Shown here one piece after another: positions 1-64,000 of a DNA stretch of 64,000 nt. The stretch lies in assembly GCA_018268465.1 (NCBI GenBank), contig JAFDWN010000015.1, positions 128,889 to 192,888 on the forward strand, written 5' to 3'. This stretch comes from Actinomycetota bacterium. Its GTDB lineage: Bacteria > Actinomycetota > Actinomycetes > Mycobacteriales > Mycobacteriaceae. Positions within the stretch are counted from its first letter, which is position 1, and every line of letters starts with the position of its first letter. Made by a program: the position numbers and the translations under genes. A model generated the notes under the pieces. The model saw only the letters and a program-made list of their open reading frames with translations. It was not told the DNA's origin and searched no databases.

Positions 1-30
1 TCCTCGCAGCCAGTTCACATTCGGGGGGGA

Positions 31-777
31 TCACACCTCGTCGAGGAACTCCTGAACCAGTTCGGCGACGTCCTCGGCGACCCCCGGCTTCTGCAGGTCA
101 TGTCCGGCGCCGACGGTGACCAGTCGCGCGTTGCGGATACGCGCGGCGAGCAACCGGCTGTTGACGGGCGGCACGGCCCGGTCACCGTCGCCGGTAACCA
201 CCAGCGTGGGCGCGGTGATGCCGCCGAGCAGCGGAATGCTCGTCCACGTCGAGATGGCGGTGAGCTGCCACAGCAGGCCCAGCGGGTCGGGTGGCGCCCA
301 GCGGGTGCCGTCGTTGGGCCGCAACATGATGCGGGTGACGTCCCGGCCACGCCCGGGCACCGCACCGAGACCACACGAAGTCGCCAGCAGCACAAGCCGA
401 TTCACCCGATCGGGGTGACTCGCCGCGATCTGCTGCGCCAGGGCGCCGCCGAACGAGAACCCGACGATGTCGGCCTTGGCGAAACCGAACGCGTCCAGCA
501 CACCGATCGCCATATCGGCCAGCATCGGCATGGTGTACGGCACCACCGGGGCGTGGCTCTCCCCCACGCCGGGCACGTCGATCGCGATCGTGGTGCGGTC
601 GCGCAGCGCCGCGCCGAAGGACGCCCAGCTCTGCATCGGACGCGACAGGCCGTTGAGGAGCAGGCACGGGTCACCGGATCCGGAGACCCGTGCGGCGACG
701 CGCACTCCGCGGATCGACACGAATTGCGGGTCCGCCGAAGCCCGTTCGATAACGGACGTCGGGACAACCGTCGTCAC
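31..777 (-). CDS. phaZ: PhaZ-type intracellular PHA depolymerase (alpha/beta hydrolase)
   Basis: This 248-residue alpha/beta hydrolase most resembles the intracellular medium-chain PHA depolymerase PhaZ, which releases hydroxy fatty acids from storage granules. The sequence shows the nucleophile elbow GFSFGG, the acid in VTGDGD and the histidine in GAGHD. The stretch DVPGVGES and the C-terminal WTSIPLL and PTLVV blocks are also PhaZ-like. The GTG start at 777 overlaps the stop of the upstream PHA synthase gene by four bases (GTGA), so the two are translationally coupled. Longer readings upstream run through phaC and were discarded. The family is diverse, so another esterase activity is possible, but the neighbourhood supports the PHA role. 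Confidence 0.8.
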   Translation of the reverse strand: MTTVVPTSVIERASADPQFVSIRGVRVAARVSGSGDPCLLLNGLSRPMQSWASFGAALRDRTTIAIDVPGVGESHAPVVPYTMPMLADMAIGVLDAFGFAKADIVGFSFGGALAQQIAASHPDRVNRLVLLATSCGLGAVPGRGRDVTRIMLRPNDGTRWAPPDPLGLLWQLTAISTWTSIPLLGGITAPTLVVTGDGDRAVPPVNSRLLAARIRNARLVTVGAGHDLQKPGVAEDVAELVQEFLDEV

Positions 778-2498
778 GCGGTGGCCCGGACGTAACTTCC
801 CGGCGCAGCCTCGATGACGGGGTGATCTTCGCTGCCCAGGTGGTCGGGGGCGGGGACCTTCGGGCCGCCACGCTCGCCGATCCAGGTCGTCCAGTCCTGC
901 CACCACGTGGCGTCCACCAACTGCGCGTTGGCCTTCCACTCGTTGGGGTCGGCGGGGAGGCTGTCGTTCACCCAGTGCTTGGCCTTCGGGTTGGGCGGAT
1001 TGACGATGCCGGCGATGTGACCCGACGTGCTCAGGACGAACCGGTTCTTGCCGCCCAGCAGCTGGGTGGTCTTGTAACCCGACGTCCACGGCACGATGTG
1101 GTCGTCGACGGCGGACAGGACGTAGGCGTCGACGTCGACCAGTCCGGGATCCAGGCGGCTGCCGTCGATCTCGAACTCGCCGCGGGCGAATTCGTTGCCC
1201 AGGTAGCAGGACCGCAGGTACTCGGAGTGCATCCGTGCCGGCATCCGCGTCGAATCCTCGTTCCACGCAAGCAGATCGAATGACGGGGGCTTCTTGCCCA
1301 TCAGCCAGTTGTTCGCGACGTACTGGAAGATCAGGTCGTTGGACCGCAGCGCGCTGAACGTCCTGGCCATATTCGACGAGTCGAGGTAGCCCGTCTTGAA
1401 CATCTGCTTCTCCAGCCGCGCCACCGTCTGTTCGTCGGTGAAGACGCCGAGCAGCCCGGGCTGGGTGAAGTCGGTGTGGGTGTTGAGGAAGGTCGCGGAG
1501 TTGATCGACTCGTCACCCCTGGCGGCGTTGTAGGCCAGGCCCAGCGCGGTCAGCGTGCCGCCCAGGCACACCGACACGGTGTTGACCGACGGTGCGCCGG
1601 TGATGTCCTTGACCACCTGCACAGCCTCCAGCGGCCCCTTGAACAGGTAGTCACGGAAGCCCAGGTCGCTCATCGACTTGTCCGGGTTGCGGTAGCTGAT
1701 GGCGAAGCAGGTGTGGCCGTTCTTGACCGCCCACTCGATCAGGCTCTTACCCGGTGCGAGGTCCATGATGTAGTACTTGTTGATCCAGGGCGGGCAGAAC
1801 AGCAAAGGCACCGAATAGGTTTCGGGGGTTTGCGGCGAGTACTGAATCACCTCGATGAGGTCGCTGCGGTAGACCACGCTGCCGGGTGTGGCGGCCATGT
1901 TGACGCCCACCTCGAACCCGGTGGTGTCCACCTGCGACGGCCAGCCGCCGTTGTGCAGTACGTCGTTGACCATATTCTTGAGGCCGCGGACGACACTCTT
2001 GCCGCCGGTGTCGAATGCTGCGCGGATGGCGGCGGGGTTGCCGGCCAGCAGGTTCGTCGGCGACAGGGCATCGACGAGGAAACTGGCTGCGAACCGCGCC
2101 TTAGCCGCCCGGGAGCCGCTGACGTCGGCGGCGTCGAGCAACTCGTTGACCAGCTGGCTGAACAGCAGGTACTCCTGGGCCAGCAGGAAGTAGGCGGCGT
2201 TCTCCTGGAAGGCGGCGTCGGAGAACCTGCGGTCACCGCGCGGCACCGCGATGGGCCCGGCGGTGTCCTTGCCGATGGCACGGTCGGCGGCTGCGCGCAC
2301 CGCCGCGATCGAACCCCACGCGAGGCGGGCGTTCGCCGCCGCGACGGCGGCGGGGTTCTTCAGTGTCAACGCACCGGTGACCAGGAGTTCTCTCATGAGA
2401 GACGCCGGGTCGGCGACGTAGCTGAAATCCTCGGCGATGCCGACCAGGTCGGAGACGGGACGCGACAAGGACCGTTCGGGTGCGTCTGACGACGACAT
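774..2498 (-). CDS. phaC: Poly(3-hydroxyalkanoate) synthase
   Basis: This 574-residue enzyme polymerises (R)-3-hydroxyacyl-CoA into polyhydroxyalkanoate on cytoplasmic granules. The lipase-like box is SVCLGGT with the catalytic cysteine near residue 311, where true lipases have serine. The acid lies in the DDHIVPW segment and the histidine in STSGHIAG. Length and the PhaC N-terminal domain fit the class I/II synthases. The start at 2498 is chosen because AGGAG stands just upstream and the homologous part begins there. The gene is followed by the PhaZ-like depolymerase with a 4-bp overlap and preceded by an XRE regulator and a phasin-like gene, forming a PHA storage cluster. Confidence 0.92.
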   Translation of the reverse strand: MSSSDAPERSLSRPVSDLVGIAEDFSYVADPASLMRELLVTGALTLKNPAAVAAANARLAWGSIAAVRAAADRAIGKDTAGPIAVPRGDRRFSDAAFQENAAYFLLAQEYLLFSQLVNELLDAADVSGSRAAKARFAASFLVDALSPTNLLAGNPAAIRAAFDTGGKSVVRGLKNMVNDVLHNGGWPSQVDTTGFEVGVNMAATPGSVVYRSDLIEVIQYSPQTPETYSVPLLFCPPWINKYYIMDLAPGKSLIEWAVKNGHTCFAISYRNPDKSMSDLGFRDYLFKGPLEAVQVVKDITGAPSVNTVSVCLGGTLTALGLAYNAARGDESINSATFLNTHTDFTQPGLLGVFTDEQTVARLEKQMFKTGYLDSSNMARTFSALRSNDLIFQYVANNWLMGKKPPSFDLLAWNEDSTRMPARMHSEYLRSCYLGNEFARGEFEIDGSRLDPGLVDVDAYVLSAVDDHIVPWTSGYKTTQLLGGKNRFVLSTSGHIAGIVNPPNPKAKHWVNDSLPADPNEWKANAQLVDATWWQDWTTWIGERGGPKVPAPDHLGSEDHPVIEAAPGSYVRATA

Positions 2499-2642
2499 TG
2501 TTCTCCTCGGTTTATCCGCGACGGGAATGCGGAAGGGTGCAGAAAGGGTACTGCTCACTCGCGTGCAAGTATGTCGCGCCCCGGGCGGGGCCACGGGGAT
2601 TCGGCGCGAGTGTGCCGACCGCCACGTCGGCGGTCCCGGGCA

Positions 2643-3029
2643 TCACGGTTCGGCGCGCCCATCGTTGTCGCGATGGTCCCCCGCGGCGACGTAGCTGCGG
2701 TACACCGCGAGCAGCGCCAGCTTCTGCGATTCGCTCAGGCGCGAGTCGGTCCGGATGGCGGTCTCGGTGGAGTTGTCGTCGCGGGGCGGAGATTCGGGCA
2801 TCAGTCCGGCCTGGGCGAACAGCGCTTCGGCCGAGAGGTTGAGCGCCTGTGCGATCGATTTCAGCACCCGCGCCGAGGGTTCGGACAGGCCCCGTTCGAT
2901 CTGGCTGAGGTAGGGATTGGAGATCTCGGTGAGTGCGGAGAGCTCGCGCAGCGACAGATTGGCCATCTGCCGCTGCGCGCGAATGAACGACCCCAGAAGA
3001 TTGCCGTTTCGTGCCGGCCCCTCTGTCAT
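2643..3029 (-). CDS. XRE-family helix-turn-helix regulator of the PHA cluster
   Basis: A 128-residue cytoplasmic DNA-binding protein. Residues about 12-70 form an HTH_3/XRE domain with the typical run LSLRELSALTEISNPYLSQIERG. The last 50 residues are polar and could be a dimerisation or ligand tail. The gene lies between the phasin-like gene and phaC, all on the minus strand, so it probably controls polymer or fatty acid storage, in the position PhaR holds in other bacteria although it is a different protein family. No target can be assigned from sequence; a small palindrome in the divergent promoter at about 3434-3444 is one candidate. Confidence 0.85.
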   Translation of the reverse strand: MTEGPARNGNLLGSFIRAQRQMANLSLRELSALTEISNPYLSQIERGLSEPSARVLKSIAQALNLSAEALFAQAGLMPESPPRDDNSTETAIRTDSRLSESQKLALLAVYRSYVAAGDHRDNDGRAEP

Positions 3030-3079
3030 CGCCGTCTCCTATCGCCACCACGCGGGGACGATTATGCCCCGGGTATTCC

Positions 3080-3367
3080 TCAGACGGACTTGGCCGGGGT
3101 GAAGGTGCTGGCCAGGGTGACGGCGAAATCCTTCTGCGCGGCAAGCAGTTCGGCGGCGAGGTCGAAGCCGTAGGCGGTCAGCGCGGAGACGTCGGGCAGC
3201 GCGGCAACGGCGGTCGAATCCGACACGCGCGAGGGGACCGCGGGCAGGGCGTCGGCGAAGGCGCGCGCGACGTCGAGGGCAAGGCCCTGGCTCTGCTTGA
3301 CGGCGGCGACGAACTGCTCGCCGACCTTCTGCGTGGCGTCGAGGACGTCGATCTTGGTGTCAGTCAT
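3080..3367 (-). CDS. Phasin-like small granule-associated protein
   Basis: A 95-residue protein, nearly all predicted amphipathic helix, rich in Ala, Val and Asp with a C-terminal KSV. It has no signal peptide. Size, composition and position beside phaC and phaZ fit a phasin, the surface protein of PHA granules. No catalytic motif is visible. A strong ribosome site (AGGAG, seven bases from the ATG) and a recognisable promoter (TTGATG, 18 bp, TATTGT) precede it, consistent with the high expression usual for phasins. The assignment rests mainly on context; it could also be a HbhA-like or other helical protein. Confidence 0.75.
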   Translation of the reverse strand: MTDTKIDVLDATQKVGEQFVAAVKQSQGLALDVARAFADALPAVPSRVSDSTAVAALPDVSALTAYGFDLAAELLAAQKDFAVTLASTFTPAKSV

Positions 3368-3403
3368 GTTTCTCCTAGAAGTCGGTGAGGAAACGACGCG
3401 CTA

Positions 3404-3433
3404 ACAATAACAGGCGCGCGCTAGGTCCATCAA
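3404..3433 (-). promoter_or_regulatory. Promoter of the phasin-like gene
   Basis: On the minus strand TTGATG (3433-3428) and TATTGT (3409-3404) are separated by 18 bp, a good sigma-A type promoter. It predicts transcription from about 3397 and a 5' leader of about 30 bases holding the AGGAG site. A palindrome ACACTTTGTGT (3434-3444) touches the -35 side and could be an operator. Confidence 0.5.
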
Positions 3434-3561
3434 ACACTTTGTGTCTGACATCTCACATCTGCTGCCGCTGCAGGGCGCAGCCTGCGAGTAGGCGCGGATG
3501 TGGCCCGTGTCGTTTTCACCACGCAGTTGCCGATTCGACACGTGCTCCGCATCGGCAGACA

Positions 3562-3567
3562 TAGACT
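3562..3567 (+). promoter_or_regulatory. -10 box for leaderless transcript of the fused carboxylase
   Basis: TAGACT is followed after six bases by the GTG at 3574. No Shine-Dalgarno sequence is present, so the mRNA probably begins at the GTG. This placement also supports the chosen start. Confidence 0.55.
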
Positions 3568-3573
3568 GGCCGC

Positions 3574-9087
<5,514 letters not shown>

Positions 9088-9094
9088 CGCTCGT

Positions 9095-9136
9095 GCGGTG
9101 AGTCGCCGTCCGCCACCGCGGGCGGCGACTCACCGC
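9095..9136. terminator. Bidirectional hairpin terminator
   Basis: A perfect 14-bp stem (9095-9108 with 9123-9136) and a 14-nt loop lie between the convergent carboxylase and whiA genes. There is no U-run on either side, as is common in mycobacteria, so terminator function is inferred from position and stem quality. Confidence 0.7.
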
Positions 9137-9137
9137 G

Positions 9138-10115
9138 TTAGGCGTCTTCGAGCAGGTCGGGTGTGACGGCCGATTCCGTATCGGGGATGCCGTCCTGTTT
9201 GGCCTTGCGGTCGGCCATCGACAGCAGCCGCCGAATCCGCCCTGCCACGGCATCTTTGGTCATCGGCGGGTCGGCAAGACGGCCCAACTCCTCCAGGGAG
9301 GCCTGGCGGTGTTCGACGCGCAGGTGGCCCGCGGCGGCGAGGTGGTCGGGCACGGTGTCGCCGAGGATATCCAGCGCACGCTCCACCCGTGCCGCCGCGG
9401 CGACGGCGGCACGCGCCGAACGGCGCAGATTGGCGTCGTCGAAGTTGGCCAGCCGGTTGGCGGTGGCGCGAACCTCGCGCCGCATCCGGCGCTCCTCCCA
9501 GGTCAACCTGGTGTCCTGCGCACCCATCCGGGTCAGCAAAGCACCGATCGCCTCACCGTCACGCACCACCACCCGGTCGCTGCCGCGCACCTCCCGCGCC
9601 TTGGCGCTGACGCCCAGCCGTCGGGCCGCACCGACCAGGGCCAGCGCGGCCTCCGGCCCGGGGCAGCTGACCTCCAGCGCCGAGGACCGTCCCGGCTCGG
9701 TCAGCGAACCGTGCGCGAGGAACGCGCCGCGCCATGCCGCCTCGGCATCGGACACACTGCCGCCGACGACCTGCGCGGGCAGTCCCCGCACCGGGCGGCC
9801 GCGCAGATCCAGCAGGCCGGTCTGGCGGGCCAGTGCCTCGCCGTCCTTGGCGACACGCACGACGTAGCGGGTGTTCTTGCGGATGCCGCTGGCCGACAGC
9901 ACATGCACGACGGCGTTGTACCCGTACAGGTCGTAGATGTCCTTCCGGAGCCGCCGGGCGATGATGCCGAGATCAACCTCGGCTTCCACCACGACTCGTC
10001 CGCCGACGATGTGCAAACCCCCGGCGAACCGCAGCAACGACGCCACCTCGGCGCGACGAGCGCTCACCGAATTGACCACCAGCCGGCTCAGCTCGTCCTT
10101 GACCTCGGCTGTCAT
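9138..10115 (-). CDS. whiA: WhiA DNA-binding regulator
   Basis: A 325-residue WhiA orthologue (M. tuberculosis Rv1423). The family joins an N-terminal LAGLIDADG-like fold that has lost endonuclease function to a C-terminal helix-turn-helix, and controls cell division or differentiation genes in actinobacteria. The block [20 protein letters not shown] and the HTH segment [19 protein letters not shown] are diagnostic. The start at 10115 is preferred over 10121 because its ATG overlaps the yvcK stop (ATGA) and matches homologue N-termini ([12 protein letters not shown]). It is the last gene of the coupled uvrC-rapZ-yvcK-whiA operon and ends at a hairpin terminator. Confidence 0.95.
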
Positions 10116-11134
10116 CGCCACGGATCGTCACCTCTCGGTCGGTTCTGCGTCGGCGCCTCGAAGCCGGAAGCCGACGGTGTCGCGGGTGCGGCGCCACGCA
10201 GGCGGACGCCGTCGAGGGCCGCCGCCAACTTCGCCGGGTCATGTAAAGGTGTACCAGGTCTGGACACGTCAGCAAACTCCACTCTGGCGTCGAGAAGAGC
10301 CGCGGCACGGCTGAGTTCTTCGCGCTCACGCTGGCTGGGCACCTGGGCGGCGTCGACGACGATGTCGTGCACGGTGAAGTCGGGGGCGTGCTGGGCCAGC
10401 ACGTGGATATGCCGTTCACTGGAGAAGCCCGCGGTCTCCCCCGGCTCGGCGGCCAGGTTCAGCACCAGCGCCCGGCGGGCCGGCGTGGCTTTCAATGCGT
10501 CGGCCAGCTGCGGCACCAGCACGTGGGGTATGACGCTGGTGAACCAGGATCCCGGCCCGAGCACCACCAGGTCGGCGCCCATGATCGCGTCGACGGCCTG
10601 GCGGGTGGCCGGCGGGTCCCCGGGAAGCAGCCGCACCCGGCGCACCTTTCCGACCGTGGTGGCGATCGCCACCTGACCGCGGATCACCCGGCTCATCCGT
10701 GGATCGGAGTCCAGACCCGCCACATCGGCCTCGATCTGCAGTGCGATCGGGCACATCGGCAACACCCGACCCTTCAGCCCGAGCACGCGTCCCAGCTCGT
10801 CGAGTGCGGCGACCGGGTCGGCGAGCACCTCGTTGAGGCCGGCCAGCATCAGGTTTCCGATGGGATGGCCCGCCAGTGCGCCGCTGCCCCCGAACCGATG
10901 CTGGATGATGGTCGCCCACAACCGCCCATGCGGCGTGTCAGAAGCCAACGCCGCCAATGCCATTCGCAGATCGCCCGGCGGGACGACATCCAGTTCGCTG
11001 CGCAGGCGCCCCGACGAGCCGCCGTCGTCGGCCACGGTGACCACCGCCGTGATGTGGGGGGTGAGCCGCCGTGCCGCCGACAGGGTGGCATACAGACCGT
11101 GACCACCGCCGAGGGCGACGATTCGGGCGCTCAT
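10112..11134 (-). CDS. yvcK: YvcK/CuvA gluconeogenesis and cell-wall factor
   Basis: A 340-residue protein of the CofD-like/YvcK family (Rv1422, CuvA), needed in other bacteria for growth on gluconeogenic carbon and for correct peptidoglycan placement; it binds UDP-sugars. The N-terminus [19 protein letters not shown] is the nucleotide-binding loop, and [14 protein letters not shown] and [16 protein letters not shown] are family signatures. It overlaps rapZ by 4 bp upstream and whiA by 4 bp downstream. The C-terminal 25 residues are low-complexity and variable. Confidence 0.95.
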
Positions 11135-12054
11135 TCGCGACCCAGGTCCCGGTGCAGCACCCGCACCGTGAGTTCGTCACCGCCTTGCAGACGGTCGGCC
11201 AGCGCCTCGGCCATCGCGACGCTGCGGTGCTTGCCGCCCGTGCAGCCGATCGCCACGGTCATGTAGCGCTTCCCCTCCCTGCGGTAACCGTCGATGACGA
11301 CGTTCAACAGCCGATGGTAGGTGTCCAGGAATTCCGCAGCGCCCGGCTGTCCGAGCACGTAGTCACGCACGGCGGGGTGCTGACCGGTCTGCGGACGCAG
11401 TTCGTCCACCCAGTGCGGATTGGGCAGGAACCGCACGTCCATCACGGTGTCCGCGTCCATCGGCAGCCCGTACTTGTAGCCGAACGACTCCACGGTGACG
11501 CTCGTCTCCGTCGCGGCCTGCCCCGAGAACGCCCGTTCGATGCTGCCCCGCAGCACGGGTACCGACAGCGTGGAGGTGTCGATGACCAGATCGGCCGTCG
11601 CGCGCAGCGGCGCCAGCAGCGCCCGCTCCGCGGCGATACCCTCGGCGAGGGTCTGATTGCCCTGCAGTGGGTGGCTGCGGCGGTTCTGTTCGTACCGGCG
11701 CACCAGGATGTCGTCGGAGGCCTCCATGAACAGCACCCGCGGCCGGATGTTGCGGGTGGCCAGATTGCCGCGCACCGAATCCAGGTCTCCGGTGAACCCC
11801 CGCGAACGCACGTCCATCACCACGGCGAGCTGGGTGATGCGAGATCCCGCGGCCAGCCCCAGGTCGACCATCTGAGCGATGAGTTCGGGCGGCAGATTGT
11901 CCGCGACGTACCAGCCGAGATCCTCCAGCACCTTGGCCGCGGTGCCACGCCCCGCACCGGACAGCCCGGTGACCAGGACGACGTCGATACCCGACTCCGC
12001 GCCCGGCCGCCCGGTGAAGTCCTGGTGGCCGTCCCCCCGCGTCGTGTCAGTCAT
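11131..12054 (-). CDS. rapZ: RapZ/YvcJ nucleotide-binding protein
   Basis: A RapZ-family protein (Rv1421). The P-loop VTGLSGAGRGTA lies near the N-terminus, and the C-terminal block IGCTGGKHRSVAMAEALAD is the conserved RapZ C-domain motif. In E. coli the protein controls small RNAs for glucosamine-6-phosphate synthase; in actinobacteria the role is unsettled. The ATG at 12054 gives 307 residues, close to the orthologues, with GGAGG ten bases upstream. An in-frame GTG at 12132 overlaps the uvrC stop (GTGA) and would add 26 poorly conserved residues; given the strict coupling elsewhere in the operon this longer form is a real alternative. Confidence 0.9.
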   Translation of the reverse strand: MTDTTRGDGHQDFTGRPGAESGIDVVLVTGLSGAGRGTAAKVLEDLGWYVADNLPPELIAQMVDLGLAAGSRITQLAVVMDVRSRGFTGDLDSVRGNLATRNIRPRVLFMEASDDILVRRYEQNRRSHPLQGNQTLAEGIAAERALLAPLRATADLVIDTSTLSVPVLRGSIERAFSGQAATETSVTVESFGYKYGLPMDADTVMDVRFLPNPHWVDELRPQTGQHPAVRDYVLGQPGAAEFLDTYHRLLNVVIDGYRREGKRYMTVAIGCTGGKHRSVAMAEALADRLQGGDELTVRVLHRDLGRE

Positions 12055-12128
12055 CCGCGATCCGCCTCCGGCTTGTCGCTGTGCTGATGCGCGATCGGCC
12101 GCCGGCGTCTCGCTGTCGTGGTCGCGCG

Positions 12129-14174
12129 TCACTCAACTCCGTATCCCGATGCCCTGTGTCGATCTTCGTCGATCGCCGCTGCCTGCGCCGCCGAAGCCGG
12201 CGAATCGGGCGCTGCCGCCACCGGGCCGGCGCCCAGCGCGTCCAGCACCGCCCGTGCGGTCGCCTGCCCGATGCCGGGCACCGCCGTGATCTCGGCGACG
12301 GTGGCCTCCCGCAGCCGCGCCACCGACCCGAAGTGCGCCACCAGGGCCTTGCGGCGGTGCTCGCCCAGGCCACGCACCGCATCCAGAGCGGACGCGGTCA
12401 TCCGCTTGGAACGCTTGCTGCGGTGGTAACTGATCGCGAATCGGTGCGCCTCGTCGCGCACCCGTTGCAAAAGGTACAGGCCTTCGCTGTTGCGCGGGAA
12501 AATCACCGGATCCGGCCCCCCGCCCGCCGCGGTGGGCACCCACACCTCTTCCAGCCGTTTGGCCAGCCCGATCACCGCGACGTCGGACACCCCCAGATCG
12601 TCGAGCACCGACTGCGCGGCGTTGACCTGCGGTGCACCCCCGTCAACGACGAACAGGTTCGGGGGGTAGGCGAATCGGCGCGGTTTGGGCGACTCGGCGC
12701 CCTCCGGCTGCCGCGTGTCGCTGACATGGCGCTGGAACCGCCGCCGCGTCACCTCCGCGATCGACGCCACGTCGTCGGAGCGTCCGTCGCCGGCCGCCTC
12801 CCGGATCGCGTAGTGGCGGTAGTCCGACTTGCGGGGCAGGCCGTCCTCGAACACCACCAGTGAGGCCACCACGTCGGTGCCCTGCACGTGGCTGATGTCG
12901 ACGCACTCGATGCGCAGCGGCGCATCGGCGAGTCCGAGGGCGTCCTGAATACTCTGCAGCGCAGCCGATCTGGCATTGAAGTCACCGGCGCGCTTGAGTT
13001 TGTGCTGGGCCAGCGCCTCCTCGGCGTTGCGGTGCACCGTATCGGCCAGCGCCCGCTTATCCCCGCGCACGGGCACCCGCAGCATCACCCGGGATCCGCG
13101 CAGCCCCGACAGCCACTCGGCGAGCTCGTCGGCCGACGGCGGCAGCACCGGGACCAGGATCTGTCGCGGCACCGGGTTGAGGGCCTCGTCCACGGATCCC
13201 CCGGCCGGCACCGCGCCGCCGAGTTCGGCTTGATCCCCGTAGAACTGGGTGAGGAACTGTTCGACGAGCTGTTCCTGTCCGGACTCGCCCGGCTCGCCGG
13301 ACTTCTCGACCACCCACCCGCGCTGGCCGCGCACCCGGCCGCCGCGCACATGGAACACCTGTACTGCCGCTTCCAGATCGTCGTCGGCGAATGCCACCAC
13401 ATCGGCGTCGGTGCCGTCGCCGAACACCACGGTCTGCTTCTCCAGCGCGCGTTTGAGCGCGGAGATGTTGTCGCGCAGCCGGGCGGCCCGCTCGAAATCC
13501 AGCTGTTCGGCGGCCTCGTGCATCTGCTGTTCCATGTCACGGGCGAGCCGGTCGGTCTTACCCGCCAGGAAGTCGCAGAAATCCAGCACGATCCTGCGGT
13601 GTTCCTCGGCGCTGACCCTGCCGATGCACGGGGCCGAACACTTGTCGATGTAACCCAACAGACAGGGCCGCTCGATCTGGTTGTGCCGCTTGAAAACTCC
13701 CGCCGAGCACGTGCGGGCCGGGAACACCCGGGTGAGCAGGTCCAGCGTCTCGCGAATCGCCCACGCATGCGAGTACGGGCCGAAGTACCGCACCCCCTTA
13801 CGGCGGGGCCCCCGGTAGACCATCAGACGCGGGAACTCCTCGTTGAGCGTGACCGCCAGCACGGGATAGGACTTGTCGTCGCGGTAGCGGATGTTGAACC
13901 GCGGGTCGAACTCCTTGATCCAGTTGTACTCGAGCTGCAGCGCCTCCACCTCGGTGGTGACGACGGTCCACTCCACGCTGCCCGCGGTCATCACCATCTG
14001 TCGCGTGCGCGGCGCGAGGCTGGAAATGTCGGCAAAGTACGACGTCAGCCGGCTACGCAGGCTTTTGGCCTTGCCGACATAGATCACCCGCCCGTGCGGA
14101 TCCCGGAACCGGTAGACGCCGGGTTCGACGGGGATCGATCCGGGCGCCGGCCGGTACGTCGCTGGATCGGGCAC
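12129..14174 (-). CDS. uvrC: Excinuclease ABC subunit C
   Basis: A 681-residue UvrC, which makes both incisions in nucleotide excision repair with UvrA and UvrB. Visible in order are the GIY-YIG nuclease domain ([20 protein letters not shown], about residues 15-100), the cysteine cluster typical of UvrC (CSAPCIG), the UVR motif that binds UvrB ([18 protein letters not shown]), the RNase H-like nuclease domain ([15 protein letters not shown]) and C-terminal helix-hairpin-helix repeats ([16 protein letters not shown]). The GTG at 14174 is chosen because homology starts there and a TAATCT -10 box stands seven bases upstream (leaderless). It heads the operon with rapZ, yvcK and whiA. Confidence 0.96.
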
Positions 14175-14181
14175 GCTGTCA

Positions 14182-14187
14182 AGATTA
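14182..14187 (-). promoter_or_regulatory. -10 box for leaderless uvrC
   Basis: TAATCT on the minus strand is separated from the uvrC GTG by seven bases and no ribosome site intervenes. It marks the promoter of the uvrC operon. Confidence 0.6.
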
Positions 14188-14258
14188 GTGGTGCGCGGCG
14201 ACGACGACGCGGGGCACCGCCGGAACCCGGATGTGATCCGGATGCCGGGTCGATGCTC

Positions 14259-14264
14259 TACCGT
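14259..14264 (+). promoter_or_regulatory. -10 box for leaderless ggt
   Basis: TACCGT is followed after six bases by the ATG at 14271. It diverges from the uvrC promoter about 70 bp away and favours 14271 over the in-frame ATG at 14253 as the ggt start. Confidence 0.5.
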
Positions 14265-14270
14265 CGAAAG

Positions 14271-16250
14271 ATGCGGAACGTGCCCTCCACCCGAGCGGCG
14301 ACGGCTTTGCTGGCAGGTCTGGCGCTCGTGCTGGCCGGATGCGGGGGCAGCCAGCCGGCACCGCAAACGCGCGCCGCGGTGCCCTGCGAGATCGTCTCCA
14401 ACGGCACCCCGACACCCAAGACGCCGACCGCGCCGGTCACTCCGACCTCACGTGACCTGGCCACCGGCCCCGAATTGGCCACGGGCTACCGCAAGGACAT
14501 GACCGCCGTGCACACCGCCGGCTACGCCGTGGCGACCGCGAACCCGCTGTCCACCCAGGCGGCGTGCCGCGTGCTGCGCGACGGGGGCACGGCCGCCGAC
14601 GCCCTGGTGACTGCGCAGGCGGTGCTCGGCCTGGTCGAGCCACAGTCCTCCGGGATCGGCGGCGGCGGCTTCCTGCTCTACTACGACGCCGGATCGGGCA
14701 CCGTGCAGGCCTACGACGGTCGGGAGATCGCCCCCGCCGCGGCCACCGAGAACTACCTGCGCTGGGTGAGCGACACCGATCGCACCGCGCCGAAACCCGA
14801 CGCGCGCGCATCCGGCCGGTCCATCGGGGTGCCCGGCATCGTGGCGATGCTGGCCGAGGTGCACGACGAACACGGCACGACGCCGTGGGGCGAGTTGCTG
14901 CAACCGGCGGTGCGGATGGCCGACGACGGTTTCGACGTCAGCCCGCGGCTGGCCGACGCGATCTCCGACGCCGCACCCCAGCTGGCGCGCGACCCGGCGG
15001 CCGCCGAGTACTTCCTGCGGCAGGACGGCACACCCAAGCCGGTGGGCACCCGGATGACCAACCCCGCGTACTCGAAGACGTTGGGCGCCATCGCCACCGA
15101 CGGTGCGCAAGCCTTCTACACCGGCGAGATCGCCGCCAGCATCGTGACCGCGGCCGCCGACACCACGGGCGGGCGCACCCCGAGCCTGATGACGCTGGCG
15201 GACCTCGCGGGCTATACCGCCAAGAAGCGCGACGCGCTGTGCGCGGAGTACCGGGGCCGCGACATCTGCGGTATGCCTCCCCCGTCGTCCGGCGGCATTG
15301 CCGTGGCGGCGACCCTTGGCATCCTCGAACACTTCCCGATGGCCGACCACAAACCCTCCGACATCGACCTCAACGGAGGCAGGCCCGCGGTGATGGGTGT
15401 GCACCTGATCTCCGAGGCCGAACGGCTGGCCTACGCCGACCGGGACAAGTACGTCGCGGACACCGACTTCGTGCCGCTGCCCGGCAACAGCCCCGACACC
15501 CTGCTCAACGGTGCGTACCTCGCATCCAGGGCAGCGCTGATCTCCGAACAGCGCACCATGGGAACGGCCAAACCCGGCGAGTTCGGGGCCGCGCCGACGG
15601 CCGCAGTGCCGACACCCGAACACGGCACCAGCCAGATCAGCATCGTCGACGCGCAAGGCAACGCCGCCTCACTCACCACCACCGTCGAGTCGGCGTTCGG
15701 GTCGTTCCACATGGTCGACGGCTTCATCCTCAACAATCAGCTCACCGACTTCTCCGCCGAGCCCGCCGCACCCGACGGCACCCCGGTGGCCAACCGCATC
15801 CAGCCGGGTAAACGGCCGCGCAGCACCATGGCGCCGACGCTGGTGTTCGACGCGCCCGCCGCGGGCGTGCCTGGATCCCTGGGGCCGCTCTACGCGGTGC
15901 TGGGTTCCCCCGGCGGGTCGGTGATCATCCAGTTCGTCGTGAAAACCCTTGTCGGCATGATCGATTGGAGCCTGAACCCCCAGCAGGCGGTGTCCATGGT
16001 GGATTTCGGCGCGGCGAACACACCGAAGACCAACGTGGGCGGCGAGCACCCCGTGATCGACACCACCGACAACGGCGACCACGACCCGCTGGTGCTGGGG
16101 CTGCGGGCGCTGGGCCACCAGGTCGACCTCGCCGACCAATCCAGCGGCCTGTCGGCGATCGTTCGCGACCCGGGATCGGGGTGGGTCGGCGGGGCGGATC
16201 CGCGCCGCGAGGGACTGGTCATGGGCGACTTCACGAGCGCCGGCGGATGA
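14271..16250 (+). CDS. ggt: Gamma-glutamyltransferase lipoprotein
   Basis: A 659-residue secreted gamma-glutamyltranspeptidase, which cleaves gamma-glutamyl bonds such as that of glutathione. The N-terminus is a signal peptide ending in the lipobox LVLAGC, so the protein is expected to be anchored outside the membrane, followed by a Pro/Thr-rich linker. Autoprocessing should occur before the threonine of PEHGTSQ (about residue 453), the nucleophile of the small subunit. The segments [12 protein letters not shown] and MAPTLVF are family signatures. The start at 14271 fits the leaderless promoter; an ATG at 14253 would add six residues. The next gene follows after 21 bases. Confidence 0.92.
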
Positions 16251-16271
16251 CATGACGGGCAGTGGGACGAC

Positions 16272-16763
16272 GTGGCCGAGTCACGAGCCGAATCGCTGAA
16301 CCGGGCACGGGTGGACCGGCTCGCCGAATCCGACTGGCGGCTGTTCGCCGTCGTGCGGCTGCGCGCGTTGTGCGACGCGCTGGGTGTCGACGACCCGCAG
16401 TACCGGCAGGAGGCGTCGTTCACCGCGGCGCAGTGGCGACGGCGGCTGCGGGAGCATGCGCAGTTCGTGGCTATCGTCGACGAGCGGCCGGTCGGGCTGA
16501 TCGGCGCCCAGCAGGAGAGCACCCAGCGCGTGTATCTGTATTCGCTGTGGCTGGATCCGGCCGCGCGGGGATTGGGTTTGGCGCGCGCACTGGTCGGCGC
16601 GGCGTTGGCGTGGGCCCGCACCCGCCAGGCGCATACCGTGACGCTGCGGGTGGCGACGGACAATGCGGTGGCGCGCGGTGTCTACGAGGGTATGGGGTTC
16701 GCCGTCGCGGTCGGCGACACCGCCGCGCCGCCTGGCGAACTGACGATGACGCGCAGCGTGTGA
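16272..16763 (+). CDS. GNAT-family N-acetyltransferase
   Basis: A 163-residue acetyltransferase of the GNAT fold. The beta-strand pair VYLYSLWLDPAARGLGLARALV carries the acetyl-CoA binding loop (R/Q-x-x-G-x-G/A type, here ARGLGLA), and RVATDNAVARGVYEGMGF is the usual C-terminal motif. It starts with GTG 21 bases after ggt and probably shares its transcript. The substrate is unknown. Confidence 0.88.
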   Translation: MAESRAESLNRARVDRLAESDWRLFAVVRLRALCDALGVDDPQYRQEASFTAAQWRRRLREHAQFVAIVDERPVGLIGAQQESTQRVYLYSLWLDPAARGLGLARALVGAALAWARTRQAHTVTLRVATDNAVARGVYEGMGFAVAVGDTAAPPGELTMTRSV

Positions 16764-16776
16764 ATCACGGCGCCCG

Positions 16777-19056
<2,280 letters not shown>

Positions 19057-19129
19057 CTACGCCACCTTTACCGGTCCCGCCGCGGAACCCTCGTCACTGC
19101 AACCAGTATGAACCACCGAGTGCCTGCGA

Positions 19130-19729
19130 TTATTGCCCCTGGTGACCGAGCAGCCGTTCGACATACTTGGCGATGATGTCGACCTCCAGGTTGACGTGCG
19201 CGCCGACCTCGGCCGCGCCCAGCGTGGTGAGGTCCAGCGTCGTCGGGATCAGCGACACCTCGAACCAGTCCAGACCGACACCCGAAACCGTCAGCGACAC
19301 CCCGTCGACGGTGATCGACCCCTTTTCCACGACGTACCGGGCCAACGCGGTGGGCAGCGCGATCCGCACCACTTCCCAGTGCTCCGACGACGTCCGGGCG
19401 ATCACGTGCCCGACACCGTCGACGTGGCCCTGGACGATGTGCCCGCCCAGCCGGCTGTTCAGCGCCGCCGCCCGTTCGAGGTTGACCCGGCTGCCCACGC
19501 CGACGGCACCCAGGCTCGACCTCTGCAGCGTTTCGCCCATCACGTCGGCACTGAACGCCCCGTCGGGCAACACCTCCACGACGGTCAGGCAGACACCGTT
19601 CACCGCGATGGAGTCGCCGTGTCCGGCGTCGGAGGTGACGACGGGCCCGCGGATGACCAACCGGGCGGCGTCGGTGAGGTCCTGCTTGCCGACGACTTCG
19701 CCCAACTCTTCGACGATTCCGGTGAACAC
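19130..19729 (-). CDS. ribE: Riboflavin synthase
   Basis: A 199-residue riboflavin synthase alpha chain, which dismutates two lumazines into riboflavin. It begins with the invariant FTGIVEELG and consists of two similar lumazine-binding halves (SIAVNGVCLTV and SITVDGVSLTV), the usual internal repeat. The GTG at 19729 is chosen over a TTG 47 codons upstream because FTGIVEE is the universal N-terminus and a TAGCCT -10 box lies seven bases before it. It diverges from lprG. Confidence 0.96.
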   Translation of the reverse strand: MFTGIVEELGEVVGKQDLTDAARLVIRGPVVTSDAGHGDSIAVNGVCLTVVEVLPDGAFSADVMGETLQRSSLGAVGVGSRVNLERAAALNSRLGGHIVQGHVDGVGHVIARTSSEHWEVVRIALPTALARYVVEKGSITVDGVSLTVSGVGLDWFEVSLIPTTLDLTTLGAAEVGAHVNLEVDIIAKYVERLLGHQGQ

Positions 19730-19736
19730 AGCGACC

Positions 19737-19742
19737 AGGCTA
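19737..19742 (-). promoter_or_regulatory. -10 box for leaderless ribE
   Basis: TAGCCT on the minus strand is seven bases from the ribE GTG with no ribosome site between. The short distance leaves no room for an FMN riboswitch. Confidence 0.55.
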
Positions 19743-19942
19743 GGCGGCGCGCCGGTCCACCCGACACACCAGTCGCCCCGCACCGGCCCGCGCCCTCCAC
19801 TGTCGCCCGGACACGCCGTCGGCGCAGCGGTGGGGCAGCGGCCGCGTGTCCACCCCGCGCCGGATGCCAAAAGCCCAGTTCAGAGGCGATAAACCCGAGT
19901 TCGCCGGATGCCGGCCGGGCGGGCGCATGCAGGCGAACCCTC

Positions 19943-19948
19943 TACGAT
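19943..19948 (+). promoter_or_regulatory. -10 box for leaderless lprG
   Basis: TACGAT is followed after six bases by the lprG ATG at 19955, with no ribosome site. It should drive the lprG-P55 pair. Confidence 0.55.
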
Positions 19949-19954
19949 GCACTC

Positions 19955-20686
19955 ATGCAGAAGCGCCCCCGCATGGCTGTTCGGTCCCGCTTGTCCGTCC
20001 GGCCCCTGCTCGCCGCAGCATTCGCCGCCGCAGTTCTCGTCGCCGGGTGCTCGTCGGGGTCCGACACGTCCAGCGAACCGCTGCCCGATGCCGCGACACT
20101 GCTGCAGCAGTCCGGCGACACCACCCGAAACCTGAGCAGCGTGCACCTCGTCCTCACCGTGCAGGGCGAGATCAAGGAACTGCCGATCGAATCCCTCGAG
20201 GGTGACCTGACCTCCACCCCCGCGGTCGCCGCACAGGGCAAGGCCAACATCATCTTCCTCGGCCAGCGCCTGGAGGGGGTCGAGTTCGTCGTCACCGACG
20301 GCACCCTCTACGGCGCCATCACCTCCGGAGGCAACTTCCAGGACTTCGGGCCGGCCTCCGACATCTACGACGTGTCGGCCATCCTCAACCCGGAAGTCGG
20401 CCTGGCGAACGTCCTGGCCAGCTTCTCCGACGCCAAGGCCGACGGCCGGGAGAGCATCAACGGCGTGGACACCGTCCGGGTGACCGGAAACGTCACCGCC
20501 GACGCCGTCAACAAGATCGCGCCGCAGATCGGCGCCACGGGCCCCGTCGCTGGCACCGCGTGGATCCGCGAGGACGGTGACCACGAACTCGTGCAGGCCA
20601 AGCTGGAACCCACTCCCGGCAACAGCGTGACGATGACGCTGTCGGACTGGGATAAGCCCGTCACCGTCACCAAACCCGCGGTCTGA
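19955..20686 (+). CDS. lprG: LprG lipid-carrier lipoprotein
   Basis: A 243-residue lipoprotein orthologous to Rv1411c. The signal sequence ends in the lipobox VLVAGC, and the rest is the LppX/LprAFG fold, whose hydrophobic pocket carries triacylated lipids such as lipoarabinomannan precursors and triacylglycerol toward the outer membrane. The gene's TGA overlaps the ATG of the next gene (TGATG), and the pair with the P55 transporter is conserved across mycobacteria, where both are needed together for lipid export and drug tolerance. Confidence 0.94.
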
Positions 20687-22245
20687 TGCCACCGTCTGAC
20701 GGCGTGACGCAACCGGCGTCCTCCAACCGGCGCATCGCGATCACCGCGGGCAGCCTCGCGGTGCTGCTGGGCGCCCTCGACACCTACGTCGTGGTGACGA
20801 TCATGACGGACATCATGCGCGACGTCGGGATCGCCCTGAACAAGATCCAGCAGGTCACCCCGATCGTCACCGGCTACCTGCTCGGCTACATCGCCGCGAT
20901 GCCCCTGCTGGGACGCGCGTCGGACCGGTTCGGCCGCAAACTGCTCCTGCAGGTCAGCCTGGCCGGGTTCGCACTGGGGTCGGTCGTCACCGCACTGTCC
21001 AACGACCTCACCATGCTGGTCGTCGGCCGGGTGATCCAGGGCGCCGCCAGTGGGGCCCTGCTGCCGGTGACGCTGGCGCTGGCCGCCGACCTCTGGTCGG
21101 CGCGCAACCGTGCCTCGGTGCTCGGCGGCATCGGCGCCGCGCAGGAACTCGGCAGTGTCCTGGGACCGCTCTACGGCATCGCCGTGGTGTGGCTGCTCAA
21201 CACGTGGCGTGACGTGTTCTGGATCAACGTGCCATTGGCTGCGGTCGCGATGGTGATGATCCACTTCAGCCTCCCCGCACGCCGGAAGGACCATCCGCCC
21301 GAGAAGATCGACGTGGTCGGCGGGGTGCTGTTGGCCATCGCGCTGGGACTGGCGGTCGTCGGCCTCTACAACCCCGAACCCGACGGCAAGCAGGTACTGC
21401 CCAGCTGGGGTCTGCCCGTGCTGGCCGGTGCGCTGGCCGCGGGAATCGCGTTCTTCGTCTGGGAACGCTTCGCCACCACCCGGCTCATCGATCCGGCCGG
21501 CGTGCGGTTCCGGCCGTTCCTCGCCGCGCTGGGAGCCTCGCTGTGCGCCGGTTCCGCACTGATGGTGACGCTGGTCAACGTCGAGCTGTTCGGTCAGGGC
21601 GTACTCGGCCTCGACCGCAATCAAGCCGCCGGCCTGCTGGTGCGGTTCCTCATCGCCCTGCCGATCGGCGCGCTCCTCGGCGGCTGGCTTGCGACACGGA
21701 TCGGCGACCGCATCGTGGCATTCGCCGGGCTGCTCATCGCCGCCGGCGGATTCTGGCTCATCTCCAAGTGGCCGGTCGACCTGATGGCCGCACGTCACGC
21801 GCTCGGCCCGATCAGCCTGCCCGCGCTGGACACCGACCTGGCCATCGCCGGCCTCGGACTCGGCCTGGTGATCGGCCCACTCACCTCGGCGACGCTGCGG
21901 GTGGTGCCGTCGGCCCAGCACGGCATCGCCTCGGCCGCGGTGGTCGTGGCCAGGATGATCGGCATGCTCGTCGGCATCGCGGCGCTCAGCGCCTGGGGCC
22001 TCTACCGCTTCAACCAGCATCTGCAGAGCCTGCCCGCCGGCCCGGGCGGCAACACCCTGGCCGAACGACTCGCCGCCGAAGCCGCCCGTTACCGGGAGGC
22101 CTACGTCATGCAGTACGGCGAGATCTTCGCCATCACCGCCGTCGTATGCGTCGTCGGCGCGCTACTCGGACTGCTGATCAGCGGCAAACACGAGCACGCC
22201 GAGGATCCCGAACCGCAGACCGAGGTGATCGGCCTTCAGCGGTAG
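20686..22245 (+). CDS. p55: P55 MFS transporter, partner of LprG
   Basis: A 519-residue major facilitator of the drug:proton antiporter type with many hydrophobic helices over its whole length. The motif [12 protein letters not shown] between helices 2 and 3 is the MFS motif A, and [12 protein letters not shown] is motif C-like. It is the Rv1410c orthologue that acts with LprG in lipid and drug export. Its ATG overlaps the lprG stop by one base. The C-terminus is a hydrophilic acidic tail. Confidence 0.94.
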
Positions 22246-22262
22246 CCGCCCGTGCGGCCGGG

Positions 22263-22418
22263 TCAGCAGCGTTCGATTCCCGGCCGCAGCAACGTCCGCC
22301 CGTGGCGAACATCGCCACGCTTGCCGGGCAACAGGGTGCGCAGCGGGTTGCAGACCAGGGATCTGACGGACTTCGAGGTCACCAGCGTGTTGCCGAGCCA
22401 ATCCTGCAATGCGGTCAC
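22263..22418 (-). CDS. Possible small basic protein, 51 residues
   Basis: A short frame starting with GTG at 22418 and preceded by AAAGGA nine bases upstream. The product is basic (many Arg and Lys, with PLRTLLPGKRGDVRHGR) and has two cysteines, one being the last residue. It sits alone between the convergent P55 gene and the divergent DJ-1/PfpI gene, in a stretch otherwise without genes. No family is recognised. The ribosome site and the compact frame support it, but the length is too short for certainty. Confidence 0.4.
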   Translation of the reverse strand: MTALQDWLGNTLVTSKSVRSLVCNPLRTLLPGKRGDVRHGRTLLRPGIERC

Positions 22419-22569
22419 GCTTGTCTGTCCTTTGCTGAGGTACACAGGGTGCGCAGCTCGACGGTGAAAGCGCTTTAGGACAAGTGTACCGATGTACGCC
22501 TGTCGATTGCCCCGGCGACACCCGGGGTATCCCCTGCGGACACGATCCGAAACCGAAGGGAGTTCACCG
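22419..22569. other. Intergenic region before the DJ-1/PfpI gene
   Basis: It holds the perfect palindrome AAAGCGCTTT (22467-22476) and a GGGGTATCCCC palindrome near 22526-22536, both possible operators, between a small minus-strand frame and the plus-strand PfpI gene. No RNA gene is visible. Confidence 0.3.
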
Positions 22570-23136
22570 ATGGCCGGCACGCGGGCGACGTTGGACGGTA
22601 AGAAAATCGCGTTCCTGGTAGCGCCGGAAGGTGTCGAACAGGTCGAGTTGACAGAACCGTGGCGGGCCGTGCGCGATGCCGGCGGCACACCCGAGCTGGT
22701 GTCCACCGAGGTCGGCAAGATCCAGGCGTTCCATCATCTGACGCCGGCGGACACGTTCGACGCCGAGAAGGCGACGGCGCAGGTGAACGCGTCGGCCTAC
22801 GACGCGCTGGTGTTGCCCGGCGGGGTGGCCAATCCCGATTTCCTGCGCACCGACGAATCGGCGATCGCCTTCGTCAAGGGCTTCTTCGACGACGGCAAGC
22901 CGGTGGCCGCGATCTGCCATGCGCCCTGGGCGCTCATCGAGGCCGGCGTCGTCGATGGCCGCACCATGACGTCGTGGCCCAGTCTGAGAACCGACCTGCG
23001 CAACGCGGGAGCTCAGTGGGTCGACGACGAGGTGGTCGAATGTTCGCATGGGCCCAACACTTTGGTGTCGAGCCGCAAACCCGACGATCTGCCCGCCTTC
23101 TGCACCACCCTCGTCGGCGCGTTCGCGCGCGCCTAA
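22570..23136 (+). CDS. DJ-1/PfpI family protein
   Basis: A 188-residue protein of the PfpI subgroup of the DJ-1 superfamily, members of which act as deglycases, proteases or stress proteins. The nucleophile elbow is AICHAPW, with the cysteine followed by histidine, and the glutamate of APEGVEQVEL is the usual second active-site residue. GGVANPD and SWPSLRTDLRNAGA are family signatures. AAGGGAG precedes the ATG. It is convergent with ribD and separated from it by a strong hairpin. It interrupts the block otherwise syntenic with M. tuberculosis. Confidence 0.9.
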   Translation: MAGTRATLDGKKIAFLVAPEGVEQVELTEPWRAVRDAGGTPELVSTEVGKIQAFHHLTPADTFDAEKATAQVNASAYDALVLPGGVANPDFLRTDESAIAFVKGFFDDGKPVAAICHAPWALIEAGVVDGRTMTSWPSLRTDLRNAGAQWVDDEVVECSHGPNTLVSSRKPDDLPAFCTTLVGAFARA

Positions 23137-23160
23137 CCCACTAGGAGTCGATCGCCGAGT

Positions 23161-23209
23161 GTGGAGCTGGTGTACGCCATCGGGGGACATTGGCGTACAC
23201 CGGCCCCAC
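23161..23209. terminator. Hairpin terminator between pfpI-like gene and ribD
   Basis: A 19-bp stem (23161-23179 with 23191-23209; one mismatch and one G-U pair on the plus strand) has an 11-nt loop. It lies exactly between two convergent genes and can serve both strands. Confidence 0.7.
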
Positions 23210-23220
23210 AGTCGGCATTC

Positions 23221-24258
23221 TCAGCGGCCTTCGACACCTGGGACGAGACTCAGCCGCACGTCGGGGCCCACCGCGGTGACGCCGTCGAACCGCCACCGCT
23301 GAGCCTGCGCGATGGTGAGCACGCCGACGTCGTCGACCGCGGTGACGGGGCCGCCCAACAGTATCGGCGCGACATAGGCCAGAATCCGATCGATGACGCC
23401 GGCGCGCAGGAACGCACCGGCCAGCGTCGGCCCGCCCTCGAGGAACACGTCGGTGCGATCCGACAGCGCCCTCAGCACCTCGCGCGGATCGTGGGTGCGA
23501 ATCACCATCGTCCGCGAATCGTCGTTCATCACTCGCGCGTCGGCCGAAACCTCACGTTCGCCGACGACCACACGCAACGGCTGGCGTTCGGCGAGGCTGC
23601 CGTCGGGGCGACGCGCGGTGAGCGTCGGGTCGTCGGCGAACACGGTGCCCGTACCGACCACGATCGCGTCCGCGGCGGCACGGTGCCGATGCACGTCGGC
23701 ACGGGCGGCCACACCGGTGATCCACTGGCTGCTGCCGTCCGCGGCCGCGCTGCGCCCGTCGATACTGGTGGCGAATTTCCATGTGACATGCGGTAATCCG
23801 GTACGGGTCTTATGCAGCCATTCCCGCAGCGGACCACCCGCCACCTCCTCAGCGAGGACACCGCCGACCACCTCCACCCCCTGGGCGGCGAGCCGGGACG
23901 CTCCCCCGGCCGCGACGGGATTCGGGTCGGCGACGGCGTAAACGACGGTGGAAACACCCGCCGCGATCAGAGCATCCACGCAGGGCGGCGTTCTGCCGTG
24001 ATGATTGCACGGTTCCAGGGTCACCACCGCCGTACCGCCGGCCGCCCGGCCCGCGGCCGCGCGCAGCGCCACGACCTCCCCGTGCGGCCCGCCCGCGGGC
24101 TGGGTTGCGCCCGTCGCGACCACCCGCCCGTAGGCGTCCAGGATCACCGCTCCCACAGGCGGATTGGGATACGTGCCGCCTTTGACTCGGTCGGCCTGCT
24201 CGATGGCCAGCCGCATCGCGACGGCGGGGCCGACGGCCGCATCCGCGGACACGGTCAC
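23221..24258 (-). CDS. ribD: Bifunctional diaminohydroxyphosphoribosylaminopyrimidine deaminase / uracil reductase
   Basis: A 345-residue RibD (RibG, Rv1409) performing deamination and then reduction in riboflavin synthesis. The N-terminal deaminase has the zinc signature PHGEVVAL...[11 protein letters not shown]. The C-terminal RibD_C reductase has [11 protein letters not shown] and the NADPH-binding [13 protein letters not shown]. It overlaps rpe by 4 bp, so the two are cotranscribed with rpe first. The product feeds RibH, encoded 6 kb away. Confidence 0.95.
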
Positions 24259-24932
24259 AGGGTGAGATGTGCCGACGCGTCGGCGGCACGTCGCCGCAGC
24301 GACTCCACCGCCGCGGCCGGATCTCCCGCACTGTAGACCGCCGAACCGGCGACGAAGCAGTCCACTCCGGCCTCGGCCGCCGCGGCGATGGTGTCCTCGT
24401 TGATGCCGCCGTCGATCTCCACGACGATGGTCAGCTCACCCGCATCGACCAGCCGGCGCGCCGTGGCGACCTTGGCAAGCACCTCGGGGATGAAGTTCTG
24501 GCCGCCGAATCCCGGTTCGACCGACATGACCAGCAGGGTGTCGAATTCGCGCAGGATCTCGAGATAGGGCTCCAGCGGAGTTCCGGGCTTGACGCTCAGC
24601 CCCGCCTTCGCACCCGCGGCGCGGATGTCACGCGCCACCCCGACCGGATTGTCGGTCGCCTCGGCGTGGAAGGTCACGTTGTACGCGCCGGCTTCGGCAT
24701 AGGGCGGGGCCCACCGATCCGGGTCGTCGATCATCAGGTGGCAGTCCATCGGGATGTTGGTCACTTTCAGCAGCGACTCGACAACCGGCAGGCCCAGGGT
24801 CAGGTTCGGCACGAAGTGGTTGTCCATCACGTCGACGTGCAGCCAGTCGGCGCCGGTCACGGCGGCCACCTCGTCGGCAAGGCGGGCGAAGTCGGCGGCC
24901 AGGATCGACGGCGCGATCAGCGGTTCTGCCAT
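24255..24932 (-). CDS. rpe: Ribulose-phosphate 3-epimerase
   Basis: A 225-residue TIM-barrel epimerase that interconverts ribulose-5-phosphate and xylulose-5-phosphate. It carries [26 protein letters not shown] and the phosphate-binding region [10 protein letters not shown], all characteristic. Supply of ribulose-5-phosphate fits coupling to ribD, since RibB uses this sugar for riboflavin. The ATG is preceded by TAGGGT with six bases between, a leaderless arrangement. Confidence 0.96.
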
Positions 24933-24938
24933 GGGCTT

Positions 24939-24944
24939 ACCCTA
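24939..24944 (-). promoter_or_regulatory. -10 box for leaderless rpe
   Basis: TAGGGT on the minus strand is six bases before the rpe ATG. It gives the rpe-ribD pair a promoter separate from rsmB, whose stop is about 100 bases upstream beyond the tandem repeats. Confidence 0.5.
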
Positions 24945-24974
24945 TCGCCACCGATCGGCCCACCCCGAAAGCGG

Positions 24975-25074
24975 CCTCAGCCCACTCGCCGCAGGGCGTC
25001 CTCAGCCCACTCGCCGCAGGGCGTCCTCAGCCCATTCGCCGCAGGGCGGCCTCAGCCCACTCGCCGCAGGGCGG
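24975..25074. repeat. Four tandem copies of a 25-bp unit at the rsmB 3' end
   Basis: Units run 24975-24999, 25000-25024, 25025-25049 and 25050-25074 and differ only by a C/T change in unit 3 and a T/G change at the unit end. The fourth unit codes for the last residues and stop of rsmB (ALRRVG, then TGA); the others are duplicates lying downstream of the stop. Unit number is likely to vary between strains, as in mycobacterial VNTR loci. Confidence 0.9.
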
Positions 25075-26464
25075 CGGCGAACATCGCGTCGGTGCCCTGC
25101 CGGTGCGGCCACAGCTGAACATGGGGTCCCGGTCCGAGATCGTCGGCGGGTTCGAAGAACGGGCGGGTATCCAGCGCGACGACCGGATGCCGGCGCAACG
25201 CGTCGGCAACCACACCGACCGTCTCGGCCAGATGCGGCGAACACGTCGCGTAGAGCACCACCCCGCCGGGCCGGGTCAGCGTGATCGCCGACGCCAACAG
25301 CTCTCGCTGCAGTTTGGTCAGATTCGGGATGTCGGCGGGCTGGCGGCGCCACCGCGATTCCGGCCGGCGGCGCAACGCGCCCAGCCCCGTGCACGGCGCG
25401 TCGACGAGCACACGGTCGAATCCGGGCGTCAGCCCCGGGTCACGGCCGTCCACGCGCAACACCTCGACATCCAGTCCCCGGGTGTTCTGCTCGACCAGCT
25501 CCGCCCGCCGCGAGGCAGGTTCGACAGCGGTCACCCGTGCACCCCGCTCGGCGCCCACGGCCGCGAGCAGTGCGGTCTTGCCGCCGGGACCTGAACACAG
25601 ATCCAGCCAGCGACCCGCATCGTCGTCCACCGGCGCCAGGGTGAGCGCGCGGGCCACCAACTGGCTGCCCTCGTCCTGGACCAGGGCCGCACCCTCACGC
25701 ACCGGTTGTAGCGAGCCCGGGTCGCCGGCAGGCAGATACACCGCGTACGGCGAGTACCGGCCGACATCGGCGCCGAGCGTGCCGGCGAGTGCTTCGGCGG
25801 TGAGCACTCCGGGACGCGCCGCAAGGTGGACCACCGGCCGCTCGTCGTCGACCGTGAGCAAGCTGTCGAGTTCACCGGCCCTGGCCCCGAGCGCGTCGGC
25901 GAAGGCCTGCGCGATCCAGCGGGGGTGCGCGCGGGCGAACGCGAGGTGCCCGATCGGATCGGTGACGGCCGACGGCGCCAGCTCGGCCACCCACGACGCC
26001 TCATCGCGACGCGCGATGGTGCGCAGCACACCGTTGACGAAACCCGCTCTGGCCGAGTCGAACTCGATCGCCGCCTGCTCAACGGCGGTCGAGACCGCGG
26101 CATGGTGTTCCACCCTGGTGCGCAGCAGCTGATAGGCCCCGAGACGGAGCAGATCGAGCAGCACCGGGTCGATCTTGTCCGCGGCCCTACCGGCCGCACC
26201 GGCGATGATCGCATCCAGTAGACCCCGGACACGGCAGGTGCCGTAGGTCAGTTCGGTGGCGAACGCCGCGTCCAGCCCGGTGATCCCGCGTTCGCGCAGC
26301 AGGGCCGGCAACGCCAGGTTGGCGTACGCGTCGCGCTGCGACACCATCTGCAGGACGTCGAACGCCGCCCGGCGCGCCGGATCCATCGGTTTGCGCGCCA
26401 ATCGCCGCGGACGGGATTTGTCTCCGCGTCCGCGCGGTTCGTGACCGCGGATCTGCCGGTTCAT
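25052..26464 (-). CDS. rsmB: 16S rRNA (cytosine-967-C5)-methyltransferase family protein
   Basis: A 470-residue RsmB/Fmu protein (Rv1407). The N-terminal NusB-like RNA-binding domain (about 30-160) is followed by the SAM methyltransferase. Visible motifs are [14 protein letters not shown] (SAM binding), [13 protein letters not shown] with the PC motif and YATCSPH with the catalytic TCS cysteine. The basic N-terminus ([16 protein letters not shown]) suits RNA binding. It overlaps fmt by 4 bp (ATGA). Its C-terminus is encoded by the last copy of a 25-bp tandem repeat. Confidence 0.94.
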
Positions 26465-27390
26465 CGGGCCCGCACCGCCGTGTCGAGGCGAGCCCCCCGC
26501 GCCCAGTCCGCCGCCTCCATGGGCCGCTTCCCCGGCGGTTGCACCGTTCCCAACCGCACTGCGTCCGAACCGGTTCCGACGAGCACACGGTTTCGTTCGA
26601 CCAGCAGCTCACCGGGTTCGAGCCGCGGGGCGTCGTGCACCGCCGCGACGGGTCCGAGTTTGACGCGCATATCGTCGAGCATCGTCCACGCTCCAGGATT
26701 GGGTGTCACCGCCCTGATCCGGCGGTCGACGCTGTGCGCGGGCAGATCCCAGCGCACCCGCGCCCCTTCGACCGTGATCTTCGGCGCGACGCTGACCCCT
26801 TCGGCCGGTTGGGGCGTCGGCCGCAGCGAGCCGTCCTCGATGCCGTCGAGAGTGGCCACCAGCAGCCCGGCGCCCGAATCGGCAAGTCGGTCAAGGAGTC
26901 CCCCGGCGGTGTCCTGCGGACGGATGGTCTCGGTCACCACCCCGAATACGGGGCCGGTGTCGAGACCTTCTTCGATCAGGAAGGTGCTCGCACCGGTGAC
27001 GGGGTCACCGGCGGCGATCGCGGCTTGAACCGGCGCGGCACCCCGCCACGCCGGCAGCACGGAGAAATGCAGGTTGATCCAGCCGTACCTCGGCACGGCA
27101 CGCAAGGCGTCCCCGAGCAGCGCTCCGTACGCCACCACCGGGCAGCAGTCGGGGGCCAGTTCGGCCAGTTCGGCGACGAATTCGGCGCTGTTGGGACGCG
27201 GCGGCTTCAGCACCGGGATACCGTGCCGTTCGGCGAGTTCGGCGACCGGCGACGGCGCCGCCTTCCCGCGCCGACCCGCGACGGCGTCGGGTCGGGTGAG
27301 CACCGCCACGACCTCATGCCTGGACGAGTCGATGAGTCGGTGAAGCGCCGGCAAAGCGGGTGCGGGGGTACCGGCGAACACCAATCGCAT
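26461..27390 (-). CDS. fmt: Methionyl-tRNA formyltransferase
   Basis: A 309-residue enzyme that formylates initiator methionyl-tRNA. The N-terminal formyltransferase domain has [16 protein letters not shown] and the block [16 protein letters not shown], with the usual HxSLLP motif appearing here as HFSVLP. The C-terminal tRNA-binding domain starts near residue 205. TAGACT is six bases before the ATG, so the mRNA is probably leaderless. rsmB follows with a 4-bp overlap; both act in translation. Confidence 0.95.
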
Positions 27391-27396
27391 CCCGAC

Positions 27397-27402
27397 AGTC
27401 TA
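27397..27402 (-). promoter_or_regulatory. -10 box for leaderless fmt
   Basis: TAGACT on the minus strand lies six bases before the fmt ATG, with no ribosome site. It should drive fmt-rsmB. Confidence 0.55.
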
Positions 27403-27563
27403 GATATGCCGTCGGGCCGGCCGATCCGGGCCGACCCGTACCCGTGCGTGCCACGCCGGGCGCGACGAACCGTGCCGCCCCTACCCACTGCCACGGCGGA
27501 CGCTCGGGACGGCAGGTGCTCCTGGTCCGCGCGGACACATGCCAGGGCTGCGCGCAGCAGGTT

Positions 27564-28100
27564 TCAGCGCGGCGTCTGGTAGTACTCGCGCTGCGACACC
27601 CCGGCGATGCCTGCGACGTACATCCACGGGATGGTGGTGGTCAGCCGGTTGAGCGTGGCGACGGCGTCGTTGTAGTACTGGCGCGCGAAGGCGAGTTTGT
27701 TCTCGGTGTCGGTGAGATTGCGCTGCAGGTCCAGGTAGTTGTGCGACGAGTTCAGTTGCGGGTAGCTCTGCCCGAGCGCCAGCAGCGGGGCGAGTGCGGC
27801 GTCGAGGTCGCGCTCGGCCGCGCTGCGTTGCGCCACGGACTTGCCGCCGGTCGCCGAGGTCAGCGCGGCGCGGGCGTCGGTGGCGTGGTCGAGGATCGCC
27901 TTCTCGTGCGAGGCGAAACCGGCCACCGTGTGCACCAGGCTGGGGATGAGCGACGCACGCCGGGTCAACTCCACGTCGATGCCGCTGAGCGCTTCGGCCA
28001 CCCGCACGTCGGCGGCGCGAAGCTTGTTGTAGCCCATCACGAATCCGACCAGCACCAGCACCGCGAGGGCGAGTGTCAGTATCAGCAGGAATCTCACCAT
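27564..28100 (-). CDS. LemA family protein
   Basis: A 178-residue LemA-type protein: one N-terminal transmembrane helix (about residues 3-22) followed by a long helical domain with NKLRAADVRVAEALSGIDVELTRRASLIPSLV and the closing RxYYQTPR. The function of LemA proteins is not settled, but they are very often coded with DUF2207/TPM membrane proteins, as here: the ATG overlaps the end of the DUF2207 gene by 7 bp. Both therefore form one membrane unit. The 173 bases between this gene and fmt hold nothing obvious beyond the fmt promoter. Confidence 0.88.
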   Translation of the reverse strand: MVRFLLILTLALAVLVLVGFVMGYNKLRAADVRVAEALSGIDVELTRRASLIPSLVHTVAGFASHEKAILDHATDARAALTSATGGKSVAQRSAAERDLDAALAPLLALGQSYPQLNSSHNYLDLQRNLTDTENKLAFARQYYNDAVATLNRLTTTIPWMYVAGIAGVSQREYYQTPR

Positions 28101-29902
28101 GATCCGCCTCCTCCTCCGCCACCACCACCGCCGCCACCTCCGCCGGAACTGCCGGAACTGCCGCCGCTGCTCGAGGACGACTGCGACGCGGTGTAGGCCC
28201 CGATCGACGACGACAGCGCCGACTCGAAACTGTCGAAACCTCCACCACCGGACCCGCCCGATAACCCCCAGCCGCTCGACGACGACGAGGAGTGGTACCA
28301 ATCCGGCTGTGGTGCGGCGGCGCCCATGGCCGCCTCGTACTTTCTGGCCCACAGCGCCGCGGCACCCGCGGCGACCGCATAGGGGATGTAGGCGGTGTAG
28401 AGATCCTTGCGCGCGGCGAAGTCGAACCGGCTCTCCGCCGAATCGGTTGCCAGCACCCGGTGGAAACCGCCTGCCTGCGACCACAACTGGCGTCCAGCCG
28501 GGGTGCGCCGGGTGCCGACGCCGTCGAGCCACGCGGGCAGGGAGAACAGGAAGAACGCCGCGAACGGCAGACCCCACATCGTCGTCGGGAAGCCCCAGCG
28601 CAGAAACCCGCACACGGCGAGCACGAACGCGAGGGCACTGGCGGCACGCACCCACAACTCCTTGCGCCGCTTGACCAGCAGACCGTAGTCGATCGCCCAT
28701 TTCTGGACGGCCTTACCCATGTCCGCCTTGGCCTTACTGAGCCGCTCCCCCGATTTGGCAGACTTCTTGGCCTCGAATTGGGTGCCGCGTGACATCACCT
28801 TCAAGGCCGACGCCACCGCGACACCGACGGGGTCGGCACCCGCCCAGACGCTGCGGTCGGCGTTACCGCGGATGGTCCACTGGGTGGCGCTGTCCTGGCG
28901 CAGCGAGATCAGCCCGCGGTCGGCGAGGTGGAACAGCGTCGCCGTGAGGCCGTTGGCCGGCACACTCTCGGTGCGGATGTATTCGGTCTGCACCGGGCCC
29001 AGCCACGGCGGCGGTGCGTACTGCAGCGGAAACCCGGGGGGCCGCTCGAAGGTGGTGCGGGTCCACAGCACCGCGATGAGGACGCCCGCCGCGATCAGGC
29101 CGGCGACCCACAACACGCCGGACACCGACTGGCCCAGAATGCGGTCCCAGCTGTAAGACCACGGCAGCGCGCTACGCGGCGGAGTCGGAATGTCGACGCC
29201 CGCGCGCACGGTGACCGGGGTGCGCGGGGGCAGGTCATCGACCGCCAGGGTGACCCGGCGCCCCGACACCACCAGGTCGTCGCACGCCCGCCCGACGCCC
29301 TGGCCGACAGAGCACTGCGCACCGGTGACCGAGTCGGGCAGGGTGACCGTGATGTCGGCGCGCCGGATCTCGTTGTTCCACGCCGGTGCGATCACATTCC
29401 AGAAGAACACCGACCTCGCGTCGGGATCACCGGTGGAACCGGCGAACCGCTTGCCCGCACCGGCGCTACCCGGATCCAGCACGCCCGGAATGGTGTAGCG
29501 GATCTCGAAGACATGGGTGCCGTAGTCCAGCGTGCGGTCCGGGTCGCCGATCTTGGCGATCCGGAACCGTTCGGTGTCGTCCCACATCAGCTCGTAGGGG
29601 ACCGACCCGCCGTCCAGGGAGATCGACGTCACCGTCGGCATCTGGCGCACCCGGGGTTCGTTGGGGTTGGCCACATCCCAGTAGCGGAAGATGCCGTGCC
29701 GGCCGCTGGGGAATTCACCCGTGATCGTCTCGACCGCGTCGAGGGTGCCTTCGGCGTCGACCCGAAGTTCGGCGCGGTAGTTGCTGAACACAACCGGATC
29801 GGTGGCGTCGGATGCGTCCGATCCACCTCGGAACACCAACGGCCATAACAAGCCAATCACGATGAGCACCAACGGAAACGACCACGCGATGAGCCGCCGC
29901 AC
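28094..29902 (-). CDS. DUF2207 membrane protein with Ser/Gly-rich tail
   Basis: A 602-residue membrane protein. After an N-terminal signal anchor (about residues 5-25) comes an extracytoplasmic DUF2207 domain (about 40-245), a transmembrane helix near 258-280, a cytoplasmic part, and a helix pair near 415-455. The last 70 residues are almost only Ser and Gly, ending in a run of 14 glycines and SW. This tail type is shared with other DUF2207 and TPM proteins. The partner gene lemA overlaps its 3' end. Function is unknown. Confidence 0.88.
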   Translation of the reverse strand: MRRLIAWSFPLVLIVIGLLWPLVFRGGSDASDATDPVVFSNYRAELRVDAEGTLDAVETITGEFPSGRHGIFRYWDVANPNEPRVRQMPTVTSISLDGGSVPYELMWDDTERFRIAKIGDPDRTLDYGTHVFEIRYTIPGVLDPGSAGAGKRFAGSTGDPDARSVFFWNVIAPAWNNEIRRADITVTLPDSVTGAQCSVGQGVGRACDDLVVSGRRVTLAVDDLPPRTPVTVRAGVDIPTPPRSALPWSYSWDRILGQSVSGVLWVAGLIAAGVLIAVLWTRTTFERPPGFPLQYAPPPWLGPVQTEYIRTESVPANGLTATLFHLADRGLISLRQDSATQWTIRGNADRSVWAGADPVGVAVASALKVMSRGTQFEAKKSAKSGERLSKAKADMGKAVQKWAIDYGLLVKRRKELWVRAASALAFVLAVCGFLRWGFPTTMWGLPFAAFFLFSLPAWLDGVGTRRTPAGRQLWSQAGGFHRVLATDSAESRFDFAARKDLYTAYIPYAVAAGAAALWARKYEAAMGAAAPQPDWYHSSSSSSGWGLSGGSGGGGFDSFESALSSSIGAYTASQSSSSSGGSSGSSGGGGGGGGGGGGGGSW

Positions 29903-29951
29903 GCCGTCCTCCTGTCCCGCGTTCGCCGCCGCCCGGGCGCGGTGTTCCGAC

Positions 29952-31952
29952 CTACCCTATGTGTAACGGGTCGATTTGCACACGCGCCGGATCGTTGTCG
30001 TGGCGCGCGCTGAGCACACCGGTGGCCCTGCGCAGCGCGGCCGCCAACGCCAGCCCGCCCTCGCGGGGCACCCGCACCAGCATCCGCTCGACCGCGGCGC
30101 CGTCAGGTGTGCCGGGCGGCCTGCGCACTCCCGGCGGGAGTTCCACCGGCCCGAGGACGTCGGCCGCGTCGGGCAGGCGGGCCGCGTGCACCACCGCGGC
30201 GACGGCCGTTGGCGTCCCGTCGACGGCGGCCATATGCACCGCCGGCGGTAACCCCACCTCGTCGCGCGCGGCGAGTTCGGCCTCGGCGTGCCCGACCGGA
30301 TCCCACCGGACCAATGCCTGGACGGTCGGGATCGCCGACTCCGCGACGACCGCCACCACACCCCCCTCGCCGCGAGGGACGACCAGCGCCGCCGCCGCCA
30401 TCCAGCGCCGCAACGCATCCTCGGCCGAGCGCAGGTCCTGGCGTCCCAGCAACGCCCAGCCGTCCAGCAGCAGGGCGGCGCCGTAACCGCCCGGCGCCGG
30501 CGGCTCGGCACCCGGCGTCGCGACCACCAGCGCAGGCGCGTCGGGTATCGCGGAGAGCACGGCATCGCCGCCCGAGGTGATCACCGTCGTGCCCGGGAAC
30601 GCCCTGCCGAGTTCCTCGGCGGTGCGCCGGGCGCCCACGACGACGGCGCGCACCGCATCCGAGCCGCAACGGGTGCAACGCAGCACGGGTTCGTGACGCC
30701 CGCACCACCGGCACACCGCACCCGCGGCGTCCCTGTCGGGCAGTGACAGCGGTCCGGTGCAGTGTCTGCACCGCGCGACGGTGCGGCAGCGGGCACACGC
30801 CAATGCCGGCACGTAACCCCGGCGCGGGACCTGGACCAGCACCGGCCGGCGCGCGTCGAGCGCCGACCGCGCGGCGCGCAACGCCATGGAAGGCAGCCGC
30901 GCGGTGCGCGCGGCCGAGTCGCGTTCCTGGGCGTAGCCGCTGTCCTCGACCGCGATCACACGCGGCGCCCTGGCGCGCACACCCTGACGGGTCGCCACCA
31001 GGTCGTGGGCCCATCGGTTGCGCACCAGCGCCTGGGCTTCGGCGGTGCGGGCGAAGCCGCCGATGAGCGCCGCGCAGCGCACCTGGTGCGCACGCAACAT
31101 CGCCACCTCCCTGGCATGCGGGTACGGTGCGCGCGGTTCGGCCAGTGTGTCGTCGCCGTCATCCCACACCATCACCAGGCCCAGGTCGGCGACGGGGGCG
31201 AACACCGCGCTGCGCGTGCCGATGACACAGCGCGCCGTGCCGCGCAGCACCGACAGCCACCGCCGGTAGCGCTGCGCAGGTCCCAACCCGGCCGAGAGGG
31301 CCACCACGACGGATGCGTCGAGGTGCCCGACCGCCGCGGCGTGCAGCGCATCCACATCACGCTGGTCGGGCACGACGGCCAGCACGCCCCTTCCCGCGCC
31401 GACCGTCACGGCGGCAGCCTCGGCGAGCCGGTCGGCCCAGTTCTCACCGGGCAGCGCCTGCCACACCGCGCGCGCGGCGCGCCCGTCGCCCAGCGCCGAG
31501 AGGAACTGTTCACCGCGCCCGTAGCCCTGCCAGGCCGACACGTCGACCGGGTGGGCGGCGGGCGGCACCGAGACGACGCCCGCCTGGCGTTCGGCGCTGG
31601 CGTGCCGGGGCGGGATGGCCAGCCGCAGCACATCGGCGCGGGTCCCGGCGTAGCGGGCAGCCACCCCGTCGGCGAGGCGGCGCACCTCGGGCGTGAGCAC
31701 CGGTTCCGGCGAGATCACCCGGTCCAGAAAGCCGAGCCTGCCGGTGTGGTCGGTTTCCGACCGGCGCTCCAGGACGAACGCGTCGACCAGCCGGCCGTTG
31801 AAGCGGACCCGCACCCGCACCCCGGGCTGGGCGTCGTCGGATTGTTCGGCGGGGACCAGATAGTCGAATTCGCGGTCGAGATGGGGCACCGACAGCATCG
31901 GCAGCACACGCGCGATGGGCTCGTGCTCGGCCGCCTGCCGGGTGGTGGTCAC
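29952..31952 (-). CDS. priA: PriA-like primosomal protein lacking helicase motifs
   Basis: A 666-residue PriA orthologue (Rv1402), the replication restart factor. The N-terminal 3'-DNA-binding domain (LDREFDYLVP, GVRVRVRFNGRLVDAFV) and the zinc-binding cysteine pairs (CARC, CRHC, CRWCG, CTRCG, about residues 385-440) are intact. The Walker A loop GxxGSGKT is absent and the DEEH box is replaced by WDDGDD, so it should not hydrolyse ATP. The family annotation for mycobacteria agrees that the protein is likely a non-helicase assembly factor. Start is the GTG at 31952, two bases after the upstream gene's stop at 31955. Confidence 0.92.
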   Translation of the reverse strand: MTTTRQAAEHEPIARVLPMLSVPHLDREFDYLVPAEQSDDAQPGVRVRVRFNGRLVDAFVLERRSETDHTGRLGFLDRVISPEPVLTPEVRRLADGVAARYAGTRADVLRLAIPPRHASAERQAGVVSVPPAAHPVDVSAWQGYGRGEQFLSALGDGRAARAVWQALPGENWADRLAEAAAVTVGAGRGVLAVVPDQRDVDALHAAAVGHLDASVVVALSAGLGPAQRYRRWLSVLRGTARCVIGTRSAVFAPVADLGLVMVWDDGDDTLAEPRAPYPHAREVAMLRAHQVRCAALIGGFARTAEAQALVRNRWAHDLVATRQGVRARAPRVIAVEDSGYAQERDSAARTARLPSMALRAARSALDARRPVLVQVPRRGYVPALACARCRTVARCRHCTGPLSLPDRDAAGAVCRWCGRHEPVLRCTRCGSDAVRAVVVGARRTAEELGRAFPGTTVITSGGDAVLSAIPDAPALVVATPGAEPPAPGGYGAALLLDGWALLGRQDLRSAEDALRRWMAAAALVVPRGEGGVVAVVAESAIPTVQALVRWDPVGHAEAELAARDEVGLPPAVHMAAVDGTPTAVAAVVHAARLPDAADVLGPVELPPGVRRPPGTPDGAAVERMLVRVPREGGLALAAALRRATGVLSARHDNDPARVQIDPLHIG

Positions 31953-31954
31953 CC

Positions 31955-32719
31955 CTACCGTTTAGCAGACGCCCCCGTCACGTGGGTGTCGCGGCCGAAT
32001 AACAGCCCTGCGGTGATCAACAGGAGCGACGTCGCGTAGGCCCACCAGATCGGCACGGCCAGCGCTTCGGATTCCAGGATGAACCTGCCGACGCCGATCA
32101 TCGCATCGCTCACCGCGAAACACACCGCGCCCAGCGCCGTCCACGGAGTGGGCAACCGCGCGAGCAGCGCCGCGCACACCATCGCGCCGAGCACACCGAT
32201 GTACAGCGTCACCGGGGCCGCCATGTCCTGGGCGGTCAACCGCGGCCAGAACCAGATGAGCAGCGTCAGACACGCCACGACGGTGAGAGCGGCGGCGGCC
32301 AGACGCGGCCGGGAGGCCCCTCGCAGCGGCAGCAGCGCGCCGAGAAAGCACAGATGAGCGATGAGAAACGCGGACAGGCCTAACACGAAAGACGGTGCCC
32401 ACCATGGCATTGCGAGCAGGACGTCACCGGCGGCGGAGAACACCAGCGCCACGACCAGCCAGCGGCGTTCGGACACGATCGGGTGCGTCGACGCCGCGGC
32501 GGCCAGCAGCAGCGCCGTCATCGCCTTCACCGCGGGCTGGCCGCCGAACTGCCCGGTCAGTTCCGCTCCTGGCGGCAACCGCACCGCAGTCACCGCGAGG
32601 AACACTCCGTAGCCGATGCCCGCGGCGGCCGCGGCCAGCCACCAGGCCCTGGTACTCGGCCGCACGACGGATGCGGTCCCACCCGTCGGCAGAACCGGTC
32701 CGGCACCGTGGGAATCCAT
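31955..32719 (-). CDS. Lysoplasmalogenase (YhhN/TMEM86 family)
   Basis: A 254-residue protein with about eight hydrophobic helices and the YhhN signatures AAGDVLLA and [12 protein letters not shown]. The family hydrolyses the vinyl-ether bond of lysoplasmalogens in eukaryotes; the bacterial substrate is uncertain. It is the Rv1401-like neighbour of priA, ending two bases before it. TACGTT lies seven bases before the ATG, indicating a leaderless mRNA carrying both genes. Confidence 0.85.
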
Positions 32720-32726
32720 GGTGCAG

Positions 32727-32732
32727 AACGTA
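32727..32732 (-). promoter_or_regulatory. -10 box for leaderless lysoplasmalogenase-priA transcript
   Basis: TACGTT on the minus strand is separated by seven bases from the ATG at 32719, without a ribosome site. Confidence 0.5.
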
Positions 32733-32760
32733 CTCGCGCCGGCCCGTCGGCCGTCGGCGG

Positions 32761-33993
32761 CTAGGGCCGCGACGGGGTCGTGCCGATGGACCAGGCGTAG
32801 GGCGGGGGTGTGCCGTTGACCGCGAAGTCGCCGAGCACCCGCGCCTTGAACAGGCGCGGATTATGCGAGGCGACGGTGCGGGCGTTGCGCCAGTGCCGAT
32901 CGAGGCCGCGCCGGGCCGACGTCGCCGAGGCGCCCAGCGCGTCGAACAGGTCGGATGCGGCCTGCACCACCAGCCGCGAGACGACGACCTGCGCGGCGGC
33001 CGCCTCCAGTTCGGCGGCCTCACTGGCCGTGGCCAGCTCCTCGGCCGACAGCGCAGGATCGGCCGCGGCGTCGATCGCGACGGCCACCCGCTGTGTCAGC
33101 GCCTCCGAGGCGGTGGCCGCGGCCGAGATCTCCCCCACCAGGGCCAGAATCTGCGGATCGTCGCGAACCCGGGACGTGTTGGCGTGGGAGTAATTGCGTT
33201 CACGCGCACGGACTTCGGCGACGACATCCCGCACGATGGCGCGCGCTATCCCGGCCAGGGTGGCCACCAGGTTCAGCTGGTAGAGCGCCGTCTGGTACGG
33301 ATGCCGCAGTTCGAACGGCGTCACCTCGGCCGGATCGACCACCGCGTCGGCGAACTCGGCCGTCCCGCTGCCGGTGCCGCGCTGACCGAAACCGTCCCAG
33401 TCGTCGTGTACGACCACACCGGACTGCCCGGTGTGCACCGCGGCCACGACGACATCCGACCGTGCGCCGTCGTCGAAGCGGGCGTACACGTCCGCCCATT
33501 CGGCGAAGCGCGTTCCCGTGGTGTAGTACTTGCGCCCGTTGACCACCAGCCGATCCCCGCGTGAGGTGACGACGGTCTGCAGGTCACCGATCGCAGTCGA
33601 CCCGGTCTCGGTCCACGCGTTGCCGACGATCTGACCGTCGACGAAACGCCGGAACCAGCGACTCTCGTCGCCACCGCGGCGGTGGTGGAACACCCGGTCC
33701 TCGACGAAGGTGAAATGCCCGCGAAGCGCCTGGGGCAGGTTCGCGTCGGCTGCCGCGAGATCCACCCACAGCGGGGCGATCTCGGTCCACGACAGGCCGC
33801 CACCGCCGAATTCCGCGGGCACCCGCAAGGCCCCGAAACCCGCCGACTTGAGCAGTTCGACCTCGGCGAGCGGTAATTCCGCGTCGGTCTCCCGTTCGAG
33901 CGCGCCGGCGCCGATCGTCTCGAACAGGTCGGTGAATGCGTCGCGCACACCGCTCACCCGCTGCGACGCGTATGGAGCCGTCGGCCAGGACAT
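32761..33993 (-). CDS. DszC/SfnC-like flavin-dependent monooxygenase (acyl-CoA dehydrogenase fold)
   Basis: A 410-residue flavoprotein of the acyl-CoA dehydrogenase fold. The C-terminal part ([21 protein letters not shown]) is typical of the DszC/HpaB-like branch, whose members use reduced FMN to oxygenate sulfur compounds such as dibenzothiophene or dimethylsulfone, rather than oxidising acyl-CoA. The catalytic base of true dehydrogenases is not evident. The ATG at 33993 is preferred because GAGAGGA lies seven bases upstream; an in-frame GTG at 34026 would add 11 residues. It is divergent from a second paralogue at 34381, and both flank an importer and a DszA-like gene. The flavin reductase they need is not in the window. 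Confidence 0.85.
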
Positions 33994-34380
33994 CTGGGAT
34001 TCCTCTCCCCCGATCGTTGCCATCACCGGATTGAATCACCACGCCCGGCGGCACGGCCCCGGCGGCGGCGGCCCCCCGCCCCGCGCCGACCCTGCTGGCG
34101 AGGTGTGTCGCCACTCGGCCCGGTTATGTTCATCGTGACGGGAATTCGTGCGAGGCAGCCGGCGCCGCGGGTCCGCCATCCCGCACGGCGATTGCTGGAC
34201 GTGGCCAAACCCCATGGCCGACCGGTACTGGTGTGGTTGCCGGGAGTGCCGGCGCACCCGCCGCCGTGGCCGCACCCGCACCCCGATCCCGTTCGGCGGG
34301 TGGCGAATCCGCTGACGCGTGCGGACCGCCCCATCCACCCACACCGTTACGGTCGTGCTGCCATCCCGAAGGAGCACACC
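33994..34380. other. Divergent promoter region of the two DszC-like genes
   Basis: A gene-free stretch of 387 bases between divergent paralogues. A TATGTT -10 candidate on the plus strand (34125-34130) would give a long leader. One frame stays open from 34105 into the downstream gene, but it codes for a Pro/His/Arg-rich low-complexity run and ignores the strong GAAGGAG site at the chosen start, so it is not taken as coding. No riboswitch or known operator was recognised. Confidence 0.4.
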
Positions 34381-35577
34381 ATGCCACGCACACCGTGGAC
34401 CACCCGGCCCGCCGAGGCCGAAGCGGCGCGCTGGGACGCCGTCGCAGCCGAGGTCGGTACGACGCTGTCGATCGACGCGCTCGCCCGGGACCGGGCCAAT
34501 GCGCAACCCGAGGCAGAACTCAAGCTGCTCAAGCAATCCGGGCTGGCCAACCTGCTGATTCCGGCCGAGTTCGGCGGCCACGGCGGCCACTGGAGCAGTG
34601 CGCTGCGCGCGGTGCGCATCATCGCCCGGTCGGATGCTTCGATCGCCCAGATCCTGGCGTACCACTACGTCAACCATGCCGGCATCGTGTTCTTCGCAGA
34701 CCCCGCCCGGTGGCGGCACTGGTTCACGGCGTCGGCCCGGGACGGCTGGCTGTGGGGCGACTCCGTCAACCCCGTCGATCCCGAACTGACGCTCACCCCG
34801 ACCGAGAGCGGTTATCTCCTCAACGGGCGCAAGCGATTCTCCACCGGCGCGGCCACCGGCGACGTCACGCTCGTGATGGCCGCCGAGGACGGCACTGGGC
34901 GGGTACTCGCGCTGGTACTCGACCACGACCGCCCCGGCGTCACCTTCGTCGACGATTGGGACGCACTGGGCCAGCGTCTGTCCGCCAGCGGATCGGTGAC
35001 GTTCCAGGACGTCGCCGTGGCGCCCGCCGACCTCCTCGGCGAGGTGGGCGAAGAGCCTTACTCGACGTTGGTGACACCGGGTGTGCAGCTGGGATTCGCC
35101 AACCTGTACCTCGGGATCGCCCAGGGGGCGCTGGACCGGGCGCGCCGGCTCACCCTCGACCGGCGCGGCTCGTGGCTGCTGAGTACGGCCGCGCACTACT
35201 CGGCGGATCCGTTCGTCCAGAGGGTTTTCGGTGAACTGCTGGCACGGGTGGCCGCGGTGGAGGCCCTTGCCGACCGCTGGAACGGCCGTTACGACGAGGT
35301 GATCGCGCGCGGCGAGGAGGTCACCGCACAGGACCGCACCGACGCCGAGATCGGCATCGCCCAGCTGAAGATCGTGGCGACCGAGACGGCACTTGAGGTG
35401 GCGCACCGTGTCTTCGAGGTCACCGGATCGAGTTCGGCGCGCAGCGAAGTCGGGTTGGACCTCTACTGGCGCAACATCCGCACCCACTCACTGCACGACC
35501 CCGTGGACTACAAGAAGCTCGAAGTCGGGGCGCACTACTTGACCGGCGCTGTCGCGCCCATCACGCTCTACACGTGA
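34381..35577 (+). CDS. DszC/SfnC-like flavin-dependent monooxygenase, second copy
   Basis: A 398-residue paralogue of the divergent gene at 32761. It has the acyl-CoA dehydrogenase N-terminal helices (LKLLKQSGLANLLIPAEFGGHGG), the middle beta domain (GYLLNGRKRFSTGAATGDV, FVDDWDALGQRLSASGS) and the C-terminal SARSEVGLDLYWRNIRTHSLHDP block that marks the DszC/SfnC desulfurisation branch. GAAGGAG is six bases before the ATG. It heads a plus-strand series with an ABC importer and a DszA-like monooxygenase, suggesting stepwise oxygenation of an imported organosulfur compound. The substrate cannot be told from sequence. Confidence 0.87.
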   Translation: MPRTPWTTRPAEAEAARWDAVAAEVGTTLSIDALARDRANAQPEAELKLLKQSGLANLLIPAEFGGHGGHWSSALRAVRIIARSDASIAQILAYHYVNHAGIVFFADPARWRHWFTASARDGWLWGDSVNPVDPELTLTPTESGYLLNGRKRFSTGAATGDVTLVMAAEDGTGRVLALVLDHDRPGVTFVDDWDALGQRLSASGSVTFQDVAVAPADLLGEVGEEPYSTLVTPGVQLGFANLYLGIAQGALDRARRLTLDRRGSWLLSTAAHYSADPFVQRVFGELLARVAAVEALADRWNGRYDEVIARGEEVTAQDRTDAEIGIAQLKIVATETALEVAHRVFEVTGSSSARSEVGLDLYWRNIRTHSLHDPVDYKKLEVGAHYLTGAVAPITLYT

Positions 35578-35634
35578 CGTGACCCCGTCGCGATCGTCGT
35601 GAGTTTATCCCTCGCACACACCGAAACCTCTGAA

Positions 35635-35640
35635 TAGGTT
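35635..35640 (+). promoter_or_regulatory. Possible internal -10 box before the binding-protein gene
   Basis: TAGGTT lies eight bases before the GTG at 35649 and no ribosome site is present, so the importer operon may have its own near-leaderless promoter in the 71-base gap after the monooxygenase gene. Confidence 0.35.
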
Positions 35641-35648
35641 GAACTTTC

Positions 35649-37001
35649 GTGACTACTCCCGCCCTGTCGCGCCGCCGCGCGCTGCAACTGCTCGGGCTGG
35701 CAGGCGGCGCCGCACTCCTGGCACCCGCGCTGGCCGCATGCGGCTCGTCGACCACCGAGAGCGCCCTGCCGTCCACCGCACCGGTATCGGGCCGCTTCGA
35801 CGGCAGCACCCTCAAGCTGCTGGTGAACCAACCGCATGTGACGTCGTTCCGCGACATCCTGGCGCCGGCGTGGAATGCCGCCACCGGCGGCACGCTCGAG
35901 GTGACCGCCGCGCCGTATGACCAGCTGACCAGCAAGCAGATCCTCGACGTCCAAAGCGGCACCGGTGAATTCGACGTCTTCGACTACATCTACTTCGGCC
36001 TGGGCGATCTCGTCGACGCCGGTGCGCTCACCGACGTCACCGACTGGATCGACACCAACGCCGACGCCATCGGCGTCTCGGGATACCTGCCGTCGGTCTA
36101 TGACCCCTACACCCTGCTGGACGGCAAACGCTACGGGCTGCCCTACGACGGCGACATCCACATCCTGTTCTACAACGCCGAACTGCTGGACCGGTACGGA
36201 CTCGAACCGCCACGGACCTGGGATGACTACGACGCGGTCGCCGCGAAGATCACCACCGACGCCCGTGGCGCCGCGTATGGCGCGATCGTCTCCGGACAGC
36301 AGGTTCCGATGATCCTGGGCTGCTCGTACATCAACCGGCTCACCGGGTACGGCGGCGAACTCATCGGCGCCGACGGCAAGCCGGCGCTGACATCCGATGC
36401 CTCCGTCGCGGCGCTGCAGCATCTGGTCGACGTCACCCCCAACGCGCTTCCCACGCCGCTGCAGATCGGATTCGACCAGGCCAACCAGGCGTTCCTGGCA
36501 GGGCAGGGTGCGCTGTTGGACACGTGGACCGATATGGCGCTGCGGGCCGAGGATCCGTCCGCGTCGAAGATCGCCGGCAAGTGGGGTGCGGTGTCGCTGC
36601 CCGTCGGCGGCTCCAACACCACACCGCGCGCCGCGCTGGACGCCGGCTTCGGACTGGGTATCTCGACCGCGTCGCAGCACAAGGACGCCGCGGCGGCGTT
36701 CATCGCGTGGGCGACCGCGGCCCCGCAGAATCTGGCGGTGTCGTCCACCGCCGGCGCCGGTATCGATCCGGTGCGCGGCGAGGTGCTCAACTCCGATGGC
36801 TACGCCAACGTCGTCACCGCCGCCATCGGCCCCATCCGCGAAGGCCTCAACGGCCATCCGCTCGTGTGGCCCAAACACGCCGGAGCACCGAAGCTGCTGC
36901 AGGACCTCGTCGATCAGCTGGCCCTGGCGATCGCGGGCGGCCAGACCGTCGAGCAGTCCCTGCAGAACGCCCAGACCAGCTGGGAAAACGCCACCGTATG
37001 A
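35649..37001 (+). CDS. ABC transporter solute-binding lipoprotein (family 1)
   Basis: A 450-residue extracellular binding protein. The N-terminus has a twin-arginine type start (SRRRALQLLG) and a lipobox LAAC at about residue 33, so it is probably exported folded and lipid-anchored. The body is the family 1 type used for sugars, glycerol-phosphate or polyamines (YDQLTSKQILDVQSGTGEFDVF, GLPYDGDIHILFYNAELLDRYG). Its stop overlaps the first permease start (ATGA). Neighbouring monooxygenases suggest an organosulfur or sulfonated sugar ligand, which is inference only. Confidence 0.92.
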   Translation: MTTPALSRRRALQLLGLAGGAALLAPALAACGSSTTESALPSTAPVSGRFDGSTLKLLVNQPHVTSFRDILAPAWNAATGGTLEVTAAPYDQLTSKQILDVQSGTGEFDVFDYIYFGLGDLVDAGALTDVTDWIDTNADAIGVSGYLPSVYDPYTLLDGKRYGLPYDGDIHILFYNAELLDRYGLEPPRTWDDYDAVAAKITTDARGAAYGAIVSGQQVPMILGCSYINRLTGYGGELIGADGKPALTSDASVAALQHLVDVTPNALPTPLQIGFDQANQAFLAGQGALLDTWTDMALRAEDPSASKIAGKWGAVSLPVGGSNTTPRAALDAGFGLGISTASQHKDAAAAFIAWATAAPQNLAVSSTAGAGIDPVRGEVLNSDGYANVVTAAIGPIREGLNGHPLVWPKHAGAPKLLQDLVDQLALAIAGGQTVEQSLQNAQTSWENATV

Positions 37002-37870
37002 GCCGGCGCGTCCCGCTGTGGCTGGCGTTGCCCGCCGCGGCCGGGCTGGTGGTGTTCCTGGTCTACCCGACGGTCTATCTGATCGCACTGGCGCTGACCG
37101 ATTCATCGCTGGCACATCCATTGGGCACTTTCACCGGCGCAGCGAATTTCGGCACCGCGCTGTCCTCGCCCGCGTTCGTGCCGTCGCTGTGGCGGTCGAC
37201 GGGATTCGCGGTCATCGTCGCGGCGTCCACCACGGTCCTGGGAGTGGCGGCGGCGGTGTTGCTGCGGCTGCGCGGCAGCCGGTTCGGTGTCGTCGGGGCG
37301 CTGCTGCTGCTTCCTTTGGTGACCGCGCCCGTCCTGATCGGGGTGGCGTGGAAACTGCTGCTCGCGCCGGTCGGCGGCGGGCTGGCGGGCGTCTTCGGTG
37401 CCGTCGGGCTGGCCGGGTTCAATCCGCTGGGCTCGGGTGCGGGCGCGTTCCTCACCCTCGCGGCGATCCACATCTGGCAGTGGACCCCGTTCTCGGTGCT
37501 CATCGTGTTCGCCGCCCTCGGGGCGGTCCGCCCGGAACTGCTCGAATCGGCCCGCATCGACGGCGCCGGCCGGCTGCGCACCTTCACCACGGTGGTGTGG
37601 CCGACGGTCGCGCCGACGGTGTGGGCGGTGGCCATCCTGCAGCTGGTCTTCGGGTTCAAGGCGTTCGACCTGGTCGCGGTCATCACCTCGGGCGGGCCGG
37701 GGTTTGCCACGACGCTCTCGCCGTACGCGATCTACCAGACCGGGCTGCGCGGCAGTTTCGACATGGGCACCGCGGCCGCGCAGACCCTGATCTTCGCCTT
37801 CGTCGTCGGCGCGGTGGCGACGGTGTTCACCACCGCCAGGGCCAGGGCCGTCGGGGCCGAGCACCGATGA
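36998..37870 (+). CDS. ABC transporter permease (MalF/UgpA type)
   Basis: A 290-residue permease with six predicted transmembrane helices. The cytoplasmic EAA loop is visible as ELLESARIDGAGRLRTFTTVVWPTVAP (about residues 182-208). N-terminal LPAAAGLVVFLVYPTVYLIALALTDS is the usual first helix of the MalF-like subunit. It overlaps the binding-protein gene and the second permease gene by 4 bp each, so the four transporter genes are a coupled operon. Confidence 0.92.
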   Translation: MSRRVPLWLALPAAAGLVVFLVYPTVYLIALALTDSSLAHPLGTFTGAANFGTALSSPAFVPSLWRSTGFAVIVAASTTVLGVAAAVLLRLRGSRFGVVGALLLLPLVTAPVLIGVAWKLLLAPVGGGLAGVFGAVGLAGFNPLGSGAGAFLTLAAIHIWQWTPFSVLIVFAALGAVRPELLESARIDGAGRLRTFTTVVWPTVAPTVWAVAILQLVFGFKAFDLVAVITSGGPGFATTLSPYAIYQTGLRGSFDMGTAAAQTLIFAFVVGAVATVFTTARARAVGAEHR

Positions 37871-38682
37871 GCACCTCGTCGTGGCGCCGGGTGCTGGTCT
37901 GGGCGGGACTCTTCGGCGTGGTCCTCGTCGCGCTGACCCCGATCGGCTACCTCGTATCGCTGGCGGCCCGCAGACCCGACGACGTGCTGAACTCGAGCCT
38001 GTTCCCGACGTCGCTGACAACCGAGAACGTCACCAGGGTGTTCGACACCATCGCGTTGGGCACCATGTTGCAGAACTCGTGGATGTCGGCGCTGGGCGCC
38101 GCGGTGCTCGCGGTGCTCATCGCCGTCCCGGCCGCGTATTTCACCGCCCGCCGCTTCCGCGGGGAGCGGCTGCTGACCGTGCTGCTGGCCAGCTATTGCG
38201 CGCCCCCCATCGTCGCGATCATCCCGCTGTTCTTCCTGCTGCGCCACGCCGGCCTCACCAACACCGTGGCGGGACTGATTCTCGTCAACGGCATCGCCAA
38301 TGTGCCGGTCGCGGTGTGGCTCCTGGACGGCTTCGTGCGGCGGATCCCGGTCGAGATCGACGAGGCCGCCGTCGTCGACGGACTGACGGTGGGCGGGGCC
38401 TTCCGCAAAGCGGTGCTGCCGCTGCTGTGGCCGGGTGTCGTCGCCGCGTTCCTCGTGGTGTTCTTCTTGAGCTACAACGATTTCCTGTTCGCCGTGTTCC
38501 TCGCCGTGACGAAGGAGAGCCAGACGTTGACGGTCGGTTTGTCACTGTTCCAGGGCGACCGCAACGTCCAGTTCGGTCAGCAGGCGGCCGCAGGCCTGCT
38601 CGGGATCGCCCCGGTCTACCTGCTCGCCCTGGCGGCGCAACGCCACCTGGTCGGCGGCCTGACCACCGGGGCCACCAAATGA
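37867..38682 (+). CDS. ABC transporter permease (MalG/UgpE type)
   Basis: A 271-residue second permease with six predicted helices and the EAA loop EIDEAAVVDGLTVGGAFRKAVLPLLWP. The segment LSYNDFLFAVFLA is typical of MalG-type subunits. It pairs with the preceding permease and overlaps the ATPase gene by 4 bp. Confidence 0.92.
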   Translation: MSTSSWRRVLVWAGLFGVVLVALTPIGYLVSLAARRPDDVLNSSLFPTSLTTENVTRVFDTIALGTMLQNSWMSALGAAVLAVLIAVPAAYFTARRFRGERLLTVLLASYCAPPIVAIIPLFFLLRHAGLTNTVAGLILVNGIANVPVAVWLLDGFVRRIPVEIDEAAVVDGLTVGGAFRKAVLPLLWPGVVAAFLVVFFLSYNDFLFAVFLAVTKESQTLTVGLSLFQGDRNVQFGQQAAAGLLGIAPVYLLALAAQRHLVGGLTTGATK

Positions 38683-39743
38683 GCCCGGTCGAGCTGACGG
38701 GCATCACCAAGAGCTACGGCGGAGGACCGGTGGTCGACGACCTGAGCCTGACCCTCCCCGACGGTTCGCTGACCGTGCTGGTCGGGCCGTCCGGCTGCGG
38801 TAAGTCCACGACGTTGCGGATCGTCGCCGGGCTGGAGTCCGCCGACGCAGGGACGGTGCACATCGGCGGGCGTGACGTCACCGGCGCGACACCGCGGGAG
38901 CGCGACGTCGCGATGGTGTTCCAGAACTACGCCCTCTATCCGCAGCTGACGGTCGCAGGCAACATCGCATTCCCGCTGCGCAACGCAGGTGTACCGAAAG
39001 CCGTTGTGGGCCAGCGTGTCCGAGAGGTTGCCGAGCGGGTCGGGATCGAGGGGCTGCTGGCGCGCAAACCCCGGCAACTGTCGGGCGGTCAGCAGCAGCG
39101 TGTCGCGATCGCCCGCGCGCTGGTGCGGACACCGTCGGTGTTCCTCTTCGACGAGCCGCTGAGCAACCTGGATGCCAAGTTGCGGGTGGAGTTGCGCTCG
39201 GAGATCCGGCGGCTGCAACAGGAGCTGGGTATCACCGCGCTGTACGTGACGCACGACCAGGAGGAGGCGATGACGATCGCCGATCAGCTCGTCGTGCTCC
39301 ACGCCGGCCGCATCGAGCAGCGCGGCACGCCCGAGGAGCTCTACCGGACGCCGGTCAACCCCTTCGTCGCCGGCTTCATCGGCTCCCCCACGGCCAATCT
39401 GGTCGACGGCCGGATCAGGGCGGGCGTATTCGAGGCGGGCGACGTCCGCCTGGTGCTCGGCACCGCCGATCACGCCGCGGTGACGGCCGGCATCAGACCG
39501 GAGGATCTGCTCGTCGCACCGGCGCCCGACGGTAGCGGGCGCGTCGGTCTGGTGGAGTTGCTGGGACCGCGGTACGTGTTCATCGTCGAGGTCGGGGCGC
39601 TGCGGCTGACCGCCGTCGTGGAGACCGCGACCGTGGCCGGCTGGGGCGGCCCGCCGCAGCCGGGTGACCGGGTCAGCGTGTCGGTGCGCCCGGGTCGCGC
39701 CCACGTCTTCGACACCTCGTCGGGTTCGCGGCTGTCCGCATAG
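38679..39743 (+). CDS. ABC transporter ATPase (MalK/UgpC type)
   Basis: A 354-residue ATP-binding subunit. It shows Walker A GPSGCGKST (about residues 35-43), the Q-loop FQNYALYP, the signature LSGGQQQR, Walker B VFLFDEPLSNLD and the switch histidine in VTHDQEEA. The C-terminal 110 residues form the TOBE regulatory domain common to sugar importers. It completes the importer; the DszA-like gene follows after 167 bases. Confidence 0.94.
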   Translation: MSPVELTGITKSYGGGPVVDDLSLTLPDGSLTVLVGPSGCGKSTTLRIVAGLESADAGTVHIGGRDVTGATPRERDVAMVFQNYALYPQLTVAGNIAFPLRNAGVPKAVVGQRVREVAERVGIEGLLARKPRQLSGGQQQRVAIARALVRTPSVFLFDEPLSNLDAKLRVELRSEIRRLQQELGITALYVTHDQEEAMTIADQLVVLHAGRIEQRGTPEELYRTPVNPFVAGFIGSPTANLVDGRIRAGVFEAGDVRLVLGTADHAAVTAGIRPEDLLVAPAPDGSGRVGLVELLGPRYVFIVEVGALRLTAVVETATVAGWGGPPQPGDRVSVSVRPGRAHVFDTSSGSRLSA

Positions 39744-39910
39744 CCGTTTGGAGAGACGCGGGGCAGGATCTCGCGGATCCAGCGGTTCGGTCCGCGCAAA
39801 CCCGGCAGTGCCCGGCCGGCGCCGTGACGGGCAGCCCCCGTCGCCCGACAATACAATCCGCGTGAATACAACCGGCGACATTGCGTTGGGCGAGAACCAG
39901 TATCGGGTCA

Positions 39911-41362
39911 GTGAGTCGCGTAATCCGCTTCAATGCCTTCGACATGAACTGCGTCGCCCATCAATCGCCCGGCCTGTGGCGGCACCCCCAGGACCAGTCC
40001 TGGCGGTACAAGGACCTCGAATACTGGACGGGTCTGGCACAGCTGCTCGAGCGCGGCCGGTTCGACGGGCTGTTCCTCGCCGATGTCCTGGGCACCTACG
40101 ACATCTACGGCGCCAGCGACGAAGCCGCGATCCGCCAGGCCGCGCAGGTGCCCGTCAACGATCCCCTGCTGCTGGTCTCGGCGATGGCGCTGGTGACCGA
40201 GCATCTCGGGTTCGGCGTCACCACCGGCACCGGATTCGAACACCCTTATCCGTTCGCGCGCCGGCTGTCCACGCTCGACCATCTCACCAAGGGCCGCATC
40301 GGCTGGAACGTCGTCACCGGCTATCTGCCCGCCGCGGCCCGCAATATGGGCCAGACCGACCAGCCCGCGCACGACGCCCGCTACGACCATGCCGACGAAT
40401 ACCTCGAGGTGCTGTACAAACTGTGGGAAGGGTCGTGGGAGGACGACGCCGTCATCCGCGACCGCGAGCGCGGGGTGTTCACCGACCCGGCGAAGGTCCA
40501 CCATATCGGCCATGAGGGAACCCATTTCAGCGTTCCGGGCATCCACCTGTCCGAACCGTCCCCGCAGCGCACACCGGTCATCTATCAGGCCGGAGCATCC
40601 CCGCGCGGGGTGCGTTTCGCCGCGGAGAACGCCGAGGCCATTTTCACCGCGGCACCGACCAAAGCCATCCTGCGCGAAACCGTTTCGACGATCCGCCGGG
40701 AACTGGAGCTGGCGGGACGCGACCCCTACGCCGCGAAGATCTTCAACCTCTCGACCGTCATCACCGCCGCCACGGACGACGAGGCCCACGCCAAACACGC
40801 CGAGTACCTGTCCTACGGCGACCCGGAGGGCGCGCTGGTGTTCATGTCCGGCTGGATGGGTGTGGACCTGGCCCGCTACGGCCTCGACGAACCCATCGGC
40901 AACGTCGACTCCAACGCGATCCTGTCCGCGGTGGCCGCATTCCAGTCCGCCGATCCCGACGGGCGCGAATGGAAGGTCCGTGACATCGCCGAGTGGGGCG
41001 AAATCGGCGGCATCGGACCCCGTTTCGTCGGATCGGGGTCGCGGGTCGCCGACGTCCTGCAGGAATGGGTGGACGAGACCGACGTGGACGGGTTCAATCT
41101 CGCCTACGCCGTCACCCCGGGTTCGTTCGCCGATGTCGTCGACCACGTCGTACCCGCGCTCACGGCTCGCGGTGCATACCAGGACCGTTACACACCAGGC
41201 ACGTTGCGCAACAAGTTGCTGGGAGCGGGCGACCGGCTACCCGACGATCACCGCGGCGCGCGCTACCGGGTCGGCGGTCCCGGCTCGACGGTCATCGACC
41301 GGCCGTCGACGCTGCCGTCGTCGTCGACGTCGGCAGCGTCCCAACCCGCCCGCGGGCGGTAG
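39911..41362 (+). CDS. DszA/NtaA/SnaA-family FMN-dependent monooxygenase
   Basis: A 483-residue luciferase-fold monooxygenase. Its start IRFNAFDMNCVAHQSPGLW and the core LDHLTKGRIGWNVVTGYL are typical of the NtaA/SnaA/DszA branch, which uses reduced FMN from a separate reductase to cleave sulfones, aminopolycarboxylates or similar compounds. The GTG at 39911 gives the family N-terminus; a TTG at 39881 would add ten residues. The tail after residue about 450 is a Ser/Pro-rich extension of low complexity. With the two DszC-like proteins it could make a sulfide-to-sulfite route. Confidence 0.88.
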   Translation: MSRVIRFNAFDMNCVAHQSPGLWRHPQDQSWRYKDLEYWTGLAQLLERGRFDGLFLADVLGTYDIYGASDEAAIRQAAQVPVNDPLLLVSAMALVTEHLGFGVTTGTGFEHPYPFARRLSTLDHLTKGRIGWNVVTGYLPAAARNMGQTDQPAHDARYDHADEYLEVLYKLWEGSWEDDAVIRDRERGVFTDPAKVHHIGHEGTHFSVPGIHLSEPSPQRTPVIYQAGASPRGVRFAAENAEAIFTAAPTKAILRETVSTIRRELELAGRDPYAAKIFNLSTVITAATDDEAHAKHAEYLSYGDPEGALVFMSGWMGVDLARYGLDEPIGNVDSNAILSAVAAFQSADPDGREWKVRDIAEWGEIGGIGPRFVGSGSRVADVLQEWVDETDVDGFNLAYAVTPGSFADVVDHVVPALTARGAYQDRYTPGTLRNKLLGAGDRLPDDHRGARYRVGGPGSTVIDRPSTLPSSSTSAASQPARGR

Positions 41363-41377
41363 CCACCGCGCGGCTAC
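41359..41377 (+). terminator. Weak hairpin after the DszA-like gene
   Basis: GTAGCC (41359-41364) pairs with GGCTAC (41372-41377) around a 7-nt loop at the stop codon. The stem is short and no U-run follows. Confidence 0.25.
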
Positions 41378-41408
41378 GCGGCGGATGCCGCTGGCGGACT
41401 GCGAAACC

Positions 41409-41424
41409 GAGTAGTCATCTACTC
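41409..41424. promoter_or_regulatory. Palindromic operator GAGTA-N6-TACTC before the reducing PKS
   Basis: GAGTAGTCATCTACTC is a perfect 6-4-6 palindrome. It ends 24 bases before a TACCGT -10 box, placing its centre near -44 from the expected transcription start, a normal activator position. The same palindrome type recurs at 48851 before the SARP gene and at 59220 before mmpL. Confidence 0.65.
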
Positions 41425-41448
41425 TCGATCCGTGCGGCGGGCCGCCCC

Positions 41449-41454
41449 TACCGT
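41449..41454 (+). promoter_or_regulatory. -10 box of the reducing PKS
   Basis: TACCGT 24 bases downstream of the palindrome. No good -35 hexamer is present (TCGATC region), as expected for an activator-dependent promoter. Predicted start of transcription is about 41461. Confidence 0.4.
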
Positions 41455-41490
41455 TCCTTCAACCGTCAGTTGCGACCGGACCGAAGGAAC
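41453..41490 (+). promoter_or_regulatory. Inverted repeat covering the PKS ribosome binding site
   Basis: GTTCCTTC (41453-41460) is exactly complementary to GAAGGAAC (41483-41490), which contains the AAGGA ribosome site of the PKS gene. In an RNA that starts upstream of 41453 this would hide the site. If transcription starts at 41461 the first arm is missing and the hairpin does not form. Confidence 0.4.
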
Positions 41491-41495
41491 CTGCT

Positions 41496-44400
41496 GTGAC
41501 ATCACCACGCCCTCTCACCAGCGTCTCTGCCACCCCGCATGCCGCCGACGCGCCCGCGCGCGACCCGATCGCGATCGTCGGCATCGGCTGCAGGCTGCCC
41601 GGCGGGATCACCGACGCCGGCGAATTCTGGCGCGCCCTGCTCGAGGGCCGCGACTGTGTGGTGGACATACCCGGCAGCCGGTGGGATCCGCGAAAATTCC
41701 TCGACCCCAGCGGACGATCCCCCGGCCGCAGCTACGTCCAGAAGGCGGGCATGCTGCGCCACGATCCGCGTGAGTTCGACCCCTCGTTCTTCGGCATCCC
41801 GCCGCGTGAGGCGGCGATCATGGACCCTCAGCAGCGCATGCTGTTGCAGTGTGCGTGGGAAGCCTTCGAGGACGCGGGCGAACCCCCCAGCCGGCATGCG
41901 GGCGCCCGCACAGGGGTTTTCGTCGGCGGGTTCATGATGGACCACCTGACACTCAACTCCGACCTGCAGAACCGTTTCCGCCTCGGCACGCACGCCCCGA
42001 CCGCGGGAACGCTGACGATGCTGTCCAATCGGTTGTCCTATCTCCTCGACCTGCGCGGACCCAGCGTGTCCATCGACACCGCCTGCTCGTCGTCGATGGT
42101 CGCCCTCCATCAGGCATGTCAGAGCATCTGGTCGGGTGAGAGTGACGCCGCCCTGGTGGGCGGCGCGAACGCGCTGCTGTCACCGACCACCCACGTGACC
42201 ATGGCCAAGGGCCGATTCCTGTCGCGGACCGGCCGCTGCCAGGCGTTCAGCGCGAACGCCGACGGCTATGTGCGGGCCGAAGGGGCCGCGGTACTGCTGG
42301 TCAAACCCCTCGCGGCGGCCCGCCGCGACGGCAACACGGTCCATGCGATCGTCCTGGGCACCGCGGCCAACTCCGACGGGCGGACCAACGGGATCACCGT
42401 GCCCAACGGTGACGCCCAGATCGCGGTCATGCGCACGGCGTACGCGCAGGCCGGCGTCGCCCCCTCCGACGTCACCTACGTCGAGGCGCACGGAACGGGA
42501 ACTCCCGTCGGGGATCCGGTCGAGGCCAGGGCGATCGGCGCCGTGGTGGGCCCGAATCGCGCGGACGGACCCTGCCGGATCGGCTCGGTGAAAACCAATT
42601 TCGGCCACACCGAAGCGGCATCGGGCGTCGCCGGGGTCATCAAGGCCGCACTGTGCCTCAAGTACGGCGTGGTTCCGCCGCACCTGCATCTGACCGCGGT
42701 CAACCCGGCCATCGACCTGGACGCGCTCAACCTGACGATCCCCACCGAACCGACTCCGCTGCCCCGCCTGAACGGCCGCCGGGTCGCCGGGGTGAACTCG
42801 TTCGGCTATGGCGGAACGAATGCGCATGTCGTGCTGGCGGAGCCGCCGGAAGACATCTGCGGGTCGCCGGGCGCCGACGCTCCCGAAACGCCGGCCACCA
42901 CCGGACCGGAACCCGTTCTCGTCATCAGTGCCCGCAGCGCCGGCGCTCTGCATGACCTGGCGGCGCGGCACGCCGATGTCCTCTCCGACTCCGCGGTGGA
43001 GGTCACCGCACACTGCCGCAGCGCCGCTGTGCACCGTAGCCACCATCGTCTGCGCGCCTCCTTCCCGGCGGCCGACCGGTCGCTGCTGCTGGAATCGCTG
43101 CAGAACTACTCGCAGGAGTCCGCCGAGGCCGTCGAGCCCGCGCTCGACTCCCCCAAGGTGCTGTTCGTCTACACCGGGATGGGACCGCAGTGGTGGGCGA
43201 TGGGACGCCAGCTGCTCCAGACCGAGGACGTGTTCCGTAGCACAGTCCTGGAGTGCGACAAGGCTTTTCGTGCGGTCAGCGGGTGGTCGATCCTCGACGA
43301 GCTGTGCGCGGACGAGAACACGTCGAAAATGGACAGAACCGAGGTCGCGCAGCCGGCGAACACGGTGCTGCAGATCGCGCTGACCCGGCTGTGGCAATCG
43401 TGGGGTGTCCGTCCCGACGGTGTGCTCGGCCACAGCGTCGGTGAACTCGGCGCCGCCTTCGGGGCCAATGCGCTCAGCCTCGAGGAGACGATGCGGGTGG
43501 TCTACCACCGCAGCCGGCTGCAGGCCACGCTCGCCGGCCGCGGCTCGATGCTGGCGGTCGGGTTGGATCCCGACGAAGCCGAGGCGTGCGCGCAGCGCGC
43601 CGGCGTGTCGGTGGCGGCGGTCAACAGCACCACCTCGGTCACCCTCGCCGGTGAGCGCGCCGCGTTGGAGACGATCGCCGCCGAGCTGGCCGCGGCCGGC
43701 AGGTTCAACCGCATGCTGCAGGTCGAGGTGCCCTACCACAGCGCCGCGATGGCCGACATCAAAGACGAACTGGTGGCCTCGCTCGGCGACGTGCGCCATG
43801 CCGCGCCGACCGTCGAAGTGTACTCGACGGCGCTGGGGGCACGGTTGTCCGGCGCCCGCCACGACGTGGGGTATTGGTGGCAAAATGCCAGGGGCACTGT
43901 GCGATTCGCCGATGCCCTGAAGGCCGCGGTCTCCGACGGATACCGCGTGTTCCTGGAGATCGGGCCGCATCCGGTGTTGGGGGCGGCCATCCGCGACGTA
44001 CTCGGCGAGGTCGGCGCCAAGGGGGTCAGGATCGCCTCCCTGACGCGAGGCGCGCCGGAATCCGCGACGATGCGCTCGGCGTTCGGCGCCCTGTATGCGG
44101 TGGGTGCCCCGATCGACTGGGAGGCGTACTTCGGCCCGGGCTCGTATGTTCCGCTGCCGAAATACCCCTGGCAGAACACATGTCTGTGGGAGGAGAACGA
44201 ACGCGCCCGGCTGGCACGGGTGCAGTCCGACCGGCATCCGATGGTCGCCGACGTCGAACCCGGTGCGCCGCGCCGCCTCATCTCGGACCTGTCGTTCGGC
44301 GCCATGCCCTACCTGGAGGATCACCATGCGGCGGGCACCGTGCTCTTCCCCGGGTCCGGCTACGTCGAACTGGCTCTCGCCGCCCACGCGGACCTCACGG

Positions 44401-47400
44401 GCGGCACCGCGTGCTCCATCGAAGACCTCGAACTGAAGTCCGCTGTGCCGCTTCAGGCGGAATCGCCGGCGCGGCTGGCCGTGTCGATCACGGCGGATAC
44501 CTCGGTGGTGTCCATCCATCAGGAGAGCGACGACGCCGCACCGGTGTTGTGTGCCAGGGGCCGGGTCTTTTCGGCGGGACGGGTACCCGACGCCGTCGAC
44601 ATCGCGGTGTTGCACGCCCGCCTCGCCGAGGACATGGCCGCCGATACGTTGTACGCGGCCCTCGCCAAACGGTCCCTGCGGTACGGACCGCGGTTCCAGG
44701 CGGTCCGGTCCGTGCGGCGCACCACCGGCGAGGTCCTGGCCACCCTTGAACTTCCCGAAGGCGTGGAGTCCGACGGCTATCACCTGCACCCCGTGCTTCT
44801 GGACGGGGCGTTCCACAGCCTGATGGCGTCGGTCGACGACGGGCCGCGGCAGGACCTGATCCCGGTCAGGATCGGTCGGATCCACTACTTCGGCGCAGGG
44901 TTGCCGGTGGCGTACAGCCACGGCCGAATCGTGCACGCCGACACCGGCAGCGTGACCGGCGACATCACCCTACTCGCCGCGGACGGCACCGTCGTCGCCG
45001 AGATCACCGGCTTCACCTGCCGGTTACTGCCCCGGGCCCCGCGTCTCGACCAGCACCGGCGGCGACTGCACACGCGCAGGTGGCTGCCCCTCGAGGAGGT
45101 CGCGATCGCCCCGACCACGTGGCTGACCATCGCGGCCGGTGACACCGATTCGACCGTGTTGGAGGAGCTTTCGGGATGCACCGAGCCCGTGGCGATTCTC
45201 GATCTGCGGTGGGCGTCGGCGCCGGCGCAAGACTCCGCACCCGTGCAGGCGGGGACGTCGGCGGTCGAACAACTTCTACACACCGTGCGATCGCTGCCCG
45301 CCGACACCGTCACCCGCTACTTCGTGGTGACCAGGGGCGCCGAGGTGCTCGACGGCGATTCCCACGAACCGGCGATCGATCGTGCACTGCTGCACGGCTT
45401 CTGCCGCACGCTGATCTCGGAACGCTTCGACCTGGCCGTCACGCTCGTCGACGTCGACGGACCGGTGGACACCGCCGAATTGCCGGGTCTGCTGCAGCGG
45501 GTCGGCGCCGAGCAGGAGATCGCGCTGCGCGCCGGCCGACTGTACTGCGCGAGGGTCGACCGCGTCCCGGCGCCGAATCCGGACGAGTCCCCGCACCTCG
45601 CCGCCGTCCCGGTGTCTTCCGCGCCGGCGTACGCCCTGGCCGGCGGCGTCACGGGAAGCCTTGAGAACATGGCATTCTCGGTTGCCGAACGCGGCGACGT
45701 GGATGTGGACGAGGTGGAGATCGACGTCGATCTGGCACCACTGAACTACAAGGATGTGCTCAAGGCGATGGGTCTGGTCTCCGACCGGATCATGCAGGAC
45801 ACCTTCTCCGGTGCCGCGCTCGGCATGGAGGTGGTGGGCCGGATCTCCCGGGTCGGCAGCGCCGTGACCGCCCTGCGACGCGGCGATCGCGTCTACGCCC
45901 TGTGTCCCGACGCCATCCGATCCCATGCGATCGTCCCCGCCTCGCGCGCATTCGCGTTACCGGAATCGGTGCCGTCCGAGGCGAGCGCGGGTGTCCTCGC
46001 AATGGTCACCGCCTACCACGGCCTGGTCAAGCTGGCCGGCTTGCAGAGGGGTGAGACCGTGCTCATCCACGGCGCCACCGGCGGCGTGGGGCTCGCCGCG
46101 GTCGCGTTGGCGAAGTGGATCGGTGCGGAGGTCATCGCCACCGCCGGATCGCCGGAGAAGCGCGATCACCTGCGGTCATCGGGCATCGAGCGGGTATCGG
46201 CGTCGCGCGACGTCACATTCGCCGACGACGTCATGGCCTGGACGCAGGGGCGTGGCGTGGATGTGGTGCTCAACTTCTCCCCCGGCGAACTGATGACGAA
46301 AAGCGTGGCCTGCCTCGCGCCGTTCGGCCGCTTCATCGAGATCGGCAAGATGAGCGCGGAACAGGACACCGCGCTGGGGCTGCGACCGTTCAACGAGAAC
46401 CTGATCTTCGCGTCGGTCGACCTCGATCGGCTGATGGCGAGCAGACCCGACTACGTCTGCCGCCTCTGCGACGAAGTGCTCACGCTGATCGCCGAGAAGA
46501 AGGTCGAGCCGATTCCGGTGACCGTCTTCCCCGCCGGCCGCATCGAGGAGGCGTTCCGGCTGATGGCCCGGTCGATGCACATGGGCAAGGTCTGCGTGGA
46601 TATCCACGATCCGCAGCTAACCCTGCTCGGCCGCTCACCGCGACGCATCCGCCAGGACGCGACCTACCTGGTGACCGGTGGCCTGGGCGGGTTCGGACTG
46701 GAAACCGCCAAATGGCTCGCCGACGAGGGGGCGCGGCACCTCGCGCTGGTCAGCAGGCGGGGCGCAACGGCCACCGAGGCCCGCGAAACGATCCGGCATC
46801 TGCAGGTGCGGGGGGTGGACGTGCGCGTGTTCGCCGCCGACGTGGGCAACCGGGACGATATCGCCGCGGTCCTCGGCGATATCGCCGCGACGATGCCGCC
46901 GCTGCGCGGGGTCATTCACAGCGCCGCGGTGTTGGACGACCGACGAATAGCCGACCTCGATCGCGACGCCCTCGACCGGGTGCTGGGCCCCAAGGCCCAA
47001 GGTGCGATGAACCTACACACCCTCACGCGCGACCTGGATTTCTTCGTGCTGTACTCATCGATCTCGTCGCTGTTCGGCAACCCGGGGCAGGGCAACTACG
47101 TCGCCGCCAACTCCGTACTCGACGCACTGGGCACACTGCGCCGCCGCCGCGGGCTGCCCGCATCGGTGATCCAGTGGGGGGTGCTGGGCGAAACGGGGAT
47201 CGTCGCACGCGACGCCAACACCGCCAGGCACCTCGAACACATGGGGCTCACTGCCATCAGCATCGACGATGCGCTACTGGCGCTGGGTGAGGTGCTTCAG
47301 CACGACATCGACCGCCTCACGCTCATGGAAGCCGACTGGCCGCGGTTTGCGGCGGCCCTGCCCGCCATGGCGGGCAGGTGCAGGGTCGCCCTGCTCGCCG

Positions 47401-47738
47401 ACGCCGAGCACGGCGGTGACGCCAACGGCGGGGCCACGGTGATCGACCTGTTCGCCGGGTTGGCCGACGAAGCCCGCCGTGAGCGCATCACCGCCCTTCT
47501 CGGCGAGATCATCGCCGGGGTCATGGGCATGGACGAGCCGGACTTCCCGCTCTCGCAGCCCCTGCACGAGGTCGGACTGGATTCGATCATGGCGCTCGAG
47601 ATCGCCGCCGGAATCGAAACCAAACTCGGACTTCGGCTCTCCGCGGTCGAATTGGCGATGGGGCCGTCGGTCGAACAGCTTGCCGACATCATCCTCGGCC
47701 GGTTGTCCGGTCCGGCAACACAGGAACGCGCCGCGTAG
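41496..47738 (+). CDS. Fully reducing type I polyketide synthase (KS-AT-DH-ER-KR-ACP)
   Basis: A 2080-residue single-module PKS. Domains in order: ketosynthase (about 20-455; DTACSSS with Cys197, VEAHGTGT, KTNFGHTEAASG), acyltransferase (about 550-850; GHSVGE with Ser647), dehydratase (about 910-1190; HxxxGxxxxP with His943), enoyl reductase (about 1400-1700; NADPH loop GATGGVG at about 1526), ketoreductase (about 1715-1895; TGGLGGFG, Tyr1868) and ACP (Ser2030 in GLDSIM). All catalytic residues seen are intact, so it can fully reduce each added unit and probably works iteratively to make a saturated chain. The AT has VPYHS in place of the usual malonyl (AFHS) or methylmalonyl (YASH) signature. 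No thioesterase. It has its own regulated promoter. Confidence 0.94.
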   Translation: MTSPRPLTSVSATPHAADAPARDPIAIVGIGCRLPGGITDAGEFWRALLEGRDCVVDIPGSRWDPRKFLDPSGRSPGRSYVQKAGMLRHDPREFDPSFFGIPPREAAIMDPQQRMLLQCAWEAFEDAGEPPSRHAGARTGVFVGGFMMDHLTLNSDLQNRFRLGTHAPTAGTLTMLSNRLSYLLDLRGPSVSIDTACSSSMVALHQACQSIWSGESDAALVGGANALLSPTTHVTMAKGRFLSRTGRCQAFSANADGYVRAEGAAVLLVKPLAAARRDGNTVHAIVLGTAANSDGRTNGITVPNGDAQIAVMRTAYAQAGVAPSDVTYVEAHGTGTPVGDPVEARAIGAVVGPNRADGPCRIGSVKTNFGHTEAASGVAGVIKAALCLKYGVVPPHLHLTAVNPAIDLDALNLTIPTEPTPLPRLNGRRVAGVNSFGYGGTNAHVVLAEPPEDICGSPGADAPETPATTGPEPVLVISARSAGALHDLAARHADVLSDSAVEVTAHCRSAAVHRSHHRLRASFPAADRSLLLESLQNYSQESAEAVEPALDSPKVLFVYTGMGPQWWAMGRQLLQTEDVFRSTVLECDKAFRAVSGWSILDELCADENTSKMDRTEVAQPANTVLQIALTRLWQSWGVRPDGVLGHSVGELGAAFGANALSLEETMRVVYHRSRLQATLAGRGSMLAVGLDPDEAEACAQRAGVSVAAVNSTTSVTLAGERAALETIAAELAAAGRFNRMLQVEVPYHSAAMADIKDELVASLGDVRHAAPTVEVYSTALGARLSGARHDVGYWWQNARGTVRFADALKAAVSDGYRVFLEIGPHPVLGAAIRDVLGEVGAKGVRIASLTRGAPESATMRSAFGALYAVGAPIDWEAYFGPGSYVPLPKYPWQNTCLWEENERARLARVQSDRHPMVADVEPGAPRRLISDLSFGAMPYLEDHHAAGTVLFPGSGYVELALAAHADLTGGTACSIEDLELKSAVPLQAESPARLAVSITADTSVVSIHQESDDAAPVLCARGRVFSAGRVPDAVDIAVLHARLAEDMAADTLYAALAKRSLRYGPRFQAVRSVRRTTGEVLATLELPEGVESDGYHLHPVLLDGAFHSLMASVDDGPRQDLIPVRIGRIHYFGAGLPVAYSHGRIVHADTGSVTGDITLLAADGTVVAEITGFTCRLLPRAPRLDQHRRRLHTRRWLPLEEVAIAPTTWLTIAAGDTDSTVLEELSGCTEPVAILDLRWASAPAQDSAPVQAGTSAVEQLLHTVRSLPADTVTRYFVVTRGAEVLDGDSHEPAIDRALLHGFCRTLISERFDLAVTLVDVDGPVDTAELPGLLQRVGAEQEIALRAGRLYCARVDRVPAPNPDESPHLAAVPVSSAPAYALAGGVTGSLENMAFSVAERGDVDVDEVEIDVDLAPLNYKDVLKAMGLVSDRIMQDTFSGAALGMEVVGRISRVGSAVTALRRGDRVYALCPDAIRSHAIVPASRAFALPESVPSEASAGVLAMVTAYHGLVKLAGLQRGETVLIHGATGGVGLAAVALAKWIGAEVIATAGSPEKRDHLRSSGIERVSASRDVTFADDVMAWTQGRGVDVVLNFSPGELMTKSVACLAPFGRFIEIGKMSAEQDTALGLRPFNENLIFASVDLDRLMASRPDYVCRLCDEVLTLIAEKKVEPIPVTVFPAGRIEEAFRLMARSMHMGKVCVDIHDPQLTLLGRSPRRIRQDATYLVTGGLGGFGLETAKWLADEGARHLALVSRRGATATEARETIRHLQVRGVDVRVFAADVGNRDDIAAVLGDIAATMPPLRGVIHSAAVLDDRRIADLDRDALDRVLGPKAQGAMNLHTLTRDLDFFVLYSSISSLFGNPGQGNYVAANSVLDALGTLRRRRGLPASVIQWGVLGETGIVARDANTARHLEHMGLTAISIDDALLALGEVLQHDIDRLTLMEADWPRFAAALPAMAGRCRVALLADAEHGGDANGGATVIDLFAGLADEARRERITALLGEIIAGVMGMDEPDFPLSQPLHEVGLDSIMALEIAAGIETKLGLRLSAVELAMGPSVEQLADIILGRLSGPATQERAA

Positions 47739-47756
47739 CACCGCGTGCTGAGGAAC

Positions 47757-47788
47757 CGGCCGGGGCGGCTCTCTCGTCGCCCCGGCCG
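47757..47788 (+). terminator. Hairpin terminator after the reducing PKS
   Basis: A perfect 11-bp GC-rich stem (47757-47767 with 47778-47788) around a 10-nt loop starts 19 bases after the PKS stop. Confidence 0.7.
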
Positions 47789-47834
47789 ATTCGTGCATGT
47801 CATCGGCGTCCGGCGCGGGCGGCACCCGACACTC

Positions 47835-47877
47835 GTGCCACAAGTTTGCGCATTCCACCGCAAACATGTTGCGGCAC
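47835..47877. repeat. Imperfect inverted repeat between PKS and SARP genes
   Basis: Arms 47835-47850 and 47859-47877 match apart from three extra bases and one change in the second arm. It lies between two perfect hairpins and could help termination or bind a protein; function is open. Confidence 0.4.
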
Positions 47878-47882
47878 AGACA

Positions 47883-47915
47883 ATTCGGCTCGACACCGCA
47901 GGTGTCGAGCCGAAT
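47883..47915 (-). terminator. Hairpin terminator after the SARP gene
   Basis: A perfect 15-bp stem (47883-47897 with 47901-47915) with a 3-nt loop ends 12 bases from the SARP stop on the minus strand. As the PKS comes from the other side, it also works as a barrier between the convergent genes. Confidence 0.7.
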
Positions 47916-47927
47916 GGGCGACGCCGA

Positions 47928-48716
47928 TCAGGCGGACCAGCCCAGCGCTGCCAACTCCAGTGAGGAATCGTGGCGCAGGATGAGCTGGTGCTGGCGTTGC
48001 AGGGCCGGACCCGGCTCCACTCCGAGCCCGTCGACGAGCGTGTCCCGGGTGCGCCGGAAGACACTCAACGCTTCGACCTGACGACCCGATCGGTAGAGCG
48101 CGATCATGTACAGCTGTACGAGGCGCTCGCGGACGGGCTGGGCCGTGGTGAGCATCTTGAGTTCAGATGTGACCTCACGGTGTCTGCCGCAGGCCAGTTC
48201 GGCGGCGAAGCAGTCCTCGTAGGCGCTGATCCTCTCGTCCTCGACCGCCGCGAGTTCCGGCCAGTGACCGGCCGATTCGGCGAGGTCGGCCAGCGCACGC
48301 CCGCGCCATAGATCAAGACCCCGGCGCAGCTGGTCGCGCGCGGCGTCCGGCCGGCCCGCGTCGAGCTCGGCACGGCCCTGTGCGACGAACCGGCGGAACA
48401 CGTTCACGTCCACGGTGTCGTGGTCGACGTGGAGCTGGTAACCGGGCGCCTGAGTGATCAGCGCGGCGCCGCCGGTGTGCGCGGCGAGCATCTTGCGGAT
48501 CGCCGCCACTGAATTGTGCACCATCTTGCGGGCGGTGAACGGCGGGCAGTCCTGCCAGATCGCGGAGAGGATCTCGCCGTTGGACACCACCCTGCCCGAA
48601 TTGAGCAGCAGATACGCCAATACGGATCGCTGCGTCACACCCCCGGCGGGGATGGTCGTGCCGTTGTCGGAGATCTTGATCGTTCCCAGCACCGAGAACT
48701 GGATGCCACACTCCAT
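47928..48716 (-). CDS. SARP-family transcriptional activator
   Basis: A 262-residue Streptomyces antibiotic regulatory protein. Residues about 5-95 are an OmpR-type winged helix (FSVLGTIKISDN, RSVLAYLLLNSGRVVSNGEILSAIW, APGYQLHV), and about 100-250 are the bacterial transcriptional activation domain (FRRFVAQGRAEL, RERLVQLYMIALYRSGRQVEALSVFRRTRDTL). There is no ATPase or sensor domain, so it is a small pathway-specific type. The ATG at 48716 is preferred; a GTG three codons earlier is possible. It is the likely activator of the lipid locus: a SARP-type direct repeat stands before the acyl-CoA ligase gene. Its own promoter carries the shared palindrome. Confidence 0.92.
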   Translation of the reverse strand: MECGIQFSVLGTIKISDNGTTIPAGGVTQRSVLAYLLLNSGRVVSNGEILSAIWQDCPPFTARKMVHNSVAAIRKMLAAHTGGAALITQAPGYQLHVDHDTVDVNVFRRFVAQGRAELDAGRPDAARDQLRRGLDLWRGRALADLAESAGHWPELAAVEDERISAYEDCFAAELACGRHREVTSELKMLTTAQPVRERLVQLYMIALYRSGRQVEALSVFRRTRDTLVDGLGVEPGPALQRQHQLILRHDSSLELAALGWSA

Positions 48717-48821
48717 GTCTTCCACCCCGTGTCACTCGTCCGAGTCTGTGGCACCGTCACCCGACACGCTCGTGTCGACCGAGGCGGCCTCGCTCCGGAG
48801 GTGGGTGCCGATACGACGCCA

Positions 48822-48827
48822 ACATTA
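48822..48827 (-). promoter_or_regulatory. -10 box of the SARP gene
   Basis: TAATGT on the minus strand, 23 bases downstream of the palindrome at 48851-48866. The same spacing (24) is seen at the reducing PKS promoter. Predicted leader is about 100 bases. Confidence 0.4.
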
Positions 48828-48850
48828 CGTCGTTGTGCACCAAAGGGATT

Positions 48851-48866
48851 GAGTAGTCGGCTACTT
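48851..48866. promoter_or_regulatory. Palindromic operator before the SARP gene
   Basis: GAGTAGTCGGCTACTT matches the PKS site at 41409 with one deviation in the last base. Centre is near -43 from the predicted start of transcription. It suggests that the SARP gene and the reducing PKS answer to the same regulator. Confidence 0.6.
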
Positions 48867-48991
48867 GGATTTGACGCGCGCCGCGCGCAGCCCGCCGCGC
48901 GCACCCGCGGCCGGTGTTCACGGCGCGCTTCAGGTGACGGCCCCGGGTCACACCCGGGCGGGATGAGCGTCGCGTGCGGTGCGGTCGCTGG

Positions 48992-51022
48992 TCATGCCGC
49001 GGATTCCCGGTCGTCCGCGGCGACGTTCGTCGCCAGGTGGCGCGCCAGTGCTCCGATCGTCGGGTGGTCCCAGGCGAGCAGCGCCGGCACCGGCGCGCCG
49101 ATCCAATCGCCGAGCCGCGCCATCATGTCGACCGCGTCGACCGAACGCAGCCCCAGCGCCGCGAACGGCGCTGCGCTGTCGACATTCTCCGGATCCATCC
49201 CGGATCGGCTGGCGACCAGATCGACCAGCCACGCCTCGATCTGCTCCGCGGTCACGACACCGTCCGGACGCGGCGGATCGTGGCGCCGCCGATGGGCTGC
49301 GGGGTCCAGAACCGGGGTGCGCGATTCGAACAGCACGTCGAATTCGCCGGCACGCAGCATGCTGCGAGTCTCGGCGCGCCGGATCTTTCCGCTCGACGTC
49401 TTCGGGATCTGGCCCGCCGGGATCAGGGTCACCGCGCAGATCGCCAGTCCGTGCTCGGTGGCGATCGCCCGATGCAGCGCCGCGGCGGCTTCGGCGAGGT
49501 CGCCGTTCCAGTTCGGACGGACCTCGTGCACGAAGGCGATCCGTTCACCCTCGTCGTCGGGGGACGCCGGGTCGCGCAGATCCACCGCGGCAGCGCAGCC
49601 GGGGCGCAGCGCCGGATGGCTGCTCTCGGCGGTGTATTCGAGATCCTGGGGGTACACGTTCCGTCCGCGCACGATGATCACATCCTTGCGACGTCCGGCG
49701 ACGTAGAGCTCGCCGCCGTGGAGAAAACCCAGATCCCCGGTGCGCAGATACGCCGCGTCGGCGCCGGCCAGCCGGGCGCCGAAGCTCTCCGCGGTCTCCA
49801 CCGGACGGTTCCAGTAGCCGTGGCCCACGCTGGTGCCGGCGACCCAGATCTCACCAACCGTGCCGGGAGCGCACTGGGTGCCCGAACCCGGCTCGACGAT
49901 GACGACCTCCTGACCGTCGAGCGCCGTGCCGGCACTCACGATCGGGATACCGCCGTCGGATTCGCCGCGTTCGACGGCGCGGCCGTGCCCGAGTACGAGC
50001 GGGTCGAACGCCGTGATCCGCGGCGGCACGCCCGTCTGACCGGACGATACGCACAGCCCCTCGGCGAGGCCGTAGAGGCTCAACGCCGCCGAGGCGCGGA
50101 AACCCGCGTCCGCGAACGTGGCGGCGAAGCGCGCCAACGTGTCCGGGCGCACCGGCTCGGCGGCGTTGCCCGCGACCTTCCAGCAGCTGAGGTCCAGTTC
50201 GGCGCGTTGTTCGGCGGTGGTCTTGCGAGCGCAGAGGTCATAGGCGAAATTGGGGGCGGCACTCGCCGACGCCCGGAACCGCGAGATGGCCTGCACCCAC
50301 CGGGCCGGCCGGCTGAGGAAATCGATCGGCGACATCAAGGTGATCGGGTTACGTCCGAACACCGGCTGCAGAATGCCGAAGAACAGTCCGTAGTCGTGGT
50401 ACTGCGGCAGCCAGCTGAGCAGGCGAACCCCGGGCGCGACGAGGCGCGCGGCAGTGGCGTTGCCGCAGTGCATAAGATTTCCGTGGGTGAGGACGGCGCC
50501 CTTGGGTGCAGACGTCGAACCGGATGTGTACTGCAGGAACGCGATGCTGTCCGGCGTGAGGCGCGGTGGACGCCAGTCGGAGGCGCGGTCATCGGGTGTC
50601 TCGTCGGTGACCAGCCAGCTCAACCGACCCAGTGCCGGCTCGATGGCGATGATCACGTCCCGGCCGGCGATGATCTGCCGGTTGGTCAGGGCGACCTCGA
50701 TCGACGCGTCGCCGATGATGTTGGTCAGCTGCGAGACCGAACGGTTCAGCGTGGGCGGATACGCGGGTACGGCGATGACGCCCGCGTAGAGGCACGCGTA
50801 GAAGGCGACGACGTAGTCGAGTCCGGGCGGGTAGATCAACAGGACACGCTGCCCCGCCAGGCCGAGGTCCTGCATCTGAGCGGCGATGGCCCGGGCGCGT
50901 AAGTCCAGCTCCGCCCAGGTGAGCTGGGCGACCTCGGTCTCGCCGTCGACGAGGTAGGTGTAAAGGGCCTCGTCGCCGCAGTCCTGCGCTCCCCTGCGGG
51001 CGAGGTCGACGTAGGTGTTCAT
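48992..51022 (-). CDS. Fatty acyl-AMP ligase fused to an acyl carrier protein
   Basis: A 676-residue protein. Residues about 1-560 are an adenylate-forming ligase of the FAAL type: YTSGSTSAPKGAV (P-loop), SWLPQYHDYGLFFGIL, the FAAL-typical CWKVAGNAAEPVR, YLRTGDLGF and KDVIIVRGRNVYPQDLE. FAALs activate fatty acids as acyl-AMP and load them on PKS carrier proteins instead of CoA. Residues about 590-665 are an ACP with the phosphopantetheine Ser627 in ALGLRSVDAV, so the ligase probably loads its own carrier. It overlaps the oxidoreductase gene by 4 bp and is the last gene of the operon. It should provide the starter chain for the KS-AT-ACP synthase. Confidence 0.92.
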   Translation of the reverse strand: MNTYVDLARRGAQDCGDEALYTYLVDGETEVAQLTWAELDLRARAIAAQMQDLGLAGQRVLLIYPPGLDYVVAFYACLYAGVIAVPAYPPTLNRSVSQLTNIIGDASIEVALTNRQIIAGRDVIIAIEPALGRLSWLVTDETPDDRASDWRPPRLTPDSIAFLQYTSGSTSAPKGAVLTHGNLMHCGNATAARLVAPGVRLLSWLPQYHDYGLFFGILQPVFGRNPITLMSPIDFLSRPARWVQAISRFRASASAAPNFAYDLCARKTTAEQRAELDLSCWKVAGNAAEPVRPDTLARFAATFADAGFRASAALSLYGLAEGLCVSSGQTGVPPRITAFDPLVLGHGRAVERGESDGGIPIVSAGTALDGQEVVIVEPGSGTQCAPGTVGEIWVAGTSVGHGYWNRPVETAESFGARLAGADAAYLRTGDLGFLHGGELYVAGRRKDVIIVRGRNVYPQDLEYTAESSHPALRPGCAAAVDLRDPASPDDEGERIAFVHEVRPNWNGDLAEAAAALHRAIATEHGLAICAVTLIPAGQIPKTSSGKIRRAETRSMLRAGEFDVLFESRTPVLDPAAHRRRHDPPRPDGVVTAEQIEAWLVDLVASRSGMDPENVDSAAPFAALGLRSVDAVDMMARLGDWIGAPVPALLAWDHPTIGALARHLATNVAADDRESAA

Positions 51023-52380
51023 GATGCCGGGGCTCCCATCCAGCTCGGTGCCGAAACATGCTGCAGGAGACGCTGTGCGGCCAGTCGACCCGAGCGGAAG
51101 CAGGCTTCCAGCGGCGCCCCCATGAGGTAATCTCCGGCCAGTTCGATGCCGGGTGTCGCGGCGACGTGGCCGGCCAGCTCGGTCAGGAACTCACCGTAGA
51201 ACGGCAGATAGGCGCAGTACGCCGCGGGCCACACCCGCGTCCGGACGTTGACGCGGTTGAGCGGTCCGGTGCCGAGCAGCTCGGTGACCGCTCCCTCGGC
51301 GTCGTCGAGCCAGGAGCTCAGCTGTCCGGCTGACGGCGCGGGCCGCGCGTCGCGCCCACTGAAGGTGTACCGGACGACGTTGCGGTCATGGACGCCGTAC
51401 ACCCCGATATTGCTGCACGGACCCCCGTCCACGGCGATGGCACGGACCACGGTGTCGAACACGGGACGGTCGTACTCGACCACCGCGACCGCGGCGGGAA
51501 AGTACCGCACCCGCGCCAGCTGTCGGCTCAGTTCGGGGAGCGCCGATCCGGCGATCTCGGCGGCCGCGTAGGCGGGCGTGGCCAGCACCACCCCGGCGTA
51601 GGCGACCGGTCGCGGTGCTTCACCGTTGCGCGACACCTCGATACCCTGCACCCGGCCGTCCCCGACGAGGAGACTGTCGACCCGCGAATCCAGTTGTACG
51701 GATACGTATTCCGCCAACCTGTCGAGGGCGGGCCGGATGCTTCCGACGAGCTGGTCGAAGGTTCCGGCGATGCCGAGGTTCACACCGAGGTTGCCCAGGT
51801 ACATCTCGTCGGGCTCGGCGCCGTTCATCCGTACCGTCAGCGCCCGGAACATGTTGTTCACCAGGTCCGGCCCGAAGTACGCGGTGAGTGGCCGGTGGTC
51901 GTGCGCCGAACCGATCCTGGTGAACGCCTTCGATCCGAGGTACCGATTGCCCTCGTCGCGGCGCACCTTGGCCAGCAGCCACGACAGTCGCACGAGATCT
52001 CTCGGCGAGCCCAGCTTGGTGATCTTCCTCAGCAGATCCAGCCGGTTGTTCGTGCTGTCGAAGGTGATCAGCTTGCCGTGCACGATGCGTGAGGTATTGA
52101 CCCCGAAGTATTCGAAGTCGCCGGCTCCCATCGCGGCCAGGAAGGCCCGAAGCTCGGTATAGCTGCGACCGATGTTCTTGCCGCCCATCATGATCGGACG
52201 CTCGCCGAGTCGATCCACGCCGAGCCGTCCGCCGAGCACACCGTCGGATTCGATGAGATCGACGGGGTAGCCCGCGGCGCGCAGATGGTAGGCCGCGGCG
52301 ATACCCGCCATGCCGCCGCCGACGACCGCGAGCCGCGAGGCGCCGTCGGACTGCGGGCTGTCTGGAGTGCCTCTGGTCAT
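51019..52380 (-). CDS. FAD-dependent oxidoreductase (amine oxidase/phytoene desaturase-like)
   Basis: A 453-residue flavoprotein. The N-terminus LAVVGGGMAGIAAAYHLRAAGYPVDLIES is an FAD-binding Rossmann fold with the following GG doublet (VLGGRLG), and the C-terminal IELAGDYLMGAPLEACFRSGRLAA closes the FAD site, as in protoporphyrinogen oxidase, phytoene desaturase and related enzymes. Substrate is unknown; in this operon it may oxidise or desaturate the acyl product or its lactone. It overlaps both neighbours by 4 bp (ATGA at each end), so it belongs to the same pathway. Confidence 0.88.
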   Translation of the reverse strand: MTRGTPDSPQSDGASRLAVVGGGMAGIAAAYHLRAAGYPVDLIESDGVLGGRLGVDRLGERPIMMGGKNIGRSYTELRAFLAAMGAGDFEYFGVNTSRIVHGKLITFDSTNNRLDLLRKITKLGSPRDLVRLSWLLAKVRRDEGNRYLGSKAFTRIGSAHDHRPLTAYFGPDLVNNMFRALTVRMNGAEPDEMYLGNLGVNLGIAGTFDQLVGSIRPALDRLAEYVSVQLDSRVDSLLVGDGRVQGIEVSRNGEAPRPVAYAGVVLATPAYAAAEIAGSALPELSRQLARVRYFPAAVAVVEYDRPVFDTVVRAIAVDGGPCSNIGVYGVHDRNVVRYTFSGRDARPAPSAGQLSSWLDDAEGAVTELLGTGPLNRVNVRTRVWPAAYCAYLPFYGEFLTELAGHVAATPGIELAGDYLMGAPLEACFRSGRLAAQRLLQHVSAPSWMGAPAS

Positions 52381-53375
52381 GCCGACTCCTGTTCGTCGTG
52401 TTCGGAAACCTGGGGATGCGGTGACAGCTCGAGGCTGCACAGGCCGATGCGCTGGCCGAACTGGTAGGCGGCGAGTTCGACGGTGGCGCCACCGGAGTCG
52501 GGATCGGCGAATACGGCGGCCGAGAATCCGACCGGCGGGCCCAGTTCGGCGAACCCGTCGAATGTCATCGCGCACGATGTCAGCGCGACGACGGGCGAGT
52601 CGAGCACCTCCGCGTCCACCGCCGCGAGAATCGCCGCCTGACGGCACCCCTCGAGCAGCAGCGGCCCGGGCACATGGTCGTAGGGGTGGTCGAAGAACGC
52701 TGGGTGGCGCTGATCGACCACCAGCGGGATGAGCGCCGTCCCGTCGGGTCCGCAACGCACCGGCTCGGCTCCCACGACAACGTTGCGGCGATCGGTCCGG
52801 CCCACCGTGGCGGGATGTGCCCGTTCGACGTCGGCGTGGTCGCCGGCGTTGTCGGCGGGCCGGGTGGCCTGCTGGTGTATGCGCAGCTGCCGGTACACAT
52901 CGGCGGGGAAATGCGCGCCGCGGCCCCGAATGGTCAGGGCGAGGGACCCTTCGATGGTCAGCGACGCGTCGAAGGACGACTCGCCGACGCACAGATGGCT
53001 GCTCGGCGGTGGCGTCAGGCGGATGCGTGCGATGCCCTCCAGCGGGACGTTACGGGCATCCCGAAACGCACTGATGTCCTCGACGGTGACCTCGATGCTC
53101 TGCAGGCTCACCGGGGTTCCGGCCGGGACACCCAGATACCGGTGCCCCAGCACGATCACCGCCTGCCTGATCGCCTCCACCATCGACAACGGATCGTGGT
53201 ATTCGGCGCAGCGGTCGAACCACAGCAGGTGCGCCCTCGGGATCTGCACCGCGGCAACGTATTCATCAGGACCGGCCTCGGCGGTGTCGGTGACGAAAAC
53301 CTCGCCGATGGCGCGACGGTGCGCGAGCGAACACGGCACCGTGCGCTCGAAACTCAGCATGAGGCTGTCGGTCAT
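52377..53375 (-). CDS. AfsA-family hotdog protein (gamma-butyrolactone synthase-like)
   Basis: A 332-residue protein with two AfsA-type hotdog repeats: residues about 10-150 ([39 protein letters not shown]) and about 185-315 ([30 protein letters not shown]). In Streptomyces AfsA joins a beta-ketoacyl-ACP to dihydroxyacetone phosphate in the first step of A-factor synthesis. Both halves keep the pattern of a Glu within a helix after an H-x-x-D-H/P segment. Position between a KS-AT-ACP synthase and a FAAL-ACP with 4-bp overlaps suggests those enzymes supply its beta-ketoacyl substrate. Whether the acceptor is dihydroxyacetone phosphate cannot be seen. No butyrolactone receptor gene lies in the window. 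Confidence 0.88.
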
Positions 53376-56300
53376 CGTTCGTCCCTTTCGGTTGCTGCGG
53401 TGGCGCTGACCAGGTTTGCGAGTGCGCCGATGGTCGGATTGGCGAGCAGCAGTTCCAGCGGAATCGCCCAGCCGGTCATGCGGTCCAGCCGCGCGCGCAG
53501 TTCCAGGATGGACAACGACGTCAGGCCGGCATCCGAAAGGGTTGCCTCGACGCTGATCTCGCTGTCCACCGCGAGGATCTCCTCGATCTGCGACCGCACC
53601 GCCCCGAGCGCGAAGCCGGCCTTGCCATCCTCGGGCAGCGCAGCGAGTTGCGCCCGGAACGTCTGCGCCGCATCGGGTTGTGGAGCCGGTTCGAACCGCG
53701 GGACCAGTTCGGCCCCGTCGCTCTCGGCGCCGCTCCAGTAAGTCCGGTGGTCGAAGGCGTAGGTGGGCAGGTCGACAACCCCGGCAGCGCGGCCCGCGTA
53801 CACCGCACCCCAGTCCAACTGAGCACCGCGGACCCACGCCGCCGCAACGGCTTTCAGCAGACCGGCGCCTTCCGGTTCGCCACGCCGCAGCGTCGCGACC
53901 GCCGTACCGCCGTTGCCGGCCAGGCACTCGTGGGTCATCCCGGTGAGCACGTCGCCGGGACCCACCTCGACGAAGGTGCGTACCCCGGCAGCGGCCAGGG
54001 CCGCCACGCAATCCCGGAACAGGACGGGTTGCCGCACCTGACTCACCCAGTAGTCGGGTGTGCACAGGTGCTCGCCCCGCGCCGGCTCGCCGGTCACGTT
54101 GGACACCAACGGCACCGTCGAGGGGTGCAGGTCGACTCCCGCCAGGACCCGGCGGTACTCGGGCAGCATGGGATCCAGGTGCGACGAGTGGAATGCCCGG
54201 TCGACCTGCAGGCGTTTGGTATGCCGGCCACGCGTACGCCAGTACTTGGCGACCACGGTCACGCTTTCGTCCTCCCCGGCGACCACGGTCGCATTGGGCC
54301 CGTTGCTCGCCGCGACCGACACGTCGAGGCCGTAGGCGGCCAGCGCTTCGCTGACCTCGGACAGCGACGCCCGGATCGACACCATCGCACCGGGTGGCAA
54401 CTGCTGCATGAGCGCTGCGCGCGCGGCGACGACCGTCGCCGCGTCCTCGAGTGAGAAGACGCCGCCGAAATGTGCGGCGGCCAGTTCGCCGATCGAATGC
54501 CCGACCACGAAGTCCGGTGTCATACCCCATGTTTGGAGAAGTCGCAGCATCGCGACCTCGATCGTGAACAGCGCGGGCTGGGTGTACTCGGTCCGGTTCA
54601 GAAGCTCGGGATCGACGCCGTCGTCCCCGAAGATCACCGACCGCAACCGACGGTCCAGGTGCCGGTCGAACTGCGCACACGCGGCGTCGAACGCTCTGGC
54701 GAACTCGGGATACTCGCCGTAGAGCCGACGGCCCATACCCAGCGCCTGGCTGCCCTGTCCGGGCAGCAGCAACGCGGTCTTACCGCGTGCCGGCGCGCGG
54801 CCGCTGATCACGCACGGAGCGTGCCGGCCCTGCGCCAGCGCGGCCAGGCCTTCGGAAAACTCGGCGCGCGTCGTCGCGATGACCACGGCGCGGTGGGCGA
54901 GTCCGGCGCGGGTGGTGGCCAGCGAGTACCCCACGTCGGCGAGCGTCCCCGCCCCACCGAACGCGCCCAGCCGCCGGGCCTGGGCGCGCAACGCGGATTC
55001 GGTCTTGGCCGACACCACACACGGCAGCGCCGGGTGCTCTTCGGCCGTCCGGTCCGCCGCGGATCGGCCGGATCCGCGGTGCACCGGTTCGAACTCGACG
55101 ATGACGTGGGCATTCGTACCGCTGATGCCGAACGACGAGATACCGGCGCGGCGCGGCTGGTCGCGGTCGGGCCACGGCTGCGACGATTCCGCGACGAGAC
55201 GGATCTGTCCCGCCGTCCAATCAACCTGCGACGACGGCGAATCGACGTGCAGGGTGCGGGGCACCACACCGTGGTGCATCGCCTGCACCATCTTGATCAC
55301 TCCCGCGACGCCTGCCGCGGATTGGGTGTGCCCGATGTTCGACTTGACCGACCCGAGCAGCAGCGGCCGTTCGGGGGGCCGCTGTCCGTACGTGGCGAGG
55401 ATGGCCTGCACCTCGATCGGGTCGCCGAGCACCGTCCCGGTGCCGTGTCCTTCGACGACGTCGACATCGGCGGGCGACAATCCGGCGTTGGCCAGCGCTC
55501 GGCGGATCACCCGTTGTTGCGCCAGCCCGTTCGGCGCCGTCAGCCCGTTGGACGCGCCGTCCTGGTTCACCGCCGAGCCGCGCACGATCGCCGCCACCCG
55601 GTGACCGTTGCGCCGGGCCTGCGAGAGCCGCTCGAGAACGAGCAACCCGACACCTTCTGACCACGCCGTCCCGTCCGCGCCCGACGCGTAGGACTTGCAG
55701 CGGCCGTCAGGGGCCAATCCCCGCTGCTGGGCGAACAGGACGTAGCCGAGCGGCGACACGGTGACGGTCACCCCGCCGGCCAGCGCGAGTGACGATTCAC
55801 CAGACCGCACCGATTGGACCGCCTGATGCAGGGCCACCAGCGACGACGAACACGCCGTGTCCAGCGACACCGCCGCGCCCTCCAACCCGAGGAAATAGGC
55901 GATCCGTCCCGATGCGACGCTGGGCATGTTGCCGGTCAGCAGGTAGCTCTCCGCGCCCTCGACCTCCGCCCCTGATGCCAGCGTGCGGTACCCCATGTCA
56001 CTCACGCCGACGAACACCCCGGTGTCGCTTCCGCGTAACGAACCCGGATCGATGCCCGCCCGCTCGAACGCCTCCCACGCCACCTCGAGCAGCAAACGCT
56101 GCTGTGGATCCATCGCCAGGGCCTCCCGTGCGGACACCCCGAAGAATCCGGCGTCGAACTCCCCTGCACCGTCCAGGAATCCGCCCTCGCGAACATAGGT
56201 CTTGCCGGGCACCCCCGCCTCGGGGTCGTGGATGTCGGCGGGCCAGCCACGATCTCCGGGGAACGGCGACATCACGTCCCGCCCTTCGGCAATGACCCGC

Positions 56301-56395
56301 CACAGGTCCTCCGGCGAGGTCACCCCGCCGGGAAACCGGCACGCCATCCCGATGATGGCCACCGGGTCATCCGCGGCCGGCGTATGCTCACACAT
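53372..56395 (-). CDS. Non-reducing single-module PKS (KS-AT-ACP)
   Basis: A 1007-residue PKS. Ketosynthase about 8-430 (DTACSSS with Cys182, [12 protein letters not shown]), acyltransferase about 520-830 (GHSIGE with Ser634; the AFHS motif in [12 protein letters not shown] predicts malonyl-CoA), ACP about 920-1000 (Ser960 in GLTSLS). There are no reducing domains and no thioesterase, so the expected product is an ACP-bound beta-ketoacyl chain. The segment usually read VEAHGTGT is VEGHGTGT here, a change next to the first catalytic histidine. The ATG at 56395 follows GGGAGA; upstream in-frame ATGs lack homology. It is the first gene of the operon with the AfsA-like, oxidoreductase and FAAL-ACP genes. 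Confidence 0.93.
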
Positions 56396-56559
56396 CTTCT
56401 CTCCCACAATCCGGTCGAACATGTTGTGCCGACGGGCTTTCACATCGATCACAGCGGAGCATAGATCCGTTCGGGTGCCGTCCCGCCCACCGCCGGGTAA
56501 TTGGCCGACCACCGCGACCCACTTCGTTCGATGCGCGAAACAACCGGGAGGACAACCGG

Positions 56560-56578
56560 ATTACCGGACGATTACCGG
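56560..56578 (+). promoter_or_regulatory. SARP-type direct repeat before the acyl-CoA ligase gene
   Basis: ATTACCGG occurs at 56560-56567 and 56571-56578, an 11-bp period, and the second copy ends exactly 8 bp before the -10 box TACCGT (56587-56592). This is the architecture described for SARP activators: heptamer direct repeats at 11-bp pitch with the 3' copy 8 bp from the -10. A SARP gene is in the same locus. Confidence 0.6.
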
Positions 56579-56586
56579 CACCGGGA

Positions 56587-56592
56587 TACCGT
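56587..56592 (+). promoter_or_regulatory. -10 box of the acyl-CoA ligase gene
   Basis: TACCGT, 8 bp after the SARP-type repeats; predicted leader about 39 bases. There is no clear -35 hexamer, as usual for SARP promoters. Confidence 0.45.
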
Positions 56593-56637
56593 CGTGCAAC
56601 GCCGCAACCTGACCACTCGAACGTTTGGGAAACCGCC

Positions 56638-58209
56638 ATGAATGTGTCATCCACCATCGGATCACTGGACGTGCCTGCCGATTTCACGGATTTGATCCGC
56701 GAACACGCGCTCCGCCGGCCCAGCGCCGGCGCCATCGTCTGCGGCCCGAACACCGTCGACTATGCCACGCTCGACCGGGTGTCCAGTCAGATCGCCAACG
56801 CCCTACTCGCCGCAGGTGTGTGTCCCGGTGACCGTATCGCGTACGTCGGGCAGGACTCGGAGATCATCTACGAACTGCTGATCGGCGCGGCCAAATGCGG
56901 GGTGGTGCTGATCCCCGTCAACTGGAGACTGGCCGCCCCCGAGATCGCGCATATCCTGCGGGACTCGCTGTGCCGGCTGGTGTTCGTCGACCCGGTGGCC
57001 GAAAGTGTGCTGGCCCAAGCGCAATCCGAGAACGACAGATCGGTGGACACCGTACCCTTGCCGGCGTTCGCCACGTGGCTTCGAGGCCATCCGGACACCG
57101 ACCCCCACATCGAATCCGGCCCCGACGACCCGTTCCTGCAGCTGTACACCAGCGGCACCACCGGACTTTCCAAGGGTGTCGTGATCGCCCAGCGCAGCAT
57201 CTACGCGGCACGGCAGGCGTTGCTGTCACCGGAGGCGGACTGGCTGGACCTCGGGGCGGACGACCGGATCCTGGTGATGATCCCCAGTTTCCACATCGCC
57301 GGCCTGGGCTGGATCATCCAGGGTCTGTTCTTCGGCGCGACGAATGTCATGCTGCCCGAATTCGGTCCCGCCGCGGCGATGGACGCCATCCGGGCACACG
57401 AGGTGACCGTTCTTGTCGGCGTCCCGGTGATGTTCGCCTTCATCCTCGCCGATCCCACCGCCAACCGGGCGTCACTGTCGACGCTTCGGATGGCCGCCTA
57501 CGGCGGCTCCCCCATTCCGGAAACCCTGCTGGCCCAGTGCATCGAGCGGTTCGGCTGCAAGTTCCTCCAGTTCTACGGCATGACCGAAGCGGCGTGGTGC
57601 ATCACCTACCTGCCCCCGTCGGATCACACCCCGGGCAATCCCCGGCTGCGGTCGGCGGGCCGCGCGGCGCCAGGGGTGGAGCTCGTCGTGCGGGATGCGG
57701 ACGGGAATGCGCTCGCACCCGGGGAGACCGGTGAAATCGTCCTTCGCAGCCCGGCGACGATGGTCTCGTACTGGAACAACCCCGACGCGACCGCGGCCAC
57801 GGTGATCGGCGGCTGGTTGCATACCGGGGACGCCGGCTGGATCGACGAAGACGGTTACCTGTTTCTGTGTGACCGGATCAAGGACATGATCATCGTGTGC
57901 GGTGAGAACGTCTTTCCGGCCGAGGTGGAGAACGCCATCGTGGCCCATCCGGCCGTGCGGGAGGCCGCGGTGATCGGCGTACCGGACGACAAGCGGGGCG
58001 AGGCGGTGCACGCATTCGTGGTCGTGCACCAGGGCCACAGCGTCACCAGCCGTGAGCTGACCCGTTTCCTTCGGGAACGGGTCGCACCGTTCAAGATGCC
58101 GGCCAAGTTCGAGTTCATCGACTATGTCCCGCGCAACGCCACCGGCAAGATCCTTCATCGCCAGCTGCGTGAGGACTTCTGGGCCGGACGCCAGCGGGCG
58201 ATCAACTGA
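56638..58209 (+). CDS. Acyl-CoA synthetase (FadD-type AMP-binding ligase)
   Basis: A 523-residue adenylate-forming ligase. Motifs: LYTSGTTGLSKGV (P-loop), QFYGMTEA, WLHTGDAGWIDEDGYL and PRNATGKILHRQL with the catalytic C-terminal lysine. It lacks the FAAL insertion and the ACP of the other ligase in the locus, so it should form acyl-CoA. It may activate a short or modified acid as starter for the reducing PKS or recycle a product. It is divergent from the PKS operon and has the SARP-type promoter, linking it to the locus. Confidence 0.9.
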   Translation: MNVSSTIGSLDVPADFTDLIREHALRRPSAGAIVCGPNTVDYATLDRVSSQIANALLAAGVCPGDRIAYVGQDSEIIYELLIGAAKCGVVLIPVNWRLAAPEIAHILRDSLCRLVFVDPVAESVLAQAQSENDRSVDTVPLPAFATWLRGHPDTDPHIESGPDDPFLQLYTSGTTGLSKGVVIAQRSIYAARQALLSPEADWLDLGADDRILVMIPSFHIAGLGWIIQGLFFGATNVMLPEFGPAAAMDAIRAHEVTVLVGVPVMFAFILADPTANRASLSTLRMAAYGGSPIPETLLAQCIERFGCKFLQFYGMTEAAWCITYLPPSDHTPGNPRLRSAGRAAPGVELVVRDADGNALAPGETGEIVLRSPATMVSYWNNPDATAATVIGGWLHTGDAGWIDEDGYLFLCDRIKDMIIVCGENVFPAEVENAIVAHPAVREAAVIGVPDDKRGEAVHAFVVVHQGHSVTSRELTRFLRERVAPFKMPAKFEFIDYVPRNATGKILHRQLREDFWAGRQRAIN

Positions 58210-58225
58210 CCACCCGGCCTCCCCC

Positions 58226-59077
58226 TCACTGCGCGAACTCGACGACGGCGTGCCATGGAGTGGCGCTGCGCAGGCCGGGCACGCGGTCCATCACCGGCGT
58301 GGCACAGCCGAACACCACTCCCCGGCCGGCGGGCACCCGGGCGAAGCGGACCGCGGCAACCGCGGGATCGCGCCGCAGCCTTTTGCGGACCGCGGCGAAA
58401 CTCGCGCCCCACGGCATCGGCGGCAGCCGGTAGCCTTGCCCGCCTTCGCGTTTGCCGCGCACGAAGAACGCGTTCTGCACCGTGTTGCCCCGGACCGAGA
58501 TGGTGAAAGCGCGCGGCATCATGTCGAACATCATCGCGGCACCGGGAAAGGCGCGGGCACACCCGAGAATCAGGTCGTAGGCCTCGCTCTCCTGCAGGTA
58601 GAACAGCAAACCCTGGGCGGTGATGAACACCCCGTCGCGGTCCTCGACCGTGGCCATCCATCGAGGATCCAGCGCCGAACAGGCAAGGTTGCGCGAGCGG
58701 TCGGTGCCGGGGAGAAGTCTGTCGCGCAATTCGATCACCTCGGGCAGGTCGATCGACAGCCAGCGCGCCTGACCGTTGTCCAGGCGGGAGAACTGCGTGT
58801 TCAGTCCGTCGGCAAGCGCGACGACGGTGCCGCGCGGGTGGTGCAGCAGGAAACGCCGGACCTGCGCGTCGAAGGACAGTTCGCGCAGCGCGAGCACCTG
58901 GGGCGCCCTGCCGAAGCGCGCCTCGAACGGATAGTCGATCGAATCCAACAGGGCGACCGCCTTGGTATCCCGCAGCCGCGCGTCGGGGCGGCGCGCCTCG
59001 GCGGCGCGGGCATAGAGCGGCCAGAGAAGGGTTTCCGGCACGCCGCTGAGGTTGACGGCGATCGCGTCGTCGCTCAT
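58226..59077 (-). CDS. SAM-dependent methyltransferase, LCMT/PPM-like
   Basis: A 283-residue class I methyltransferase of the leucine carboxyl methyltransferase-like branch common in mycobacteria. The N-terminal DARLRDTKAVALLDSIDYPF, the acidic SAM region TVVALADGLNTQFSRLD followed by WLSIDLPEVIELRDRLLP, and GVFITAQGLLFYLQESE are typical. It may O-methylate an acid or alcohol of the locus product. GAGGAG is seven bases before the ATG. It is convergent with the acyl-CoA ligase gene (16 bases between) and divergent from mmpL across a region with palindromic sites. Confidence 0.87.
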   Translation of the reverse strand: MSDDAIAVNLSGVPETLLWPLYARAAEARRPDARLRDTKAVALLDSIDYPFEARFGRAPQVLALRELSFDAQVRRFLLHHPRGTVVALADGLNTQFSRLDNGQARWLSIDLPEVIELRDRLLPGTDRSRNLACSALDPRWMATVEDRDGVFITAQGLLFYLQESEAYDLILGCARAFPGAAMMFDMMPRAFTISVRGNTVQNAFFVRGKREGGQGYRLPPMPWGASFAAVRKRLRRDPAVAAVRFARVPAGRGVVFGCATPVMDRVPGLRSATPWHAVVEFAQ

Positions 59078-59148
59078 CTGGGCTCCTCGAGGTTGGGTGC
59101 AACACACGTTCAGCCATCGATCATCGTGACCGCCCGGCGCGGCTGCGC

Positions 59149-59164
59149 GCGTATCGCACTACTC
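59149..59164. promoter_or_regulatory. Imperfect copy of the GAGTA-N6-TACTC operator
   Basis: GCGTATCGCACTACTC has one mismatch in the left half compared with the consensus. It lies 72 bp before the methyltransferase start on the other strand and 71 bp from the better copy at 59220. Confidence 0.35.
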
Positions 59165-59219
59165 GAATCGGCGATCGATGCCCGCTACGCAGGAGCCTGC
59201 GCGGCGTGTACGGACTGTC

Positions 59220-59235
59220 GAGTAACAAGCTACTC
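59220..59235. promoter_or_regulatory. Palindromic operator upstream of mmpL
   Basis: GAGTAACAAGCTACTC keeps the outer five bases of both arms, and is extended to six by flanking C and G (CGAGTA...TACTCG). It is the third strong copy in the locus, tying the exporter to the reducing PKS and the SARP gene. Confidence 0.55.
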
Positions 59236-59415
59236 GCGACACCGGCCGCCGGACTCACCACACTGAATCTCCACCGGCGCACGAAGGGTCCGCGAAAAGT
59301 ACACGGCCTGTTGCGTTTACGGGATGAACACCATCGCAGATCGACACCTGGGGGTCGCCATGACGCCGCACCGCGTCAGCCCGAGCGCGGGCAGCAACGC
59401 CATGGCGGTCGGGGT

Positions 59416-61734
59416 ATGACCCGCGCGACGCGGACGTCGAGTGGCGGGATCCGGACACCGGTCGCCGAGCCGGGCTGCAGGCCACCGGCCGCCGCCGGAT
59501 CCGACGGCGTGCTGGCGCACATCGCAGCCATGGCGATCCGCGCGCCGCGGCGCATCATCGCGGTCGCGGTGCTGGTCATGATCGGCGCGGCGCTGTTCGG
59601 CGTCCCCGTCACCACCCGTCTGTCGGCGGGTGGTTTCCAGGACCCCACCTCGGAATCGTGGCAGGCCGCCCGGATGCTGTCCGACACCTTCGGCCGCGGC
59701 GATATGCAACTGCTCATCACCGTCACCTCGGACGCCGGTGTGGACAGCGCCCCGGCACGCGACGCGGCCACCGACATCGTCGCCGCGCTGCAGTCCTCCC
59801 CGCATGTGGGGGACGTCAGCTCGGCATGGACCGCGCCGCCACCCCTGGCGCCCGCGCTGGTCAGCAAGGACGGTAAGACCGGGCTGATCGTCGCGGGCGT
59901 GACCGGCGGCGAGAGCGGTGCGCAGCGCAACGCCAAGGCCATCACCGATCGTCTGGTACGCGACCGCGACGGGGTGACGGTGCGGGCCGGCGGTGAAGCC
60001 ATGACGTACGTGCAGATCACCCGCCGCATCGAGATCGACCTGCTGCTCATGGAATCCATCGCGATCCCGCTGAGTTTCGTGGTGTTGGTGTGGGTGTTCG
60101 GCGGTGTCGTCGCCGCCGCGCTGCCGGTGGCGGTCGGCGGGTTCGCCATCCTCGGCTCGATGGCGGTGCTGCGCGCGGTCACCCTCGTCACCGACGTCTC
60201 GATCTTCGCCATGAACCTCACTGTGGCAATGGGTTTGGCCCTGGCCATCGACTACACGCTACTCATCATCAGCCGGTACCGAGACGAACTCGCCGACGGA
60301 TCCGATCCCCGCGCCGCACTTGTCCGCACGATGGCCACCGCGGGCCGCACCGTGCTCTTCTCCGCCGTGACCGTCGCCTTGTCGATGCTGGTGATGGTGC
60401 TCTTCCCGATGTACTTCCTCAAATCATTCGCCTACGCAGGCATCGCGACGGTCGCTTTCGCCGCCACCGCGGCGATCGTGGTGACCCCGGCGGCCATCGC
60501 GCTGCTCGGTATGCGTCTGGACTCCGGGGATGTGCGGCGCCTGGCCCACCGGCTGACCGGCGGGCACGCACCTCGCCCACAACCGGTCCACAAGCAATTC
60601 TGGTATCGGTCAACGACATTCGTGATGCGCCGGGCGGTCACCGTCGGCATCACGATCGTCGTCGTCCTGCTCGTGCTCGGCGCACCGTTCCTCGGTGTGA
60701 AATGGGGCTTTCCCGACGACCGGGTGTTGCCGCAAGGGATGTCGTCGCGTCAGATCGGCGACGAACTGCGCGACGAGTTCGCCGTCGACTCCGCGACCAA
60801 TGTCACCGTCGTCGTCCCCGATACCGCAGGCCTGACCCCGGCGGAGTTGGACCGCTACGCCTCGGAGCTGTCGCAGGTGCCCGACGTGATGTCCGTGTCC
60901 TCCCCCCGGGGCGGCTTCGTCGACGGAATCCTCGCCGGCCCGCCCACGGCGGCCACCGGGGCGGCCGACGGCAGCGTGTACCTCACGGTGGTGAGCGCCG
61001 CGCCGCTGTTCTCCCAGAGGTCGGACACACAGTTGGACCGGCTGCACGCGGTCACGGGACCCGGCGGCCGCGACACCCTGTTCACCGGGGTCGCGCAGAT
61101 CAACCGCGACAGCTCCGAGGCGATTTCGTCCCGGATTCCGCTGGTCCTGGGCGCCATCGCGGTGGTCACGTTCATCCTGCTGTTCCTGCTGACCGGCAGT
61201 CTGGTGTTGCCCCTGAAAGCGTTGGTGCTCAACGTCTTGTCGCTGACGGCGGCGTTCGGCGCGCTGGTGTGGATCTTTCAGGACGGCCATCTCGGCGCAC
61301 TGGGAACGACGGCCACCGGCACGCTGGTGGCCAACGTGCCGGTGCTGCTGTTCTGCATCGCCTTCGGCCTGTCGATGGATTACGAGGTGTTCCTGGTCTC
61401 CAGGATCAGGGAGTACTGGTTGGCCTCACCGCAGGGCCCCGGCGACAACGACGAGAGCGTCGCGCTCGGCCTGGCGCGCACGGCCCGCGTGGTGACCGCC
61501 GCCGCGCTGCTCATGACTATCTCGTTCGCGGCGCTGATCGCCTCACACGTTTCGTTCATGCGGATGTTCGGTGTGGGTCTCACCCTTGCCGTATTGGTGG
61601 ACGCGACGCTGGTGCGGATGATGCTGGTACCCGCGTTCATGCACCTCATGGGCCGGTGGAACTGGTGGGCCCCGCGACCGATGGCCCGGTTGCATGCCCG
61701 CCTGGCGATCGGCGAGTCGGGTGACCGGGGGTGA
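59416..61734 (+). CDS. MmpL-family RND lipid transporter
   Basis: A 772-residue RND-type exporter with two halves, each with a long extracytoplasmic loop and a block of transmembrane helices. The proton-relay motifs are AIDYTLLIISRYRDEL with Asp279/Tyr280 and SMDYEVFLVSRIREYW with Asp655/Tyr656. MmpL proteins export lipids made by neighbouring PKS genes, so it most likely carries the product of this locus through the inner membrane. The ATG at 59416 gives the usual short cytoplasmic N-terminus before the first helix (about residues 45-62); no clear ribosome site is seen. There is no MmpS partner nearby. Confidence 0.92.
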   Translation: MTRATRTSSGGIRTPVAEPGCRPPAAAGSDGVLAHIAAMAIRAPRRIIAVAVLVMIGAALFGVPVTTRLSAGGFQDPTSESWQAARMLSDTFGRGDMQLLITVTSDAGVDSAPARDAATDIVAALQSSPHVGDVSSAWTAPPPLAPALVSKDGKTGLIVAGVTGGESGAQRNAKAITDRLVRDRDGVTVRAGGEAMTYVQITRRIEIDLLLMESIAIPLSFVVLVWVFGGVVAAALPVAVGGFAILGSMAVLRAVTLVTDVSIFAMNLTVAMGLALAIDYTLLIISRYRDELADGSDPRAALVRTMATAGRTVLFSAVTVALSMLVMVLFPMYFLKSFAYAGIATVAFAATAAIVVTPAAIALLGMRLDSGDVRRLAHRLTGGHAPRPQPVHKQFWYRSTTFVMRRAVTVGITIVVVLLVLGAPFLGVKWGFPDDRVLPQGMSSRQIGDELRDEFAVDSATNVTVVVPDTAGLTPAELDRYASELSQVPDVMSVSSPRGGFVDGILAGPPTAATGAADGSVYLTVVSAAPLFSQRSDTQLDRLHAVTGPGGRDTLFTGVAQINRDSSEAISSRIPLVLGAIAVVTFILLFLLTGSLVLPLKALVLNVLSLTAAFGALVWIFQDGHLGALGTTATGTLVANVPVLLFCIAFGLSMDYEVFLVSRIREYWLASPQGPGDNDESVALGLARTARVVTAAALLMTISFAALIASHVSFMRMFGVGLTLAVLVDATLVRMMLVPAFMHLMGRWNWWAPRPMARLHARLAIGESGDRG

Positions 61735-62010
61735 AGGTCGCGATGGCGTCCTGGATGGCCGCCGCCATGGCGGGGCTGCCGGTGTGCCCGGAGTCCTCGA
61801 TGATGTGCAGTTCCGCGCCGGGCCACGCCTGCGCCAGCTCCCACGCGGTGAGCAGCGGGGCGGACAGATCCAGACGCCCGTGGATCAGACTCCACGAATA
61901 CCGCTGAGGTGGTGGACATCTCGAAGCAGCTGCCCGTCGTCCAGCCATGCGTGGCGGGAGAAGTAGTGGGTGCAGATCCGCACCATCGCCAGCTTCGCCG
62001 TGTCGGGTTG
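61728..62010 (-). pseudogene. Proline iminopeptidase remnant (frameshifted, 5'-truncated)
   Basis: Only the last quarter of a proline iminopeptidase is recognisable. One frame gives LAMVRICTHYFSRHAWLDDG and QLLRDVHHLSGIRGV, then stops with TGA at 61887-61885. The neighbouring frame continues the homology with LIHGRLDLSAPLLTAWELAQ and the histidine segment EDSGHTGSPAM, so one base was lost near 61888. The end runs into the 3' end of mmpL on the other strand. The catalytic serine region is missing. It marks an old rearrangement at the edge of the lipid locus. Confidence 0.65.
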
Positions 62011-62239
62011 GGCGCAGCGACCGTCCACAATCCCGCCGAACGTGCGCAAACTCGGTCGAAAAGGCGGCGTGGCGGCTGCAGACACGCACGCTCGCGGGGA
62101 TGGGAAGGGATGGGATTCGAGTACCCCGATACTCGGGACAACGCAGGCCACAATCGGCAGGCTGTGTGCACGTCGGAAGTGAAAGCGCCACGGGGCCTTG
62201 CGCTTACGATCGCACCAGCCGACACCCCAGGAGGCCGTC
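62011..62239. other. Non-coding stretch between pseudogene and hydrolase
   Basis: No homology to the missing front part of the peptidase was seen here and no RNA gene or clear operator. A ribosome site AGGAGG lies at the end, before the hydrolase GTG. Confidence 0.3.
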
Positions 62240-63235
62240 GTGACGCACCCCCCGACCCCCCTGACCGCGCGGCGGCGCGCGGCCGGCGGGCCCGCACACC
62301 GCGATTGCATCACGCTGCCCACCCACCGAGGCCGCGCCCGCCGCACCGGGGCAGCGACCTACGGTCGCGTGGTGTGCGCCCGTACCTCGCTGGTGACGAC
62401 CGATGACGGGGTCGCCCTGGCCGTCCACGAGGTCGGGCCGCCGACCGCACCCGTCACCGTGGTGTTCTGCCACGGCCTGTGCCTCGACATGCGCTCGTGG
62501 CGGTACCAGCGTGCGGGTCTGAGCCGGATGTGGGGCGCAGAGGTCCGCATGGTGTTCTACGACCAGCGCGGGCACGGCGCCTCGGCGGACGGCCACCCGC
62601 GCGACTGCACCATCGAGCGTCTCGGTCGCGACCTGTCCACCGTGCTCGACGTGGTGGCGGACGGACGACGCGTCGTACTCGTCGGCCACTCGATGGGCGG
62701 CATGGCGATCCTGGCCTACCTCGGCGCCCATCCGCACGTGGTGGGGACACGGGTGATCGGCGTAGGCCTCATCGCCAGCGCGGCCGACGCGGTCGCCAGG
62801 GCGGGCCTGGGCCGCGCACTGCGGGTTCCGGTGATCGAGGCGCTCCGACTGGCCACCAGCGGCCCCGACCCCCTGGTGCAGGGCGGCTGGCGCCTCGCCC
62901 GGCTGCTCGCCGAACCGCTCGTGGGCGGTGGCGTCACCCCGACGCGGCTGCGGGCACGTGCCGTCGTGTCGTTCCTGTCGGCCATCCGCCTCTACGACGA
63001 GTCGCGGACGCTGGCGCTGCTCGCTACCGTCCCCGCCCTGGTGCTCTGCGGGACCGACGATCCACTGACACCCGCCACCCACTCGATGCGCCTCGCCGAC
63101 TCCCTTTGCGACGCCGAACTGGTGATGGTCGACGGCGCCAGGCACGAGGTCACCACCACCCACCCGCATATCGTGTGTTGTGCGATCGCCCGCCTGCTGA
63201 CGCGGGCCGTGGACCGGTGCCGCGAGCCCGCGTGA
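62240..63235 (+). CDS. Alpha/beta hydrolase
   Basis: A 331-residue alpha/beta hydrolase. After an Arg-rich N-terminal stretch of about 45 residues come VTVVFCHGLCLDMRSW (oxyanion region), VFYDQRGHGAS, the nucleophile elbow LVGHSMGGMA and the acid CGTDDPLTP with a histidine in ARHEV. The substrate is unknown. The GTG at 62240 is chosen because AGGAGG stands five bases upstream. It could act on a lipid of the neighbouring locus, but nothing but proximity supports this. Confidence 0.85.
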   Translation: MTHPPTPLTARRRAAGGPAHRDCITLPTHRGRARRTGAATYGRVVCARTSLVTTDDGVALAVHEVGPPTAPVTVVFCHGLCLDMRSWRYQRAGLSRMWGAEVRMVFYDQRGHGASADGHPRDCTIERLGRDLSTVLDVVADGRRVVLVGHSMGGMAILAYLGAHPHVVGTRVIGVGLIASAADAVARAGLGRALRVPVIEALRLATSGPDPLVQGGWRLARLLAEPLVGGGVTPTRLRARAVVSFLSAIRLYDESRTLALLATVPALVLCGTDDPLTPATHSMRLADSLCDAELVMVDGARHEVTTTHPHIVCCAIARLLTRAVDRCREPA

Positions 63236-63247
63236 CTCGGTCGTCGG

Positions 63248-63661
63248 TCAGGCCCGCGGCGCGGTGAGTTCGTCGACGGGGCGCCGGGTGCGGCCCTGAC
63301 TGGTCTCGACCGCCAGGCCTTCCCGGGCCCAGTACTCGAAACCCCCGATGAGTTCGCGCACCCGCCGGTACCCCATGTCACTGAGGGTGAGGGCTGCCCT
63401 GGATGCGCCGTTGCAGCCCGGCCCCCAGCAGTAGACCACGATGTCGGCGGTGAGGTCGGGTAGTTCCGTGGCCGCGCGGCGGGACAGCTCCGGCCCCGGG
63501 ATGTGCACGGCGCCGGGAATGTGGCCCTGGTCCCAGCTCGCCGCGGACCGGGTGTCGACGACGCGTGGAGCCGTACCCGCGGCCCGCAGGGCGGCCAGGT
63601 CGGCGGGGTCGATCTCATGGGCGAGTTTCGCGGCGAAGAACGTCCGGGCATCGATGGTCAT
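63248..63661 (-). CDS. Rhodanese-domain protein
   Basis: A 137-residue single-domain rhodanese. VVDTRSAASWDQGHIPGAVHIP is the CH2A motif and VVYCWGPGCNGASRAA holds the active-site cysteine loop; the loop has two cysteines and lacks the usual CxxGxRS form. It may move sulfane sulfur or act as a thiol sensor. It is divergent from an Lrp/AsnC regulator, a common pairing, with 95 bases between. The gene ends 12 bases from the convergent hydrolase. Confidence 0.9.
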   Translation of the reverse strand: MTIDARTFFAAKLAHEIDPADLAALRAAGTAPRVVDTRSAASWDQGHIPGAVHIPGPELSRRAATELPDLTADIVVYCWGPGCNGASRAALTLSDMGYRRVRELIGGFEYWAREGLAVETSQGRTRRPVDELTAPRA

Positions 63662-63740
63662 GGTCCACCATCGAACCGCGCCGGGACGTGCCCGTGAAGG
63701 CCCAGTCGACGGCGATCAGCGCCGACGCCCTGCGTTTTCC

Positions 63741-63762
63741 CGGCATAATTCGATAAATGCCG
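63741..63762. promoter_or_regulatory. Inverted repeat over the Lrp/AsnC gene start
   Basis: CGGCAT (63741-63746) and ATGCCG (63757-63762) flank ten A/T-rich bases. It overlaps a -10-like CATAAT (63744-63749) and the ATG itself. It fits autoregulation by an Lrp-type protein and a leaderless mRNA. Confidence 0.45.
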
Positions 63763-64000
63763 AACAATCCACGGATCGCTCTCGATCGCACCGACGAGTC
63801 GATCCTGGAAACGCTGCAATCCGACGGGCGCATCAGCACCGCCGACCTCGCGCGCCGGGTGTCGCTGTCGGCCAGCGCGGCGGCCGAGCGGGTGCGTCGC
63901 CTTGTTGAGGGCGGCGTCATCACCGGCTACACCGCCACCCTCGACGCGACGACACTGGGCTATCCGATCATGGCGTTCGTGCGTCTGGCCTACCCATCCG
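63757..64000 (+). CDS. Lrp/AsnC-family transcriptional regulator (cut by window end)
   Basis: The first 81 residues are present. Residues about 8-65 are the AsnC-type helix-turn-helix (LDRTDESILETLQSDGRIST, VSLSASAAAERVRRLVEGGVI), followed by GYTATLDATTLGYPIMAFVRL, the beginning of the ligand-binding RAM domain. The remainder lies outside the window. It probably regulates itself and the divergent rhodanese gene; the ligand, usually an amino acid, is unknown. Confidence 0.88.
   Translation, partial: MPNNPRIALDRTDESILETLQSDGRISTADLARRVSLSASAAAERVRRLVEGGVITGYTATLDATTLGYPIMAFVRLAYPS

Follow-up and report, generated by a model that had tools for sequence, protein, structure and literature searches.

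The operon considered here raises the question of what a mycobacterium could build with a polyketide synthase (PKS) module devoid of reducing domains, an AfsA-like enzyme and a ligase that carries its own ACP, and of where the acyl chain would come from. The window, by which we mean the whole analysed stretch of 64,000 nucleotides, contains four minus-strand ORFs of a mycobacterium-like host chromosome. Head to tail, these encode a KS-AT-ACP PKS (53372..56395; 1007 aa with an ATG start, assigned by Pfam and motifs), an AfsA-like double-hotdog protein proposed to act as a phosphorylated butenolide synthase (PBS; 52377..53375; 332 aa, assigned by Pfam, motif columns and a double-hotdog model), an FAD-dependent enzyme with the fold of protoporphyrinogen oxidase, phytoene desaturase and amine oxidase (51019..52380; 453 aa, assigned by Pfam and model), and a fatty acyl-AMP ligase with its own C-terminal ACP (FAAL-ACP; 48992..51022; 676 aa, assigned by Pfam, profiles and solved relatives). 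The genes are tightly coupled through overlaps of 4 bp at 53372-53375, 52377-52380 and 51019-51022. An earlier note on this DNA had described a coupled operon of this composition, which the ORF coordinates and Pfam domains bear out; it had also ascribed a 4-bp overlap to each of the genes, and this length is correct for every junction, although four genes give three overlaps.

The domain content of the PKS is minimal. Pfam recovers a KS (E 2e-92), an AT (E 6.3e-53) and a PP-binding domain, the KS active-site motifs are present, and KR, DH and ER are all absent from the Pfam scan. By motif rules (GHSIG, RAFH) we take the AT to be malonyl-type; GHS[IV]G and [AG]FH are also found in the terminal modules of all nine nearer Nocardia loci inspected. 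The FAAL-ACP combines AMP-binding and PP-binding domains and scores 389 bits against PRK05850 (fatty-acid-AMP ligase), 382 against FadD32 and 135 against the CoA ligase PRK06187, in each case under the full-protein cut-off. Among solved proteins it comes nearest to the FAAL domain of a cyanobacterial PKS (7r7f/7r7e/7r7g), and among the 16 solved sequences that it matches at E<=1e-40, nine (7r7e, 3kxw, 3pbk, 3e53, 3t5a, 8hcz, 5hm3, 5ey9 and 5d6n) appear in the FAAL table of a review (PMC11837247). At the level of sequence comparison, the ligase thus resembles FAALs more than CoA ligases, with respect both to families and to solved structures. The FAD enzyme matches Amino_oxidase/NAD_binding_8 in Pfam; its modelled fold is shared with dehydrogenases and oxidases, and together with the N-terminal FAD-binding region places it in the protoporphyrinogen oxidase, phytoene desaturase and amine oxidase superfamily, while none of the 25 NCBIfam models among the matches listed reaches its cut-off.

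The 332-aa protein belongs to the AfsA family (Pfam PF03756), of which it carries two stretches (E 1.3e-35; 122.7 bits against a cut-off of 24). In an alignment of eight sequences it retains both E-x-x-R-Q motifs (E67/R70/Q71 and E242/R245/Q246) as well as the 11-residue stretch F227-G237, in columns that are invariant throughout. As in PBS-type systems, the AfsA-family enzyme directly follows a KS-AT-ACP module without KR, DH or ER; it is not covalently fused to the PKS, being encoded by a separate gene with a 4-bp overlap. Among 50,697 phage records the protein has no match, and a phage origin was set aside.

Taken together, these sequence features make it fairly probable that the four genes specify a small, self-primed assembly line with a butenolide-headed lipid as its product. 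The FAAL would adenylate a fatty acid and then load its own ACP, after which the KS would take over the chain and one C2 unit would be added, leaving a beta-ketoacyl-ACP. The AfsA-like enzyme would release this chain by condensation with dihydroxyacetone phosphate (DHAP), yielding a 2-acyl-3-(phosphooxymethyl)butenolide. The later steps are less certain: the FAD enzyme, which is paired with AfsA-like genes across lineages with differing acyl machinery, may oxidise the butenolide head group, the phosphate may be taken off by a general phosphatase, the product may leave the cell via an MMPL family transporter and possible exporter (59206..61734, plus strand; Pfam), and the cluster may be switched on by a SARP-type regulator (47928..48725, minus strand; Pfam) downstream of the operon. 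No phosphatase was found among the neighbouring ORFs scanned. The product and its chain length are inferred, and so are the FAD step and whatever a neighbouring reducing PKS may contribute. The reading is based on the domain content and motifs, the published release by AfsA domains, a natural fusion of the same domains in a Deltaproteobacterial genome (L039) and a clade of relatives with PKS neighbours.

Precedents exist for the separate parts of this scheme. The gladiofungin/gladiostatin PKS of Burkholderia gladioli employs DHAP release of a PKS-bound beta-ketoacyl chain by an AfsA-family enzyme to form a butenolide, as we propose for the window (PMC7756420, PMC7756379). There, the AfsA-like domain of GdsF together with DHAP releases a 3-ketoacyl chain from the PKS ACP in vitro (PMC7756379), and deletion of the AfsA-like domain abolishes gladiofungin (PMC7756420). 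In that system, however, the PBS domain is covalently attached to a large, multimodular trans-AT PKS that also has a glutarimide part, whereas the window has a free-standing AfsA-like protein after a single cis-AT module, plus the FAAL-ACP and the FAD enzyme. The A-factor and SCB systems (AfsA, ScbA) share the enzyme family and presumably the DHAP condensation. Their beta-ketoacyl chain is supplied by fatty acid synthesis. In the window, by contrast, the operon itself contains FAAL and PKS genes, and the 28 ORFs scanned include no TetR gene, while in Streptomyces a tetR gene is commonly located 5' of afsA (PMC3848822). The methylenomycin furan operon mmfLHP (mmfL, mmfH, mmfP) pairs the AfsA homologue MmfL with the presumed tailoring enzyme MmfH, much as the window pairs AfsA and FAD genes, and its substrate is proposed to come from fatty acid biosynthesis (PMC6604932, PMC5625687). 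As to priming, cyanobacterial olefin synthase and mycobacterial FAAL-PKS pairs also use a FAAL to load a fatty acid onto an ACP for PKS extension, but such lines differ from the window in release, which in olefin synthase involves KR, sulfotransferase and thioesterase (PMC11837247). AfsA, butenolide and butyrolactone are not mentioned in the main text of that FAAL review. In titles, abstract openings and passages of open-licence papers on AfsA, butenolide synthases, FAAL and mycobacterial gamma-butyrolactones, we recognised no description of a FAAL-AfsA operon. The component parts and the release step are thus already known, while for the compact FAAL-ACP, one-module, AfsA and FAD set we came across no earlier account.

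The relatives of the AfsA-like protein also favour the proposed assembly line. The tree places it among the 17 rows of a clade with support 100/99; these rows had been selected for resembling the window's AfsA before they were screened for PKS genes, which lie nearby in 17/17 in the stretches read; in L093 the KS-AT-ACP gene is ~8 kb away from AfsA. By contrast, nine rows from elsewhere in the tree, each covered over 20 kb (L041, L042, L044, L045, L047, L097, L099, L101, L102), all lack a PKS match at E<=1e-8. An Aliiroseovarius row, likewise outside the clade, has ketosynthase genes ~14 kb off. The neighbour survey excludes 14 loci of ~3.9 kb each (L076-L089), the tree leaves out L039 (swapped hotdog order), L040 (truncated) and L091 (same genome as L038), and four tree rows have long branches. 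Within the clade, a FAAL gene belongs to the cluster in six of the 17 rows (window, L031, L094/L110, L095/L153, L096/L154, L106), and an FAD gene lies directly behind AfsA in nine (window, L033-L037, L090, L092, L096) and not in the other eight; the homologues in five named Nocardia loci are 50-56% identical to the window's FAD enzyme. In L039, a single 1972-aa ORF reads FAAL-ACP-KS-AT-ACP-AfsA, with no FAD gene among the four neighbouring ORFs scanned. The earlier note knew of no described mycobacterial system of this kind, and we too recognised none in the literature covered; most of the genes nevertheless recur in Nocardia and other Actinobacteria, and one genome, G559 (L096/L154), has FAAL, PKS modules, AfsA and FAD together, that is, all four gene kinds, with extra PKS modules unlike the window. 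The note's sequence of FAAL-ACP loading, one non-reducing extension and AfsA/DHAP release is favoured by motifs, clade, fusion and published precedent, although this mode of release had been described before.

A rather unlikely alternative, although the one that survives best, is that the operon forms the terminus of a longer line, in which the fully reducing PKS (KS-AT-DH-ER-KR-ACP; 41496..47738, plus strand) would first extend a FAAL-loaded or CoA-activated chain, with KS-AT-ACP and AfsA acting as terminators. Nocardia L033, L034, L090 and L092 share the KS-AT-ACP, AfsA and FAD core with the window in the same order, and in related Nocardia clusters a reducing PKS comes before it. Unlike the window, L033/L156, L034/L157, L090/L108 and L092/L155 have extra PKS modules and lack a FAAL in the fetched stretches (a second FAD gene is found in L156, L157 and L108), and therefore the terminal module extends something else in these nearest clusters. 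In L031, L094, L095, L096 and L106 an extra PKS module sits between FAAL and terminal module, and the order FAAL, PKS, terminal KS-AT module, AfsA is seen in L031, L106, L094/L110 and L095/L153. A further starter source could be the acyl-CoA ligase (56638..58209, plus strand, divergent from the operon), of which a 52-54% homologue is conserved near the SARP gene in L033 and L034. The window's reducing PKS, however, is encoded on the opposite strand, past the SARP gene, and is a distant match, 31.5-33% identical over nearly its whole length, to the Nocardia reducing modules (L033-L036), whose KS domains are 59-61% identical to that of the window's KS-AT-ACP. Its best full-length NCBIfam relatives are PKS_plus_SDR and Pks2, all below cut-off. 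A 68% orthologue in genome G039 stands without AfsA, FAD and FAAL genes across 40 kb, and genome searches gave no AfsA or FAD match there; the reducing PKS as a fixed component of the system is thus not supported, and its membership in the pathway is uncertain. The FAAL-ACP fused straight to KS-AT-ACP-AfsA in L039 also argues against a longer line. As a point against a one-module line, the neighbouring reducing PKS could insert steps.

It is improbable that the one-module line instead serves A-factor-style gamma-butyrolactone signalling, with a hormone and its receptor. The AfsA family, the position of the protein as the sole AfsA protein of the host genome and the nearby SARP gene (in L033 and L034 the cluster has a 53-56% homologue close by) would fit such a role, and signalling by mycobacteria is treated as an open question in one review (PMC4748050). 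The AfsA-like protein nevertheless scores 183.5 bits against the ScbA/BarX model NF041195 (NCBIfam), under the curated cut-off of 200, and none of the 28 ORFs scanned between ~20.7 and 63.7 kb, which do not comprise every ORF, encodes a TetR/ArpA-type receptor; a distant receptor is possible. The MMPL transporter and the dedicated FAAL and PKS suit a lipid or secondary metabolite. The earlier note had left the choice between "signal or lipid"; our analysis brought up nothing in favour of the signal, which is no more likely than a lipid or secondary metabolite. The note's gene list did not include the SARP, acyl-CoA ligase, LCM-like, MMPL and reducing PKS genes, and no role was assigned to the FAD enzyme. 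The LCM-family methyltransferase-like gene (58226..59107, minus strand) matches Pfam weakly, at 25.1 bits against 22.3, and its pathway role is uncertain; in L041 an LCM gene lies near the AfsA-FAD pair and an MMPL gene near AfsA.

That the protein is a thioesterase- or dehydratase-like hotdog, hydrolysing or dehydrating the chain without DHAP, is very improbable given its AfsA sequence family and retained motifs, even though double-hotdog thioesterases and dehydratases dominate the 50 structures listed for its model. The predicted structure is itself a double hotdog, with modest TM-scores to solved structures (0.36-0.55 by query length) and a trypanosome mitoribosome assembly chain at rank 1. 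Since phmmer found no solved AfsA relative among PDB sequences (best E 0.9), structural similarity to other hotdogs would be anticipated under both readings.

Returning to the FAAL-primed mini assembly line, we tentatively suggest, as a generalisation that we would put somewhat below an even chance, that FAAL-primed, AfsA-released one-module lines form a recurring undescribed class, distributed over four genes in a mycobacterium but fused into one protein in a Deltaproteobacterium, and that AfsA-FAD constitutes a head-group module (for an oxidised butenolide or furan) common to actinobacterial and alphaproteobacterial clusters. If the proposed reading of the operon is correct, a mycobacterium could build butenolide-headed lipids on a fatty acid picked by its own ligase and not on the supply of fatty acid synthase, in a compact, testable instance of AfsA-type chain release, and the AfsA-FAD gene pair would offer a way to look for new head groups among Nocardia, mycobacteria and proteobacteria. 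The four proteins are of ordinary size, so that the question of DHAP release could be addressed directly with simple fatty acids.

Regarding the genomic setting, the possibility of a contaminant contig (assembly contamination 5.86%) was rejected, as priA, yhhN, fmt, rsmB, rpe and ribD are identified by Pfam to the left of the operon. PriA is matched in 58 of 59 other genomes of the same genus searched, at 71-83% identity. Synteny stops after priA-yhhN in all six relatives with a priA-adjacent stretch read, and 17 window genes tested (32.8-63.7 kb) have no match >70 bits within 20 kb of the priA region in these six. The surroundings of the operon are a variable region, whose time and route of arrival synteny does not show. 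Across 297 genomes of the genus, the FAD gene is present in two, and in both it lies beside afsA.

The four-gene operon described in the earlier note is borne out by the open reading frames, which lie where it had placed them, on one strand (minus) and with tight overlaps. The first gene encodes the polyketide synthase (PKS; 53372-56395), with ketosynthase (KS), acyltransferase (AT) and acyl carrier protein (ACP) domains; the second the AfsA-like protein (52377-53375), in which Pfam recognizes two AfsA stretches; the third the FAD enzyme (51019-52380), which matches Amino_oxidase and NAD_binding_8; and the fourth FAAL-ACP (48992-51022), a fatty acyl-AMP ligase with an AMP-binding and a PP-binding domain. 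The claimed overlap of 4 bp stands as well, at three junctions rather than four, and a domain search agrees that the PKS lacks reducing domains. The KS retains the motifs [15 protein letters not shown] as well as KSNIGH, the AT carries GHSIG and RAFH, from which we take it to be of the malonyl type, and both operon ACPs keep the serine motif in translation (GLTSL, GLRSV). The four genes resemble their neighbours in composition (67.8-70.1% G+C, 84-86% at third codon positions); the window's genome holds one AfsA protein.

We consider it fairly probable that FAAL-ACP primes the pathway with a fatty acid, that the PKS adds one malonyl unit and that the AfsA-like protein releases the chain with dihydroxyacetone phosphate (DHAP) to give a butenolide lipid; our confidence is slightly lowered because every FAAL-bearing relative carries a further PKS module. 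Within this reading the release step is best supported, the FAD step and the product least. When the AfsA-like protein is aligned to seven relatives from Nocardia, the family residues are not lost: E67, R70, Q71, E242, R245, Q246 and F227-G237 are invariant, and one Glu and one Arg of the conserved motifs matter in ScbA. An AlphaFold model from 8 sequences is a double hotdog (mean pLDDT 76.5, pTM 0.80; pLDDT below 50 at residues 224-235, which take in part of the conserved motif). Among the 50 structure matches listed, TesB-/FatA-type thioesterases and dehydratases form the majority, with modest TM-scores, and rank 1 is a trypanosome mitoribosome assembly chain. A hotdog of this kind could simply hydrolyse or dehydrate the chain without DHAP; beside the invariant AfsA residues, we regard this as highly improbable.

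The type of system is already known, and the window's operon is a new version of it. Gladiofungin production is abolished by deletion within the AfsA domain, and glycerol contributes a C3 unit that is incorporated intact; the authors also name other orphan clusters whose AfsA domains are terminal, in Gloeobacter, Paenibacillus and Ruminiclostridium (PMC7756420). In the gladiostatin system, the didomain of ACP and PBS (AfsA-like phosphorylated butenolide synthase) loses its 3-ketobutyryl group upon DHAP addition and forms a butenolide from a 3-ketooctanoyl thioester (PMC7756379). Butyrolactone clusters of Rhodococcus were detected by afsA (PMC5550956, PMC5735094), and the main text of a FAAL review contains no AfsA, butenolide or butyrolactone (PMC11837247).

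The strongest support for FAAL-ACP, one non-reducing module and AfsA acting in sequence, as they would according to domain content, comes from a single 1972-aa ORF (locus L039, 5012-10930) in the metagenome-assembled genome of Deltaproteobacteria bacterium isolate M3003. It comprises AMP-binding, PP-binding, KS and AT domains and two AfsA stretches, equivalent to three of the four operon proteins; a second carrier region with GLTSL between AT and AfsA was recognized by eye and blastp (E 4.8e-6, 0.022), not by Pfam. The order of its AfsA hotdogs (10001-10930) is reversed relative to the window's and other free-standing proteins. Of the four ORFs scanned beside the fusion, two are of the epimerase type, one encodes an amidohydrolase and one an acyltransferase. 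No second full fusion was found among five genomes of this phylum (its own included), the best, G1019, matching residues 41-1578; at locus L040, tblastn alone shows matches to AT and AfsA, in a frame that is still open where the contig ends.

In the AfsA tree, the PKS-associated clade has 17 rows, the window's included, with the Nocardia clusters L033, L034 and L090 closest to it (support 99/96). The FAD gene directly follows AfsA in nine rows (window, L033, L034, L035, L036, L037, L090, L092, L096) and does not in eight (L031, L032, L038, L093, L094, L095, L105, L106). Six clusters contain a FAAL gene: the window, L031, L094 (via L110), L095 (via L153), L096 (via L154) and L106. The stretches fetched for L032, L033/L156, L034/L157, L038, L090/L108, L092/L155 and L093/L109 show none, and several of them end inside PKS genes; those read for L035, L036, L037 and L105 end in or near the upstream PKS. 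Genome G559 (L096/L154) unites FAAL, PKS modules, AfsA and FAD enzyme in a longer cluster, so the window's composition is not unique; its distinguishing feature is compactness. Nine further rows of the tree, read over 20 kb as a control, all lacked a PKS match at E<=1e-8. The L033 and L034 clusters have homologues of the SARP regulator and the acyl-CoA ligase nearby, and Nocardia clusters have a second FAD gene upstream (42-44% to the window's; L156:16028-17326, L157:14873-16150, L108:8803-10077).

The FAD enzyme may act on the head group made by AfsA; we infer this because acyl machinery varies between loci while AfsA stays constant. Its model (6 sequences, mean pLDDT 78.7) most resembles protoporphyrinogen oxidase from Myxococcus, phytoene desaturase from rice, and amine oxidases. 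At E<=1e-25 it matches 2/297 same-genus genomes, the window's own and G229 (44%), and both genes adjoin an AfsA gene. G229 holds an AfsA-FAD pair without PKS: MMPL, SDR, AfsA (35%), FAD enzyme (opposite strand) and LCM genes stand together (L041, 11773-19999), and its whole 38.6-kb contig (L041, L107) gave no PKS match. Eight plasmids of Aliiroseovarius crassostreae carry an FAD homologue (27.5-27.7%) and eight an AfsA match; in the one examined, an 'AfsA-related hotdog' gene is followed after 2 bp by the FAD gene (L127:12943-15143), in a region that also holds UbiD/UbiX, MMPL and ketosynthase genes.

With the AfsA-like protein as query, a collection of named genomes yielded 9 loci: seven in Nocardia (at 46-52% identity) and two in metagenome genomes, one of a Deltaproteobacterium and one of Thermoanaerobaculia. 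A Nonomuraea gerenzanensis record adds a relative at 46%. Family-wide, 116/401 genomes matched, with seven full-length matches at 41-54% outside the window's genome; class-wide, 3/394 did at E<=1e-40, the window's own included. L091 is the same genome as Nocardia vulneris L038 and was counted once. Within the genus, 18/297 genomes have AfsA family matches; the proteins fetched, the window's own aside, are only about 29-39% identical, and six cover only a third of the protein. A second, commoner same-genus locus type (L042-L052 and L102, e.g. L044:1715-12962), whose AfsA shares only some 29-33% identity with that of the window, has an AMP-binding gene roughly 4 kb away from AfsA in 11/297 genomes, plus G598; L044, its sole annotated locus, also carries PPDK, SDR, UbiA and glycosyltransferase genes.

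Core genes lie left of the operon region. In 6/6 relatives read, the window's genes beyond 32.8 kb are absent beside priA-yhhN, and the operon therefore belongs to a variable region spanning some 30 kb or more. In the same region (35649-47738), a luciferase-like gene and ABC transporter genes precede a MAS/Pks2-like reducing PKS (41496-47738). A search of 98 genomes at E<=1e-250 gave an orthologue of the latter in G039 only (73% over the N-terminal part, 68% overall), where it stands without the operon. The window's FAAL-ACP, for which 31/198 genomes matched at E<=1e-120 (its own included), shares 39-45% identity with large synthases of the genus, in their N-terminal or inner parts, and as much as 46% with shorter FAAL genes.
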